From Apoderus coryli (taxonomy: Eukaryota > Arthropoda > Insecta > Coleoptera > Attelabidae), in the NCBI GenBank assembly GCA_911728435.2, contig OU452216.1, forward strand, positions 1,233,981-1,297,980: a stretch of DNA of 64,000 nucleotides, read 5' to 3'. Positions 1 to 64,000 of the stretch are shown here, piece by piece (the first letter of the stretch is position 1; each line of letters opens with the position of its first letter). Below the pieces are notes generated by a model, which searched no databases, was not told the DNA's origin, and saw nothing but the letters and a program-made list of their open reading frames with translations. Made by a program: the position numbers and the translations under genes.

Positions 1-1225
1 AGTAATATTTGGAATAATTTTTTGATTTCTTTAGATTTCAAATCAAGATTTTTTGAAAGTTAAACTATAAGCTCAAATTTATATACAGGGTGAATCAAAA
101 ATGTATTTCTTTCTTTTGTTAAGGTGAAATAGTAATATTTTGAATAATTTTTTGATTTCTTTAGATTTCAAATCAAGATTTTTTGAAAGTTAAACTATAA
201 GCTCAAATTTATATACAGGGAGAATCAAAAATGTATTTCTTTATTTTGTTAAGGCGAAATAGTAATATTTGGAATAATTTTTTGATTTCTTTAGATTGCA
301 AATCAAGATTTTTTGAAAGTTAAACTATAAGATCAAATTTATATACAGGGTGAATCAAAAATGTATTTCTTTATTTTGTTAAGGTGAAATATTTTGAATA
401 ACTTTTTGATTTCTTTAGATTTCAAATCAAGATTTTTTTAAAAGTTAAACTATAAGCTCAAATTTATATACAGGGTGAATCAAAAATGTATTTCTTTATT
501 TTGTTAAGGCGAAATAGTAATATTTGGAATAATTTTTTGATATCTTTAGATTTCAAATCAAGATTTTTTGAAAGTTAAACTATAAGCTCAAATTTATATA
601 CAGGGTGAATCAAAAATGTATTTCTTTATTTTGTTAAGGTGAAATATTTTGAATAATTTTTTGATTTCTTTAGATTTAAAATCAAGATTTTTTGAAAGTT
701 AAACTATAAGCTCAAATTTATATACAGGGTGAATCAAAAATGTATTTCTTTATTTTGTTAAGGTGAAATATTTTGAATAATTTTTTGATTTCTTTAGATT
801 TAAAATCAAGATTTTTTGAAAGTTAAACTATAAGCTCAAATTTATATACAGGGTGAATCAAAAATGTATTTCTTTATTTTGTTAAGGTGAAATATTTTGA
901 ATAATTTTTTGATTTCTTTAGATTTCAAATCAAGATTTTTTGAAAGTTAAACTATAAGCTCAAATTTATATACAGGGTGAATCAAAAATGTATTTCTTTA
1001 TTTTGTTAAGGTGAAATAGTATTGTTTTGAATAACTTTTTGATTTCTTTAGATTTCAAATCAATATTTCTTTGAAAGTTAAACTATAAGCTCAAATTTAT
1101 ATACAGGGTGAATCAAAAATGTATTTCTTTATTTTGTTAAGGTGAAATAGTAATATTTGGAATAATTTTTTGATTTCTTTGGGTTTCAATTCAAGATTTC
1201 TTTGAAAGTTAAACTATATGCTCCT
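1..1225. repeat. Tandem array A1 (~120-130 bp units)
   Basis: About nine head-to-tail copies of an AT-rich unit, cut by the left window edge. Each unit contains ATATACAGGGTGAATCAAAA, then a TTTGATTTCTTTAGATTTC block, then GTTAAACTATAAGCTC. Units differ mainly in whether a six-base AGTAAT/AGTATT insert is present, which gives the two period lengths. The last unit is a diverged variant (GGGTTTCAATTCAAG) followed by TATGCTCCTAGAGG. The same variant closes nearly every other array, so it marks a fixed end of the array. No coding potential is seen. Confidence 0.95.
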
Positions 1226-1720
1226 AGAGGTTTTCTACGGGGTAACTCAAAAATGTTTCTATTTATTTTCAATAATAGATAGAAACATTTTCAGATTTTC
1301 AGCTCTGGCAATACTTTTTTTTAATTATTTTTTTGTAATTTTTTTTTTTTATTTTTTTTTTTGAAAATTTTTTTTTTCGAAATTTTTTTTTTTTAAATTT
1401 TTTTTCAAAATTTTTTTTTTTTTAAATATTTTTTTCTTTATTTTTTTTATTGACACATTTCTTTTTCCTTAAAATTTTTTTTCTTGATTTTTTTTTTTCC
1501 TTTTTTTTTATAATCCTCAATGACTTTTTTTATAGATAAAACTACCACACAACGACTGGGAAATCCCGAAGGGATTTCTTTTAATATTAATAAAACCCGT
1601 ACAGTCCGTCTCTGTCTAAAATTGGGAAAAAAAGACCAAAAGTGTGGCGGATTTGGCATCTAGCCACGCCGAAGGCGTGGCCCCCGCTTTATTGATATAG
1701 AAACTTTATTTTTTGCACAA
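1226..1720. repeat. Array tail B1: poly-T segment with two GAA-loop hairpins
   Basis: Conserved tail after the array. It has TCTACGGGGTAACTC, then CAGCTCTGGCAATAC, long poly-T runs, and two perfect stem-loops. Hairpin 1 (1560-1578) is GAAATCCC-GAA-GGGATTTC. Hairpin 2 (1663-1681) is GCCACGCC-GAA-GGCGTGGC. The GC-rich hairpins stand out sharply in this AT-rich DNA. Related segments follow each of the other arrays. The role is unknown; a rolling-circle end signal or a structured RNA are both possible. Confidence 0.85.
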
Positions 1721-4700
1721 TAGAATAGGCTATATATCAAAGCTGATTCAATGCATTAAAATTATGTATTTTAATCATTAATATACCTCTGCACAAACGA
1801 AATTAAAGTGTGAGAAGGAGGTGAATAACTTTTTCTACGAGAAAATTCAAGAAAACAACAACACAATACTGCAAAAAATGCTACTACTAAATCAATAAAT
1901 TTACCTTTTTGCAACATCTACCATGCAATAAAAGCATTTTGATTTATACTAGGCACTGTTCTAAACACGGCAGTGCACTTTTACGGTATGGTACGGCCCT
2001 TTATTACATTTTTATTTGTAAACTAAAAATGTTGGAAATTCTTCCGAGACTTCGTACATCCATCAATCTGACATAAATGATTGTTATGTATTGTTGTAAC
2101 CTGACGTCTTCTGGTACCGATTCAGTTCTGTCATTACTGTTAATTTGTCACAAAAACTTTCAATGAAACTAAATATGGATATGTGATTATAATAAGAAGC
2201 CATATACACCTATAATAAGTATCCATATAAATAGAAGGAATAAAAAACTACCTATAGTAAAATTAAACTGCCACTCATAAACTTTCGCAGAGAATAACAA
2301 CAATGAACACAAATTATGAGTAAACATTGCACAGTAAGTATTGTACATAAATTCTTTATTTTAGGCTACTAACTAGGTACCTACTACCATCGAAAATATA
2401 CTACGACTACGATTTTTATATCTACGGTTCTACTACTACACAATGTAATACATTCGTTGTTGTTCTTACCTACCTATATTATATTAAACACAGACATAGG
2501 TAGAATACCTAATAAATGTAACTACCTACTTCAAATACGTAATGAAGGTTATATTAAACAACAAAGTGATAGAAACAGAAATATACCTATGCAAGTAAGT
2601 ACCGATTCAGTTCTGTCATTACTGTTTTTGTTAATTCCAAGTAGTAGGTATACTAAAAACTTTCAATGAAACTAAATATAGATATGTGATTTTGTAGCGA
2701 TATTAAATAAGTATCCATTATAAATAGAAGTAAGGAATAAAAAACTACCTATAGTAAAATTAAACTGCTACTTATTTATCTTATACCTAGAAAATCACGT
2801 ACCTATAACTACACTTACTTGCTGAATGTTTTTATTTCAAAATACACAATAATTAAAATTTCTTAAACTACAAATACAACACAGTTTTGTGTTAGGTGCA
2901 TAGGTAATTTAAGTATATAAATAAACTAAATTTGGACTACGCGCGACATCATCACACACATTTTAAAAACATTGGTATATTAATAGGTATAACCTACACA
3001 CACTGAAAATATTATAATAAACCGAAGGAAATTTCATAATTTTTAAACACCAAATCATGATTTTGTTTATGTCGCCTGAGCAGAGCTTCGTTGGTCACTT
3101 TATAGTCCACATAATTTTAACAAACGGCTGTATGTCCACATTTTGAACGCCTATTTTGTTGATAGTGTCAGTTTGGGTTAGGTATTAACAATTTCTCACT
3201 AAAATTACTTCAAATATACAATGGCATATTCTAAATTTACTACAAATACTTTTAATAACCATTTTATAACAATACAATTTAACAACATGTTGATAGGAAT
3301 TGAAAACTGTTAGGCTATTAATGTACACAAATAAAACCAAATTATGACGTGACCTAGAAGTGTCAACCAAACAAAAATAAGTGACACTAACGTCAGAAAA
3401 AAAATCTGCCAAATTATGACGTGAAACTAGAGGTGCAACTATATTGGAATTTGTCGATTTATTTTGAAAGCCATTTTCATGACTATATTCTTAGAAAAGC
3501 ATATGGGACATGCAATTTCGGATATTTTTATTAACAATCCTATAAAAAGAATTACGTAAATTGCATTGAACAAGTATTAATCTTTAAATCTCATTTCACA
3601 ACAACGAGGAGTAGCAATTTTCACTCACCTATTTTAAACGCACGTTCCTTTTACAGAACAAAAAAGTTTGTGAAGTTAGCGTCGAACAATATGTGCCTGA
3701 GTTGTAACCTATGGATAGGATGACGTCTTTTGGTACCGATTGAAGATGAACAAAATCTGGAGCAATAATATGGCAACGCCGCTATACTCCGTCATCAGTC
3801 ACCCGACCTGAATAGTTTTGCAAAAATCCGCACAACATATCATAACCATAAACATCCATAAAACAACGTAAATACAATAATTTCCAAAAATATTACTGTA
3901 AAAGACAGAATGGAAATTGAAAAAGAATATATACCGGCAGGTAAGTGTACAATTATATAAAATACGGTTATCACCGTACACTTTGATGAAATTATTTGTT
4001 GACATTCCGCAACGACTTAACTTACCATTATTTGTAGGAAAAACTCAAAATACGATACCAAGAGAGAGGAAACAAAAAATAAATAACATGGCTCATTTTC
4101 CACATTAGTTTTACAACATATATGCAAACATTGGGTTCATAAAAGGAGAGGTTTTAGTTCATGTGTTACCAGTTACGAATGACGTGAATCTTTCACCTAC
4201 ATGCTAGGTAAAATATTTACAACATATTATCACAATTAAATCTTACCATATACACCTTTTCAGCAGACGAAGGCACTCCTCAAACTACCAGATAGACGTC
4301 TGAATCTCTAACCACCACTGAAAAGCATCTCAATAAAAACTTTACAAGAACCATAACAAGAATTTAATACCTATCGACTTTAAACTATTCTTACTCTAAT
4401 TCAATATAATATTCAATATCTAAGTGTTTTATTTCTTACTTTAGAGCAAACTTGAATCCATTTTTCAAGTTATACCTACTGTACCGAGGAAAAGCTATCT
4501 AATTAAATTTTCTATTTTCATTTTTTGCATCCAGCTACATAAATATGCTTTTAACAACGTGAGTACTTTGTAAAACTAAGTATCTACTATTTACTGAAAC
4601 TTATTCTCGATCAGAAAATACCAACAATTACAATTTACAGTTTTTATAATCCATTTATCAGGAAGAATTTGTTTGAGATACCTAGGTAGGTATGTCGTTT

Positions 4701-6480
4701 ATGTTGTACATATTAATGAAGTTTATAAAAAGGAAGGTAGGTACATTATTATTATTATTTAGATTTGTTTGAAACTAAACTAAAGGTTACTAGGTCAATT
4801 TCATCTTATTGATCTCGGTCAGGGTTGTTTCCAAATAACTAATGACGTACGTACTTAGATGACTAATTTTATTATAGATTTACAATTTTCGTATTAAACC
4901 TAACTTTACCTGTTTAATTAATTAAATTTAGTATATTATATTAATAAAATAAATGTTGTACTATTTTAGGACAGCTAAAATAAAGGTTACTAGGTCAATT
5001 TCATCCGGTCAGGGTCAGGATAGTTTCCAAATAACTAACGACGTACGGTACTTAGCTGGCTAATTTTATACAAAGGTTCTCCATTCGTCAAGAAAGTAGA
5101 TATTCATACGTACGTCGTTACTACATTCCTATAATAGATCAGGTGGTGAAGGGTAGCATAACCAACTACGTACATTAGGACAGTGTTGCCTACGTTATCT
5201 GTTATATAAACGGATTTCACAATATCTGTAGGTGCATTCTTACGCTGGCTGCATGTGATTTAAAGCAGTATTATTTGTCTTTGTTTATCTCATTGCGTGA
5301 CAAATTTTGCTTCACTTTATCACAAATATTCGCAGCTTGATATAAGTGGACTTATTGTCATCTGTGGAACAATGCTATTATTTAAAATGACGTCATACGT
5401 ACGACGTACGTATCTAAAATCGAGAGAATTTGATCATATGTTTTGGATGACGTCATATTGTTTATCTTACGATTTATTTACCAAAAAATTAGGGTTTCTT
5501 TTTTAATTTACAAATTCCACTACTAAATTAAATTAAAATGCCTACATTTAGTTTTAATTTCCTGATACCGAATTTATTCTTACGTTACAAAGAACTGGAT
5601 AAAATACAAGTCTCATTACCTACCTACCTGTTTTTGTCCAAAAACTAATTACAGATGATGACCTAGATCAAAACATTCAATGAAACAAAATAGGTACGTA
5701 ATTTTGTTAAGTTTAAGTCTTAAAGTAAGTATAGCCATTATATATATTCATATAAATAGGACAGAATAAATAATATTCTGTGTAAATAGTACTTATCATG
5801 TTTTTATACAAAAATTATAAACCGTAAACACAACAAATCAATATAGAATTAACTACACTTTTTATTTTATACACCACGTATTATTATTATTAGCGGATGC
5901 TGACGACCAAATTTCCATTTCCAAATTGATTTCTGTCTCTTGCCTGTAGGTCCATATTTTGAATGCTTCAAGTTATTTCGTTTTTTTTTTTAAGTTACCG
6001 CCTAAGCGAGTACTAACTATTATTGGCCTCTTGCTCTTTCTCAGTAGGATACAACCAGCACAGTTTATTTTTATCAAATATAGTTACAATGCATACTACT
6101 ACTGGTTACTTTTAACCTCCAAGCCCCATAATATAACCTATTTATTTATGACGTGAAACTAGAAGTGTCAACAAAACAAAAATAAGTGACACCAACGTCA
6201 GAAGAAAATTCTGCCAAATTATGACAAACCAACGAAGCCAAAATAGATAGACAGATAGTCCTAAAATTAACGTCCGCCGCTATTAACGTTAACGTTAATT
6301 GAACACCAACGATTTTCAAATAGACAGATGTGGTAGGTTTATAAAATGATGATCGGCAGCCATTTTTAGGCTAGCAGATTTAAAATACCTAACTAATATA
6401 TTTATAGTAGGTATTTTTTAAGGACAAAAAAGGAATATTTTCTTTAAAAGAGAAATTTTTAGCATAGGCTTTAAATTTAT
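1721..6480. repeat. Macro-repeat body C1
   Basis: AT-rich body of the composite repeat, nearly identical over long stretches to 8,326-11,815 and partly to 13,371-16,400, 36,796-37,745 and 38,891-40,675. It carries many TAGG/CCTA short repeats. Two ATTATGACGTGA motifs flank about 80 bp near 3,335-3,425. Two TGACGTCA palindromes lie near 5,390 and 5,450. Short open frames (60-85 codons) lack conserved domains, and their apparent conservation only reflects duplication of the DNA. I see no gene. Confidence 0.8.
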
Positions 6481-6820
6481 ATACAGGGTGAATCAAAAAT
6501 GTATTTCCTTATTTTAATAGAAACATTTTCAGATTTTCAGCTCTGGCAATACTTTTTTTTAATTAATATAATTTTTTTTCTTGATTTTTTTTTTAGGTAC
6601 AAAAACATTTTTCAATAATAAGCACCATGTACAGGGTGATACAAAAACAACATTAATTATCCCACATTTAAGAAATTTTAAATGTATAGAAATGTATATA
6701 CGGGGTGAATCAAAAATGTATTTCTCTATTTTTTTAAGACTTTTAGACATGCTGCAGAACCTTAACAGCGATAAGTGACTTTTTATTTTCTTTAAAAGAG
6801 AAATTTTTAGCATAGGCTTT
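6481..6820. repeat. Collapsed array and tail remnants
   Basis: Near 6,480-6,590 one array-head sequence joins directly to the CAGCTCTGGCAATAC tail and a poly-T run, so a whole array appears reduced to less than one unit. Further single ACAGGGTG-type heads follow near 6,632 and 6,698. The block looks like recombination debris between arrays. Confidence 0.6.
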
Positions 6821-7845
6821 AAATTTATATACAGGGTGAATCAAAAATGTATTTCTTTATTTTGTTTAGGTGAAATAGTAATATTAACTTTTTGATTTCT
6901 TTAGATTTCAAATCAAGATTTTTTGAAAGTTAAACTATAAGCTCAAATTTATATACAGGGTGAATCAAAAATGTATTTCTTTATTTTGTTTAGGTGAAAT
7001 AGTAATATTTTGAATATTTTTTTGATTTCTTTAGATTTCAAATCAAGATTTTTTTAAAAGTTAAACTATAAGCTCAAATTTATATACAGGGTGAATCAAA
7101 AATGTATTTCTTTATTTTGTTAAGGTGAAATAGTATTGTTTTGAATAACTTTTTGATTTCTTTAGATTTCAAATCAAGATTTTTTGAAAGTTAAACTATA
7201 AGCTCAAATTTATATACAGGGTGAATCAAAAATGTATTTCTTTATTTTGTTAAGGTGAAATAGTATTGTTTTGAATAACTTTTTGATTTCTTTAGATTTC
7301 AAATCAAGATTTTTTGAAAGTTAAACTATAAGCTCAAATTTATATACAGGGTGAATCAAAAGTGTATTTCTTTATTTTGTTAAGGTGAAATATTTTGAAT
7401 AACTTTTTGATTTCTTTAGATTTCAAATCAAGATTTTTTGAAAGTTAAACTATAAGCTCAAATTTATATACAGGGTGAATCAAAAATGTATTTCTTTATT
7501 TTGTTAAGGTGAAATATTTTGAATAACTTTTTGATTTCTTTAGATTTCAAATCAAGATTTTTTGAAAGTTAAACTATAAGCTCAAATTTATATACAGGGT
7601 GAATCAAAAATGTATTTCTTTATTTTGTTAAGGTGAAATAGTATTGTTTTGAATAACTTTTTGATTTCTTTAGATTTCAAATCAAGATTTCTTTGAAAGT
7701 TAAACTATAAGCTCAAATTTATATACAGGGTGAATCAAAAATGTATTTCTTTATTTTGTTAAGGTGAAATAGTAATATTTTGAATAATTTTTTGATTTCT
7801 TTGGGTTTCAATTCAAGATTTCTTTGAAAGTTAAACTATATGCTC
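6821..7845. repeat. Tandem array A2 (~120-130 bp units)
   Basis: About eight units of the same family as the array at the window start, ending in the same diverged GGGTTTCAATTCAAG unit and TATGCTCCTAGAGG. Units are only a few per cent diverged from those in the other arrays, which points to recent amplification or gene conversion. Confidence 0.95.
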
Positions 7846-8325
7846 CTAGAGGTTTTCTACGGGGTAACTCAAAAATGTTTCTATTTATTTTCAATAATAG
7901 ATAGAAACATTTTCAGATTTTCAGCTCTGGCAATACTTTTTTTTAATTAATTTTTGAATTATTTTTTTTTTAATTTTTTTTTTTTAATTTTTTTTTTGAA
8001 ATTTTTTTTTTTTAAATTTTTTTTTTTAATTTTTTTTTTTTAAATTTTTTTTTAATAATAGAAACATTTTTTTCCTTGAAATTTTTTTTTTTTTGATTTT
8101 TTTTTTCATTTTTTTTGCCACCCTCAATGACTTTTTTTATAGATAAAACTACCACACAACGACTGGGAAATCCCGAAGGGATTTCTTGTTAATATATACT
8201 AACGGGCGTACAGTCCGTCTCTGTCTAAAATGGGGAAAAAAATACCCATTTTGGAGCCACTAAGGCTCCAGTTTCGCCGAAGGCGAAACCGCAGCGCTGC
8301 CTATAATAGAAAATTTCCTTTTTGC
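7846..8325. repeat. Array tail B2: poly-T segment with a chain of hairpins
   Basis: Same tail type, with more structure. Hairpin 1 (8167-8185) is GAAATCCC-GAA-GGGATTTC. Then come AAAATGGG/CCCATTTT (8227-8252), TGGAGCC-ACTAA-GGCTCCA (8252-8270), GTTTCGCC-GAA-GGCGAAAC (8271-8289) and the palindrome GCAGCGCTGC (8291-8300). Compared with the first copy, the last GAA hairpin has three changed base pairs, all compensated. Confidence 0.85.
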
Positions 8326-11300
8326 ACAATAGAATAGGGTACTTTTCAAAGCTGATTGAATTCATTAAAATTATGTATTTTAATCATTTATATACCTCTG
8401 CACAAACGGAATTAAAGTGTGAGAAGGAGGTGAATAACTTTTTCTACGAGAAAATTCAAGAAAACAACAACACAATACTGCAAAAAATGCTACTACTAAA
8501 TCAATAAATTTACCTTTTTGCAGCATCCCCACATACAATAAAAGCCTTTTGATTTATTCTAGGCACTGTTCTAAACACGGGAGTGCACTTTTACGGTATG
8601 GTACGGACCTTTATTACATTTTTAATTGTAAACTAAAAATGTTGGAAAATCTTCCGAGACTTCGTACATCCATCAATCTGACATAAGTTATTGTTATGTA
8701 TTGTTGTAACCTGACGTTTTTTGGTACCGATTCAGTTCTGTCATTACTGTTAATTTGTCACAAAAACTTTCAATGAAACTAAATATGGATATGTGATTAT
8801 AATAAGAAGCCATATACACCTATAATAAGTATCCATATAAATAGAAGGAATAAAAAACTACCTATAGTAAAATTAAACTGCCACTCATAAACTTTCGCAG
8901 AGAATAACAACAATGAACACAAATTATGAGTAAACATTCCACAGTAAGTATTGTACATAAATTCTTTATTTTAGGCTACTAACTAGGTACCTACTACCAT
9001 CGAAAATATACTACGACTACGATTTTTATATCTACGGTGCTACTACTACACATTATTATGATCAAAACAACAACATCTAATTACAGTGAAATCGTACCTT
9101 TTGCAAACACAGACATAGGTAGAATACCTAATAAATGTAACTACCTACTTCAAATACGTAATGAAGGTTATATTAAACAACAAAGTGATAGAAACAGAAA
9201 TATACCTATGCAAGTAAGTACCGATTCAGTTCTGTCATTACTGTTTTTGTTAATTCCAAGTAGTAGGTATACTAAAAACTTTCAATGAAACTAAATATAG
9301 ATATGTGATTTTGTAGCGATATTAAATAAGTAGTATAGTATAGTAGTATAATAGGTATCCATTATAAATAGAATTATAAATAGAAGTAAGGAATAAAAAA
9401 CTACCTATAGTAAAATTTAACTGCTACTTATTTATCTTATACCTAGAAAATCACGTACCTATAACTACACTTACTTGCTGAATGTTTTTATTTCAAAATA
9501 CACAATTATTAAAATTTCTTAAACTACAAATACAACACAGTTTTGTGTTAGGTGCATAGGTAATTTAACTATATAAATAAACTAAATTTGGACTACGCGC
9601 GACATTATCACACACATTTTAAAAACATTGGTATATTAATAGGTATAACCTACACACACTGAAAATATTATAATAAACCGAACGAAATTTCATAATTTTT
9701 AAACACCAAATCATGATTTTGTTTATGTCGCCTGAGCAGAGCTTCGTTGGTCACTTTATAGTCCACATAATTTTAACAAACGGCTGTATGTCCACATTTT
9801 GAACGCCTATTTTGTTAATAGTGTCAGTTTGGGTTAGGTATTAACAATTTCTCACTAAAATTACTTCAAATATACAATGGCATATTCTAAATTTACTACA
9901 AATACTTTTAATAACCATTTTATAACAATACAATTTAACAACATGTTGATAGGAATTGAAAACTGTTAGGCTATTAATGTACACAAATAAAACCAAATTA
10001 TGACGTGACCTAGAAGTGTCAACCAAACAAAAATAAGTGACACTAACGTCAGAAAAAAATTCTGCCAAATTATGACGTGAAACTAGAGGTGCAACTATAT
10101 TGGAATTTGTCGATTTATTTTGAAAGCCATTTTCATGACTATATTCTTAGAAAAGCATATGGGACATGCAATTTCGGATATTTTTATTAACAATCCTATA
10201 AAAAGAATTACGTAAATTGCATTGAACAAGTATTAATCTTTAAATCTCATTTCACAACAACGAGGAGTAGCAATTTTCACTCACCTATTTTAAACGCACG
10301 TTCCTTTTACAGAACAAAAAAGTTTGTGAAGTTAGCGTCGAACAATATGTGCCTGAGTTGTAACCTATGGATAGGATGACGTCTTTTGGTACCGATTGAA
10401 GATTGAACAAAATCTGGAGCAATAATATGGCAACGCCGCTATACTCCGTCATCAGTCACCCGACCTGAATAGTTTTGCAAAAATCCGCACAACATATCAT
10501 AACCATAAACATCCATAATCCAAAGAAGTAGAGAATGTCCATAGTGTCAAATTATAACATAAATCCATCTGTCATTATAATTATGGTCTACTAAACTGTC
10601 TATAGTACAACAACGTAAATACAATAATTTCCAAAAATATTACTGTAAAAGACAGAATGGAAATTGAAAAAGAATATATACCGGCACGTAAGTGTACAAT
10701 TATATAAAATAGGGTTATCAGCGTACACTTTGATGAAATTATTTGTTGACATTCCGCAACGAATTAACTTACCATTATTTGTAGGAAAAACTCAAAATAC
10801 GATACCAAGAGAGAGGATACAGAAAATAAATAACATGGCTCATTTTCCACATTAGTTTTACAACATATATGCAAACATTGGGTTCATAAAAGGAGAGGTT
10901 TTAGTTCATGTGTTACCAGTTACGAATGACGTGAATCTTTCACCTACATGCTAGGTAAAATATTTACAACATATTATCACAATTAAATCTTACCATATAC
11001 ACCTTTTCAGCATACGAAGGCACTCCTCAAACTACCAGATAGACGTCTGAATCTCTAACCACCACTGAAAAGCAACTCAATAAAAACTTTACAAGAACCA
11101 TAACAAGAATTTAATACCTATCGACTTTAAACTATTCTTACTCAATGGACATTAGATTTATTTCAATAACAATATCTAAGTGTTTTATTTCTTACTTTAG
11201 AGCAAACTTGAATCAATTTTTCAAGTTATACCTACTGTACCGAGGAAAAGCTATCTAATTAAATTTTCTATTATGAGGGCAACATCGGTAGGTAGGTACA

Positions 11301-11815
11301 TTATTATTATTACCTATTATTATTATTTAGATTTGCTTGAAACTAAATTAAACGTTACTTCAGGTGAACCTATAGGTTGTAGGTACCTACATATTACTAG
11401 GTGCCGAATACCTACTTATGTCTGTTTTTGTTCAAAAAGTAATTACAATGCATACTACTTCTGTTTACTTTTAACCTCCAAGCCCCATAATATAACCTAT
11501 TTATTTATGACGTGAAACTAGAAGTGTCAACCAAACAAAAATAAGGGACACCAACGTCAGAAGAAAATTCTGCCAAATTATGACAAACCAACGAAGCCAA
11601 AATAGATAGACAGATAGTCCTAAAATTAACGTTAATTGAACACCAACGATTTTCAAATAGACAGATGTGGTAGGTTTATAAAATGATGGTCGGCAGCCAT
11701 TTTTAGGCTAGCAGATTTAAAATACCTAACTAATATATTTATAGTAGGTATTTAGTATAAAATTTTTTAAGGACAAAAAAGGAATATTTTCTTTAAAAGA
11801 GAAATTTTTAGCATA
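8326..11815. repeat. Macro-repeat body C2
   Basis: Second long copy of the C body, close to the copy at 1,721-6,480 in order and sequence. It differs by indels, including ~100 bp present here near 10,518-10,611 but absent from the first copy, and a shortened right part after ~11,270. No gene is supported; the small open frames repeat those of the first copy. Confidence 0.8.
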
Positions 11816-12830
11816 GGCTTTAAATTTATATACAGGGTGAATCAAAAATGTATTTCTCTATTTTTTTACCATTTTTTTTAACACGATAGGTGACTTTATT
11901 TTCTTTAAAATAGAAATTTTTAGCATAGGTTTTAAATTTATATACGGGGTGAATCAAAAATGTATTTCTTTATTTTGTTAAGGTGAAATATTTTGAATAA
12001 CTTTTTGATTTCTTTAGATTTCAAATCAAGATTTTTTGAAAGTTAAACTATAAGCTCAAATTTATATACAGGGTGAATCAAAAATGTATTTCTTTATTTT
12101 GTTAAGGCGAAATAGTAATATTTGGAATAATTTTTTGATATCTTTAGATTTCAAATCAAGATTTTTTGAAAGTTAAACTATAAGCTCAAATTTATATACA
12201 GGGTGAATCAAAAATGTATTTCTTTATTTTGTTTAGGTGAAATAGTAATATTTTGAATAACTTTTTGATTTCTTTAGATTTAAAATCAAGATTTTTTCAA
12301 AGTTAAACTATAAGCTCAAATTTATATACAGGGTGAATCAAAAATGTATTTCTTTATTTTGTTAAGGTGAAATATTTTGAATAATTTTTTGATTTCTTTA
12401 GATTTCAAATCAAGATTTTTTTAAAAGTTAAACTATAAGCTCAAATTTATATACAGGGTGAATCAAAAATGTATTTCTTTATTTTGTTAAGGTGAAATAG
12501 TATTGTTTTGAATAACTTTTTGATTTCTTTAGATATCAAATCAAGATTTTTTGAAAGTTAAACTATAAGCTCAAATTTATATACAGGGTGAATCAAAAAT
12601 GTATTTCTTTATTTTGTTAAGGCGAAATAGTAACATTTGGAATAATTTTTTGATTTCTTTAGATTTCAAATCAAGATTTTTTGAAAGTTAAACTATAAAA
12701 TCAAATTTATATACAGGGTGAATCAAAAATGTATTTCTTTATTTTGTTAAGGTGAAATAGTAATATTTGGAATAATTTTTTGATTTCTTTGGGTTTCAAT
12801 TCAATATTTCTTTGAAAGTTAAACTATATG
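11816..12830. repeat. Tandem array A3 (~120-130 bp units)
   Basis: About eight units of the same tandem family. The first two are diverged and separated by a short non-repeat piece. The array ends in the usual GGGTTTCAATTCAA variant and TATGCTCCTAGAGG. Confidence 0.95.
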
Positions 12831-13046
12831 CTCCTAGAGGTTTTCTACGGGGTAACTCAAAAATGTTTCTATTTATTTTCAATAATAGATAGAAACATTT
12901 TCAGATTTTCAGCTCTGGCAATACTTTTTTTTAATTATTTTTTTGTAATTTTTTTTTTTTATTTTTTTTTTTGAAAATTTTTTTTTCGAAATTTTTTTTT
13001 TTTAAATTTTTTTTTCAAAATTTTTTTTTTAAAATTTTTTTTTTTT

Positions 13047-13092
<46 letters not shown>

Positions 13093-13370
13093 CACATTTC
13101 TTTTTCCTTAAAATTTTTTTTCTTGATTTTTTTTTTCCTTTTTTTTTATAATCCTCAATGACTTTTTTTATAGATAAAACTACCACACAACGACTGGGAA
13201 ATCCCGAAGGGATTTCTTGTTAATATTAATAACGGGTGTTGTTCGCGTTTCTTTCTAAAATTGGGAAAAAAACGCATGATTTGCGTGCAAGTTGGCATCT
13301 CGCCATGCCGAAGGCATGGCCCCAGCTGTATTTATATCGAAACTTTAGTTTTTTAAGACTGGAATAGGCT
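12831..13370. repeat. Array tail B3: poly-T segment with GAA-loop hairpins
   Basis: Tail with the longest T runs of the window (near 13,060-13,090). Hairpin 1 lies at 13198-13216. Hairpin 2 (13302-13320) is GCCATGCC-GAA-GGCATGGC, one compensated base pair away from the first copy's stem. An extra ACGCA/TGCGT stem lies at 13272-13286. Sequence between the hairpins differs from other copies far more than the flanks do. Confidence 0.85.
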
Positions 13371-16300
13371 ATATATGAAAGCGGATTGGATGCATTAAAA
13401 TTATGTATTTTAATCATTTATATACCTCTGCACAAACGGAATTAAAGTGTGAGAAGGAGGTGAATAACTTTTTCTACGAGAAAATTCAAGAAAACAACAA
13501 CACAATACTGCAAAAAATGCTACTACTAAATCAATAAATTTACCTTTTTGTAACATCCACACATACAACAAAAGCATTTTGATTTATACTAGGCACTGTT
13601 CTAAACACGGCAGTGCACTTTTACGGTATGGTACGGCCCTTTATTACATTTTTAATTGTAAACTAAAAATGTTGAAAAATCTTCCGAGACTTCGTACATT
13701 CATCAATCTGACATAAATGATTGTTATGTATTGTTGTAACCTGACGTCTTTTGGTACCGATTCAGTTCTGTCATTACTGTTAATTTGTCACAAAAACTTT
13801 CAATGAAACTAAATATAGATATAATAGGTATCCATATCAATAGAAGTAAGGAATAAAAAACTACCTATAGTAAAATTAAACTGCCACTCATAAACTTCCG
13901 CAGAGGTAAACAACATTCGTAAACATTGCTCAGTAAGTATTTTACATAATATTTTATATTTTAGGCTACTAACTAGGTACCTACTACCATCGAAAATATA
14001 CTACGACTACGATTTTTATATTTACGGTGCTACCTACTACTACACAATGTGATACATTCGTTGTTGCTGCTGTTACCTACCTATATTATGATCAAAACGA
14101 CAACAATATCTAATTACAGTGAAATCGTACCTTTTGCAAACACAGACATAGGTAGAATACCTAATAAATGTAACTACCATAAAGTGAAAATAGAAATGGT
14201 ACCTACCTAACTACTTCAAATACGTAATGAAGGTTATATTAAACAACAACAAAGTGATAGAAACAGAAATATACCTATTGCAATCAATGCAAGTAAGTAC
14301 CGATTCAGTTCTGCCATTTTTAATATCCTGTATCCTCAATTATTGCGTTTTTCGTTCATTTTTATTAAGCTATTATACCTTAAATGCGACTGGTATATTC
14401 CTTAAAATTGACAAATCTAATTTAGTTCACCTGTCACATAACGTTTTTTTACATTTTTCCAAATAAATATACAATGACACTCTTTAAAAACACATGTTAA
14501 ATATAAAGAACAAAATTTAAAAGACACTGCTATACGCAGGATTTGCAATATTACTTACAAAATGTGCGAAAATCTACATAAATCATGGCGATAACAACAA
14601 CTTTTTCCTTCAATATAGAGGCGACACTAACGACCAAACACAGGAAATGAATATTATGTTTCATTTGGCTATGATGCCTACCCTTTTCACAAACAAACGC
14701 ATTCAAATTCTTTCATCCATTGCAATTGAAAATAATACATACATACATAACCTATAAAATACTGCCATAAACAGTGAAGGCTTATCTAATTTTTTAACAA
14801 CTGCTTTAATTCCAAATATAATTATCCCAGAGAGTGATTTTTTAGAATGTGGCCCAATATGGCAACAATGGCACACATCGTTTTCGACTCGACTAATTCC
14901 GTGACCAGTCACTCCATTTTAGCAAATGGCCATTCATCATAAACTTCCGCAGAGCACAACAATAAACACAATTAATCGAAATTAATAAACATTAGTAAAT
15001 ATAGCATACACACTGGCACAGTAAGTAGTTTAATACAAATACATAACAGGTATTCAATATTTCAGGCAAACATTTGTTGTTGTTAGCTACCTACTAGGTA
15101 TATTATGATCAAAACAAACAGGCTAATATTCTTAAAATTAAAACATTATACCTACCACATCACAACCGTAAGTAACAAATACAAACAACATAATATTGTT
15201 ATTCCAAAGTGATAGATACAGAAATATACAAAAACAATGCAAGTAAGTAAGTACCTACTTATTCTCTATCTGAAAATACCAACAATTACAATTTACAGTT
15301 TTTATATGGATCGCCATTTATCAGGAAGAATTTGTTTGAGATACCTTATTATGTCGTTTATGTTATACTTATTAATGAAGTTTATAAAAAGGAAGGTAGG
15401 TACATTATTATTATTTAGAAACTAAACTAAAGGTTACTAGGTCAATTTCATCTTATTGATCTCGGTCAGGGTTGTTTCCAAATAACTAATGACGTACGTA
15501 CTACTTAGCTGACTAATTTTATTATAGATTTACAATTTTCGTATTAAACCTAACTTTACCTGTTTAATTAATTAAATTTAGTATTTTATATTAATAATAG
15601 GTACTTATTTTTCTGGTAATTATATATTTCTTATAATCTTGATCATATATACATTAGTAGTTTTTATAACAGGTTCTCCATTCGTCAAGAAAGTAGATAT
15701 ACATACGTACGTCGGTACTAGACTCCTATAATTAATCAGGTGTTGAAGGGCAGCAACCAACTACGTACATTAGGACAGTGTTGCCTACGTTATCTGTTAT
15801 ATAAAGGCCAAAGCAATAAATTTCAGATTTTTTTAGATTAGGTGATGAAATTATTGCATATGGTGGTGAAACCTGTGATCTACGGGGTAACTCAAAAATG
15901 TTTCTATTTATTTTCAATATTTTTAGGTATTAATTATCCCAGAGAGTGATTTTTTAGAATGTGGCCCAATATGGCAACAATGGCGCACATCGTTTTCGAT
16001 TCGACTTATTTCGTGATCAGTCGCTCCAATTTTGCAAATGTCCACTCATAAAGTTCCGCAGAGAACAACAATGAACAGAAATGAGTAAACAACAGTAGTA
16101 AATATAGCAAAAAACACTTGCACATTGAGTAATTTAATACAAATACATAATATTCCATATTTCAGACAAATATATCATGCCGTCTATACCTAAAATGTAG
16201 TACATTCGTTGTTGGTAGCTAGGTACCTAATAAGTATATTATGATCAAAACAAACAGGCTAACATTCTTAAAATTAAAACATTATACCTACCACATCACA

Positions 16301-16400
16301 ACCGTAAGTAACAAATACAAACTACATATTATTGTTATTCCAAAGTGATAGACACAGAAATATACACCACCAACTAACAAACTATATTACAACTAAAGTT
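13371..16400. repeat. Macro-repeat body C3 (diverged, internally duplicated)
   Basis: The left part (to ~14,290) matches the other C bodies, and 15,240-15,790 matches ~4,600-5,210. A segment starting ATTATCCCAGAGAGTG is present twice (about 14,820-15,240 and 15,930-16,380), so this copy carries an internal duplication. A solitary array tail (TACGGGGTAACTC) lies near 15,880. No gene is recognised. Confidence 0.65.
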
Positions 16401-17285
16401 GTTTATGTTCCAAAAACCACTGACTCTATGTAGAACTTAACTACCTACTTAAGGTATATACAAGTTGAACATTACATTCTACACCATCTATACGTATATT
16501 ATGTCTTTTATTACAGGATTAGAAACAATACGTCAATAAGTAGCAGATAAATAATGAATAGAAACCTTCATAAGCGACATTACAGAAATAGCAAATTGTG
16601 TGGCGACTACTTTAAGCAAGTATTCCATCAATAAAGAGTTTATTATAGGATAAAACCACTGATAATGTGGTACTTAAGGTATTGTATTAGAAACATACAA
16701 ATCATTTTTTAAACCACATTAAAAATGAATTGGTATATTAAACAATACCATAACTACAATTTAAACATTTCAGATTAATTCTACAGCATGTATACTTATA
16801 GTATGTCTTTTATTCTATGCTAACATTAATTCATTAGAATTTTCCTAAAAACTACACAATTAAAAATAATACATCTGCAGGGGTTATCTAAAATCAATGC
16901 AAAAGCATGCAATACGGTTCATGAACAAAAATGAGAGGCATTAGAGAACGAGCAAATTGCAAACAAACTTTAAGATAACGTTTGATTAATATGGATTTGT
17001 GAAGAAGCATTATGCTAATTATTCATTGATTTTATATGGAACATAACTACATACTCTAACAACAAAGTCGTTGTTAATAAGCAGATTAAACGTTTTTTAC
17101 ATCTTACATAAACATAATTTGTTGTTGATTACAGGGTGATACTTACAACAAAATTGTTTTGAAATGAAGAGCATACAGTACTGGATGGTATTGATATGAT
17201 ATGACAAGTATTCAATGAATGAAAGAAAACCATCCATAATTTTATATTTATTTTGTATAAGTAACATAACGTTATTATTACAATT
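16401..17285. other. AT-rich stretch with no recognised feature
   Basis: No open frame of interest, no domain and no clear repeat, apart from one ACAGGGTGATAC motif near 17,133 of the kind found at mariner-type ends and in the array units. Confidence 0.5.
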
Positions 17286-17365
17286 CATATTTCACACAAT
17301 TTTTATATGTTGTCTTCGAAATAAATATTCATTTAATCAATTTGTATTATCATTTTTCTCAGGTG
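17286..17365. repeat. Direct repeat, left copy (~80 bp)
   Basis: Nearly identical to 20,030-20,109. Both contain TATATGTTGTCTTCGAAATA and end in TTTTTCTCAGG. The pair brackets ~2.7 kb that includes a gypsy relic. They may be parts of retroelement ends or copies of another short repeat; I cannot tell which. Confidence 0.7.
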
Positions 17366-17411
17366 TTTTCTAATAGAATACTACCAAAGCCAAAATAATC
17401 GTATATGGTGG

Positions 17412-17455
17412 CAAGGTTATTGGCATGAATGCTGACATTCATGCCAATAACCTTG
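17412..17455. repeat. Perfect 20-bp inverted repeat with 4-nt loop
   Basis: CAAGGTTATTGGCATGAATG, loop CTGA, then the exact reverse complement. The right arm is also the start of the recognisable integrase-coding relic, so the left arm looks like a fold-back copy of coding sequence made at a break or by template switching. Confidence 0.9.
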
Positions 17456-18014
17456 GATTGAAATATTATCCACTGTCCTACTCGGATTACGAACAAGTCT
17501 CAAAAAAGACATTCAGGCATCTCCGGCAGAAATGTTATATGGAACAACATTGAGAGTGCCTGGAGAATTCTTTACCAATATATAACAAGCAGCCAACCCT
17601 CAAATTTTCCTAGAAAAACATCGAGAGTTCATGAGGGGTCTGCGACCATCACCGACAGCGCACCATCAAAAAGCTAAAGTTTTTATTGCCAAAGATCTTC
17701 AGACATGCTCTCACGCATTCATACGAAGTGATCATATAAAAGCTCCTTTAGAGCCACCCTATAGAGGACCGTATAAAATTCTTAAACATATAACAGACAT
17801 TCTTTATCAACTAGACGTCAACGGAACATCTAAAAACATTAACATAGACAGACTAAAACCTGCTTTTATCACAAAAACAGACAACACGAACACAGACAAC
17901 TCTCAACCTACTTCTACGGACACAATTCCAGATCATCAATGGTCTGCAACAACAGACAAACCACTTAGAACTTACAACAACAAGAAAAAAGTCACAATCA
18001 AACTTCCCGCTTGA
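17432..18014 (+). pseudogene. Ty3/gypsy-type integrase C-terminal fragment
   Basis: Relic of the last part of a retrotransposon Pol polyprotein. An upstream section reads LLGLRTS and SPAEMLYGT, typical of the end of the integrase core. It is followed by FLEKHREFMRGLRPSP, the KDLQTCSHAF segment, PPYRGPYKIL (the GPY/F module) and DRLKPAF. Visible damage is a one-base frame change near 17,450 and an in-frame TAA near 17,570. The last 127 codons are open and end in a lysine-rich tail. No reverse transcriptase, RNase H or protease is present. This is an old fragment and not an active element. Confidence 0.85.
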
Positions 18015-18600
18015 TTGGACTGTGGCGATCACGCCGCCGACTGACATTTGCAGACATACTTCTGTCGCTTCTGATTTGTTACTCCGTGCTAAATCGACAA
18101 ATTGACACTAGTGACAGAAAAGGTAAAAAAGAAGAATAAGGATTACTTCGTACGTTTTTAGAGCTACTAAATGCAATTAAAAATCATTATAATAATATTA
18201 AGTTTGTTGAATAAAGTTTATTTGAGTGTATTAAAACAATTGACAAATCATTTCCCACTATAAAATACAGACTACATATAGCACAATAGCTATAAAAGTA
18301 GATTAGTAGTTTTTATAACAAAACTTCACCATTTGTAAAGAAAGTAAAAAAATTAGAGATTGTACCGGCAGATGTCGCATCCAGAAATAAAAGTACTTTA
18401 TTAGTAGTTTTTAAAACAACGGTTCACCATTTGTCAAGAAAGTAATATGACAGATAAAATTATTGTTATTATTTACATTATTTACAAAATATTTAGTATA
18501 ACAACTACACACCAAAAAAAATATACATAAAATCACTTAATCATTCCTCCACAAAAAATCTAAGGTAAACATGTAGTATAGTTGTACTAAATTACACAAA
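18015..18600. other. Possible 3' flank of the gypsy relic plus short repeats
   Basis: Non-coding. An AATAAA lies at 18,210. A ~48-bp motif containing TTAGTAGTTTTTA and AAGAAAGTA occurs near 18,301 and 18,398, with a third related copy near 15,653 in the macro-repeat. No long terminal repeat could be delimited. Confidence 0.4.
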
Positions 18601-20029
18601 CCACAACGCAATAGTCATCAAATACTAGGTACATGTCCAAGCAAACATATCCGAATACAACAGAAACAGGATATCGTCACATGAGGATAGCTGAATCCCC
18701 ATCCGTCTTTCCAAAATACAAACATGCTTACAGGCTTAAATGTAGGCGCAAAAGTCACCGACAACCACTATTATTATTATTATTGCTTAAATTAAATTGT
18801 TATTTGATTTCAATTCTGCTATTCAATATTTATAAATAATTGATAATATTCCAAGAGGTTATGAATATCACACCTCGCTTCTTCTTTTTAACTTGACTTT
18901 TATCGCCTTCCAAAGAAGTTAGATTAGTTAGAGAAATATCCCATATAAAAATAGCCAATAAAATAGTAGCTATTACTGACATAGCGTAACCAGGGTTGCC
19001 AACACCTCCGAAAGAAAATCTACTAAATGAGATTATCGAATCTACTAGAAATCTACTATACGAGAAATATGAAATTTTTAAAACTACCAAAAAATCTACT
19101 GGGTGTTGCCAAGTTCCCTTAATAAAAATGAATATGTTATTAGTTTAAAATGAAACAGTTTATTTTATACTTCCAGCACTAAAAACAGTAATATATATAT
19201 CTCTGACTGACAGTGCATATGTCTGTGCTAATCACTGATGACATATGACAACAAGTATTGTTGGCTGCCTACCCAAAATCAAATTACTTATAATGGCGAA
19301 CGATTTAGGTATGTGCCTTTATTTCAACTCAGTATTTTACTTTGAAGCAAGATATATTATATATAATTGTGAATTCCTCTTCAATTTCATAAACATCGTT
19401 ATACAATGTATGTAAAATATATTAGGTTTTTGCAATAACATAAAATTAACTATGTACCTACTTGGATTTTAAACGAAAAATATCAGATTTTTTTAGACAC
19501 CTATATTATTTCATAACACATTGTTAATTGTTATCTTTCATTTGCAGTAGAATGAGAAAATAACCTCAAAATATTATACTCTAAATAAAATTGACACGCA
19601 GCATTGTGACAAATGTATAAAAAAAACGTTAAACTATTAAAATTGTGAAAATTCTCATTAGCTATGGAACTATTTGAGACTAGGTTTCTCATTAAATGTC
19701 TTTCAAATTTGTGAAAACAACATAATTGGTAATTAACATAAAAATATAATTTTATGTGATCACATCACATCAGCCCAGCGGAACTGAGATGGAAAAGAAC
19801 AAGATCTATTAAACCATTCTTACTTTCAAATTATAGACTGTCTATTTATGTCAAATCTAATATTTCCAAAAGTTAATATTTTAAGTAAAGTTATCTATGG
19901 CATAATCATTGTGTTTATTTTAAAATATAGCGCTTGGATAGTACCTGTCAACTAACAACAGATGGCGTTATCATATACCAGAAATTTATTAATGAACAAT
20001 GGTATATGAGATAAAATAAAAGTAGCTGT
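18601..20029. other. Intergenic AT-rich stretch
   Basis: No convincing gene. A possible tiny first exon (ATGGCGAACGATTTAG followed by GTATGT) lies near 19,293, but splicing to the next AG (19,548) reaches a stop after two codons, so it is not called. Confidence 0.35.
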
Positions 20030-20109
20030 CATATTTCACACAATTTTTATATGTTGTCTTCGAAATAAATATTCATTTAATCAATTTGTATTTCCATTTT
20101 TCTCAGGTT
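20030..20109. repeat. Direct repeat, right copy (~80 bp)
   Basis: Partner of the copy at 17,286-17,365, with the same orientation and only a few differences. It lies ~450 bp upstream of the first exon of Helitron copy 1. Confidence 0.7.
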
Positions 20110-20555
20110 CTATACAATTTTACTTCTACTTCACTTTATCATCCACATTTGCAAATTGCAGGAACTAATTTGATAATTAAAAAAAAATGACATATCGGAA
20201 CAATACTGATATTGTTTTTTTATGACGTCATAATTGTTATCGTTATTGGAACAAATATTGGATTTTTTTAATTATAAAATGGCAAAAATCATTATTGCAA
20301 TAATATAATAATAATTTGGAAAATACATTTCTTGGTAAACAATTTCATAATTCAAACATTGAAGAATTTTTTATAAATTTTGGTATAGAACAAATAATTT
20401 TGAGGTTGTGTTCGTTATGAATCGGGCGTATTCATGAAAATATATATGGTAGAAAATTTAGATATCTGGATTTGGAAAAACAATTGAATATAATAATGCT
20501 TAGCAGCATTTATCAACTATCGAAAATTGAGAATTGATAAAATTTTATGTGAAAC

Positions 20556-20667
20556 ATGCCGAGAAGAAAGAAAGGTAATCTTAGTTCCAAGAAAGGACGG
20601 AATTGCCGTGGTCGTGATACCAGAGTAAAAAAGGAAAATGAAATAACCAATACGCAGTCTACCACAG
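20556..20667 (+). CDS. Helitron copy 1, exon 1 (basic N-terminus)
   Basis: Starts MPRRKKGNLSSKKGR and ends at an ACAG/GTAAAT donor in phase 1. The core NLSSKKGR followed by a short basic stretch is shared with exon 1 of copy 2, which fixes the start codon. The high Lys/Arg content suggests nuclear targeting or DNA contact (inference). Confidence 0.75.
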
Positions 20668-20979
20668 GTAAATAATCAATATATTATATAAGTACTTAGG
20701 TAGGTATTTCAATTGCTTTTTAATGACTAATAAAAGTACTTAGGTAGGTACTTCAATTGCTTTTTAATGACTAATAATTCTATATTCTATTGCTCTTTTC
20801 TCATTGCTTATGTCGTTGGTTTTTAAAATCCAAAAGAATAAAGTATAATACTATAACAAAAATTCTAATTTATCAAAATATTACCAATAAAATGTGACTT
20901 TATAACATCAATAAACTTTGAGAAGTTTGTGCCTACCTATAATATCTAATCTATTGATGAAATTCATATTGTTTTGTAG
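20668..20979. other. Helitron copy 1, intron 1
   Basis: Phase-1 GT-AG intron. It contains a ~43-bp sequence present twice in tandem (about 20,689-20,774; AGTACTTAGGTAGGTA and CAATTGCTTTTTAATGAC). Confidence 0.65.
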
Positions 20980-21228
20980 TTTCAACAAACACTGATGTGA
21001 GTACCCAGTTGACCGTAACACAGTTAACCCAAAGACAACGTACTCCCATAGGAAGTCAAGTTCCAGGTTGTAGTAGAAGGGCGCATGAGGTAACTATAGT
21101 TGCCGGAAATACGCACTCACATCAGGAACGTGCTACCATTATAAATGACAATGCCGTTGTTCAATGTAGCAATGTAAATGGTACCACCACAGTTGAGACT
21201 GGTGAAGCTGAGTATAATAATACAAATG
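20980..21228 (+). CDS. Helitron copy 1, exon 2
   Basis: Encodes a Thr/Gln/Ser-rich linker with VSTNTDVSTQLTVTQLTQ and SQVPGCSRR. It is symmetrical (phase 1 at both ends). The STN and TQ wording resembles exon 2 of copy 2. No catalytic motif; probably a disordered N-terminal region. Confidence 0.65.
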
Positions 21229-21451
21229 GTATGTGATTTATTTCATATTTACCTGTATATAGGTATCTTATATTTTGAAAATGTTATTCAAAAACTAATT
21301 AATAACAAACATTCTCATATATACGATGTCTCTTCAGGAAAGGCTCCGCTAAATATTGCAAAACGTACAACTTGAAAAACTAAGAACAAACTGTGTCCAA
21401 GATAAGAATATATATTCGAGCTTAGTTTCATACACAAACATTTGGTAATAT

Positions 21452-21762
21452 ACTGTGTTCAAGATAAGAATGGTATAGCATTGGATTCTGTAGAAGTTAC
21501 AATGCCGGTTAAATTATTGTTACTTTTTGAGGAGAATAAGATAACTTTTACACATTTTCACTACGACGTTTCATTTTTGAAAAACCATCATCAGCTTGGT
21601 GTTTTTAAATACGGTCTTAGATTTTTTATTGTTAATTTTAAAGCCATTTTCAATTCCACAATAGTTGGTATATAACACGGCTTTAAAATTTAACAGTAAA
21701 AAATTCAAGTTGATAATGGTTTTTGGAAAGCGCAGCTATGCCATTCTTATTTTGGACACAGT
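21452..21762. mobile_element. MITE with ~30-bp terminal inverted repeats
   Basis: The left end ACTGTGTTCAAGATAAGAAT and the right end (ATTCTTATTTTGGACACAGT) are imperfect inverted repeats continuing through GGTATAGC/GCTATGCC. It sits inside intron 2 of Helitron copy 1. Related copies start at 21,958, 30,107 and 34,399. The short length and lack of a transposase mark it as non-autonomous. The end sequence resembles Tc1/mariner elements, but no TA target duplication could be fixed. A further end fragment lies near 21,390. Confidence 0.75.
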
Positions 21763-21820
21763 GTTATACTAAAATTCACGAAAAACAAAAGACCAAAATA
21801 ATATGTTTTTTCTTTTATAG

Positions 21821-21922
21821 CTATTTCCAATTTAAATGGAAATCAACGGCAGAAAAGAAATGGTGAACATTTTAGCCAACGTCCAGGTCCGAGTAGAGTA
21901 GCAGTTACCGATAATACAAATG
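21821..21922 (+). CDS. Helitron copy 1, exon 3
   Basis: Symmetrical phase-1 exon encoding a Gln/Asn-rich stretch with SQRPGPSRV. The PGPSR motif recurs in exons 3 and 4 of copy 2, so these small exons appear related by duplication or shared selection. Confidence 0.65.
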
Positions 21923-21955
21923 GTAAATATAATTTTTAATGAAATTATTGATATA

Positions 21956-22400
21956 CAGGGTGTTAGTAAATAAGTGCGACAAACTTGAAAACGGTAGGAG
22001 TTACAATGTCGGTTAAATTTGAGAAAAGTCGTACAATTCATTCACCTTTTAAATAGTGTTTTAAAAAATAAACTAACTTTAGCCGGTTTCCAGAATTTTT
22101 GAAACAATTTTTGCGATTTTAATTTTTATTTATTTTTGATATTATTTTTACAGATATAAAAATATGGAAAGCACTTTCTCATTGTTACTTTTTGAGGAGA
22201 ATAAGATAGCGTTTACAAATTTTCACTACGACTTTTTATTTTTGGAAAACTATCATCAACTTGGTTTTTTTAAATACGACCCTGGAATTTTTATTTTTAA
22301 TTTTAAAGCCATTTTCATTTACAAAATAAGTGGTATCACACGTACTGGTTTAAAAAAGTTTTCAGTGTTTTTAGCGGGTCACATATTGACATTTTTCAAC
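21956..22400. mobile_element. Second MITE-family copy in intron 3
   Basis: Starts near CAGGGTGTTAGTAAATAAG. It shares TTTTTGAGGAGAATAAGATA and long neighbouring stretches with the elements at 21,452 and 34,399. The right end is not clear. Its 79-codon open frame is only a by-product of the repeat, because the same letters occur in the other copies. Confidence 0.6.
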
Positions 22401-22998
22401 TAATCAATTTAACGTTGGTGATAAATAAAGTAATCTAAACTATACTTGGTGTTTGAACTATACAATGTTGAACCAAATTCTATCAATACCTATCTATAAA
22501 TTTTTAGTATATACCAACCAAATTTGGTAATTTCCGAATAAGGAGAAAAAAAAATATTTAATACCAAAATGGAATATACAGGGTATTTCATGAAATATAA
22601 AACTGTGATATCTAAAACGATACTGGGACACCCTATACACATGATAATATATGCTGGACATAGTTTACATTAAGCTCTAAAACTTTCGTATTTAACATTT
22701 CCCTCTACAGGGTGAAACAACACCGTTAAAAGGGGGTGTGCGTTTATAAATGAACACCCAGTACATACAATGATTTTCAACTTACTTATCTTACATGTAA
22801 ATGATAGGAAATAATTTAGATTGGCATATGGATGAACATAGGAGAAATAAACATGTAATTTCAACCCCCCAAATAAACAAAATTTAAACAATTTCTTTAA
22901 AATAAATTACCATATCGATATATCTACATTTTTAATTTAATTTGTTATGTTATACGGAAATATGTTATGATTGAAAAAAATGTTCATTTCATTTTTAG
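22401..22998. other. Rest of Helitron copy 1 intron 3
   Basis: AT-rich, with ACAGGGTA and ACAGGGTG motifs near 22,578 and 22,709 that suggest further mariner-like end fragments. No gene is seen. Confidence 0.45.
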
Positions 22999-23148
22999 CT
23001 AATCCTCTACCTGGGAACAAACGGCTCCGTAGAGTCTCTTCGTCACAAAATATTGTTTTGGAACAGCAATCGCAATCCGTTGAACACATTGAAGTAGATG
23101 ATGCTATAATTAATTTATCACCAACTGAGTTAGCATCATCCCAACCAG
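22999..23148 (+). CDS. Helitron copy 1, exon 4
   Basis: Symmetrical phase-1 exon. It reads NPLPGNKRLRRVSSSQNI, then an acidic stretch, ending ASSQPG before the donor. Copy 2 has ERKRLRISNTPNI in its exon 3 and SQPG at its exon 4 donor, which supports both splice sites. Confidence 0.65.
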
Positions 23149-26100
23149 GTAATTATTATTCAACTAAAAAATACCCGCTTCGTTTTCTTTATTTATCATT
23201 TAGGTATACTAAAATAATTGTGTGTATTGATTTTTTCGGAGAATTACCAATATTACAGAGTGTTTCTATATTCGACCGACAACACTCTACCACCAAACAT
23301 ATACCTTTAAAGGAATTAGTTGTCCAGTTATAAAGTCTCAAAGGTTCAGCTCCAAAATGTTCCATAATTCAAAAACACCTCTAAATATTTGTTTTTTTAT
23401 TTCTTAACTGATAAGTTTTTTTACAAAAGTCATATTTTGACATAAACAATCTTTTTAAAATATTAACCAGTGGCATGCTATAGGAATTAGTGATACTTTT
23501 TATACCCCTATTTTTTACACCACTGGAAAGAAATATATATCTTTGTAATTTTCTTTAATTCCCTATTTATTTTTGTTTATAAAAATAATAACTATTTATG
23601 GGTCTAAACTGAACTGTTTTGCAGGAATTTGACTCTAAAGTAAAGTTTTCGAAATAGAGCCAGTGTCCTTTCTTATCTGTACACCCGGTACATATACTCC
23701 CTTTACTTGCAGATTTTTGTTCGAAGCAAATCCTACAAAACTGTTCACTTTAGACCCATAAACAGTTTTTACTTTTTTAAGGGAATTAAGAAATAAGTAA
23801 AATAATATATTTATCCAATGGCGTATCACATAAAGAGATAAAAAATGTTACTAACCCTTATAGCATGCCACTGGTTAATTTTTTAAAAAGTTTGTTGATG
23901 TCCAAATATGACATTTCAGTCACTAAATTTGAAAAAAAAAAAACGGCAATTTCCAATTATGGCAAATTTTCGATTTAAATTTGAACCTTTGCCATCCTGT
24001 TTCTAAACAACTAATCCCTTTAAGAGTATTTCTAAATTCGACCGACAATGCTCTACCACAAAAAACTCTGGCTAACTCATGTATTTTGATATAAGGACAT
24101 ATACCAGGGACATGCACACACAGTTGAAAGTAGGAACCTTTACTTGCAAACTTTTGTTTACAGGCAAATTCCTACAAAGCTGCTCACTTTAAATACATAA
24201 AAAGTTTTTTTTTTATCTTCTGTTAAATATTTAAGTAAGTTTTCTTTATTTAGGTTGTAGGTCGTAAACAATAAAACTCAGTTTTAAATATCACTAACGT
24301 TTCGATCTATATTAGATCATCCTCAGAGTGAATTTTTTTTGAGTTTCTTTTGTCTTATTAAAATGTCAGCCATAGAAACAATTAACAATTAGGGTTACTC
24401 TAAATATCTTTTGATGCAATTAGTAATTCCTATATTATATGAAATAATATATGTATTCATCTAATAATATAATTTAAATATGGTTTATTAGTCGTTATAG
24501 GAACCAAGAAGAGTGTTGACTAATAAACCACGTGTGACTAATAAACCATATTTAAATTATATTATTAGATGAATACATATATTATTTCATATAATATAGG
24601 AATTACTAATTGCATCAAAAGATATTTAGAGTAACTCTAATTGTTAATTGTTTCTATGACTGACATTTTAATAAGACAAAAGAAACTCAAAAAAAATTCA
24701 CTCTGAGGATGATCTAATATAAATCGAAACGTTAGTGATATTTAAAACTAAGTTTTATTGTTTACGACCTACAACCCAAATAAAGAAAACTTACAGAAAT
24801 ATATTTATTCCAGGGACGTAAAAAATAGGGGTATAAAAAGTTTCGCTAACTCCTATACCCTGCCACTGGTTAATTTTTTAAACAGATTATTTATGTCAAA
24901 ATATAACTTTTTGAAAGAATATATCGGTCACTAAATTTGAAAAAATATATTTAAAGGAGTTTTTGAATTATAGCAAATTTTTGATTTTAAATTTGAACCT
25001 TTAACATCGTGTATCTAGACAACTAATCCATTTAAGGATGTTTCTAAATTCGACCGACAACGCTCTACCACACAAAGCTTTCGCTAATTCATATATTTTA
25101 ATATAAGGACATATACCCTTAAAAAGCTTAGTTGTCAAAGTTAATTTAAAATCGAAAATTTGCCAAAATTCAAAAAGTCTTTTAAATATTTCTTTGAAAT
25201 TTAGTAACTAACTTTACTTTACTTTAAAGAAATCTTATTTTGACATAAATAATCTTTTTAAAAAATTTACCAGTGGCATGCTCTAGAGGTCAGTAACACT
25301 CTTTATCTTTCTATTTTTTACGCCACTGAAATAAATTTATCTTTCTTTTTTTGTTCCCTGTTAATTTTTTCTGAAAAAAGCAATAACTTTTTATGGGTCT
25401 AAAATGAACAGTTTTGCAGGAATTTGCCTCTACACAAATGTCTGCAAGCAAAAAATGCTTATTAATAAAGTACACACAGTTGAAAGTAGCAACCTTTACT
25501 TGCAAACTTTTGTTTAGAGGCAAATTCCTGCAAAGCAGCACTTTAAAGATAAAAATTTATTCGTTTTTAAGCAAAAATTAACAAGAAAAAAAATTATAAA
25601 ATATATTTAAGTATTCCAATGGCATAAAAATATTGCATGCCAATGATTAATTTTTAAACATATTATTTATGTCAAAATGACTTTTTTAAAGAACATATCG
25701 TCACTAAATTTGAAAAAAATATTTAAACGAGTTTTAGAATTATGGCAAATTTTTGATTATAAATTTGAACCTTTGACATCCTATTTCTAAACAACTAATC
25801 CCTTTTTTGGACCCTGTCTAACTGTAGACAAATTTCCCTGAGAAATTTATATTTTATTATAGGTACAGGGGTTTTCTAAAGTCGACCGACAATACTCTAC
25901 CACAAAAAACTCACGCTAATTCATGTATTTTGATATAGCGACATATTATACCCTTAATGAGCTTAATTGTCTAGATACAAGGTGTCAAAAATTTTAATTT
26001 AAAATCGAAAATTTGGCCATAATTCAAAAAGTTTTTTTAAATATTTTTTCCAAATTTAAGAACCGATATGTTTTTTAAAAAAGTCATATTTTCACATAAA

Positions 26101-26746
26101 TCATCTTTTTAAAAAGTTAGCCAATGACATATTATTAGAGTTCGTGACACTTTTACCTACCTCCAATTTTTTTACGCCACTGAATTAAATATATTTTTTT
26201 TATTCCCTGTTCATTTTTGCTTAAAAAAGTAATGACTTTTTGTATCTCTAAAGTGAATAGTTTTGCAGACATTTGCCTCTAAACAAATGTTTACAAGTAA
26301 GTAAGAATGCGTATTAATTAACACATAGTTGAAAGTAGCAACCTTTACTTGCAAACTTTTGTTTACAGGCAAATTCCTACAAAACTATTCAACTTAGGTC
26401 CATAATAAATGATTAGTTTTTAAAGCAGAAATTAACAAGAAATTTAATGAAATTAAAAAAATGATTAATATTCCAATGTTGTGTTGTTTTACGTATATCT
26501 AACACTGCTGCATTAGCGAAAATATTCCTCAAATTAATTTTTTTTCCTATTACATCCGTGTACTAATTTAAAAAAAAAACAATTTGTTAATTCTCTATAT
26601 TTTTTAAATATCAAACATTCAACATCAATTGCATCATACACATTTTCATAGTATAACAATTTTTATACTAAAAATCGAAAGAAAAAACAATTTAAAATAC
26701 TACATGTTTATTTTTTGTACATATTTTTAATATTATTTTATTTCAG
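23149..26746. other. Helitron copy 1, intron 4 (3.6 kb, repeat-filled)
   Basis: A phase-1 intron swollen by repeats. A motif containing TTCGACCGACAA or a close variant recurs near 23,271, 24,037, 25,049 and 25,881, in a repeat of roughly 0.8-1 kb. A 560-bp fold-back element interrupts it. The corresponding intron of copy 2 is only 735 bp, so the growth happened in this copy. Confidence 0.7.
24235..24794. mobile_element. Fold-back element with ~259-bp inverted arms
   Basis: Left arm 24235-24493 and right arm 24536-24794 are near-perfect reverse complements around a 42-bp centre, with ends GTAAGTTTTCTTTATTTAGG. A third partial copy of the inner arm (GACTAATAAACCAC) lies in the centre. Flanks AAATATTT and AAATATAT could be a degenerate target duplication. 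The arms contain GATCGAAACGTTAGTG with CTGAGGATGATC, wording common at ends of Penelope-like elements. No coding sequence is present. Confidence 0.8.
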
Positions 26747-29428
26747 TTCATGGTAATGACGAAGAGATTCAAAGTCAACAAATAATTCCTATGGAAATTG
26801 AGGAATTACACAATGCCAATGACGACAACCTTCAAATTCAAAATGTTCCACTGGAAGATGTTGTCGACATGGAAATTGAACAATTGGAGATTGTCAACAA
26901 CGACAATTTACCTAATGTTCCATTAGAAGTTGTTGCTGATTTGGAAATTGTCAATAACGACAATCCTCACAACCCAAATCAAAATAATTTGGCTGACAGA
27001 TTGGCTGAATTTCAAGAAGAAGTGGATGTTCTTATGGCTGACCTGGGTCGCCTGAGAAATTTAAGACAACTTCATCCAGGTTATTTGCGTGGTTTTGAAA
27101 GGAATGCAGAACCTCTACATCTTGGAGCTATGGATAGAGAATGCATCTTTTGTGGTGCTTTGTATTTCTCCATGGAGCGTACCGCTCGACTAGATTATAA
27201 TAAATGTTGTAAAAGTGGTAAAGTTCATGTTGATAATCTGCTGGCTCTACAGTCTTTTCCACCAGTCTTGCAACAGTTATTTACAGGTCGTCATCCATTA
27301 TCTAGAGAATTTAAAAGAAATTCCATTCGCTATAACAATGGTTTTCAATTTGCTAGCATGATGGCAAATCTTAGGGAATTTCGAAACCCAGGCCCATTCA
27401 CATATTCTGTGCAAGGGAAAGTATATTATCATTATTCAAATGTTAATATAGCTAATCCACAGCCCAATCGTGGTCCAATTTATTATTTGGATGCTAATGC
27501 CGCAATAAATCAGCGCATAGCCAATCAACCACGTTATAATCTCAATATCAATTTGATTCAAATCTTGGAAAATGTCATGCGTACATTTAATCCATATGCT
27601 AATGCATATATGATGCTACGTGAAGTTTTCGATCGAGAACAACAACGCAATAACGAAATTCCAAATGTAGTGTTAGAATTGTTAGCTGTTAGAGGAGACA
27701 GACGTTTCGATTTACCTACTGTAAACGAAGTAGCCGCTGTATATCCGTTTAACAATGAACTTCCTCCTACATCAAATCTCAGAATTTTCGTTCGTAATCA
27801 AATTGAAGGTCCAGGTAGGCGTGAATTATTTCACCAGCTCTCTTACTTGGATTCGAGAGTAGATCCTTTATCATTTACATTATTATTTCCAAATGGTGAA
27901 TTTGGGTGGTCTCTTCAACTTACCCACAGAAATACCAATACAAAAGTGACATTGTGTCAGTATTATGCATTTCGATTAGCATACAGGCGTGAAAATGACG
28001 AAAATCCATTTGACCGATTTAAACACGCTGCTCAGTTGACCCAACAATTCATTGTTTCTGCATTTATTCGCATAGAAGCAAATAATATTGAATACATCAA
28101 ACAAAATCAGGGTTGCCTTCGGGCTGAATATTATCAGGGACTCATGGACTATCTCCATCGAGTAGCTGTTGAAAACGAAGCGGAACAAGTCGGCCGAATG
28201 ACGATTTTGCCTTCCACGTACGTGGGTAGTCCCAGATAAATGCATCAATTGTTTCAGGACAGTCTCTGTCTAAATAGTAAATTTGGAACTCCAACATTAT
28301 TCATTACAGTCACTTGCAATCCTAATTGGCGAGAGATTGTGGAGAACATTCCTCCAAATGATGATCCTAATAATCATCCTATGTTGGTAGCAAGGGTCTT
28401 CAATACCAAATTAAATCAGTTACTGAAAGAAATTTTAGATGACTGTATTTTCGGCGTACCAGTATGTCAGTTCTATACTATAGAATTTCAAAAGCGTGGC
28501 TTACCCCATGCCCACATCGTTTTGACTCTAAGAGCAGAAGACAAAATGATGGATACAAATCGAATAGACCAAGCTGTTTCTGCTGAACTTCCAGATCGTG
28601 ACTTAGAACCAGAACTATTTAGCTTGGTTGTAAAACACATGATACACTCTCCATGTGGCCCTGAAAATCCTAATGCTTCTTGCATGGAGGACGGCCGCTG
28701 CAAACGAAAGTATCCCCACAACTTTTGTGATGAAACTACTATTGATCCTCATGGTAGAGTGACTTTCAAAAGACCAAACAATGGTAGGGAAACGTTCATT
28801 AGGAACACTCATGTTGTTGATAACAAATGGATTGTTCCGTATAATCGATATCTTTTACTTAGGTATCAAACACATATTAATATTGATGTTTGTGCTAATA
28901 CTAGGGTCGTGAAATATCTCCACAAATATGTTTTCAAAGGCGTTGACCGTGCTCTCCTTCATTTAGAAGTACGCAACGTACTAAATTATGACGAGACTGA
29001 AACATATTTAGCTGGCAGATACCTAACTGCACCTGAGGCTGCATATCATATTAATCAATTTAAAATTCATGATATAACACATACTGTTTATCGTCTTCCA
29101 GTGCACTTACCACACAGGAATATTGTTCATTTTGAAAGGGGCAATGAACGTCAAGCTGTTGAGAGAAATCAAACAACACAGCTTACAGATTGGTTTAGAT
29201 TGAATCGAGAAGATGTTGGCGCTCGCCAACACCGTTACCCAGACATTCCCCAACATTATGTCTGGAAAACGCCTCAAAAACGTTGGCAACAACGTCAACG
29301 AGGCGTTGAAAAAATGATTGCTAGAATGTACAATGTGTCCATTCGCAACACAGAACAATACTATCTCCGAGTATTGTTATTACATGTTAGAGGAGCCACA
29401 TCATACGAAGATCTTCGCACTGTTGATG
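26747..29428 (+). CDS. Helitron copy 1, exon 5 (Cys region and Rep nuclease, with stop)
   Basis: Open except for TAA at 28237-28239. Visible in order: an acidic start, ECIFCGALYFSMERT with KCCKSGK (the Cys-rich region typical of Helitron proteins), FKRNSIRYNN, then after the stop the Rep motifs TVTCNPNW, KRGLPHAHIVL (the HUH pair) and VVKYLHKYVFKG (Y2 motif with both tyrosines). Only a single base separates the stop from the Tyr codon of copy 2 (IGSPRYMQQ there). The active-site residues are kept, so inactivation looks recent. Confidence 0.9.
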
Positions 29429-29489
29429 GTAAGGAATTATTTCCTTCAAGTATTTCATTCTGCTAAACTTTTTTTATGCACACTTGCAG

Positions 29490-29919
29490 ACACTTTGTAC
29501 GATACTTTCCTGGATGCGTGCCGTGCACGTTTACTTCTTGACGATGATCAAGAATGGAACCGAGCATTACAAGAAGCTCGAGAGCACCAAGTACCTAAAG
29601 TTATTAGAAGACTTTTTGCTCACATCTTAATCTTCGGAGAAGTAACTAATCCATTGGAATTGTGGGAAGTGTTTCGTGACTGTATGATGGAAGATTACAT
29701 TCATCGCGGTTACAATAACAACAGAGCGGAACAACAAACGCTTGCATTTATACAGAGCATTATGTTGAGAAACAACAAACGTTTGTCTGATTTCAATCTT
29801 CCAGAACCACAGGAAAGATTGGAATTAAATGAGGTGCCTATAAATCCTCAAGATGAACTCCTTGCAGGAATTCAAATGCGAGATCAATTAAATGAAGATC
29901 AGCGCAACGTTTTCGACAG
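29490..29919 (+). CDS. Helitron copy 1, exon 6 (linker to helicase)
   Basis: Begins with the rest of the TVD codon, then TLYDTFLDACRARLLLDD, and ends NVFDR at an AG/GTAAAT donor in phase 2. It matches exon 6 of copy 2 throughout, including LSDFNLPEPQERLE. The preceding intron is only 61 bp (29429-29489). This region joins Rep to the Pif1-type helicase. Confidence 0.85.
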
Positions 29920-30482
29920 GTAAATTTCTTTAATTTACGTTTTTTTGAATGTTATAAATAATTGAATGCTACCGAATACAGTTTCAACAAATTACATTAC
30001 ATTTTCATTTATTTTCAACTTTTGTATTATTGCTTCATACTGTATTATAAATTACATGCATTAACATATCCATAACAACAGTGGATATTCTTTACAAGCA
30101 TTATATACTGTGTCCAAAATAAGAATGGCATAGCATTGATATCTTAGAACCGGTGAAATTTACAATGTCGGTTAAATTAAAAAAAAGTTGTACAATGTAA
30201 ATACCTTTCAAATGAAATTTTCAAAAGTAAAGTAACTTTAGCCGTTTTCAAGAATGTTTTAAAATACAATTTTTGGCAATTTTAGTTTTTATTTATTTCT
30301 GACTCTGACATTATTTTTACAAACATAGAAAAATTACAAACACGGTATACACCACGGGCATTACTAGATTATAATTGCCTTGGTAGATAAATAGCTACTC
30401 TGTACTTTTGCAATTACACTTTACATTCAGTCACCTAACAGTTATGCAACAACAACCTTTTACATATACTTTTTTTTTTCAG
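29920..30482. other. Helitron copy 1, intron 6, holding a truncated MITE
   Basis: A phase-2 GT-AG intron of 563 bp; the matching intron of copy 2 is 56 bp. The difference is partly a MITE end starting at 30,107 (ACTGTGTCCAAAATAAGAAT), related to the element at 21,452 and lost at its right side near 30,345. Confidence 0.7.
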
Positions 30483-31796
30483 AGTTATAGCTGCTGTTGA
30501 AAATGACAATGTAGAACCACGCTTATTCGCTGTCACTGGTTGCGCTGGAGCGGGAAAAACTTTTGTTTTTAACGCTTTAATTACGTATTTGAATGGTAGA
30601 GAACTTCCCGTAATACCTGTATCTTGGACTGGCATTAGCGCCAGCTTAATGAAACAAGGTAGGACTTTACACTCTCGCTTTAAACTTCCAGTTCCCCTTA
30701 CAGATACGTCTGTCTCAGAACTGCGAGCTAATAGTCAAGACGGTCGTTCTATCGAAAATGAGTTTTAAAAGATCTATGCGGCAACGACAAATTATTCGGC
30801 GGAAAAGTTATCCTACTTTCTGGTGACTTTCGTCAAACATTACCTGTCATGCCTAACGCATATCGGTCACAGATTGTTGCCGAAACTCTGCAATACAGCT
30901 TTCTGTGGCAATCATTTACCAAATTGCAATTAGTTACTAACGTGCGAGCACGTCCAGAAGAACGAGAATTTTCCGAATGGTTGCTACACTTGGGAAACAA
31001 CACTTTACCTTCTGTCAATATTCCTTCCTTACCAAGTCTATTTGTGGTTCCAGCACAATGTTTAGTGGCTTCCAAAGAGGAACTTTTGACAATTTGTTTT
31101 CCAAATTTGCAACCAGGAACTGTTCCTAAGTGTGCCATTCTAGCACCCCTAAACGAACATTGCAATGCCATAAATTTTGGAATCGTTCAAAATATGGAAG
31201 GTCCTGCGACTACCTATTATAGTGCGGACAAAATTTTATATGAAAACGATGAAGAAATTGAGGCAGCCAATTATCCTGTTGAATCGCTTAACTCACTCCA
31301 ACCAAATGGCATGCCAGAACATAAATTGATTTTAAAGGTTGGAGTTGTAGTTATGCTTTTACGGAACATGAATTGCGATCTGAGTTTATGCAATGGCACT
31401 CGGTTGCTAATTACTCGATTGTACCAACATAGCATTGAAGCGAGACGAATCGATATGACAGGAACCTTAACTGATCATACTGTCTTGATTCCGCGTATTG
31501 ATTTAACTGAGACTGTCGCCTCTCTTCCTTTCAAGTTGCGACTTCGACAATTTCCAGTTAAAGTTGCATACGCTATGACAATTAATAAATCCCAAGGTCA
31601 AACATTTGACAAGATAGGTATTTATTTACCTTATCCTGTATTTACCCATGGGATGATGTACACTGCCTTCAGTCGTACGAAAGGTTTCGATTGTGTACAT
31701 GTTTGTGTAGAGAACACCAGCTCACAAGGTAAATTACGCCCTACTTCTGATGAGGTCTACACTAAAAACATTGTTTTTACAGAAATTGTACGTTAA
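30483..31796 (+). pseudogene. Helitron copy 1, exon 7 (Pif1-type helicase, Walker B deleted)
   Basis: Opens with VIAAVENDNVEPRLF, then Walker A GCAGAGKTF. At 30760/30761 the sequence jumps over 64 bp present in copy 2, removing the DEMSM Walker B box and shifting frame, so a TAA follows at once. The next frame resumes at LKDLCGNDKLFGGKV and runs through GDFRQTLPVMP to AMTINKSQGQTFDKIG and the end EIVR. With both the stop in exon 5 and this deletion, no full product is possible. Confidence 0.9.
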
Positions 31797-32500
31797 GTAT
31801 ATATTTCCATTCATATCACATTAATAACATGCAATCTCGCTGTTGATATTTAGAAATACTCTTTGTATCATTATTTCAACTTGAGAATTACATAAATTTA
31901 GCTAATAATTGAGATTTTTTAGTCTCTTATTGGCAACATTAATATGTTTGCACGTCTATTGATATGTTTACATTTGGTTGTCAATACTGACTTAACCATT
32001 TGAATAAATGAAACAGTAAAAATTTGAGTTGAGGATACTTTTTCCATAAAATCTGAGTTGAGGATACCTTAAACTTGCTAATAATTGAGATTTTTCTACA
32101 ATCTCTATTAAAAAAAAATAATAAGCACCTCTTTTGGCATATTGACATTTTGATATCAATATTGAGTTGAGCATTAAGTTGGGCCTCTATTGATTAATTT
32201 ACATTATGTTGCCATTATTGAGTGAGCTCTTACATTAATCCTCCTCAGATAATTTTCTGCTAATAATTGAAATTTTTTACAGTCTCTTATTAACAGAAAA
32301 TAATACTTAGCGCCTCTTCTGACATTTGACATTTTGATATCAATATTGAGTTGAGCATTAAGTTGGGCCTCTATTGATTAATATACATTATGTTGTCATT
32401 ATTGAGTTGTGCTTTTGTGTCCTCCTCAAATAATTGTTTCATATTATTATTATAAACTTCGAAATTATAATTCTATGGTTGAATGACGATCCTAATTAAA
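31797..32500. repeat. Degenerate ~190-bp tandem repeats 3' of Helitron copy 1
   Basis: Two good copies (about 32,060-32,250 and 32,260-32,440) and one diverged copy (from ~31,890). They share CTAATAATTGAGATTTTT, ATTGAGTTGAGCATTAAGTT and GGGCCTCTATTGATTAAT. No gene is seen. The repeats may belong to the Helitron 3' region. Confidence 0.7.
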
Positions 32501-33050
32501 AATATTTATTTTGAAAAAATAAAATCTACAAAATGACAAAACCAAATAGATGTATTTTTGTGTTTCAATATAATGTTCCAAGCATAATTATTTCAAATTT
32601 GTATTTGTTTTTTATAATTGTTTTGGCGCTTCAAAGTACCAAAAAATCAACATTGATAATGTTCCCATCCAACCATAGAATTATAATTTTTATTTTTTTC
32701 TTCTATTTCAATAATAAATTAATTGAAATGCAAAAAAGTTAATAAAAAAATTCTTATATCTTTGTAAAACTATTTTTAACTTTCACATGATTCTTAAATT
32801 TTCAATATTTGTTAATTAAATTATTCTGTAACAATAGAGTTAGTTTTAAATTTTATTATATTGTAAAAAACCATCTAAATACAATTATATTCAACAAACG
32901 AAATTTACATTCACATACGAATAATATAGTATGGTTCTTTCAAAATATATTCATTAATTTCACTCAACTTATTCAATCACATATTTGTAAAATGGACTTC
33001 AAAGGATAGTACATAATAATATATGGTAATAATATTTTACTAAATATACA
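32501..33050. other. AT-rich spacer with no supported gene
   Basis: Open frames here (66-69 codons) are rich in Phe, Ile and Asn as expected from base composition. No motif is seen. Confidence 0.5.
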
Positions 33051-33680
33051 CAATTTTTCCAACATACATATAATATAGCTTTTTAATAGTATTCGGCAAT
33101 TTTTCCAAAACTTGATCAATACCTATACAAAACAAATTCAATGAAGAAGATATCCTCGACATCATACGTCATCATAGAAATAATACAATAAGTTATTCCA
33201 TGTAGATAATACATCTTTCCAAAATGTATGAACAGTTGAAATTCCAAGGTAATAAATTTCTTAATTTTTTTTTTCAACATATTCATAATATATTTTGTTT
33301 TTTAGTACTATTCAACAATTTTTCCCAAAATTAACCATACCACACAAAGCAAATTCAATGAAGAAAATATTGACTACAAATACATGTCATCATAGAAATA
33401 ATACAATATGTTATTCTGTATAAATATTATACTATGGCAAAATTTATCAGCAGTTAAAATTCCAAGGTAAACAGATTTGTTGATTTTTCACAACATACTC
33501 ACAATATTTGTTTTTAGTTAACTCGTAGTACAGAAAACATATTCAATGAAAAAAATATCCACAACAAAACACAATATATCATCACAGATATAATACAAAA
33601 ATTCTTCTCTGTGCATGCTACACAATTCAAAAATGTATGTACAGTTAAAATTCCAGAGTTCCTCGAATAATTCTGTATAA
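33051..33680. repeat. Three degenerate ~220-bp tandem repeats
   Basis: Units begin near AACATACATATAATATA, AACATATTCATAATATA and AACATACTCACAATATT. Each includes AAATTCAATGAAGAA or a variant and ends CAGTTAAAATTCCAAGG or a variant. Divergence is high, so they are older than the 120-130 bp arrays. Confidence 0.65.
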
Positions 33681-34398
33681 CTTAAAATTAATTCATTTAT
33701 GTATTTTCAGCTACCAAACAAACATTAATGAAACAACATTTAATAAGGTACAACACATTATACATGTTGATGAATGCTACAATTCAACACTAAACATACA
33801 ATTGTTTTGAAAATTTAAATACTTACTCAAAGCAATCCAATTTTTATCAATCTATGATATTATGATACTTCAGCCACCTCCAGTCATACCGGAAATTAAT
33901 ACCTACTTTCTAATTTCAATTATACCACGTTACATAAAATTATATTTTATGATTAAAAAATCACATATAAATATACAGATATAAACCAATTTTTTTAAAC
34001 ACTTGCTATTATTTAAGAATTTGCCTTATGCCTATTTTAGTAGTAGTAATAGTAATCATTTAAATTTTCAAAACAATCACTACGTTCTGTACGATATTAA
34101 ATTTTACCAATTGACATACTTCTGAATTTTAGAATGCCAAACATTGAATGACTATGACAATAATAGCACAACAATTTTATGATTATTCTGTTATTTATAT
34201 ATTTTGCATTTAAATACCAAACAAATTGAACCCAATTCCAACAACAAATTCTAAGGTATACCGTTAATTTTATTGCTTTACATATACTGCAAACCTTCAA
34301 AATTTAATATAATTACAAAAAAAAAAACACAACTTCAATGATCTCATTATTATTTTAAAAATTGTTGCATTGATTTTCACTAATTTTATATTTACATA
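33681..34398. other. AT-rich stretch with no recognised feature
   Basis: No domain, RNA gene or clear repeat was found. Confidence 0.4.
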
Positions 34399-35062
34399 TA
34401 CACTGTGTCCAAAATAAACATAACATTGAAATATTGGAAACTGTAGGAGTTACAAACTAACAAAAAGTTTTACAATTTAATCACCTTTTAAATGGTGTTT
34501 GCAAAAATGAAATAAAAATGACAATTTTAGTTATTTCTAACATTATTTTTACAGATATAAAAAAATTAATTTTTGAAGAAAATAATATAGTGTTTACAAA
34601 ATTTTACTATGACGTTTCGTTTTTGAAAAACCATCATCAAATTTGTTTTTTTTAAATACGGCCATGGATTTTTTATTCTTAAATTTAAAGTTATTTTCAT
34701 TTCGAAAATAGGTAGTATATCACATGTAATGATTTAAACAAGTTTTCAGTATTTTTAGCTGTTATTTTAAATTATTCAAGAAAAATCGCCATAGTTAGGC
34801 ACTATTTTGTCTCAAAATAAAAATGGGAATCTGCTTCTCAATTTTTGTATCTGTAATGTCACAAATAAATGAAAGTTATAATCGCAAAAAAATTGTTTTC
34901 CCAAAATTTATCAAAAACGGCTAAAATTAGTTTACTTTTGAAAACATCATTGAATAGGTGATTCAATTGTACAACTTTTCTTTAATTTATTCGACATTTA
35001 ATTCCTACCGTTTCCAAGACTCCAATACTATAATATAATAATTTATCTGAAACACACTGTAA
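34399..35062. mobile_element. Longer MITE-family element with both ends
   Basis: The left end CACTGTGTCCAAAATAAACA and the right end near AACACACTGTA are imperfect inverted repeats. Inside, sequence related to the 21,452 and 21,956 copies is followed on the right by a reversed copy of the left part (TTCCTACCGTTTCCAAG against GGAAACTGTAGGAG), so the element is a long fold-back form of the family. No transposase. Confidence 0.6.
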
Positions 35063-35690
35063 ATGTTTAATAAATTCTTTCAGAAATGTATGGATCAACA
35101 ATTTTTCCTGAAATTACTACTGTCCAGAAATTCGTTCAGTGAAATATTTTGTTTTAATTACATACACTATTATTATTATTTGGTTTTGTTTGTATTAAAT
35201 ATTATATTTTAATTAATAACAACCATTTCAGTTTAGTATAATCTAAGTTCCAATTTTTTTCTTAATTACGATATTAGTTTTAAATTGTTCAATATAAATT
35301 ATTTTAATGTATTAATTATTTCAAAAATCAAATGATTTTTTTTTTAAATATGTATATCTCAACACTTTTTTGCATTAATCAACTAATATAGTATATATAT
35401 TTCATTTCATATTCATTTATTATTGTTTCGTAAAAATTCATTTCAATAATGTATATATTTTATAATTAAAATTTTTAAAAAAAGCTATATTTGATTTATT
35501 CCCACCTACATATACCTAAAAATTGAAGTAATTTAAATAAAATACATCACTTAAATTATAAAGAAATTTCTATTTCAAACGTTTCTATTTATTAGCTAAG
35601 AATTTTAATTATTTTTTCCAAAACGCAACTTAAATTTCTCTTTTAGAACATTAGAATTTTTATATATTTCTAGAATAACTTTTAAATCTT
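35063..35690. other. AT-rich stretch before array A4
   Basis: Mostly A/T. The last bases (AACTTTTAAATCTTTAGAAA, TTTTAACGTACACTTTAAAT) are a conserved lead-in also seen before the arrays at 37,755 and 40,685. That marks a fixed left edge of this array type. Confidence 0.5.
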
Positions 35691-36225
35691 TAGAAATTTT
35701 TAACGTACACTTTAAATTTATATACAGGGTGAATCAAAAATGTATTTCTTTATTTTGTTAAGGTGAAATAGTATTGTTTTGAATAACTTTTTGATATCTT
35801 TAGATTTCAAATCAAGATTTTTTTAAAAGTTAAACTATAAGCTCAAATTTATATACAGGGTGAATCAAAAATGTATTTCTTTATTTTGTTAAGGTGAAAT
35901 AGTAATATTTTGAATAATTTTTTGATTTCTTTAGATTTCAAATCAAGATTTTTTGAAAGTTAAACTATAAGCTCAAATTTATATACAGGGTGAATCAAAA
36001 ATGTATTTCTTTATTTTGTTAAGGTGAAATATTTTGAATAATTTTTTGATATCTTTAGATTTCAAATCAAGATTTTTTGAAAGTTAAACTATAAGCTCAA
36101 ATTTATATACAGGGTGAATCAAAAATGTATTTCTTTATTTTGTTAAGGTGAAATAGTAATATTTTGAATAATTTTTTGATTTCTTTAGATTTCAAATCAA
36201 GATTTTTTGAAAGTTAAACTATATG
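35691..36225. repeat. Tandem array A4
   Basis: Four units of the 120-130 bp family after the lead-in TTAACGTACACTTTAAAT. The last unit runs directly into TATGCTCCTAGAGG without the usual GGGTTTC change. Confidence 0.95.
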
Positions 36226-36795
36226 CTCCTAGAGGTTTTCTACGGGGTAACTCAAAAATGTTTCTATTTATTTTCAATAATAGATAGAAACATTTTCAGA
36301 TTTTCAGCTCTGGCAATACTTTTTTTTAATTATTTTTTTTTAATTTTTTTTTTTTTTATTTTTTTTTTTGAAAATTTTTTTTTTCGAAATTTTTTTTTTT
36401 GAAATTTTTTTTTTTAAATTTTTTTTTTCAAAATTTTTTTTTTTTAATTTTTTTTTTAGATTTTTTTTTTTAAATTTTTTTTTCAAAATTTTTTTTTTTT
36501 AATTTTTTTTTCAAAAATTTTTTTTTTTAATTTTTTTTTTGACACATTTATTTTCCCTTGAAATTTTTTTTTTTTAATTTTTTTTTTTAATTTTTTTATA
36601 ACCCTCAATGACTTTTTTCATAGATAAAACTACCACAAACCAACTGGGAAATCCCGCAAGGGATTTCTTGTTAATATTAATAAAACCCGTACAGTCCGTC
36701 TCTGTCTAAAATTGGGAAAAAAAGACCAAAAGTGTGGCGGATTTGGCATCTAGCCACGCCGAAGGCGTGGCCCCCGCTTTATTGATATAGAAACT
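36226..36795. repeat. Array tail B4
   Basis: Poly-T tail. Hairpin 1 (36648-36667) has a four-base GCAA loop in place of GAA. Hairpin 2 is at 36753-36771 with the GCCACGCC stem. Otherwise it matches the tail at 1,226-1,720. Confidence 0.85.
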
Positions 36796-37754
36796 TTCTT
36801 TTTTGCACAATAGAATAGGCTATATATTAAAGCGGATTGGGTGCATTAAAATTATGTATTTTAATCATTTATATACCTCTGCACAAACAGAATTAAAGTG
36901 TGAGAAGGAGGTGAATAACTTTTTCTACGAGAAAATTCAAGAAAACAACAACATAAAACTGCCAAAAATGCTACTACTAAAGCAATAAATTTACCTTTGT
37001 GCAACATCCACACATACAATAAAAGCCTTTTGATTTATACTAGGCACTGTTCTAAACACGGCAGTGCACTTTTACGGTATGGTACGGCCCTTTATTACAT
37101 TTTTAATTGTAAACTAAAAATGTTGAAAAATCTTCCGAGACTTCGTACATTCATCAATCTGACATAAGTTATTGTTATGTATTGTTGTAACCTGACGTCT
37201 TCTGGTACCGATTCAGTTCTGTCATTACTGTTAATTTGTCACAAAAACTTTCAACCATTTTATAACAATACAATTTAACATGTTGATAGGAATTGAAAAC
37301 TGTTAGGCTATTAATGTACACAAATAAAACCAAATTATGACGTGACCTAGAAGTGTCAACCAAACAAAAATAAGTGACACTAACGTCAGAAAAAAATTCT
37401 GCCAAATTATGACGTGAAACTAGAGGTGCAACTATATTGGAATTTGTCGATTTATTTTGAAAGCCATTTTCATGACTATATTCTTAGAAAAGCATATAGG
37501 ACATGCAATTTCGTATATTTTTAATAACAATCCTATAAAAAGACTAACGTAAATTGCATTGAACAAGTATTAATCTTTAAATCTCATTTCAATCAATGAC
37601 CTTTATTTAATATCTTATGCTTATGCAACCTCCAACACATCATTATGGTATTTACGGTTGCATAACCTCTTCTATGGAATAAGACACTTTTCGATGCTCT
37701 TCAATTTTGTCTAAAGTAGATTGCAATCGAAAAACTTTTAAAACTTTAGAAATT
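36796..37754. repeat. Short macro-repeat body C4 (internal deletion)
   Basis: Starts like the other C bodies but jumps from CACAAAAACTTTCAA (37,241-37,255) to CCATTTTATAAC, skipping ~1.1 kb present in the first copy. Its right end (CAACCTCCAACACATCATTA) is shared only with the C5 body at 38,891. Confidence 0.75.
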
Positions 37755-38365
37755 TTTAACGTACACTTTAAATTTATATACAGGGTGAATCAAAAATGTA
37801 TTTCTTTATTTTGTTAAGGTGAAATAGTATTGTTTTGAATAACTTTTTGATTTCTTTAGATTTCAAATCAAGATTTTTTTTTAAAGTTAAACTATAAGCT
37901 CAAATTTATATACAGGGTGAATCAAAAATGTATTTCTTTATTTTGTTAAGCTGAAATAGTATTGTTTTGAATAACTTTTTGATTTCTTTAGATTTCAAAT
38001 CAAGATTTTTTTAAAAGTTAAACTATAAGCTCAAATTTATATACAGGGTGAATCAAAAATGTATTTCTTTATTTTGTTAAGGTGAAATATTTTGAATAAC
38101 TTTTTGATTTCTTTAGATTTCAAATCAAGATTTTTTGAAAGTTAAACTATAAGCTCAAATTTATATACAGGGTGAATCAAAAATGTATTTCTTTATTTTG
38201 TTAAGCTGAAATAGTATTGTTTTGAATAACTTTTTGATTTCTTTAGATTTCAAATCAAGATTTTTTTAAAAGTTAAACTATTATATATATTTATATTATA
38301 TATTTTGAATAATTTTTTGATTTCTTTGGGTTTCAATTCAAGATTTCTTTGAAAGTTAAACTATA
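37755..38365. repeat. Tandem array A5
   Basis: Four units plus a broken one. The array passes through a short AT run near 38,281 into the standard GGGTTTCAATTCAAG end variant. Confidence 0.9.
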
Positions 38366-38890
38366 TGCTCCTAGAGGTTTTCTACGGGGTAACTCAAAAA
38401 TGTTTCTATTTATTTTCAATAATAGATAGAAACATTTTCAGATTTTCAGCTCTGGCAATACTTTTTTTTAATTAATTTTTGAATTATTTTTTTTTTTTAA
38501 TTTTTTTTTTTGACATTTTTTTTTTCAAAATTTTTTTTTTTTAATTTTTTTTTTAGATTTTTTTTTTTAAATTTTTTTTTCAAAATTTTTTTTTTTTAAT
38601 TTTTTTTTCAAAAATTTTTTTTTTTAATTTTTTTTTTGACACATTTATTTTCCCTTGAAATTTTTTTTTTTTAATTTTTTTTTTTAATTTTTTTATAACC
38701 CTCAATGACTTTTTTCATAGATAAAACTACCACAAACCAACTGGGAAATCCCGCAAGGGATTTCTTGTTAATATTAATAAAACCCGTACAGTCCGTCTCT
38801 GTCTAAAATTGGGAAAAAAAGACCAAAAGTGTGGCGGATTTGGCATCTAGCCACGCCGAAGGCGTGGCCCCCGCTTTATTGATATAGAAA
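38366..38890. repeat. Array tail B5
   Basis: Poly-T tail. Hairpin 1 with GCAA loop is at 38745-38764 and hairpin 2 at 38850-38868. It is nearly identical to the tail at 36,226-36,795, so copies 4 and 5 are a recent tandem duplication. Confidence 0.85.
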
Positions 38891-40684
38891 CTTTATTTTT
38901 TGCACAATAGAATAGGCTATATATTAAAGCGGATTGGATGCATTAAAATTATGTATTTTAATCATTTATATACCTCTGCACAAACAGAATTAAAGTGTGA
39001 GAAGGAGGTGAATAACTTTTTCTACGAGAAAATTCAAGAAAACAACAACATAAAACTGCCAAAAATGCTACTACTAAAGCAATAAATTTACCTTTTTGCA
39101 ACATCTACCATGCAATAAAAGCATTTTGATTTATACTAGGCACTGTTCTAAACACGGCAGTGCACTTTTACGGTATGGTACGGCCCTTTATTACATTTTT
39201 AATTGTAAACTAAAAATGTTGAAAAATCTTCCGAGACTTCGTACATTCATCAATCTGACATAAGTTATTGTTATGTATTGTTGTAACCTGACGTCGTTTG
39301 GTACCGATTCAGTTCTGTCATTACTGTTTTTGAGTTCTGTCATTACTGTTTTTGTTACGATCAAAACAACAACAATATCTAATTACAGTGAAATCGTACC
39401 TTTTGCAAACACAGACATAGGTAGAATACCTAATAAATGTAACTACCTACTTCAAATACGTAATGAAGGTTATATTAAACAACAAAGTGATAGAAACAGA
39501 AATATACCTATGCAAGTAAGTACCGATTCAGTTCTGTCATTACTGTTTTTGTTAATTCCAAGTAGTAGGTATACTAAAAACTTTCAATGAAACTAAATAT
39601 AGATATGTGATTTTGTAGCGATATTAAATAAGTATCCATTATAAATAGAAGTAAGGAATAAAAAACTACCTATAGTAAAATTAAACTGCTACTTATTTAT
39701 CTTATACCTAGAAAATCACGTACCTATAACTACACTTACTTGCTGAATGTTTTTATTTCAAAATACACAATAATTAAAATTTCTTAAACTACAAATTCAA
39801 CACAGTTTTGTGTTAGGTGCATAGATAATTTAACTATATAAATAAACTAAATTTGGACTACGCGCGACATCATCACACACATTTTAAAAACATTGGTATA
39901 TTAATAGGTATAACCTACACACACTGAAAATATTATAATAAACCGAACGAAATTTCATAATTTTTAAACACCAAATCATGATTTTGTTTATGTCGCCTGA
40001 GCAGAGCTTCGTTGGTCACTTTATAATCCACATAATTTTAACAAACGGCTGTATGTCCACATTTTGAACGCCTATTTTGTTGATAGTGTCAGTTTGGGTT
40101 AGGTATTAACAATTTCTCACTAAAATTACTTCAAATATACAATGGCATATTCTAAATTTACTACAAATACTTTTAATAACCATTTTATAACAATACAATT
40201 TAACATGTTGATAGGAATTGAAAACTGTTAGGCTATTAATGTACACAAATAAAACCAAATTATGACGTGACCTAGAAGTGTCAACCAAACAAAAATAAGT
40301 GACACTAACGTCAGAAAAAAATTCTGCAAAATTATGACGTGAAACTAGAGGTGCAACTATATTGGAATTTGTCGATTTATTTTGAAAGCCATTTTCATGA
40401 CTATATTCTTAGAAAAGCATATAGGACATGCAATTTCGTATATTTTTAATAACAATCCTATAAAAAGACTAACGTAAATTGCATTGAACAAGTATTAATC
40501 TTTAAATCTCATTTCAATCAATGACCTTTATTCAATATCTTATGCTTATGCAACCTCCAACACATCATTATGGTATTTACGGTTGCATAACCTCTTCTAT
40601 GGAATAAGACACTTTTCGATGCTCTTCAATTTTGTCTAAAGTAGATTGCAATCGAAAAACTTTTAAATCTTTAGAAATTTTTAA
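38891..40684. repeat. Macro-repeat body C5
   Basis: Intermediate-length C body. The left and middle match 8,326-10,250; the right end matches the C4 body. No gene is supported. Confidence 0.75.
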
Positions 40685-42380
40685 CGTACACTTTAAATTT
40701 ATATACAGGGTGAATCAAAAATATATTTCTTTATTTTGTTAAGGTGAAATAGTATTGTTTTGAATAACTTTTTGATTTCTTTAGATTTCAAATCAAGATT
40801 TTTTTTAAAGTTAAACTATAAGCTCAAATTTATATACAGGGTGAATCAAAAATGTATTTCTTTATTTTGTTAAGCTGAAATAGTATTGTTTTGAATAACT
40901 TTTTGATTTCTTTAGATTTCAAATCAAGATTTTTTGAAAGTTAAACTATAAGCTCAAATTTATATACAGGGTGAATCAAAAATATATTTCTTTATTTTGT
41001 TAAGGTGAAATATTTTGAATAATTTTTTGATTTCTTTAGATTTCAAATCAAGATTTTTTTAAAAGTTAAACTATAAGCTCAAATTTATATACAGGGTGAA
41101 TCAAAAATGTATTTCTTTATTTTGTTAAGGTGAAATAGTATTGTTTTGAATAACTTTTTGATTTCTTTAGATTTCAAATCAAGATTTTTTGAAAGTTAAA
41201 CTATAAGCTCAAATTTATATACAGGGTGAATCAAAAATGTATTTCTTTATTTTGTTAAGGTGAAATAGTATTGTTTTGAATAACTTTTTGATTTCTTTAG
41301 ATTTCAAATCAAGATTTTTTTAAAAGTTAAACTATAAGCTCAAATTTATATACAGGGTGAATCAAAAATGTATTTCTTTATTTTGTTAAGGCGAAATAGT
41401 AATATTTGGAATAATTTTTTGATATCTTTAGATTTCAAATCAAGATTTTTTGAAAGTTAAACTATAAGCTCAAATTTATATACAGGGTGAATAAAAAATG
41501 TATTTCTTTATTTTGTTAAGGTGAAATAGTAATATTTTGAATAATTTTTTGATTTCTTTAGATTTCAAATCAAGATTTTTTTAAAAGTTAAACTATAAGC
41601 TCAAATTTATATACAGGGTGAATCAAAAATGTATTTCTTTATTTTGTTTAGGTGAAATAGTATTGTTTTGAATAACTTTTTGATTTCTTTAGATTTCAAA
41701 TCAAGATTTTTTTAAAAGTTAAACTATAAGCTCAAATTTATATACAGGGTGAATCAAAAATGTATTTCTTTATTTTGTTAAGGTGAAATAATATTGTTTT
41801 GAATAACTTTTTGATTTCTTTAGATTTCAAATCAAGATTTTTTGAAAGTTAAACTATAAGCTCAAATTTATATACAGGGTGAATCAAAAATGTATTTCTT
41901 TATTTTGTTAAGGTGAAATAGTATTGTTTTGAATAACTTTTTGATTTCTTTAGATTTCAAATCAAGATTTTTTGAAAGTTAAACTATAAGCTCAAATTTA
42001 TATACAGGGTGAATCAAAAATGTATTTCTTTATTTTGTTAAGGTGAAATAGTATTGTTTTGAATAACTTTTTGATTTCTTTAGATTTCAAATCAAGATTT
42101 TTTTAAAAGTTAAACTATAAGCTCAAATTTATATACAGGGTGAATCAAAAATGTATTTCTTTATTTTGTTTAGGTGAAATAGTATTGTTTTGAATAACTT
42201 TTTGATTTCTTTAGATTTCAAATCAAGATTTTTTTAAAAGTTAAACTATAAGCTCAAATTTATATACAGGGTGAATCAAAAATGTATTTCTTTATTTTGT
42301 TAAGGTGAAATAGTAATATTTTGAATAATTTTTTGATTTCTTTGGGTTTCAATTCAAGATTTCTTTGAAAGATAAACTAT
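40685..42380. repeat. Tandem array A6 (longest)
   Basis: About thirteen units of the 120-130 bp family, mostly of the AGTATTG subtype, ending with the GGGTTTCAATTCAAG variant. Adjacent units are very similar, which suggests recent local expansion. Confidence 0.95.
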
Positions 42381-42728
42381 ATGCTCCTAGAGGTTTTCTA
42401 CGGGGTAACTCAAAAATGTTTCTATTTATTTTCAATAATAGATAGAAACATTTTCAGATTTTCAGCTCTGGCAATACTTTTTTTTAATTAATTTTTGAAT
42501 TATTTTTTTTTTAAATTTTTTTTTTTAAATTTTTTTTTTGAAATTTTTTTTTTTAAATTTTTTTTTTTTAATTTTTTTTTTTAATTTTTTTTTAATAATA
42601 GAAACATTTTTTTCCTTGAAATTTTTTTTTTTTTATTTTTTTTTTCATTTTTTTTGCCACCCTCAATGACTTTTTTTATAGATAAAACTACCACACAACG
42701 ACTGGTAAATCCCGAAGGGATTTCTTGT
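42381..42728. repeat. Array tail B6, ending just after hairpin 1
   Basis: Poly-T tail with AAATCCC-GAA-GGGATTT around 42,707-42,724. Unlike all other copies, similarity stops a few bases after the hairpin (TTCTTG then TCAAGAAATA). Hairpin 2 and the C body are missing. The break marks either an element end or an insertion point. Confidence 0.8.
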
Positions 42729-42952
42729 CAAGAAATATAAATTGTGTAAGCCCTTACTCACTCTAATCTTGAACGAAAACAGGATAAAGTTGGGCACAGA
42801 TTTCTGACAATCAAAACAAGTGTAAAATATGCCATGTCTTTTAACATACAGTTAAATATTGAGAATCGGGAATAGGCTACTTTTGGTGAGGCTCCTTTGA
42901 AGCGAAACATTTTTAAAATAGTTCCCAAATCGTCACATTTTTCATTAAAGTA

Positions 42953-43146
42953 AAGTCAGTAGAAAAGAAAACAGATTTGTGTGCTATTCTTATGGAATCT
43001 ACTCGATTAAACAACATACCAACTTACAATGCTTTGCTGCCAGAATGTCTTTCAAATTATCTCTATCCTACACCTCGTACTTATTATTCGCGCAATAGCT
43101 TAATTAAACTGAAACCTATTGAGACCCGACACACCTGCAGATGGTT
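42953..43146 (+). CDS. Possible exon of an unrecognised protein
   Basis: Open frame reading KSVEKKTDLCAILMES and ending HTCRW at a possible donor (AGATG/GTTAGT). It has more balanced composition than neighbouring frames, with Pro, Cys and Arg, and the segment LNNIPTYNALLPECLSN looks protein-like. No family is recognised. An acceptor could be the AG near 42,951-42,957. It may be a transposon or host exon, or chance. Confidence 0.25.
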
Positions 43147-43199
43147 AGTTAAATATAATCTTAATTTCCTCAAGTTTATTTTATTTTACCTTTGCTAAA

Positions 43200-43790
43200 A
43201 TAATTTCGTTGTGGAAAAAAATCCATATTATTTATATGTCATTCCATTCAATTCTTTCAAAACGTGACAACAACCTACAAAAATTGCGAAAATCGCGGTT
43301 GCCACACTTTATTCAATATATCATTATTGGCGTAAAATACCAAAATCAATCAATCCCAATTCAATTTACATACCCAACACAAGTTAATTAACCACAAACT
43401 TAAATTAGCCAATATTTATTTTCAATTTTCTTTCATGAAAACTTTAGTTTCAAATCCACTTTTAAGAAAATATTCTCCCCTATAAATATATATTACATAT
43501 TTCATATACTAAGAAAAAATAAATCTGACAACCAAGGAACTAAAGAGCTAATATTTGCTGTATGACAATTATGACAAGTGTCATTTCGAAATAAAATATA
43601 AATAAATTCTTTTAATTTGTTTGAAAATAGAAAAAACATAATAAAATTCATTCTAATATTGGTTATTGTACACGGTAATTATATTCTATTAATACCTAAT
43701 GTTTATTTCTAGCCAAAATTCGATTTTTGATGTAGGTACCTATAAAAGGTTAAACATTTTACACGTACGTAAACAAACACTAGAAAATGT
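43200..43790. other. AT-rich stretch with no recognised feature
   Basis: Short open frames only. No domain or repeat assigned. Confidence 0.4.
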
Positions 43791-43794
43791 TATA

Positions 43795-44175
43795 CAAGCT
43801 TTCTTACGTAAGTACTTTAAAATACAATACTTTTTATGTTTATTTAAAGGTATTTCAGCTAGATTTGTTTATGTTCCTAGGTACGTACCTATATATTATA
43901 CCACATACTACTTAGGTATCTCCTAATCTCCACATTGGTAAACAAAAACGACTTACCATAAAGCACAAAATAATACATTCTTTATTCTGTGGAAAGAAAC
44001 ATTTTAACGTAAGTACTTTAAAATACAATATTTGTATTATTATTTAAAGTTATTCCAGCAGTTTTTTATGGTTCTAGGTACGTACCTATATATTATACCA
44101 CCTATTACTTAGATAAACAAAAACGACTTACCATAGTAAAACACAGACTAATAATACCTTCCTTATTATGTGGAA
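43795..44175. repeat. Tandem duplication (~200 bp, two copies)
   Basis: Both copies contain GTAAGTACTTTAAAATACAA, then GGTACGTACCTATATATTAT and AAACAAAAACGACTTACCAT. The copies differ by small indels. Non-coding. Confidence 0.7.
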
Positions 44176-45700
44176 ACAAGCTATAAATTATATATTCAAA
44201 CAAGTAGATAAAAGCGAACAAGAAATTGTGTAGATGTCCAGAAAGCATCCGATAGAAAGGTCCTTCGTATTTATTAACACAGTGAAAAATTCATCATAGA
44301 CAATGTTAGTTTTTCTTAACAATAATACGTATTTAATCATGACCAAAATGTATATAATAAACAAATAATAAACTACATATTTCGGTTAGTCAGCACAAAT
44401 CGTTTTAAAATCGATCACATATCAACTACTGTTCTGGTTGGTATTATTATTTTTTATAAGTAACATTTGATAATATTTTGTAAAATTTCTATATTTTGTC
44501 ATTTTCTAAATAAATATTATTTCTTTTACCAAATCGTGTTTCTCTTTTTTTAATTAAAATAGATCAAGTTCAGTAAGTTATATAGAAAAAATTAAAACTA
44601 GGAACATCATTTTAGAGGTTAACCTACTTTTGTCTGAAAATTTCTGGTATTATTACATATTTCAATCGCAGGTAAATCAGAAATTTATTCTCAAAAGCTT
44701 TATAACAAAGTGGGCGAAGTGAGGCAAATCCTATTAAATTAGCACTACATCGCCTTTGTTCTCTCGTTCAGTGAAATAAAATTTTGTACCAGTTAAATGT
44801 TATTCAAACTGATATAATTTCAATCAAATTTGTAAAAGGACCGAGTATGAGAGACAGGCGAGTGACAAATGGTGGTATTTTGCATAGAATGACATATTTA
44901 CCTGTTAGTTAAGCTGAGGAAAGATGAAAGAAAATATTTTTGAATTTATCTACCAATAATAATGATTTCTTTTAATATTTAGTAGTAAGTGAATTTCTAT
45001 TAAAAAATAATATTCATTTTAACTTCAATCAAATTACTTTATGAAACAAAATATTCGTATTTAGCAGGAGGCCATATATAAGGAAGAAAAGAAGAAATAT
45101 GCGTATGCGAATAAATATTAGGCAAAGTCAAACAGATAGAGACAGATATTATATTGCGTATAAAGTCGAATTCACGCCATTCACCAATTTTAACTGCGGT
45201 TATGATGAGACAGAGAAAAGTTGAAAATGAATATAAATATAAAATAGGATCGGAATAGAGGTTTAAATTTTCGAAGCAAATGGACAAGAGTAAATCACCA
45301 AGAGCAATAACAAAAAAAAAATAGTAATTAAAGTTATGTAAATATTCAAATGGACCGATAATAACGCAACTCATCGGCGAGGTTACTTTTGGTTAAACCG
45401 CAAAGAAACTATGACATCATGAAGGACTTTTTCGTGACTTCATGATAATGAAACTGACAATAACCGGGATCGCGTTAATGCAAAAAAAATTAAACCATTT
45501 ATAACCGGTTATAATCGGTCATGGCGTGAATTCGACTTAAGTTTAAAAAAGTAATAGTTACCATTGAATTCAAATAGCTGGAAAAACAAACGAATATATG
45601 ACGCTATAATTTAATATTTTTTATTATCAATATTTCTCAACAAAAATTTGTGAAAATTGTTTGAATTTATTTATCCTTTCATTTGCAATATAATATAAAC
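44176..45700. other. Upstream region of Helitron copy 2
   Basis: No gene is supported. A ~60-bp motif at 44,708-44,768 (GAGGCAAATCCTATTAAATT, CATCGCCTTTGTTCTCTCG) recurs at 63,548-63,598. It may be part of the Helitron 5' end or an unrelated dispersed repeat. A minus-strand 111-codon frame (45,039-45,374) has no recognisable domain. Confidence 0.4.
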
Positions 45701-45779
45701 ATGCCAAAAAGCAATTTATCTTCAAAAAAGGGCAGAGACGCTCGTGGAATTAGCAGAAAGAAAAAAAATAATTCTTCTG
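45701..45779 (+). CDS. Helitron copy 2, exon 1
   Basis: MPKSNLSSKKGRDARG followed by a run of Arg/Lys and Asn, then donor CTG/GTAAGT in phase 1. Its conservation with exon 1 of copy 1 across otherwise dissimilar flanks is the best evidence that translation starts here. The poly-basic stretch could act in nuclear import (inference). Confidence 0.75.
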
Positions 45780-48700
45780 GTAAGTTATTTGCATAAACAT
45801 ATATTCTCGATAATACTGTTATATACCTAATAAAAAAATGTATGTTGACATGTTACTAAAGATAAAACATTGTTAAAGTTATGTTATTTTCACATTTTAA
45901 TTTTAAATTTGTAAAACTTAGATTCCACGAATGCTAGCATTGATGGCACACAATCCACGCAATCGACTGTGGTTGAAATTCTTTCATCTGAAAGAACGAA
46001 AACACAACACAACACAGACAAGCTAGCTGCAACAAGTAAAATAGCAGAAACAGTAATTTCCCCGAGACAAGAGATAACTAACTCTTTAAATTGTAAGTAT
46101 TATTGAACTATTTTTTTAAACCTATTTAATATTTACTAAATAATAAAAACAAAATAGATATTCTAATAAGTATATTTCAAATACAACGTCCTGCATTTTA
46201 TGCTATCTTCAAATAATATACACATCTCTCAGCGTTTTGTTTTGTTTCATTTTCAAAAACAACCCGCAACACCTGCTTAGCTAAACAGGCAACTAAATTA
46301 TTTATTTAAATTCGTATCAATCAAATGTTTAACATTTTCAACATATAATAATAACAGCATCCTACAAATGCAAACATAAAATGAAAAAAATCGGTTGTAT
46401 CACCCCAAAACTTTCCCGATAATTTATGATATGATACTCAAAAATACCCTGCGTAACTAAACAGAATTTTAATATAATTATTATTATTTAATTGTATTAT
46501 ATTCATCATTTCCAATAAACTACGTTACAAAATAACTACTTTATTCAAAAATTAGAAAAAAAGTATTGCCGGAGCTGACTCGAATCCGTACATTTAGCGA
46601 TTGTGTCCACCACTATCATGAGACTTAAGCGATATCAACCAAAATCTAATGGCTTCATCCTAGGACTGCCCCAAAACTTAGCTCAATTAGTTAAAGCGTT
46701 TGGGCGCTATCGCGGAAGAATACAGACATACATACACACAAACTGACAGACTTCCATCTGGAAATGGTATTAATGGTCTCAGGAAACTTCAAAATAGTTA
46801 TATCGGTCTTTATCTCAATTTTTTTTAAGTGCGTTCACAATACTTCCCTGTACGTTAGAACCATTAAACTTTTGGTTTAAAACTTTCCCTCGAAAATCAA
46901 CAGTTTTCAAAATACTTAATAAAATAGGATTTGGCGTTTTTCACAAATCACCCTGTATTTCAAAAGCTAAAATGAATTTGTCTACACAATAAAGAGAGTT
47001 TAAAAAGGCATCAAAAACCGCAACTTTTATTTAATTTCACCAACTTTCTATCTAGCACAGTTAAATGTTAAATAGTATTGAACTATTAAATAGTGGCTAC
47101 CCTATTCATATAATTATTATTTTAGGTATAATAAAATATCTGATCTAAAAAAAATGCACGCCTTAATAGTCGCAAAAGTCGATACTATGGAAGACACTTT
47201 TATTTTTCGCGCAATCCGGTTCTCAATTGACAGAATTGACACTGGTTACTACGCTCGTGATACAGAGTATTCCATTTAAAAATAATGTTTTTTTTACTAT
47301 TCATTTACGTAAATGGTAAATATATACCCATTAATTACCAACTATAAATGTTAAACTTTTGTTTATATGCATTGCCTAATCCCAGGAAAAAATGCCTTCA
47401 ATACTTATATGAAATTTTTATTAAAAATGCCATAATTTTTCCTTTTTTATATAAACTTTAGCTGCTGTCTCACAAGAGAAACGTCCTATGCATTCGAGCC
47501 CAGGACCAAGTAGACGTACTCAATTAGCGATTGTTTATACACCAATAAACAATAGTGAAAGAAAACGTCTTCGTATTTCCAATACACCAAACATATTGGA
47601 AGACAACTCAACCCAAACAGTTGTTATAACAACTAATATTAATGAAAAAAATCAACAACGAGGTAATATATTTTATATCATAAAAAAACTCAATATTTTT
47701 TCTTTTAAATATTTTTTTTCTTATTAAATAATTTGTTTTAGTTGCTACAACTACTCGAGAACTTGGTCGAGAACACCTAAGTCAAATCCCTGGTCCGAGT
47801 AAAATTGTGAAAAATAATCAAAATTCTCAGAATAACAAAAAAAATGAAATTTCCAATACACAAAGTACTTTACTAAGTGGATTGGAAGGCACCAGAGCAG
47901 ATAATCAACATGCTGCAACCAATGAGCCAATGGATATTGAAATACCTTCCCAACCAGGTGTTACTTTAATTTTATTAAACAGTGTGTCCACTTAAGTTCG
48001 CACCATATGGAAAACTTTTTTATTAATAATTTTACGAAAAAAAGTTATTCTTCATAAAAATCATGTAGAGATGTTAATAATTCACAAACAAGCGTCAAAA
48101 AATCGTTGCAAGTGAAGAAATGAGGTGAAATAAAATTGGTAAAGACACACTATCAAAAATTTTATCCATACATTAAAAACTGAAGTCTACGACAGACGAC
48201 TAGAATTTTATTCTCTTAAGAAAAACTAGAAGACGATCCTTTTTTGACTAGGAAAATAAATTTCTCTGACGAAGCTACATTTACGTATAATGGAACAGTC
48301 TTCGCAAAATTGTCCACAGTGGACTGACTCCAATCCTCACTTTAAAACTCGCGATCAATAGTATTTTAAAATAACGTTTTGTGCGCCAATGGCAAGGATA
48401 AAATAACATTTTTTTCGCATAATTAATACTAAAAAAGTTTTCGATATAGTGCGAACTTAAGTAGACACACGGTATAAAAATTTCACAAAAAACATATATG
48501 TATACAAAATTTAAACACACAAATATATTTAAAAGAAATCATCAATAGTCATATTTTATTTAAATTGTATTATAGATACATTAAATTTCAAAAATTTATG
48601 TTCCAAAATTTGCATGTTAATAACAAATTTATATTTTATTCAATTAAAAATCAGTTAATTAAATTTATTACAATCATATATTTTCATTTTAGCTAATGGT

Positions 48701-51700
48701 AATGATGTAAGAATACTCACACCATTACTTGCAGCTGAAGAGGAAGTTATACATGTTGAAATTGACCCAGTGGTTGAAGCAGTAAACGAAAATCTGAATA
48801 TTCCAAATCCAAATGATCTGGAAAATCGCATGGCTCATCATCGTGAAGAAGTAGATGATTTACATGCTAATCTTATTCGCCAGAGAATATTAGGAAACTA
48901 TAAACCTTCTTATCTAAGAGCTTTCGAACGAATCGCTCAACCACAGCACATCGGAGCTCTAGATAGACAGTGCACATTTTGTAGCGCACTACATTTTGCA
49001 ATGGAACGAACTGTTGGTCGTTCATCTTACACAAAATGTTGTAAAGGTGGCAAAATTCATATTGACAATTTACCTCCCTTACAAGAATTTCCACAACAAT
49101 TAAAAGATTTATTTTTAGGGCAACATCCGTTGTCGAGACAATTTAAACGAAATTCAATTCGTTACAACAATGCTTTTCAGATGGCTTCTATAAAGGCTAA
49201 TCTTCGGGAATTTCGCAATCCTGGACCGTTTCCTTATTCAATACATGGCAGAGTATACTACCATTATTCCAATGTAAACGTGGCAAATCCTCAACCAAAC
49301 AGAGGCCCAATCTACTTCATGGGTCCAAATGAAGCTGTCAATCAACGTATAGCTAATCAAGTGCGACACAACCTTAATCAAGAGTTGGTGCGAATAATTG
49401 AGAATGTTATGCGAACATTTAATCCTTATGCTAGAGGATATATGATGTTACGTGAGGTTTATGAAAATGAACTGCAACGCAATAATAACGAAGTTCCCAA
49501 TGTGGTATTGGAGCTATTAGCAGTAAGGGGCGATAGAAGCTTCGATTTACCAACAGTAAACGAAGTTGCTGCCGTATATCCTTTTAATAACGAATTAGCT
49601 CCAACATCAAATTTTCGAATTTTCGTTCGAAATCAACCTGAACAACCAGGACAACGTGAACGATTCCAAACTATTTTCCACACAGACCAACGAACGGATC
49701 CGATGTGTTTCCCTTTGTTGTTTCCGTCTGGGGAATTTGGTTGGTCTATTAACCTGGTACACAGGAATAGCAATAGGAGAGTAACTTTATGTCAATATTA
49801 TGCATATCGTTTGGCAATCAGACCAGAAAATGACCATAATCCTTTTGATCGTTTTAAATATGCTGGTTTATTAACTCAACAGTTTATTGTTTCAGCTTAT
49901 GCTCGAGTTGAGGCAAACAACATTGAGTTCGTTAAAAGGAATCAAGATCGACTACGAGCTGAATTCTACGACGGACTCATTGATTACCTTCATCAAATAG
50001 CAAATAACGAGGAGGTAGAACAAGCTGGACGTATGGTGATACTGCCATCTAGCTTTATAGGAAGTCCACGTTATATGCAGCAATTGCTACAAGATAGCCT
50101 TTGTTTGCAAAGCAAATTTGGATTACCAACCTTCTTTATTACAATGACTTGCAATCCGCAATGGCCTGAAATTATAGATAACATTCCACCAAATGACGAT
50201 GCTTCAAATCATCCAATGTTGGTGACCAGAGTATTCAACACCAAATTGAATCAACTTTTAAAAGAACTTTTAGAAGACCATATATTTGGGATACCATTGT
50301 GTCAATTCTACACAATTGAATTCCAAAAACGTGGCCTCCCTCATGCCCATATTGTATTAACAGTACGAGCAGAAGATAAATTAGTCGATCCTCTACGCAT
50401 AGACCAAGCAATATGCGCAGAGATACCAGATCGTCAACTAGAACCAGAACTTTACGACTTGGTTATGAAACATATGATTCATAATCCATGCGGCATTGAA
50501 AATCCAAATGCTTCGTGCATGGAAGAAGGCCGTTGTAAGCGGAGATTCCCACATGAATTTTGTGAAGAAACTTTCATGAAGCCAAATGGTCGAGTTAGTT
50601 ACAAAAGAAGTAACAATGGCAGAGAAGTATTTATTAGAAACACGCATATTGTCAATAACAAATGGGTAGTTCCGTACAATCGTTACCTTTTACTTCGGTA
50701 CAAGGCTCATATTAATATTGATATCTGTGCCAGCCAAAATGTAGTCAAATATCTCCACAAATACGTTTATAAAGGAGTTGATTGTGGTTTACTTCATTTA
50801 CAAGTCAATAATGCAATCAACTATGATGAGACTGAAACGTATTTAGCTGGAAGATATTTGAGTGCACCTGAAGCTGCACATCATCTGAATCAGTTCAAAA
50901 TTCATGATATGACTCATACTGTATATAGATTACCAGCGCACCTACCTCATAGAAATATTGTACATTTCCAGAGAGGTAATGAAGCTGCAGCTGTGCAAGC
51001 CAATCGAACAACACAGCTAACTGATTGGTTTCGTTTAAATCAAGAAGATATTGATGCAAATCAATATAGATACCCAGATATACCTCTATACTATGTCTGG
51101 AAACTTCCACAACGACGTTGGCAACGACGACAACGTGGTGGAGACAAAATGGTTGCACGAATGTATAATGTGTCTATTCGTAGCACTGAACAATATTACT
51201 TACGAGTATTATTGCTGCATGTTAGAGGAGCCACTTCATATGAAGATCTACGCACTGTTGATGGTACATATTTTATATTAACATATCTACAAATTTATTA
51301 GTTCGTTATTTATTACAGAAAAAATCTCTCATCTCAACACATTTATTTATTTTTTTTTAGGTGTATTATACGATACCTATCTTGATGCATGTAGAGCTAG
51401 ACTCCTCTTACAAGATGATGAAGAATGGAATCGAGCATTAGATGAAGCTCGACGAAGCCATACTGCAAAAAAGATTAGGAGATTTTTTGCTCACATTCTC
51501 TGTTTTGCAGAAGTGACAAATCCTCAAAATTTGTGGGAAATGTTTAAAGATTCAATGATGGAAGACTACATTGACCGTGGGTTAACCAACATTAGAGCTG
51601 AACAACAAACTTTAGCATACATCCAAAGCATTTTGGTACGAAACAATAAACGTTTATCTGACTTCAATCTACCAGAACCACAGGAAAGATTGGAGAACGA

Positions 51701-53227
51701 TATCGTTAATCCTGTAAACCCTGAAGAAGAGTTAAATGCAGGTCTTCAATTGCGCGCTCAATTAAATGAGGCTCAAAGCGATGTCTTTGACAGGTATAAT
51801 AATTTAATTTTTTTATGTAATATTTATTTCATTGTTTTTTTCCTTCTAGGGTCTTAGCCGCTGTTGAAGATGATAATATACAACCACGATTATTTGCTGT
51901 TGACGGACCAGCAGGTTCGGGCAAGAGTTTTACGTTAAATACTCTAATTACCTACCTAAATGGCAGAGAAATTCCAGTGGTGCCAGCATCATGGACTGGC
52001 ATTAGTGCTAGCCTCATAAAACAAGGAAGGACATTGCACTCTCGCTTCAAGCTTCCGATTCCTATAACAGACACTTCTGTATCAGGTCTCAGAGCCAATA
52101 CGCAGGAAGGCCGCTTTATCAAAAATGCAAAACTGATCATTATTGATGAAATGTCCATGATTCCCCGTTTAGCTCTAGAACTAATTAACAGAGTATTAAA
52201 GGATCTTTGTGGTAATGACAAATTATTTGGTGGCAAAGTTATTTTGCTCTCCGGAGACTTTCGTCAAACTCTACCAGTAATGCCTGATGCATATCGTTCA
52301 CAAATTGTATCAGAAACAATCAAATATAGTTATATTTGGCCAGCTTTCACTAAATTGATGTTAGTGGTCAACGAAAGAGCACGTCCAGAAGAACAAGAAT
52401 TTTCCCAGTGGCTTCTACACTTAGGAAATGCTACTTTACCTTCTGTAAATATTCCTACAAGACCCAGTCTATTTACTGTTCCGCCTCACTGTATAGTAGG
52501 TTCCAAGGAACAGTTAATACAAGTTTGCTTTCCAAATTTACAACCTGGAAATGTACCCAATTGTGCTATTCTCACGCCATTAAATCAAAATTGTAACTTA
52601 ATTAATCAATCGATTGTTCAAGCTATAACCGGCCCTGCAACTATCTACTACAGTGCCGATACAATTCTCTACGAAAACGATGAATATGTTCAAGCAGCCA
52701 ACTACCCAGTTGAACTGCTTAATTCCCTTCAACCAAATGGCATGGCGGAACATAAGTTAGTGCTGAAAGTTGGAGTGGTGATTATGTTATTACGGAACAT
52801 GAATTGTGATATGAATTTGTGCAATGGTACAAGATTATTGATCATTCGACTAAATCAGTATAGTATTGAAGCACAGAGAATAGATATGAGAGGTAACTTA
52901 ACTGATCGTTCTGTTTTAATACCACGTATTGACATGACTGAAACTGTTCCGTCTTTACCATTTAAAATGAAACGACGACAGTTCCCAGTCAAAGTTGCAT
53001 ACGCAATGACTATCAATAAATCTCAAGGTCAAACTTTTGAAAGGATTGGCATATATCTGCCATATCCTGTATTTACTCACGGTATGATTTATACATGTTT
53101 CAGTCGCACCCGTGGATTCGACTCTGTGCATATTTGCATAGAAGAAACCGATTCTCAAGGCAAACTACGCCCTGGATCTGACGATGTATATACCAAAAAC
53201 ATCGTCTTCACTGAAATTCTTCGTTAG
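45701..53227 (+). CDS. Helitron Rep-helicase transposase, copy 2 (seven exons, apparently intact)
   Basis: Gene model: 45701-45779, 45922-46092, 47462-47662, 47742-47957, 48693-51263, 51361-51793, 51850-53227. All sites are GT-AG; phases are 1,1,1,1,1,2 as in copy 1. Exons sum to 5,049 nt, giving 1,682 residues. Visible: a basic start, a Ser/Thr-rich linker to ~residue 222, Cys region ~316-340 (CTFC, KCCKGGK), Rep motif 1 TMTCNPQWPEI ~700, HUH GLPHAHIVL ~770, two-tyrosine KYLHKYVYKG ~910, Walker A GPAGSGKS ~1243, Walker B DEMSM ~1322, GDFRQTLPV ~1359, TINKSQGQTF ~1607. In Helitrons this enzyme nicks, strand-transfers and unwinds element DNA. No AP endonuclease domain is seen, so it is not a typical Helentron. 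Element ends were not found. Confidence 0.9.
45922..46092 (+). CDS. Helitron copy 2, exon 2
   Basis: Symmetrical phase-1 exon. Reads DSTNASIDGTQSTQSTVVEI, then a Lys/Thr-rich tail ending TNSLN before GTAAGT. Low complexity, likely disordered. Confidence 0.65.
46093..47461. other. Helitron copy 2, intron 2 (1.4 kb)
   Basis: GT-AG intron carrying a degenerate tRNA-like SINE piece near 46,556-46,760 and an ACCCTGTA mariner-like fragment near 46,950. The rest is AT-rich. The matching intron of copy 1 holds a different insertion (a MITE). Confidence 0.55.
46556..46760 (-). repeat. tRNA-derived SINE-like remnant
   Basis: On the minus strand a D-arm-like CATGATAGTGGTGGAC is followed by a B-box-like GGATTCGAGTC (46577-46587), CAGCTCCGGCAATAC and a T7 run. 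That is the layout of a tRNA-type Pol III unit with its terminator. To the right, on the plus strand, TTAGCTCAATTAGTTAAAGC also resembles a tRNA A box. The stems do not all pair, so it is a relic and not a tRNA gene. The 3' wording CAGCTCYGGCAATACTTTTT is also found in the tails of the tandem arrays. Confidence 0.4.
47462..47662 (+). CDS. Helitron copy 2, exon 3
   Basis: Symmetrical phase-1 exon. Contains HSSPGPSRRTQLAIV and ERKRLRISNTPNI. It is a proline/serine motif plus a basic patch shared with exons 3 and 4 of copy 1. Confidence 0.7.
47742..47957 (+). CDS. Helitron copy 2, exon 4
   Basis: Symmetrical phase-1 exon. Contains SQIPGPSKI, an Asn/Lys-rich run, then MDIEIPSQPG before the donor. 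The acidic MDIEI resembles the MEIEEL repeats at the start of exon 5 of copy 1. Confidence 0.7.
47982..48471. mobile_element. Mariner-type element relic with ~41-bp inverted ends
   Basis: The left end GTGTGTCCACTTAAGTTCGC and the right end (reverse complement GTGTGTCTACTTAAGTTCGC) match at about 38 of 41 positions. Inside, plus-strand fragments read FSDEATFTYNGTV, then after a frame change QWTDSNPHFKTRD and KITFCAPMARI. These correspond to the part of a mariner-family transposase around its second catalytic aspartate. At ~490 bp most of the transposase is lost. It lies in intron 4 of Helitron copy 2. Confidence 0.8.
48693..51263 (+). CDS. Helitron copy 2, exon 5 (Cys region and Rep nuclease)
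   Basis: The largest exon, with no interruption. It begins ANGNDVRIL and ends ATSYEDLRTVD at a phase-1 donor (GATG/GTACAT). It contains QCTFCSALHFAMERT with KCCKGGK, FKRNSIRYNN, EAVNQRIANQ, then Rep motif 1 (TMTCNPQWPEI), the HUH motif (QKRGLPHAHIV) and the two-tyrosine motif (VVKYLHKYVYKG). Both tyrosines and both histidines are present, so the nuclease active site appears complete. Confidence 0.95.
51361..51793 (+). CDS. Helitron copy 2, exon 6 (linker)
   Basis: Begins VLYDTYLDACRARLLLQDD and ends SDVFDR at a phase-2 donor (CAG/GTATAA). It is flanked by introns of 97 and 56 bp. Similarity to copy 1 over the whole length confirms both splice sites. No enzyme motif; it joins nuclease to helicase. 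Confidence 0.85.
51850..53227 (+). CDS. Helitron copy 2, exon 7 (Pif1-type helicase)
   Basis: Complete superfamily 1B helicase part: Walker A DGPAGSGKSF, GRTLHSRFKLP, Walker B LIIIDEMSM, GDFRQTLPVMP, RARPEEQEF, LRNMNCDMNLCNGTRL, and KVAYAMTINKSQGQTF near the end. Terminates EILR with TAG at 53225-53227. It is the reference against which the 64-bp deletion of copy 1 is seen. Confidence 0.95.
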
Positions 53228-54415
53228 AAGAATAATAGTTACATTGATGTTCTTAATGAACCTCTCAATGGATACACTGAAGTATTTCGTAAGAAATACC
53301 TCTCAGTGGTATATAGAGGAGTATCCTCAAAAACATATTTCTTTTCATTTCCATTTCATTTTTTGTTCATCTTTTACACAGGATATTATAGTTAATTTAA
53401 ACATAAATATTTCAAATACATTACTGCATGTTTTCTCTATAAAAAAAAAATACACATATATGACTTTATAAATGGTTTTTACATAATATTGAACCACTTC
53501 TTTCTTATTATAAATATCTCAATTTAGAGTATATTTTTTAAAAATATTTTCACATTAGAGAATATTATGTAACTAAAATATTCTGCAAACTTTTTGAATC
53601 ATTTTTTACTTTCCTATTTTCCTTTTGTATATCTGTCTTCTCTATCTACTTTAACCAGAGGTTACCCGCAAGTAAGTTTGTGTTTAAAGTAGGAAAAAAG
53701 TCCGAAAAAAAAAACACATCAAAATACTTGCAATTTAGCCAATTCTTCTTCTACTTTTTTTTTTTTAACTAATAACTTGCATTGTAATAATTGCTACAAA
53801 ATGTTATATTAATTACTTCCATACATATAATTACAAACTTATAATTACTATAAATTTACGTATCTCTTCTTTAATTCAAAATAATAAAATATTTTATTGT
53901 ACCTATAACATTTATAAAATTTAAAATTATTTTACTTTGTTGAAGCAAATCTTTAATTATTAATTGTATACTAATTTATTATATTGTAAATTAAGAAAAT
54001 AACAAATCCATCCAATTCTCAATTCGTCATGTTTCACTCACATACTACCAATCAATCATACAATAATGAAAGGCTAAAACAATATGGTAATCATATTTTA
54101 TTGATTCCATAATACATTTTTTAATAAACAATCAATAAATTCAATATTGAGTAAAATTAATTACATATACCATATTTTCCAGATTTCAATAATTGTTCCA
54201 TATCAACTATATATGAACACAAACTTATCCATTCATAAAGCAAAACAATTTGAGTCAACAAATGTTTTCTACAATCATTATTATTATAATAATATATAAT
54301 AATAACATAAATTCTAATTAAACCAACTTTTAAAGTAAAAATTTGCACATATTTCTTATTCGTAAATTATTGATATTAAAAATATATTTTCAGATCATTA
54401 TTTGACAACCACTAT
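53228..54415. other. 3' flank of Helitron copy 2
   Basis: AT-rich. It begins with an extended stem-loop at 53,261-53,319, then T/A-rich DNA without a gene. No CTRR end with a GC-rich hairpin could be chosen with confidence. Confidence 0.45.
53261..53319. other. Extended stem-loop after the helicase stop
   Basis: Nested arms: outer CCTCT/AGAGG, middle CACTGA/TCAGTG and inner GTATTTC-GTAA-GAAATAC. It starts 34 bases past the Helitron stop codon. It could be a 3' UTR element or a rolling-circle hairpin. Nothing similar follows copy 1. Confidence 0.6.
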
Positions 54416-55033
54416 GAACCTAATAATTTAAATAGTGATGGCTAACACCCACTATAAAAAAGGACGTCTTTTAGTGTAACAAAACCACCTTCAAAGCGAT
54501 GGACAAAATAATAATCTACAATTTTGGTTAATCCACAGATAATACATAACAACAAGCGATGCAGCACTGATACTAATAAAATTATTTTGGTAAGACACTA
54601 TCTACAATTCCTAGATCGTCAAACAATAATTAAATTCAAACTTTGTTAATTGTAAAACAACACGTTGGTAATCATTGTAATTTTCATTTTAAATAATTAC
54701 TATTCTAATTTCATAAAAAAAATTAATATATTTTTCAGAGACCCAAGTATGCACCAACATTTTCCATAAAATTTAACAAGTCTCATATTCAAAATGAATA
54801 AATGATAACTAACTCGATATGAAATGACTAAACATGATGAAGAAGAAAAGTAAAACACTAACATCTCATCATAAATAAATAAATTTACTAATGTAAATTT
54901 CATTGATTTTATTTTTAATTTTATTAACAAATACATTTAATTTTTTTCCAGAAATGTATAGAATAACAATTTATAATTAAAGCCTATCTTTTCATGGATT
55001 TATGAGTGAACATGAATTTCAACAATAAATATA
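54416..55033. repeat. Dispersed repeat, copy interrupted by the satellite
   Basis: About 600 bp (sharing ATTTTGGTTARTCCACA, TGGTAAGAC and ACAATTCCTAGATCG) that is repeated in diverged form at 60,060-60,600. The satellite block is inserted at its right end, after AATTTCAACAATAAATATAT. No coding sequence. Confidence 0.65.
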
Positions 55034-55262
55034 TTGAGAAAGAGATGTTTGTGGCGACACCTAGCGTGAACAGGCAATATGCCGGGTGAAACACAGTTCA
55101 CTACGATGGCCGGACAAGAAGTAACAACTCCATTATATCCTATTGCCAACACTAGATGCGCCCGAATCCCCTAGCAGGGAGGCTTTATTTAAGAATTGCT
55201 TGTTACATAGAGCAACAAGACTTTAAGTTATGTTGGAAATTTATTTCACACTACCATGCTTC

Positions 55263-55304
55263 CACCAGACGGCCGTTTCGTCGATCCACGACTCATCAGT
55301 GGTG
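55263..55304 (-). ncRNA. Hammerhead ribozyme copies, minus strand (first of eight)
   Basis: Complete ribozyme core read on the minus strand. Further copies start every 336 bp at 55599, 55935, 56271, 56607, 56943, 57279 and 57615, each 42 bp in core length. The conserved bases are the same as in the plus-strand copies described at 58,023. Confidence 0.85.
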
Positions 55305-57646
55305 ATCGGCAGGCAGTGTGACCTAAATTTCCAACATTTACAAAGAGCTTATACTAGCACGAGAATTGATTGAGAAAGAGATGTTTGTGGCGACACCTAG
55401 CGTGAACAGGCAATATGCCGGGTGAAACACAGTTCACTACGATGGCCGGACAAGAAGTAACAACTCCATTATATCCTATTGCCAACACTAGATGCGCCCG
55501 AATCCCCTAGCAGGGAGGCTTTATTTAAGAATTGCTTGTTACATAGAGCAACAAGACTTTAAGTTATGTTGGAAATTTATTTCACACTACCATGCTTCCA
55601 CCAGACGGCCGTTTCGTCGATCCACGACTCATCAGTGGTGATCGGCAGGCAGTGTGACCTAAATTTCCAACATTTACAAAGAGCTTATACTAGCACGAGA
55701 ATTGATTGAGAAAGAGATGTTTGTGGCGACACCTAGCGTGAACAGGCAATATGCCGGGTGAAACACAGTTCACTACGATGGCCGGACAAGAAGTAACAAC
55801 TCCATTATATCCTATTGCCAACACTAGATGCGCCCGAATCCCCTAGCAGGGAGGCTTTATTTAAGAATTGCTTGTTACATAGAGCAACAAGACTTTAAGT
55901 TATGTTGGAAATTTATTTCACACTACCATGCTTCCACCAGACGGCCGTTTCGTCGATCCACGACTCATCAGTGGTGATCGGCAGGCAGTGTGACCTAAAT
56001 TTCCAACATTTACAAAGAGCTTATACTAGCACGAGAATTGATTGAGAAAGAGATGTTTGTGGCGACACCTAGCGTGAACAGGCAATATGCCGGGTGAAAC
56101 ACAGTTCACTACGATGGCCGGACAAGAAGTAACAACTCCATTATATCCTATTGCCAACACTAGATGCGCCCGAATCCCCTAGCAGGGAGGCTTTATTTAA
56201 GAATTGCTTGTTACATAGAGCAACAAGACTTTAAGTTATGTTGGAAATTTATTTCACACTACCATGCTTCCACCAGACGGCCGTTTCGTCGATCCACGAC
56301 TCATCAGTGGTGATCGGCAGGCAGTGTGACCTAAATTTCCAACATTTACAAAGAGCTTATACTAGCACGAGAATTGATTGAGAAAGAGATGTTTGTGGCG
56401 ACACCTAGCGTGAACAGGCAATATGCCGGGTGAAACACAGTTCACTACGATGGCCGGACAAGAAGTAACAACTCCATTATATCCTATTGCCAACACTAGA
56501 TGCGCCCGAATCCCCTAGCAGGGAGGCTTTATTTAAGAATTGCTTGTTACATAGAGCAACAAGACTTTAAGTTATGTTGGAAATTTATTTCACACTACCA
56601 TGCTTCCACCAGACGGCCGTTTCGTCGATCCACGACTCATCAGTGGTGATCGGCAGGCAGTGTGACCTAAATTTCCAACATTTACAAAGAGCTTATACTA
56701 GCACGAGAATTGATTGAGAAAGAGATGTTTGTGGCGACACCTAGCGTGAACAGGCAATATGCCGGGTGAAACACAGTTCACTACGATGGCCGGACAAGAA
56801 GTAACAACTCCATTATATCCTATTGCCAACACTAGATGCGCCCGAATCCCCTAGCAGGGAGGCTTTATTTAAGAATTGCTTGTTACATAGAGCAACAAGA
56901 CTTTAAGTTATGTTGGAAATTTATTTCACACTACCATGCTTCCACCAGACGGCCGTTTCGTCGATCCACGACTCATCAGTGGTGATCGGCAGGCAGTGTG
57001 ACCTAAATTTCCAACATTTACAAAGAGCTTATACTAGCACGAGAATTGATTGAGAAAGAGATGTTTGTGGCGACACCTAGCGTGAACAGGCAATATGCCG
57101 GGTGAAACACAGTTCACTACGATGGCCGGACAAGAAGTAACAACTCCATTATATCCTATTGCCAACACTAGATGCGCCCGAATCCCCTAGCAGGGAGGCT
57201 TTATTTAAGAATTGCTTGTTACATAGAGCAACAAGACTTTAAGTTATGTTGGAAATTTATTTCACACTACCATGCTTCCACCAGACGGCCGTTTCGTCGA
57301 TCCACGACTCATCAGTGGTGATCGGCAGGCAGTGTGACCTAAATTTCCAACATTTACAAAGAGCTTATACTAGCACGAGAATTGATTGAGAAAGAGATGT
57401 TTGTGGCGACACCTAGCGTGAACAGGCAATATGCCGGGTGAAACACAGTTCACTACGATGGCCGGACAAGAAGTAACAACTCCATTATATCCTATTGCCA
57501 ACACTAGATGCGCCCGAATCCCCTAGCAGGGAGGCTTTATTTAAGAATTGCTTGTTACATAGAGCAACAAGACTTTAAGTTATGTTGGAAATTTATTTCA
57601 CACTACCATGCTTCCACCAGACGGCCGTTTCGTCGATCCACGACTC

Positions 57647-57699
57647 ATCAGTGGTGATCGGCAGGCAGTGTGACCTAAATTTCCAACATTTACAAAGAG
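57647..57699. other. Inversion centre of the satellite
   Basis: A 50-bp spacer (57647-57696), then the array turns over. GAG at 57697-57699 fits both the outgoing unit (ACAAAGAGCTTA) and the incoming reversed unit (GATGAGTCGTGG). This three-base overlap suggests joining at microhomology. The arms to either side can pair over ~2.1 kb. Confidence 0.85.
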
Positions 57700-59822
57700 T
57701 CGTGGATCGACGAAACGGCCGTCTGGTGGAAGCATGGTAGTGTGAAATAAATTTCCAACATAACTTAAAGTCTTGTTGCTCTATGTAACAAGCAATTCTT
57801 AAATAAAGCCTCCCTGCTAGGGGATTCGGGCGCATCTAGTGTTGGCAATAGGATATAATGGAGTTGTTACTTCTTGTCCGGCCATCGTAGTGAACTGTGT
57901 TTCACCCGGCATATTGCCTGTTCACGCTAGGTGTCGCCACAAACATCTCTTTCTCAATCAATTCTCGTGCTAGTATAAGCTCTTTGTAAATGTTGGAAAT
58001 TTAGGTCACACTGCCTGCCGATCACCACTGATGAGTCGTGGATCGACGAAACGGCCGTCTGGTGGAAGCATGGTAGTGTGAAATAAATTTCCAACATAAC
58101 TTAAAGTCTTGTTGCTCTATGTAACAAGCAATTCTTAAATAAAGCCTCCCTGCTAGGGGATTCGGGCGCATCTAGTGTTGGCAATAGGATATAATGGAGT
58201 TGTTACTTCTTGTCCGGCCATCGTAGTGAACTGTGTTTCACCCGGCATATTGCCTGTTCACGCTAGGTGTCGCCACAAACATCTCTTTCTCAATCAATTC
58301 TCGTGCTAGTATAAGCTCTTTGTAAATGTTGGAAATTTAGGTCACACTGCCTGCCGATCACCACTGATGAGTCGTGGATCGACGAAACGGCCGTCTGGTG
58401 GAAGCATGGTAGTGTGAAATAAATTTCCAACATAACTTAAAGTCTTGTTGCTCTATGTAACAAGCAATTCTTAAATAAAGCCTCCCTGCTAGGGGATTCG
58501 GGCGCATCTAGTGTTGGCAATAGGATATAATGGAGTTGTTACTTCTTGTCCGGCCATCGTAGTGAACTGTGTTTCACCCGGCATATTGCCTGTTCACGCT
58601 AGGTGTCGCCACAAACATCTCTTTCTCAATCAATTCTCGTGCTAGTATAAGCTCTTTGTAAATGTTGGAAATTTAGGTCACACTGCCTGCCGATCACCAC
58701 TGATGAGTCGTGGATCGACGAAACGGCCGTCTGGTGGAAGCATGGTAGTGTGAAATAAATTTCCAACATAACTTAAAGTCTTGTTGCTCTATGTAACAAG
58801 CAATTCTTAAATAAAGCCTCCCTGCTAGGGGATTCGGGCGCATCTAGTGTTGGCAATAGGATATAATGGAGTTGTTACTTCTTGTCCGGCCATCGTAGTG
58901 AACTGTGTTTCACCCGGCATATTGCCTGTTCACGCTAGGTGTCGCCACAAACATCTCTTTCTCAATCAATTCTCGTGCTAGTATAAGCTCTTTGTAAATG
59001 TTGGAAATTTAGGTCACACTGCCTGCCGATCACCACTGATGAGTCGTGGATCGACGAAACGGCCGTCTGGTGGAAGCATGGTAGTGTGAAATAAATTTCC
59101 AACATAACTTAAAGTCTTGTTGCTCTATGTAACAAGCAATTCTTAAATAAAGCCTCCCTGCTAGGGGATTCGGGCGCATCTAGTGTTGGCAATAGGATAT
59201 AATGGAGTTGTTACTTCTTGTCCGGCCATCGTAGTGAACTGTGTTTCACCCGGCATATTGCCTGTTCACGCTAGGTGTCGCCACAAACATCTCTTTCTCA
59301 ATCAATTCTCGTGCTAGTATAAGCTCTTTGTAAATGTTGGAAATTTAGGTCACACTGCCTGCCGATCACCACTGATGAGTCGTGGATCGACGAAACGGCC
59401 GTCTGGTGGAAGCATGGTAGTGTGAAATAAATTTCCAACATAACTTAAAGTCTTGTTGCTCTATGTAACAAGCAATTCTTAAATAAAGCCTCCCTGCTAG
59501 GGGATTCGGGCGCATCTAGTGTTGGCAATAGGATATAATGGAGTTGTTACTTCTTGTCCGGCCATCGTAGTGAACTGTGTTTCACCCGGCATATTGCCTG
59601 TTCACGCTAGGTGTCGCCACAAACATCTCTTTCTCAATCAATTCTCGTGCTAGTATAAGCTCTTTGTAAATGTTGGAAATTTAGGTCACACTGCCTGCCG
59701 ATCACCACTGATGAGTCGTGGATCGACGAAACGGCCGTCTGGTGGAAGCATGGTAGTGTGAAATAAATTTCCAACATAACTTAAAGTCTTGTTGCTCTAT
59801 GTAACAAGCAATTCTTAAATAA
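57700..59822 (+). repeat. Hammerhead-bearing 336-bp satellite, inverted orientation
   Basis: Reverse complement of the neighbouring block, starting mid-unit and ending mid-unit at CTTAAATAAA. The 59,822 end corresponds to 55,521 in the first block. It includes six full ribozymes and one truncated at the inversion. The spacing is again exactly 336 bp. Confidence 0.95.
58023..58064 (+). ncRNA. Hammerhead ribozyme copies, plus strand (first of six)
   Basis: Stem I 5' strand CACCA (58023-58027). Core CTGATGA (58028-58034). Stem II GTCG-TGGAT-CGAC (58035-58047). GAAA (58048-58051). Stem III lies within the self-complementary ACGGCCGT (58051-58058). Cleavage base C of the GTC triplet is at 58059. 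Stem I 3' strand is TGGTG (58060-58064). Stem I is extended by CACACT/AGTGTG (58007-58012 with 58075-58080) and ATGTTGGAAATTTA/TAAATTTCCAACAT (57990-58003 with 58084-58097), separated by internal loops. All invariant bases of the family are present. The very short stem III suggests cleavage as a dimer. Other copies: 58359, 58695, 59031, 59367, 59703. Confidence 0.9.
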
Positions 59823-60059
59823 ATATATTCTTACAACAATTTTGTAACATAATTTAGCATCTATAATGAAAAAAATTATTTTATTAAAAAAATTATTATA
59901 TTTTTTTCAATTTCCCTATTATTTTAAGATTATATCTATATAATTTGTTATTAAAATACCTATATTAAATATGTTTTATTTCGCTATTGTATTTATATAC
60001 ATATACTTAAATAAATAATTTTATATTTTTTTAAATATTATATATTCCATAATTATTAT
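59823..60059. other. Right flank of the satellite insertion
   Basis: AT-rich DNA that continues the interrupted dispersed repeat (TATATTCTTACAACAATTTT compared with TATATTCTTTACAATAATTT near 60,568). Confidence 0.5.
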
Positions 60060-60600
60060 ATGGTAAAAATTGCTTACACGCAGGATAAAAAGAGACGTTT
60101 CGGATATAACACTCGCCACCACCACATTAGATCAAATATAAAAGTAGAATTTTGGTTAGTCCACATCATACATAAATACAAACAATGGTACTGATACTGA
60201 AAAAAATAATTTGGTAAGACTATTCACAATTCCTAGATCGACAAATAATTAAATTTCATGAACAAAATTACTAAACTTTTTCAAACACCCCCATATGCAT
60301 TAACCATTTCCATAAATAATTAATTCCTCATATTTGATCAAAGATGTTTCAAAATGAATAAATTACGGCTACAATTTTTTAGTAGTAGTTTATGATAAAA
60401 AAATGTTGTTAATGAAACCAACATTTTATCATAAATAAAAAAATTAATGTGATTTTTATTTATAATTTTGTTAACACATATATATAACGTTTTTCAGGTA
60501 TCTATGGATTTACGATTGATAGCCTATTTGTATGGTTTTATGAATGAACATCAATTTCAACTGCAATTATATTCTTTACAATAATTTTTTAAATTTAATA
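60060..60600. repeat. Dispersed repeat, uninterrupted copy
   Basis: Diverged relative of 54,416-55,033 plus the DNA right of the satellite. It reads straight through the position where the satellite sits in the other copy, so it serves as an approximate empty site. Confidence 0.65.
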
Positions 60601-61421
60601 ATGAATTATTCTTAAAAAAATTATTTCTATTATTTTAAATTTATTTTATGTTATTAAAACATATTAAATTTGATATATTTCCTTATTATATAGATAACCC
60701 TTAATAAATTTGTAAATTTTTTACATTAGTTTTGCTGTATGTACCTATAAATATAAATGCTATTATATAAAATTTATTTCAAACTGTATATATTTATTTT
60801 ATTATATAAAAATATCTATGAACACCAACTATTCTGTAAATATTAAACTATGGTTCTACAAACAAAACAAATACAAACTGTGAGCAGAATGAGGAGAATA
60901 AGCGTTAACATGCGCAAATTTTCTAAACACGGGAGCCGCCATCTTCTAGCTTAGGCAGGATATAGTCAAATTTCTTTTTATGATACGACAACCGTTAATA
61001 AATTGTAGGTTAATAATTGCAAAAACAACTGATAACAATAACTGTTGCAAATATTAGGGAGTTAAGGCAAAACCAAGGACGTATACGTATCTTCATACGT
61101 GTACGTGAGATTTTGGTTATGTTTACACTAGATAAGCACTCATTCAAAATAGAGTTAAGGTGCCATCCAATAGGTATCGTAAAAAAGGATTTTTTTATTA
61201 ATTAAAATATAATAATACCTGTTTAGGGTAAAACACCCAAATAGTTGGCACTACGCCAGTTATTAGCACTCGCGCGGTTTTATTTAAATTCCTTATATCC
61301 TGTTATATATTACCTATATTTCAATATTTTTTGGAATTACGGCAACATTTGTACCGCGTTTATTTCATCTCTCCGCGTGTTGAGTTGAGGTTAGTTTGTT
61401 CGGAGTTATAGAAAAGTAGAC
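60601..61421. other. AT-rich stretch before the helix-turn-helix gene
   Basis: No gene. Near 61,235-61,400 the base composition becomes more balanced (TTGGCACTACGCCAG, CACTCGCGCGG, CTCCGCGTGTTGAG), compatible with a promoter or 5' UTR for the next gene. Confidence 0.4.
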
Positions 61422-61853
61422 ATGGTTCAACCTAAAAATCTTACGATTTTGATAAGAAAGTGCTTACTCATTTTGGAAAAATTAAAAGGTAGTGTAGTAA
61501 TTTTTGATTTAGTTATAAAATATAAACGTTTGGCCAGTGAAATTGGTTAAAATATATACTTTTATTTAAAAATTTAGCCGGTATTTTGGTGCCAATAATT
61601 AGCATAAGATACGGGCGAAATTCAATGATTGGCATTGCACTGCCAATAACTCAGTTTAGCGGCTTAAATGCAAACTTAATTATTGGCATTTCTCTTTTCA
61701 GACTCAAATACCATTATACCAAAAGTTAAAAAAACTTGCTGGTACATAAAAAAGTTCACTAAAGAATCGATTCAAAAGGCTTTAACAGATATGAACGGCA
61801 TTCCAAAAAAGACGGCAAAAGATAGATTTTTATATCAAGAAAATATATTATAA
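61422..61853 (+). CDS. Two-exon small protein with Psq/pogo-like helix-turn-helix segment
   Basis: Exon 1 is 61422-61488 (MVQPKNLTILIRKCLL...), with a phase-1 AAAG/GTAGTG donor. Exon 2 is 61702-61853 after TCTCTTTTCAG, ending in TAA. The joined frame is open for 72 residues. Exon 2 reads KKFTKESIQKALTDMNGIPKKT, close in style to the start of Psq-type DNA-binding domains of pogo/jerky transposases and their relatives. The domain is cut short and no catalytic part follows. It may be a transposon fragment or a 5' gene piece. Unrelated alternatives cannot be excluded. Confidence 0.4.
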
Positions 61854-62026
61854 TCATTCTCCTCCACTTCGATATGGACTACTTCTTTAGAACTTATATA
61901 ATGTATTAAACTAAACATGTCAAAAAACAACCTCCGAAATTGAAACACTTTATTTTATAAAAAAAAAATATACTATAACAATTTAACAAAACTAAACATA
62001 TTGAAACAAAAATGTATTAAAAAAAA

Positions 62027-62633
62027 TTATCTTCTTTTTTTAATCGTCCCCTGCTCCTCGTCATTATCTTTGCTGTAAAATGTCGCCCTTGCGACATTTA
62101 TAAAATGTTTAGATCCTCCAGCTCTGAATATTTCAAATTATAAATTATTACTCAAAAAAACAAGGATTGCTCAATAACAAATTGATAAATTAAATATATT
62201 GCTTCATACCTATTCCCCCCTTTGTTGTTCTGTTGTAAATGACTAAAAAAAGGCACACATATTAATATTACATTAGTTCTTATGAGAAAAACAAACTTAC
62301 TGAATTTCTGTCATTAGGGCATCTTGCCTTTCTTTCAATTCTCTAAAAAGAAATTTTTATTAATGAAAATATAATACCTCTTTTACTTTAAACTATATCT
62401 TATCAGAACATAAGCTTACTTCAATTCTTTTCGAATATCTTTCTGTCCTTCCTTCAGTTCTCTAAAAATAAGTTTTTATTGAAATATAATGATTCTTTTA
62501 CTTTAAAAAAATTCACTTACATTAACATATCTTCAATGGACTTCATATCTCTAAAAATTACATTATTATTTATATTATTATATCATATAAACTACATTTA
62601 AACAACTTACTTTCCTTCCTCTACACTATCCAT
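62027..62633 (-). CDS. Five-exon micro-exon gene, 77-aa coiled-coil protein
   Basis: Minus-strand exons in order: 62611-62633 (23 nt), 62521-62550 (30), 62420-62461 (42), 62301-62342 (42), 62027-62123 (97 including stop). All introns are GT-AG in phase 2, with donors GTAAGT, GTAAGT, GTAAGC and GTAAGT. Three internal acceptors read TTTTTAG/AGA. The sum, 234 nt, is an exact frame. The product begins MDSVEEGK, continues with heptad-like blocks ELKEGQKDIRKELK and ELKERQDALMTEIQ, each from one 42-nt exon of two heptads, and ends EEQGTIKKRR, a possible nuclear localisation signal. No signal peptide. It resembles coiled-coil leaders of some retroelement proteins, but I do not recognise the family. 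Confidence 0.6.
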
Positions 62634-64000
62634 TGTAATTTATTTTAATATCAAATAAATGCGTTTTAATTTGTACTCTAAAAATTTGTTAGCGTCCTTT
62701 ATGCTATTTTGTTTTATTGACACAACAACCAAAGATAGAGTGATTATTATTAATAATTGGTCTTGGTCGAAAAAATGCAAAAACAAGACACTATTACCTT
62801 AATTAACCATTGCGATGAATTGGATGAACACAACATAAATTTTAAAGTCTACTAAGTACAATTATTTTTCCTCAGGTGTTTTTCAATAGAACACTACCAA
62901 TAACAAGAATCCTATATTATGGTGGTGCATTGTGTATACTTACAATGTTTGCTTTTAATTATTAATAACAGCTACTCAAACAAACATCTACAAATATTAA
63001 CAAAATAATACAGCTACATAAACTTTTTTAATTGCCAATTTCCACCATACATATTTTAATCCAAACTTTTTTGCAAGTACTTACACAAACACAATTCTAT
63101 TTCAATCTTTATTTTATTTCAAAAAAACACATTTTATTCACATTTCTATTTAATTTTGATACTTCCAAAATTATTTTCCATATCTTAATTAACTATACAC
63201 TTAATTATTGCATCATTGATTGTCTCCTCCAAAACATTATTTTATTCTTTATAAATTACAAGTTATTGCAGCTGATAATAATATTCTTCACCATTTCTAT
63301 ACTTTGTTATTATCCAAATAAATATTAATTTTAGGAATTCGCTTTTCTCGTTTTTCTCAGGAGTTTCCAAACAAAAAATCCCATATAATTCAATCTTATC
63401 AATAAATTACCATAAAAAAATGATACAACATTTTAAAGGTTAACCTTCAATGTGAAATATTAGTAAATTTCACTGATCATCTGTTTGAAATACATTACTA
63501 CATACGTCAACTTAAATGAGCAATTAACCTCCAAATGCTCTATAGCATAAGCGAGGCACATCCTATTAAACTAACACATCATCGCCTATGTTCTCTCGGT
63601 ACGGGACAACTTACAACATTATAATAAATTCTCAGTTAAATGTCAATCAAAAAAATACTTAACTGTGACATTAGATGACATAGTCAATAACCAATGAAAA
63701 TTTTACATTGCATTTATAACAAACAAATGATTTGAGCCCTAACTGATAATCTCACATCAGCCCAGTTAAAAAAAATATTTGATCTCTAAAGCAGCATTCA
63801 TACTTTTTCCTATAGGTATTTTTCAAAACATTTACACAAACTGCGATTTGGATTGAGCTAATTCACTATTATAATCATTTATTTGCAATCAAGAACTGGT
63901 ATGTATGAGCGGTGTTTCCAGCCAAGTCGTAGTCGGTAGACTATAGACTTGCCTATGCCAAGCCAAGTAGTTAATAAATACATACGTCATGGGTACTGGC
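62634..64000. other. Right end of window: AT-rich with dispersed repeat pieces
   Basis: Contains TTTTTCCTCAGGTGTTTTTC and GAACACTACCAA (62,869-62,905), related to 17,353-17,390, and a shorter TTTTTCTCAGG near 63,351. The ~50-bp motif at 63,548-63,598 matches 44,708-44,768. TCACATCAGCCCAG near 63,752 recurs near 19,763. A 98-codon hydrophobic frame (63,032-63,328) looks like a product of base composition. No gene is called. Confidence 0.45.
63548..63598. repeat. Motif shared with upstream region of Helitron copy 2
   Basis: CGAGGCACATCCTATTAAAC and ATCGCCTATGTTCTCTCG match 44,708-44,768 with a few differences. The same orientation suggests that another related element may begin near the right window edge. 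Confidence 0.5.

Follow-up and report, generated by a model that had tools for sequence, protein, structure and literature searches.

An inverted pair of 336-bp arrays, inserted as one unit between 12-bp target-site duplications, is present in the 64,000-nucleotide stretch of Apoderus coryli DNA analysed here (the window). Its monomer carries a putative type I hammerhead ribozyme, and relatives of the insertion are dispersed in the same genome, mostly as divergent arms whose outer ends fall on two fixed monomer points, one of each. The whole is probably best explained by a non-autonomous, non-coding metazoan retrozyme, the circular RNA of which would be copied by an enzyme of the Penelope-like element (PLE) type from two start sites, with both target strands acting as primers.

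The 336-bp repeat and its putative hammerhead

Tandem Repeats Finder resolves two arrays in the window, both of period 336 with 100% match and 0% indel, which lie back to back and diverge from a common inner junction (Table 1). The sequence-only reading had reported 14 hammerhead cores at 336-bp spacing, eight on the minus and six on the plus strand, and this description holds in full: all 14 are exact matches to a 32-nt core, and the monomers are identical. Its idea of a retrozyme is likewise retained as the best-supported reading; its label of satellite is not, since the loci are short dispersed insertions, most of them with target-site duplications. It had recorded the mixed strands, but the point at which the arms diverge, the 12-bp target-site duplication, the inverted layout as a general feature and the likeness to PLEs are absent from it. 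No stop-to-stop open reading frame of at least 120 aa, the cut-off used, occurs within the array, which at that length has the non-coding character of retrozymes. Simple patterns for an A box, a B box and a TATA box find nothing in the monomer; a very relaxed A-box pattern matches it once.

Table 1 Coordinates of the array features in the window
Feature	Position	Strand	Remark
Minus arm	55033..57699	-	7.9 identical 336-bp monomers; outer end u307 = site B
Plus arm	57697..59823	+	6.3 identical 336-bp monomers; outer end u156 = site A
Inner junction of the two arms (divergence point)	57697..57699	.	3-bp GAG common to both arrays (array overlap)
Target-site duplication, left copy (12 bp, AATAAATATATT)	55024..55035	.	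last 3 bases also match array
Target-site duplication, right copy (12 bp, AATAAATATATT)	59818..59829	.	first 6 bases also match array
Reference monomer u1-u336	57988..58323	+	basis of all comparisons
Type I hammerhead (putative), full-length RF00163 match, 32.3 bits	58022..58065	+	predicted cut after 58059
Type I hammerhead (putative), full-length RF00163 match	58358..58401	+	predicted cut after 58395
Hammerhead core, exact copy	58700..58731	+	core scan
Hammerhead core, exact copy	59036..59067	+	core scan
Hammerhead core, exact copy	59372..59403	+	core scan
Hammerhead core, exact copy	59708..59739	+	core scan
Hammerhead core, exact copy	57620..57651	-	core scan; RF00163 match 57614-57657
Hammerhead core, exact copy	57284..57315	-	core scan
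Hammerhead core, exact copy	56948..56979	-	core scan
Hammerhead core, exact copy	56612..56643	-	core scan
Hammerhead core, exact copy	56276..56307	-	core scan
Hammerhead core, exact copy	55940..55971	-	core scan
Hammerhead core, exact copy	55604..55635	-	core scan
Hammerhead core, exact copy	55268..55299	-	core scan

The motif aligns with the whole of RF00163 (Rfam Hammerhead_1), positions 1-45, and no pair is marked as non-standard; the score is 32.3 bits and the E value 5.7e-6 in a 901-base search. This is 1.7 bits lower than the gathering score of 34 bits, so that the window has no entry in a default Rfam scan. A covariance score below threshold had been named in the earlier reading as refuting its claim and, formally, the score does lie below it. 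We nevertheless read the motif, from its sequence, as a hammerhead, because the core and its pairs are present in every copy. The predicted cut follows u72, the C at window position 58059. At up to three mismatches, the core has zero matches in 100 dinucleotide-preserving shuffles of the window. Of 95 near-full monomers, drawn from 40 loci, 94 keep the ten named positions of the core intact. Selection on the ribozyme is not seen, variable sites numbering 4 of 42 in the ribozyme and 35 of 294 elsewhere in the monomer (P 0.80). A scan of IMG/VR with the 32-nt core returned 0 contigs. Rfam microRNA models that matched inverted-repeat centres, in both the retrozyme and the PLE searches, were taken for foldback artefacts.

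Dispersed copies, outer ends and a common template

Many copies besides that of the window are present in the same genome: at least 224 matches to the monomer come from the 40 of 1383 first-look candidates that were scored. The sample consists of 40 loci, the window and 39 others, found via near full-length monomer matches; the figure of 44 out of 54 arms over 336 nt is thus an unfair rate, long arms being partly a selection effect of this monomer-based search. Two loci are left out of the end counts, which cover 38: L036, whose flanks are themselves inverted, and the interrupted L066. The latter resembled a chimeric 705-bp unit and has a 353-bp poly-A-ended spacer flanked by a 19-base monomer repeat, which reads as a SINE-like insertion followed by a tandem duplication. 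The retrozyme loci are short and dispersed, mostly with divergent arms. In 27 of the 38 loci, the left and right flanks have 11 bp or more in common, as do 0.4% of flank pairs when loci are mismatched (736 pairings), with duplications of 12-13 bp the commonest; the other 11 have no common stretch of 11 bp. Of 23 loci probed, at least 5 have uninterrupted relatives of the target, with one copy of the duplication.

Both outer ends lie on one of two monomer points in 28 of the 38 loci, site A at about u148-157 and site B at about u299-307, spaced by about 150 nt. The end pairs of these 28 are 27 A+B, one A+A (L049) and no B+B, a distribution with a P of about 1e-7 under free choice. Only one site end is seen in the remaining 10 loci; in L062 and L069, a short second arm ends off site. 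The two sites are similar to one another (P 0.005 over 1000 shuffles, uncorrected for the choice of stretch). Array ends and target-site duplications have a few bases in common, in the window 3 on the left and 6 on the right. The inverted layout, common to most loci examined, is the signature of a copying mechanism.

Folding predictions suggest that a 336-nt RNA circle would be highly self-paired, with -110.6 kcal/mol, whereas 100 shuffled sequences give -79.8 (sd 5.0), a z of -6.1. Both start points, A and B, are single-stranded in the predicted fold, where they lie in the same central multiloop; the prediction for 20 C has part of B paired. The active hammerhead fold is predicted to be 8.7 kcal/mol costlier than the best circle fold.

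The two arms of a locus are as alike as the monomers of a single arm: differences per kb amount to 4.7 within the same arm, 3.9 to the other arm of the same locus and 12.6 to other loci, counts that include L036, L066 and a few old flank fragments, which raise the within-arm figure. Variants fixed in a single locus recur in both its arms, as testified by three locus-specific sites of L060 (4/4 monomers in one arm and 3/3 in the other) and by variants of L056 (3/3 and 3/3) and L052 (2/2 and 5/5); one template therefore made both arms. The inner junctions bear on the shape of that template. In 29 clean junctions, which replace an automatic table of 32 rows, the arms overlap in 20, abut in 3 and lie 1-17 bases apart in 6, and the positions of the inner ends are consistent with an even distribution (KS p 0.66). 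Such scattered ends of abutting or overlapping arms are what an endless, circular template predicts. For the plus-arm inner ends alone, p is 0.10 in this set and 0.009 in the uncleaned table, whose messy or wrong rows comprise L050, L067, the second L041 row (an old fragment) and short pieces of L053 and of the window.

It is unlikely that linear multimeric transcripts from existing arrays served as the template, with a PLE-type enzyme still starting at two sites and using both strands as primers. Arrays of up to about eight units are available for transcription, and their near-identical monomers would also give uniform arms; however, no arm in the 29 clean junctions runs on into DNA flanking a source array, and hammerheads are expected to cleave such multimeric transcripts.

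Resident Penelope-like elements and the proposed copying

The PLEs of the same genome form outward-facing pairs, with their 3' ends outward. One copy, L109, carries RVT_1 and GIY-YIG in one frame; searched against NCBIfam, the PLE protein gave below-cut-off matches only. A hammerhead-like motif stands at 7 of 8 outer ends in four pairs, its Rfam matches being weak (18.3 bits, E 3.2). Both ends were readable in 14 of the 16 pairs examined, L072 and L078/L079 having one readable end, and all 14 combine one short (S) and one long 'tail' (T) end: 12 of 12 in family 1 and 2 of 2 in family 2, whose ends were read by eye. Common flank stretches measure 12-14 bp in 9 of 9 PLE cases. This anatomy, shared with the retrozyme, points to a PLE-type style of insertion and to PLEs as the mobilising type. 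A and B show no likeness to the PLE start sites S1, T1, S2 and T2 (P 0.33-1.0), which represent two of the PLE groups present, and we therefore name no helper PLE; retrozyme DNA compared with PLE ends gave chance-level matches only. PLE enzymes and cis sequences are described as co-adapted (Arkhipova et al. 2013, PMC3846280), which speaks against families 1 and 2 as the helper.

In vitro, a PLE enzyme is reported to cut and extend both strands with a preference for ATT and to initiate internally, at two neighbouring sites; it is predicted to be a dimer (Frangieh et al. 2024, PMC11167929). Its start lacks homology with the DNA that was cut, whereas the array ends here share a few bases with the duplications, a difference that counts against the reading proposed below. 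The start sites described there are alike on both strands; a one-of-each rule is compatible with this, though not demonstrated by it.

We propose that a tandem array would be transcribed, that its hammerheads would cut the transcript into 336-nt units and that these would be closed into self-paired circles. A PLE-type enzyme would then cut AT-rich DNA on both strands with the 12-13-nt stagger suggested by the duplications. Both target 3' ends would prime reverse transcription of a single RNA molecule, one at A and the other at B, and each run would make as many as about eight rounds of the template. The two cDNAs would then be joined at their ends, in most cases via a few shared bases, to yield divergent arrays between target-site duplications. 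A more general reading, which we favour by a narrow balance, is that PLE-type retrotransposition is a matter of one RNA, two enzymes and two strands: a dimer would sit on the two start sites, each protomer fed by one 3' overhang of the staggered break, and both strands would be extended on the same RNA. Two polymerases would chase each other round the retrozyme circle, so that an RNA of 336 nt would leave divergent arrays of up to 14 units, and retrozymes would be parasites of the dimer. The one-of-each rule also bears on the origin of PLE inverted pairs with one 'tail' end (PMC3846280, PMC11167929). If read through, long inverted arrays would give hairpin RNA, speculatively a source of small RNAs.

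That a LINE-type enzyme copied the retrozyme RNA through twin priming appears quite improbable. LINEs are named beside PLEs as possible movers of animal retrozymes, PLEs being a strong candidate (PMC7229834), and twin priming with target-site duplications is described for L1 (PMC2837659). The resident PLEs share the one-of-each rule and the duplication length with the retrozyme. Such a rule for two internal start sites is not known as a LINE trait.

We give still less weight to self-priming, in which one strand snaps back to make the second arm, as Arkhipova et al. (2013, PMC3846280) suggested for rotifer Penelope from palindromic junctions. Near-symmetric centres do occur in 4 of 10 resident PLE pairs, in 3 of 4 chosen for short span and 1 of 6 others, these six tested at the midpoint only. 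Retrozyme inner junctions lack such symmetry: of the 29, 3 fall within 12 nt, where 2.2 are expected. Moreover, a snap-back copy should, as we reason, end at the start of the first copy, whereas the outer ends differ in 27 of 28 retrozyme loci and in all 14 readable PLE pairs. The idea that palindromic PLE centres arise from linear RNA, with arms always stopping at the same template end, fits only the same 4 of 10 pairs and is not used.

An ordinary satellite shaped by unequal exchange and chance inversion would account for period and homogeneity, but it has next to no probability, given that the loci are short and scattered through the genome, that most carry duplications of their own, and that their outer ends are fixed and their arms diverge. 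An inverted chimera of the assembly is just as implausible: the inverted repeat of L036 does take in its flanks, over 99 of the first 100 bases, but left and right flanks differ beyond the common stretch in the 27 loci with at least 11 bp.

Comparison with known systems

The window element is of a kind already known, the metazoan non-LTR retrozymes (Cervera and de la Pena 2020, PMC7229834), whose described hosts include insects. These are characterized there by a type I hammerhead, units of 170-400 nt in short tandem arrays, GC below 50%, long target-site duplications when present, the lack of coding capacity and a highly paired predicted circle. Self-cleavage and accumulation as circular and linear RNA further define the group. 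Here, the hammerhead matches in full length below the gathering score, the monomer has 336 bp and a GC of 0.443, the duplication exceeds 4 bp and the circle is predicted to be paired. In the description consulted, metazoan retrozymes are tandem repeats and inverted pairs go unmentioned; most loci examined here consist of two divergent arms whose outer ends lie on two fixed points, one on each, and the anatomy shared with PLEs points to the type of helper.

PLEs such as PAc of Anolis (PMC11167929) and rotifer Penelope (PMC3846280) are similar in their inverted copies, target-site duplications, hammerhead and AT-rich targets, as well as in the two adjacent internal start sites or the 'tail' on one inverted end described in these papers. 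They encode a reverse transcriptase and a GIY-YIG endonuclease, unlike the window element, which is not a PLE but is inserted in PLE style. Its start sites lie about 150 nt apart, against about 35 in PLEs, and its multi-unit arms, which PLEs lack, have ends that overlap the duplications by a few bases.

By description, hammerheads in repeat units also liken the element to the satellites of newts, schistosomes and Dolichopoda cave crickets, the newt repeats having been re-read as retrozymes (PMC7229834). A classical satellite consists of long homogenised arrays without insertion hallmarks, in contrast to the short dispersed arrays found here. The plant LTR retrozymes, as described in PMC7229834, similarly use hammerhead-processed circles as transposition intermediates, but differ from the window element by a type III hammerhead, LTRs, 4-bp target-site duplications and circles of 600-800 nt.

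Anatomy of the insertion

The 4.8-kb insertion in the window is composed of two divergent arrays of a single 336-bp monomer, whose copies carry zero mismatches and zero indels in both arms. All 14 hammerhead cores claimed by the sequence-only reading are present and exact. The hammerhead is an end-to-end match to the Rfam type I model, with standard pairs only (E 5.7e-6), but the score of 32.3 bits lies below the gathering score of 34, so a default Rfam scan of the window stays silent. The core is kept in 94 of 95 near-full monomers from the genome loci sampled. Among young copies, the ribozyme shows no extra conservation (variable sites 4/42 versus 35/294, P 0.80).

Coordinates of the features in the window, the monomer (u1–u336, from window 57988-58323, plus strand) and the Penelope-like elements (PLEs)
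Feature	Position	Strand	Description
Minisatellite arrays	1-1223, 6821-7845, 11934-12833, 35714-36228, 37770-38281, 40695-42386		124-131-bp unit
Helitron-helicase-type reading frames	26731-31796 and 48659-53227		two stretches of long frames
Minus arm	55033-57699	-	7.9 copies of 336-bp monomer (repeat finding)
Plus arm	57697-59823	+	6.3 copies of 336-bp monomer (repeat finding)
Flanking duplication	55024-55035 and 59818-59829		AATAAATATATT
Hammerhead	u36-u77		read from sequence, as are its parts
Stem I			CACCA/TGGTG, extended by long helix
Core and stem II			CTGATGA, then GTCG/CGAC, then GAA
Stem III			short, self-complementary, ACGGCCGT
Predicted cut site	u72		directly after C
Site A	about u148-157		RNA ...AAUUCUUAAAUAAA
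Site B	about u299-307		RNA ...CUUUCUCAAU
PLE family 1, site S			outer end ...GTCAGTTTA
PLE family 1, site T	about 35 nt beyond S		outer end ...TTCTACTCATCGATTATA
PLE copy L109		+	plus arm of pair with ends L097/L098

Elsewhere in the window, a T-rich tract of 12-15-bp repeats lies no more than about 200 bp after each of the six minisatellite arrays. In the first 20 kb the post-array sequence itself recurs at intervals of about 5.0-6.7 kb (87-99% over the reported stretches), as though the array were part of a larger element. For the Helitron frame at 48698-51301, related sequences come from beetles, an aphid, wasps, ants and plants, the best named relative being a protein of the beetle Anoplophora glabripennis (49%).

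Target-site duplications and outer ends

The duplicated flanking sequence overlaps the array by 3 bases on the left and 6 on the right; the window array is an insertion. A monomer search of the whole genome, 428 Mb in 129 contigs, scored 40 of its 1383 first-look candidates and gave at least 224 matches, and 39 loci among the matches listed, together with the window, form our sample of 40. End counts use 38 loci. Locus L036 was excluded since its array lies in a long inverted repeat that takes in the flanks as well (99 of the first 100 flank bases), either a real palindrome or an assembly error. L066 was excluded since a 353-bp poly-A-ended spacer (534-886 and 1239-1591) interrupts its array; present twice within a 705-bp unit and bordered by a 19-base repeat of the monomer, this spacer looks like a SINE-like insertion into the monomer followed by tandem duplication.

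The longest stretch common to both flank regions reaches at least 11 bp in 27/38 loci, most often 12 or 13 bp, versus 0.4% of 736 pairings of mismatched left and right flanks; in the remaining 11 loci it is shorter, in some at chance level. Empty-site relatives, uninterrupted repeats with the duplication present once, were found for at least 5 of the 23 probed loci (L035, L042, L044, L056 and L058).

Flankward, nearly all arms end at one of two fixed sites, A or B. One end of each kind is observed in 27/38 loci, B+B in none and A+A in one (L049, left end at u168); 27 A+B among the 28 loci with both ends on-site has a probability of about 1e-7 under free choice per end. A single site end is present in 10 loci (6 A, 4 B), eight of which are single-arm insertions, while L062 and L069 have a short second arm ending off A/B. 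No difference in length separates arms ending at A (median 742) from those ending at B (median 840; Wilcoxon p 0.43, 27 loci).

A probable common template for the two arms

Over the full sample of 40 loci, with old fragments in the flanks counted, the differences per kb number 4.7 for monomers sharing an arm, 3.9 for monomers in opposite arms of a locus and 12.6 for monomers of separate loci. Locus-private fixed variants occur in both arms: three sites in L060 (4/4 and 3/3 monomers per arm), and likewise variants in L056 (3/3 and 3/3), L052 (2/2 and 5/5) and L051 (1/1 and 2/2), with one of the L060 changes recurring in a single L058 monomer. Many loci carry further single-monomer changes, as expected of later mutation. 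The inner ends show no preferred relation at the 29 clean junctions: the distances between the two inner positions spread evenly (KS p 0.66), and the positions lie within 12 nt of each other in 3/29 versus 2.2 expected. The arms share one to eight bases at 20 junctions, three abut and six have a gap of 1-17 bases. The simplest reading of these sequences is one endless template common to both copying runs, i.e. one circle; a linear multimer in its place seems to us unlikely. Inside arms, jumps in L039 (3224-3322, u155 to u290) and L052 (1997-2207, u198 back to u173) look like template switching during copying.

The circular monomer has a predicted fold of -110.6 kcal/mol (100 dinucleotide shuffles: mean -79.8, sd 5.0, z -6.1), and its complementary strand one of -88.9 kcal/mol. 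In this fold, A (142-159) and B (288-317) are open strands of one multiloop, set between the ribozyme rod and a second arm, with mean unpaired probabilities of 0.83 and 0.91 (overall 0.39); a stretch at the border of B (295-300) is paired in the predicted best fold at 20 C and unpaired at both 25 C and 37 C. For the active hammerhead, the predicted fold lies 8.7 kcal/mol over the best circular one, so cutting may be suppressed once the putative circle is closed.

Paired Penelope-like elements and the proposed mechanism

A search of the genome for GIY-YIG endonucleases (150 of 1260 candidates scored, all above the cut-off) returned many minus/plus pairs with the endonuclease ends outward. The L109 frame, open over 716 aa, encodes RVT_1 (E 1.7e-15) then GIY-YIG (E 3.6e-6), which is the Penelope order. 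Four short pairs are inverted copies of 98-99.9% identity, and seven of their eight outer ends carry a hammerhead-like motif, CTGAGGA ... GAAA CGCGCGTC, with a weak Rfam score (18.3 bits, E 3.2). Family-1 pairs combine one S end with one T end in 3/3 readable cases of a first set and 9/9 of a second; a second family adds 2/2, with ends judged by eye, giving 14/14 readable pairs of 16 examined. The sample was picked for being paired and thus measures the S+T rule, not the frequency of pairing itself. Common flank stretches span 12-14 bp in nine family-1 pairs, the mismatched-flank baseline being that of the retrozyme loci only. Centres are nearly symmetric in 4/10 pairs (L070, L071, L073, L106), where both enzymes may have reached the same template end; no symmetric centre is seen in L072 or at the midpoints of L103, L104, L105, L107 and L108. 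A third group of GIY-YIG-bearing copies (L080-L082), about 99% alike across 770-800 bp, contains internal repeats, each roughly 140 bp long (72-78%), related to the target DNA of two retrozymes (L035, L044).

That the second arm arises by self-priming, as proposed by Arkhipova et al. 2013 (PMC3846280, in part), is highly improbable here, as it would not account for unlike outer ends; we therefore propose a PLE-type dimer whose two polymerases sit at separate sites of the same RNA molecule. A staggered break would feed each polymerase one 3' overhang, and on the retrozyme circle both would go round repeatedly. The layout of the arrays, their duplications, the end rule and the variants found in both arms are observed, and the enzyme, its dimeric state, the circle, transcription and cutting are inferred. 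A and B show no resemblance to the start sites of either PLE family; PMC3846280 makes the case for co-adaptation between PLE enzymes and their cis sequences.

Metazoan retrozymes, insects included, are already known (PMC7229834, in part), and portions of PMC7229834, PMC7761336 and PMC11722881 describe them as tandem repeats with LINEs or PLEs as possible helpers. Divergent arrays and the use of each start site once per insertion were not found in titles or abstract openings of the retrozyme, hammerhead-satellite and PLE literature, a scope outside which most subscription papers and supplements fall, nor in the portion of PMC12910113 covered. For PLEs, PMC3846280 describes inverted ends, one of which may bear a 31-bp tail, and 8-10-bp duplications. 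According to portions of Frangieh et al. 2024 (PMC11167929), the purified anole PLE, a predicted dimer, cuts both strands and extends them, with a preference for ATT, and initiates internally on the RNA at a pair of adjacent sites matching the 'tail' of genomic copies, alike on both strands and without homology to the cut DNA; in vitro insertion is unaffected by ribozyme mutants. What this genome adds is that an insertion draws on each of the two start sites once, in PLEs and the retrozyme alike.
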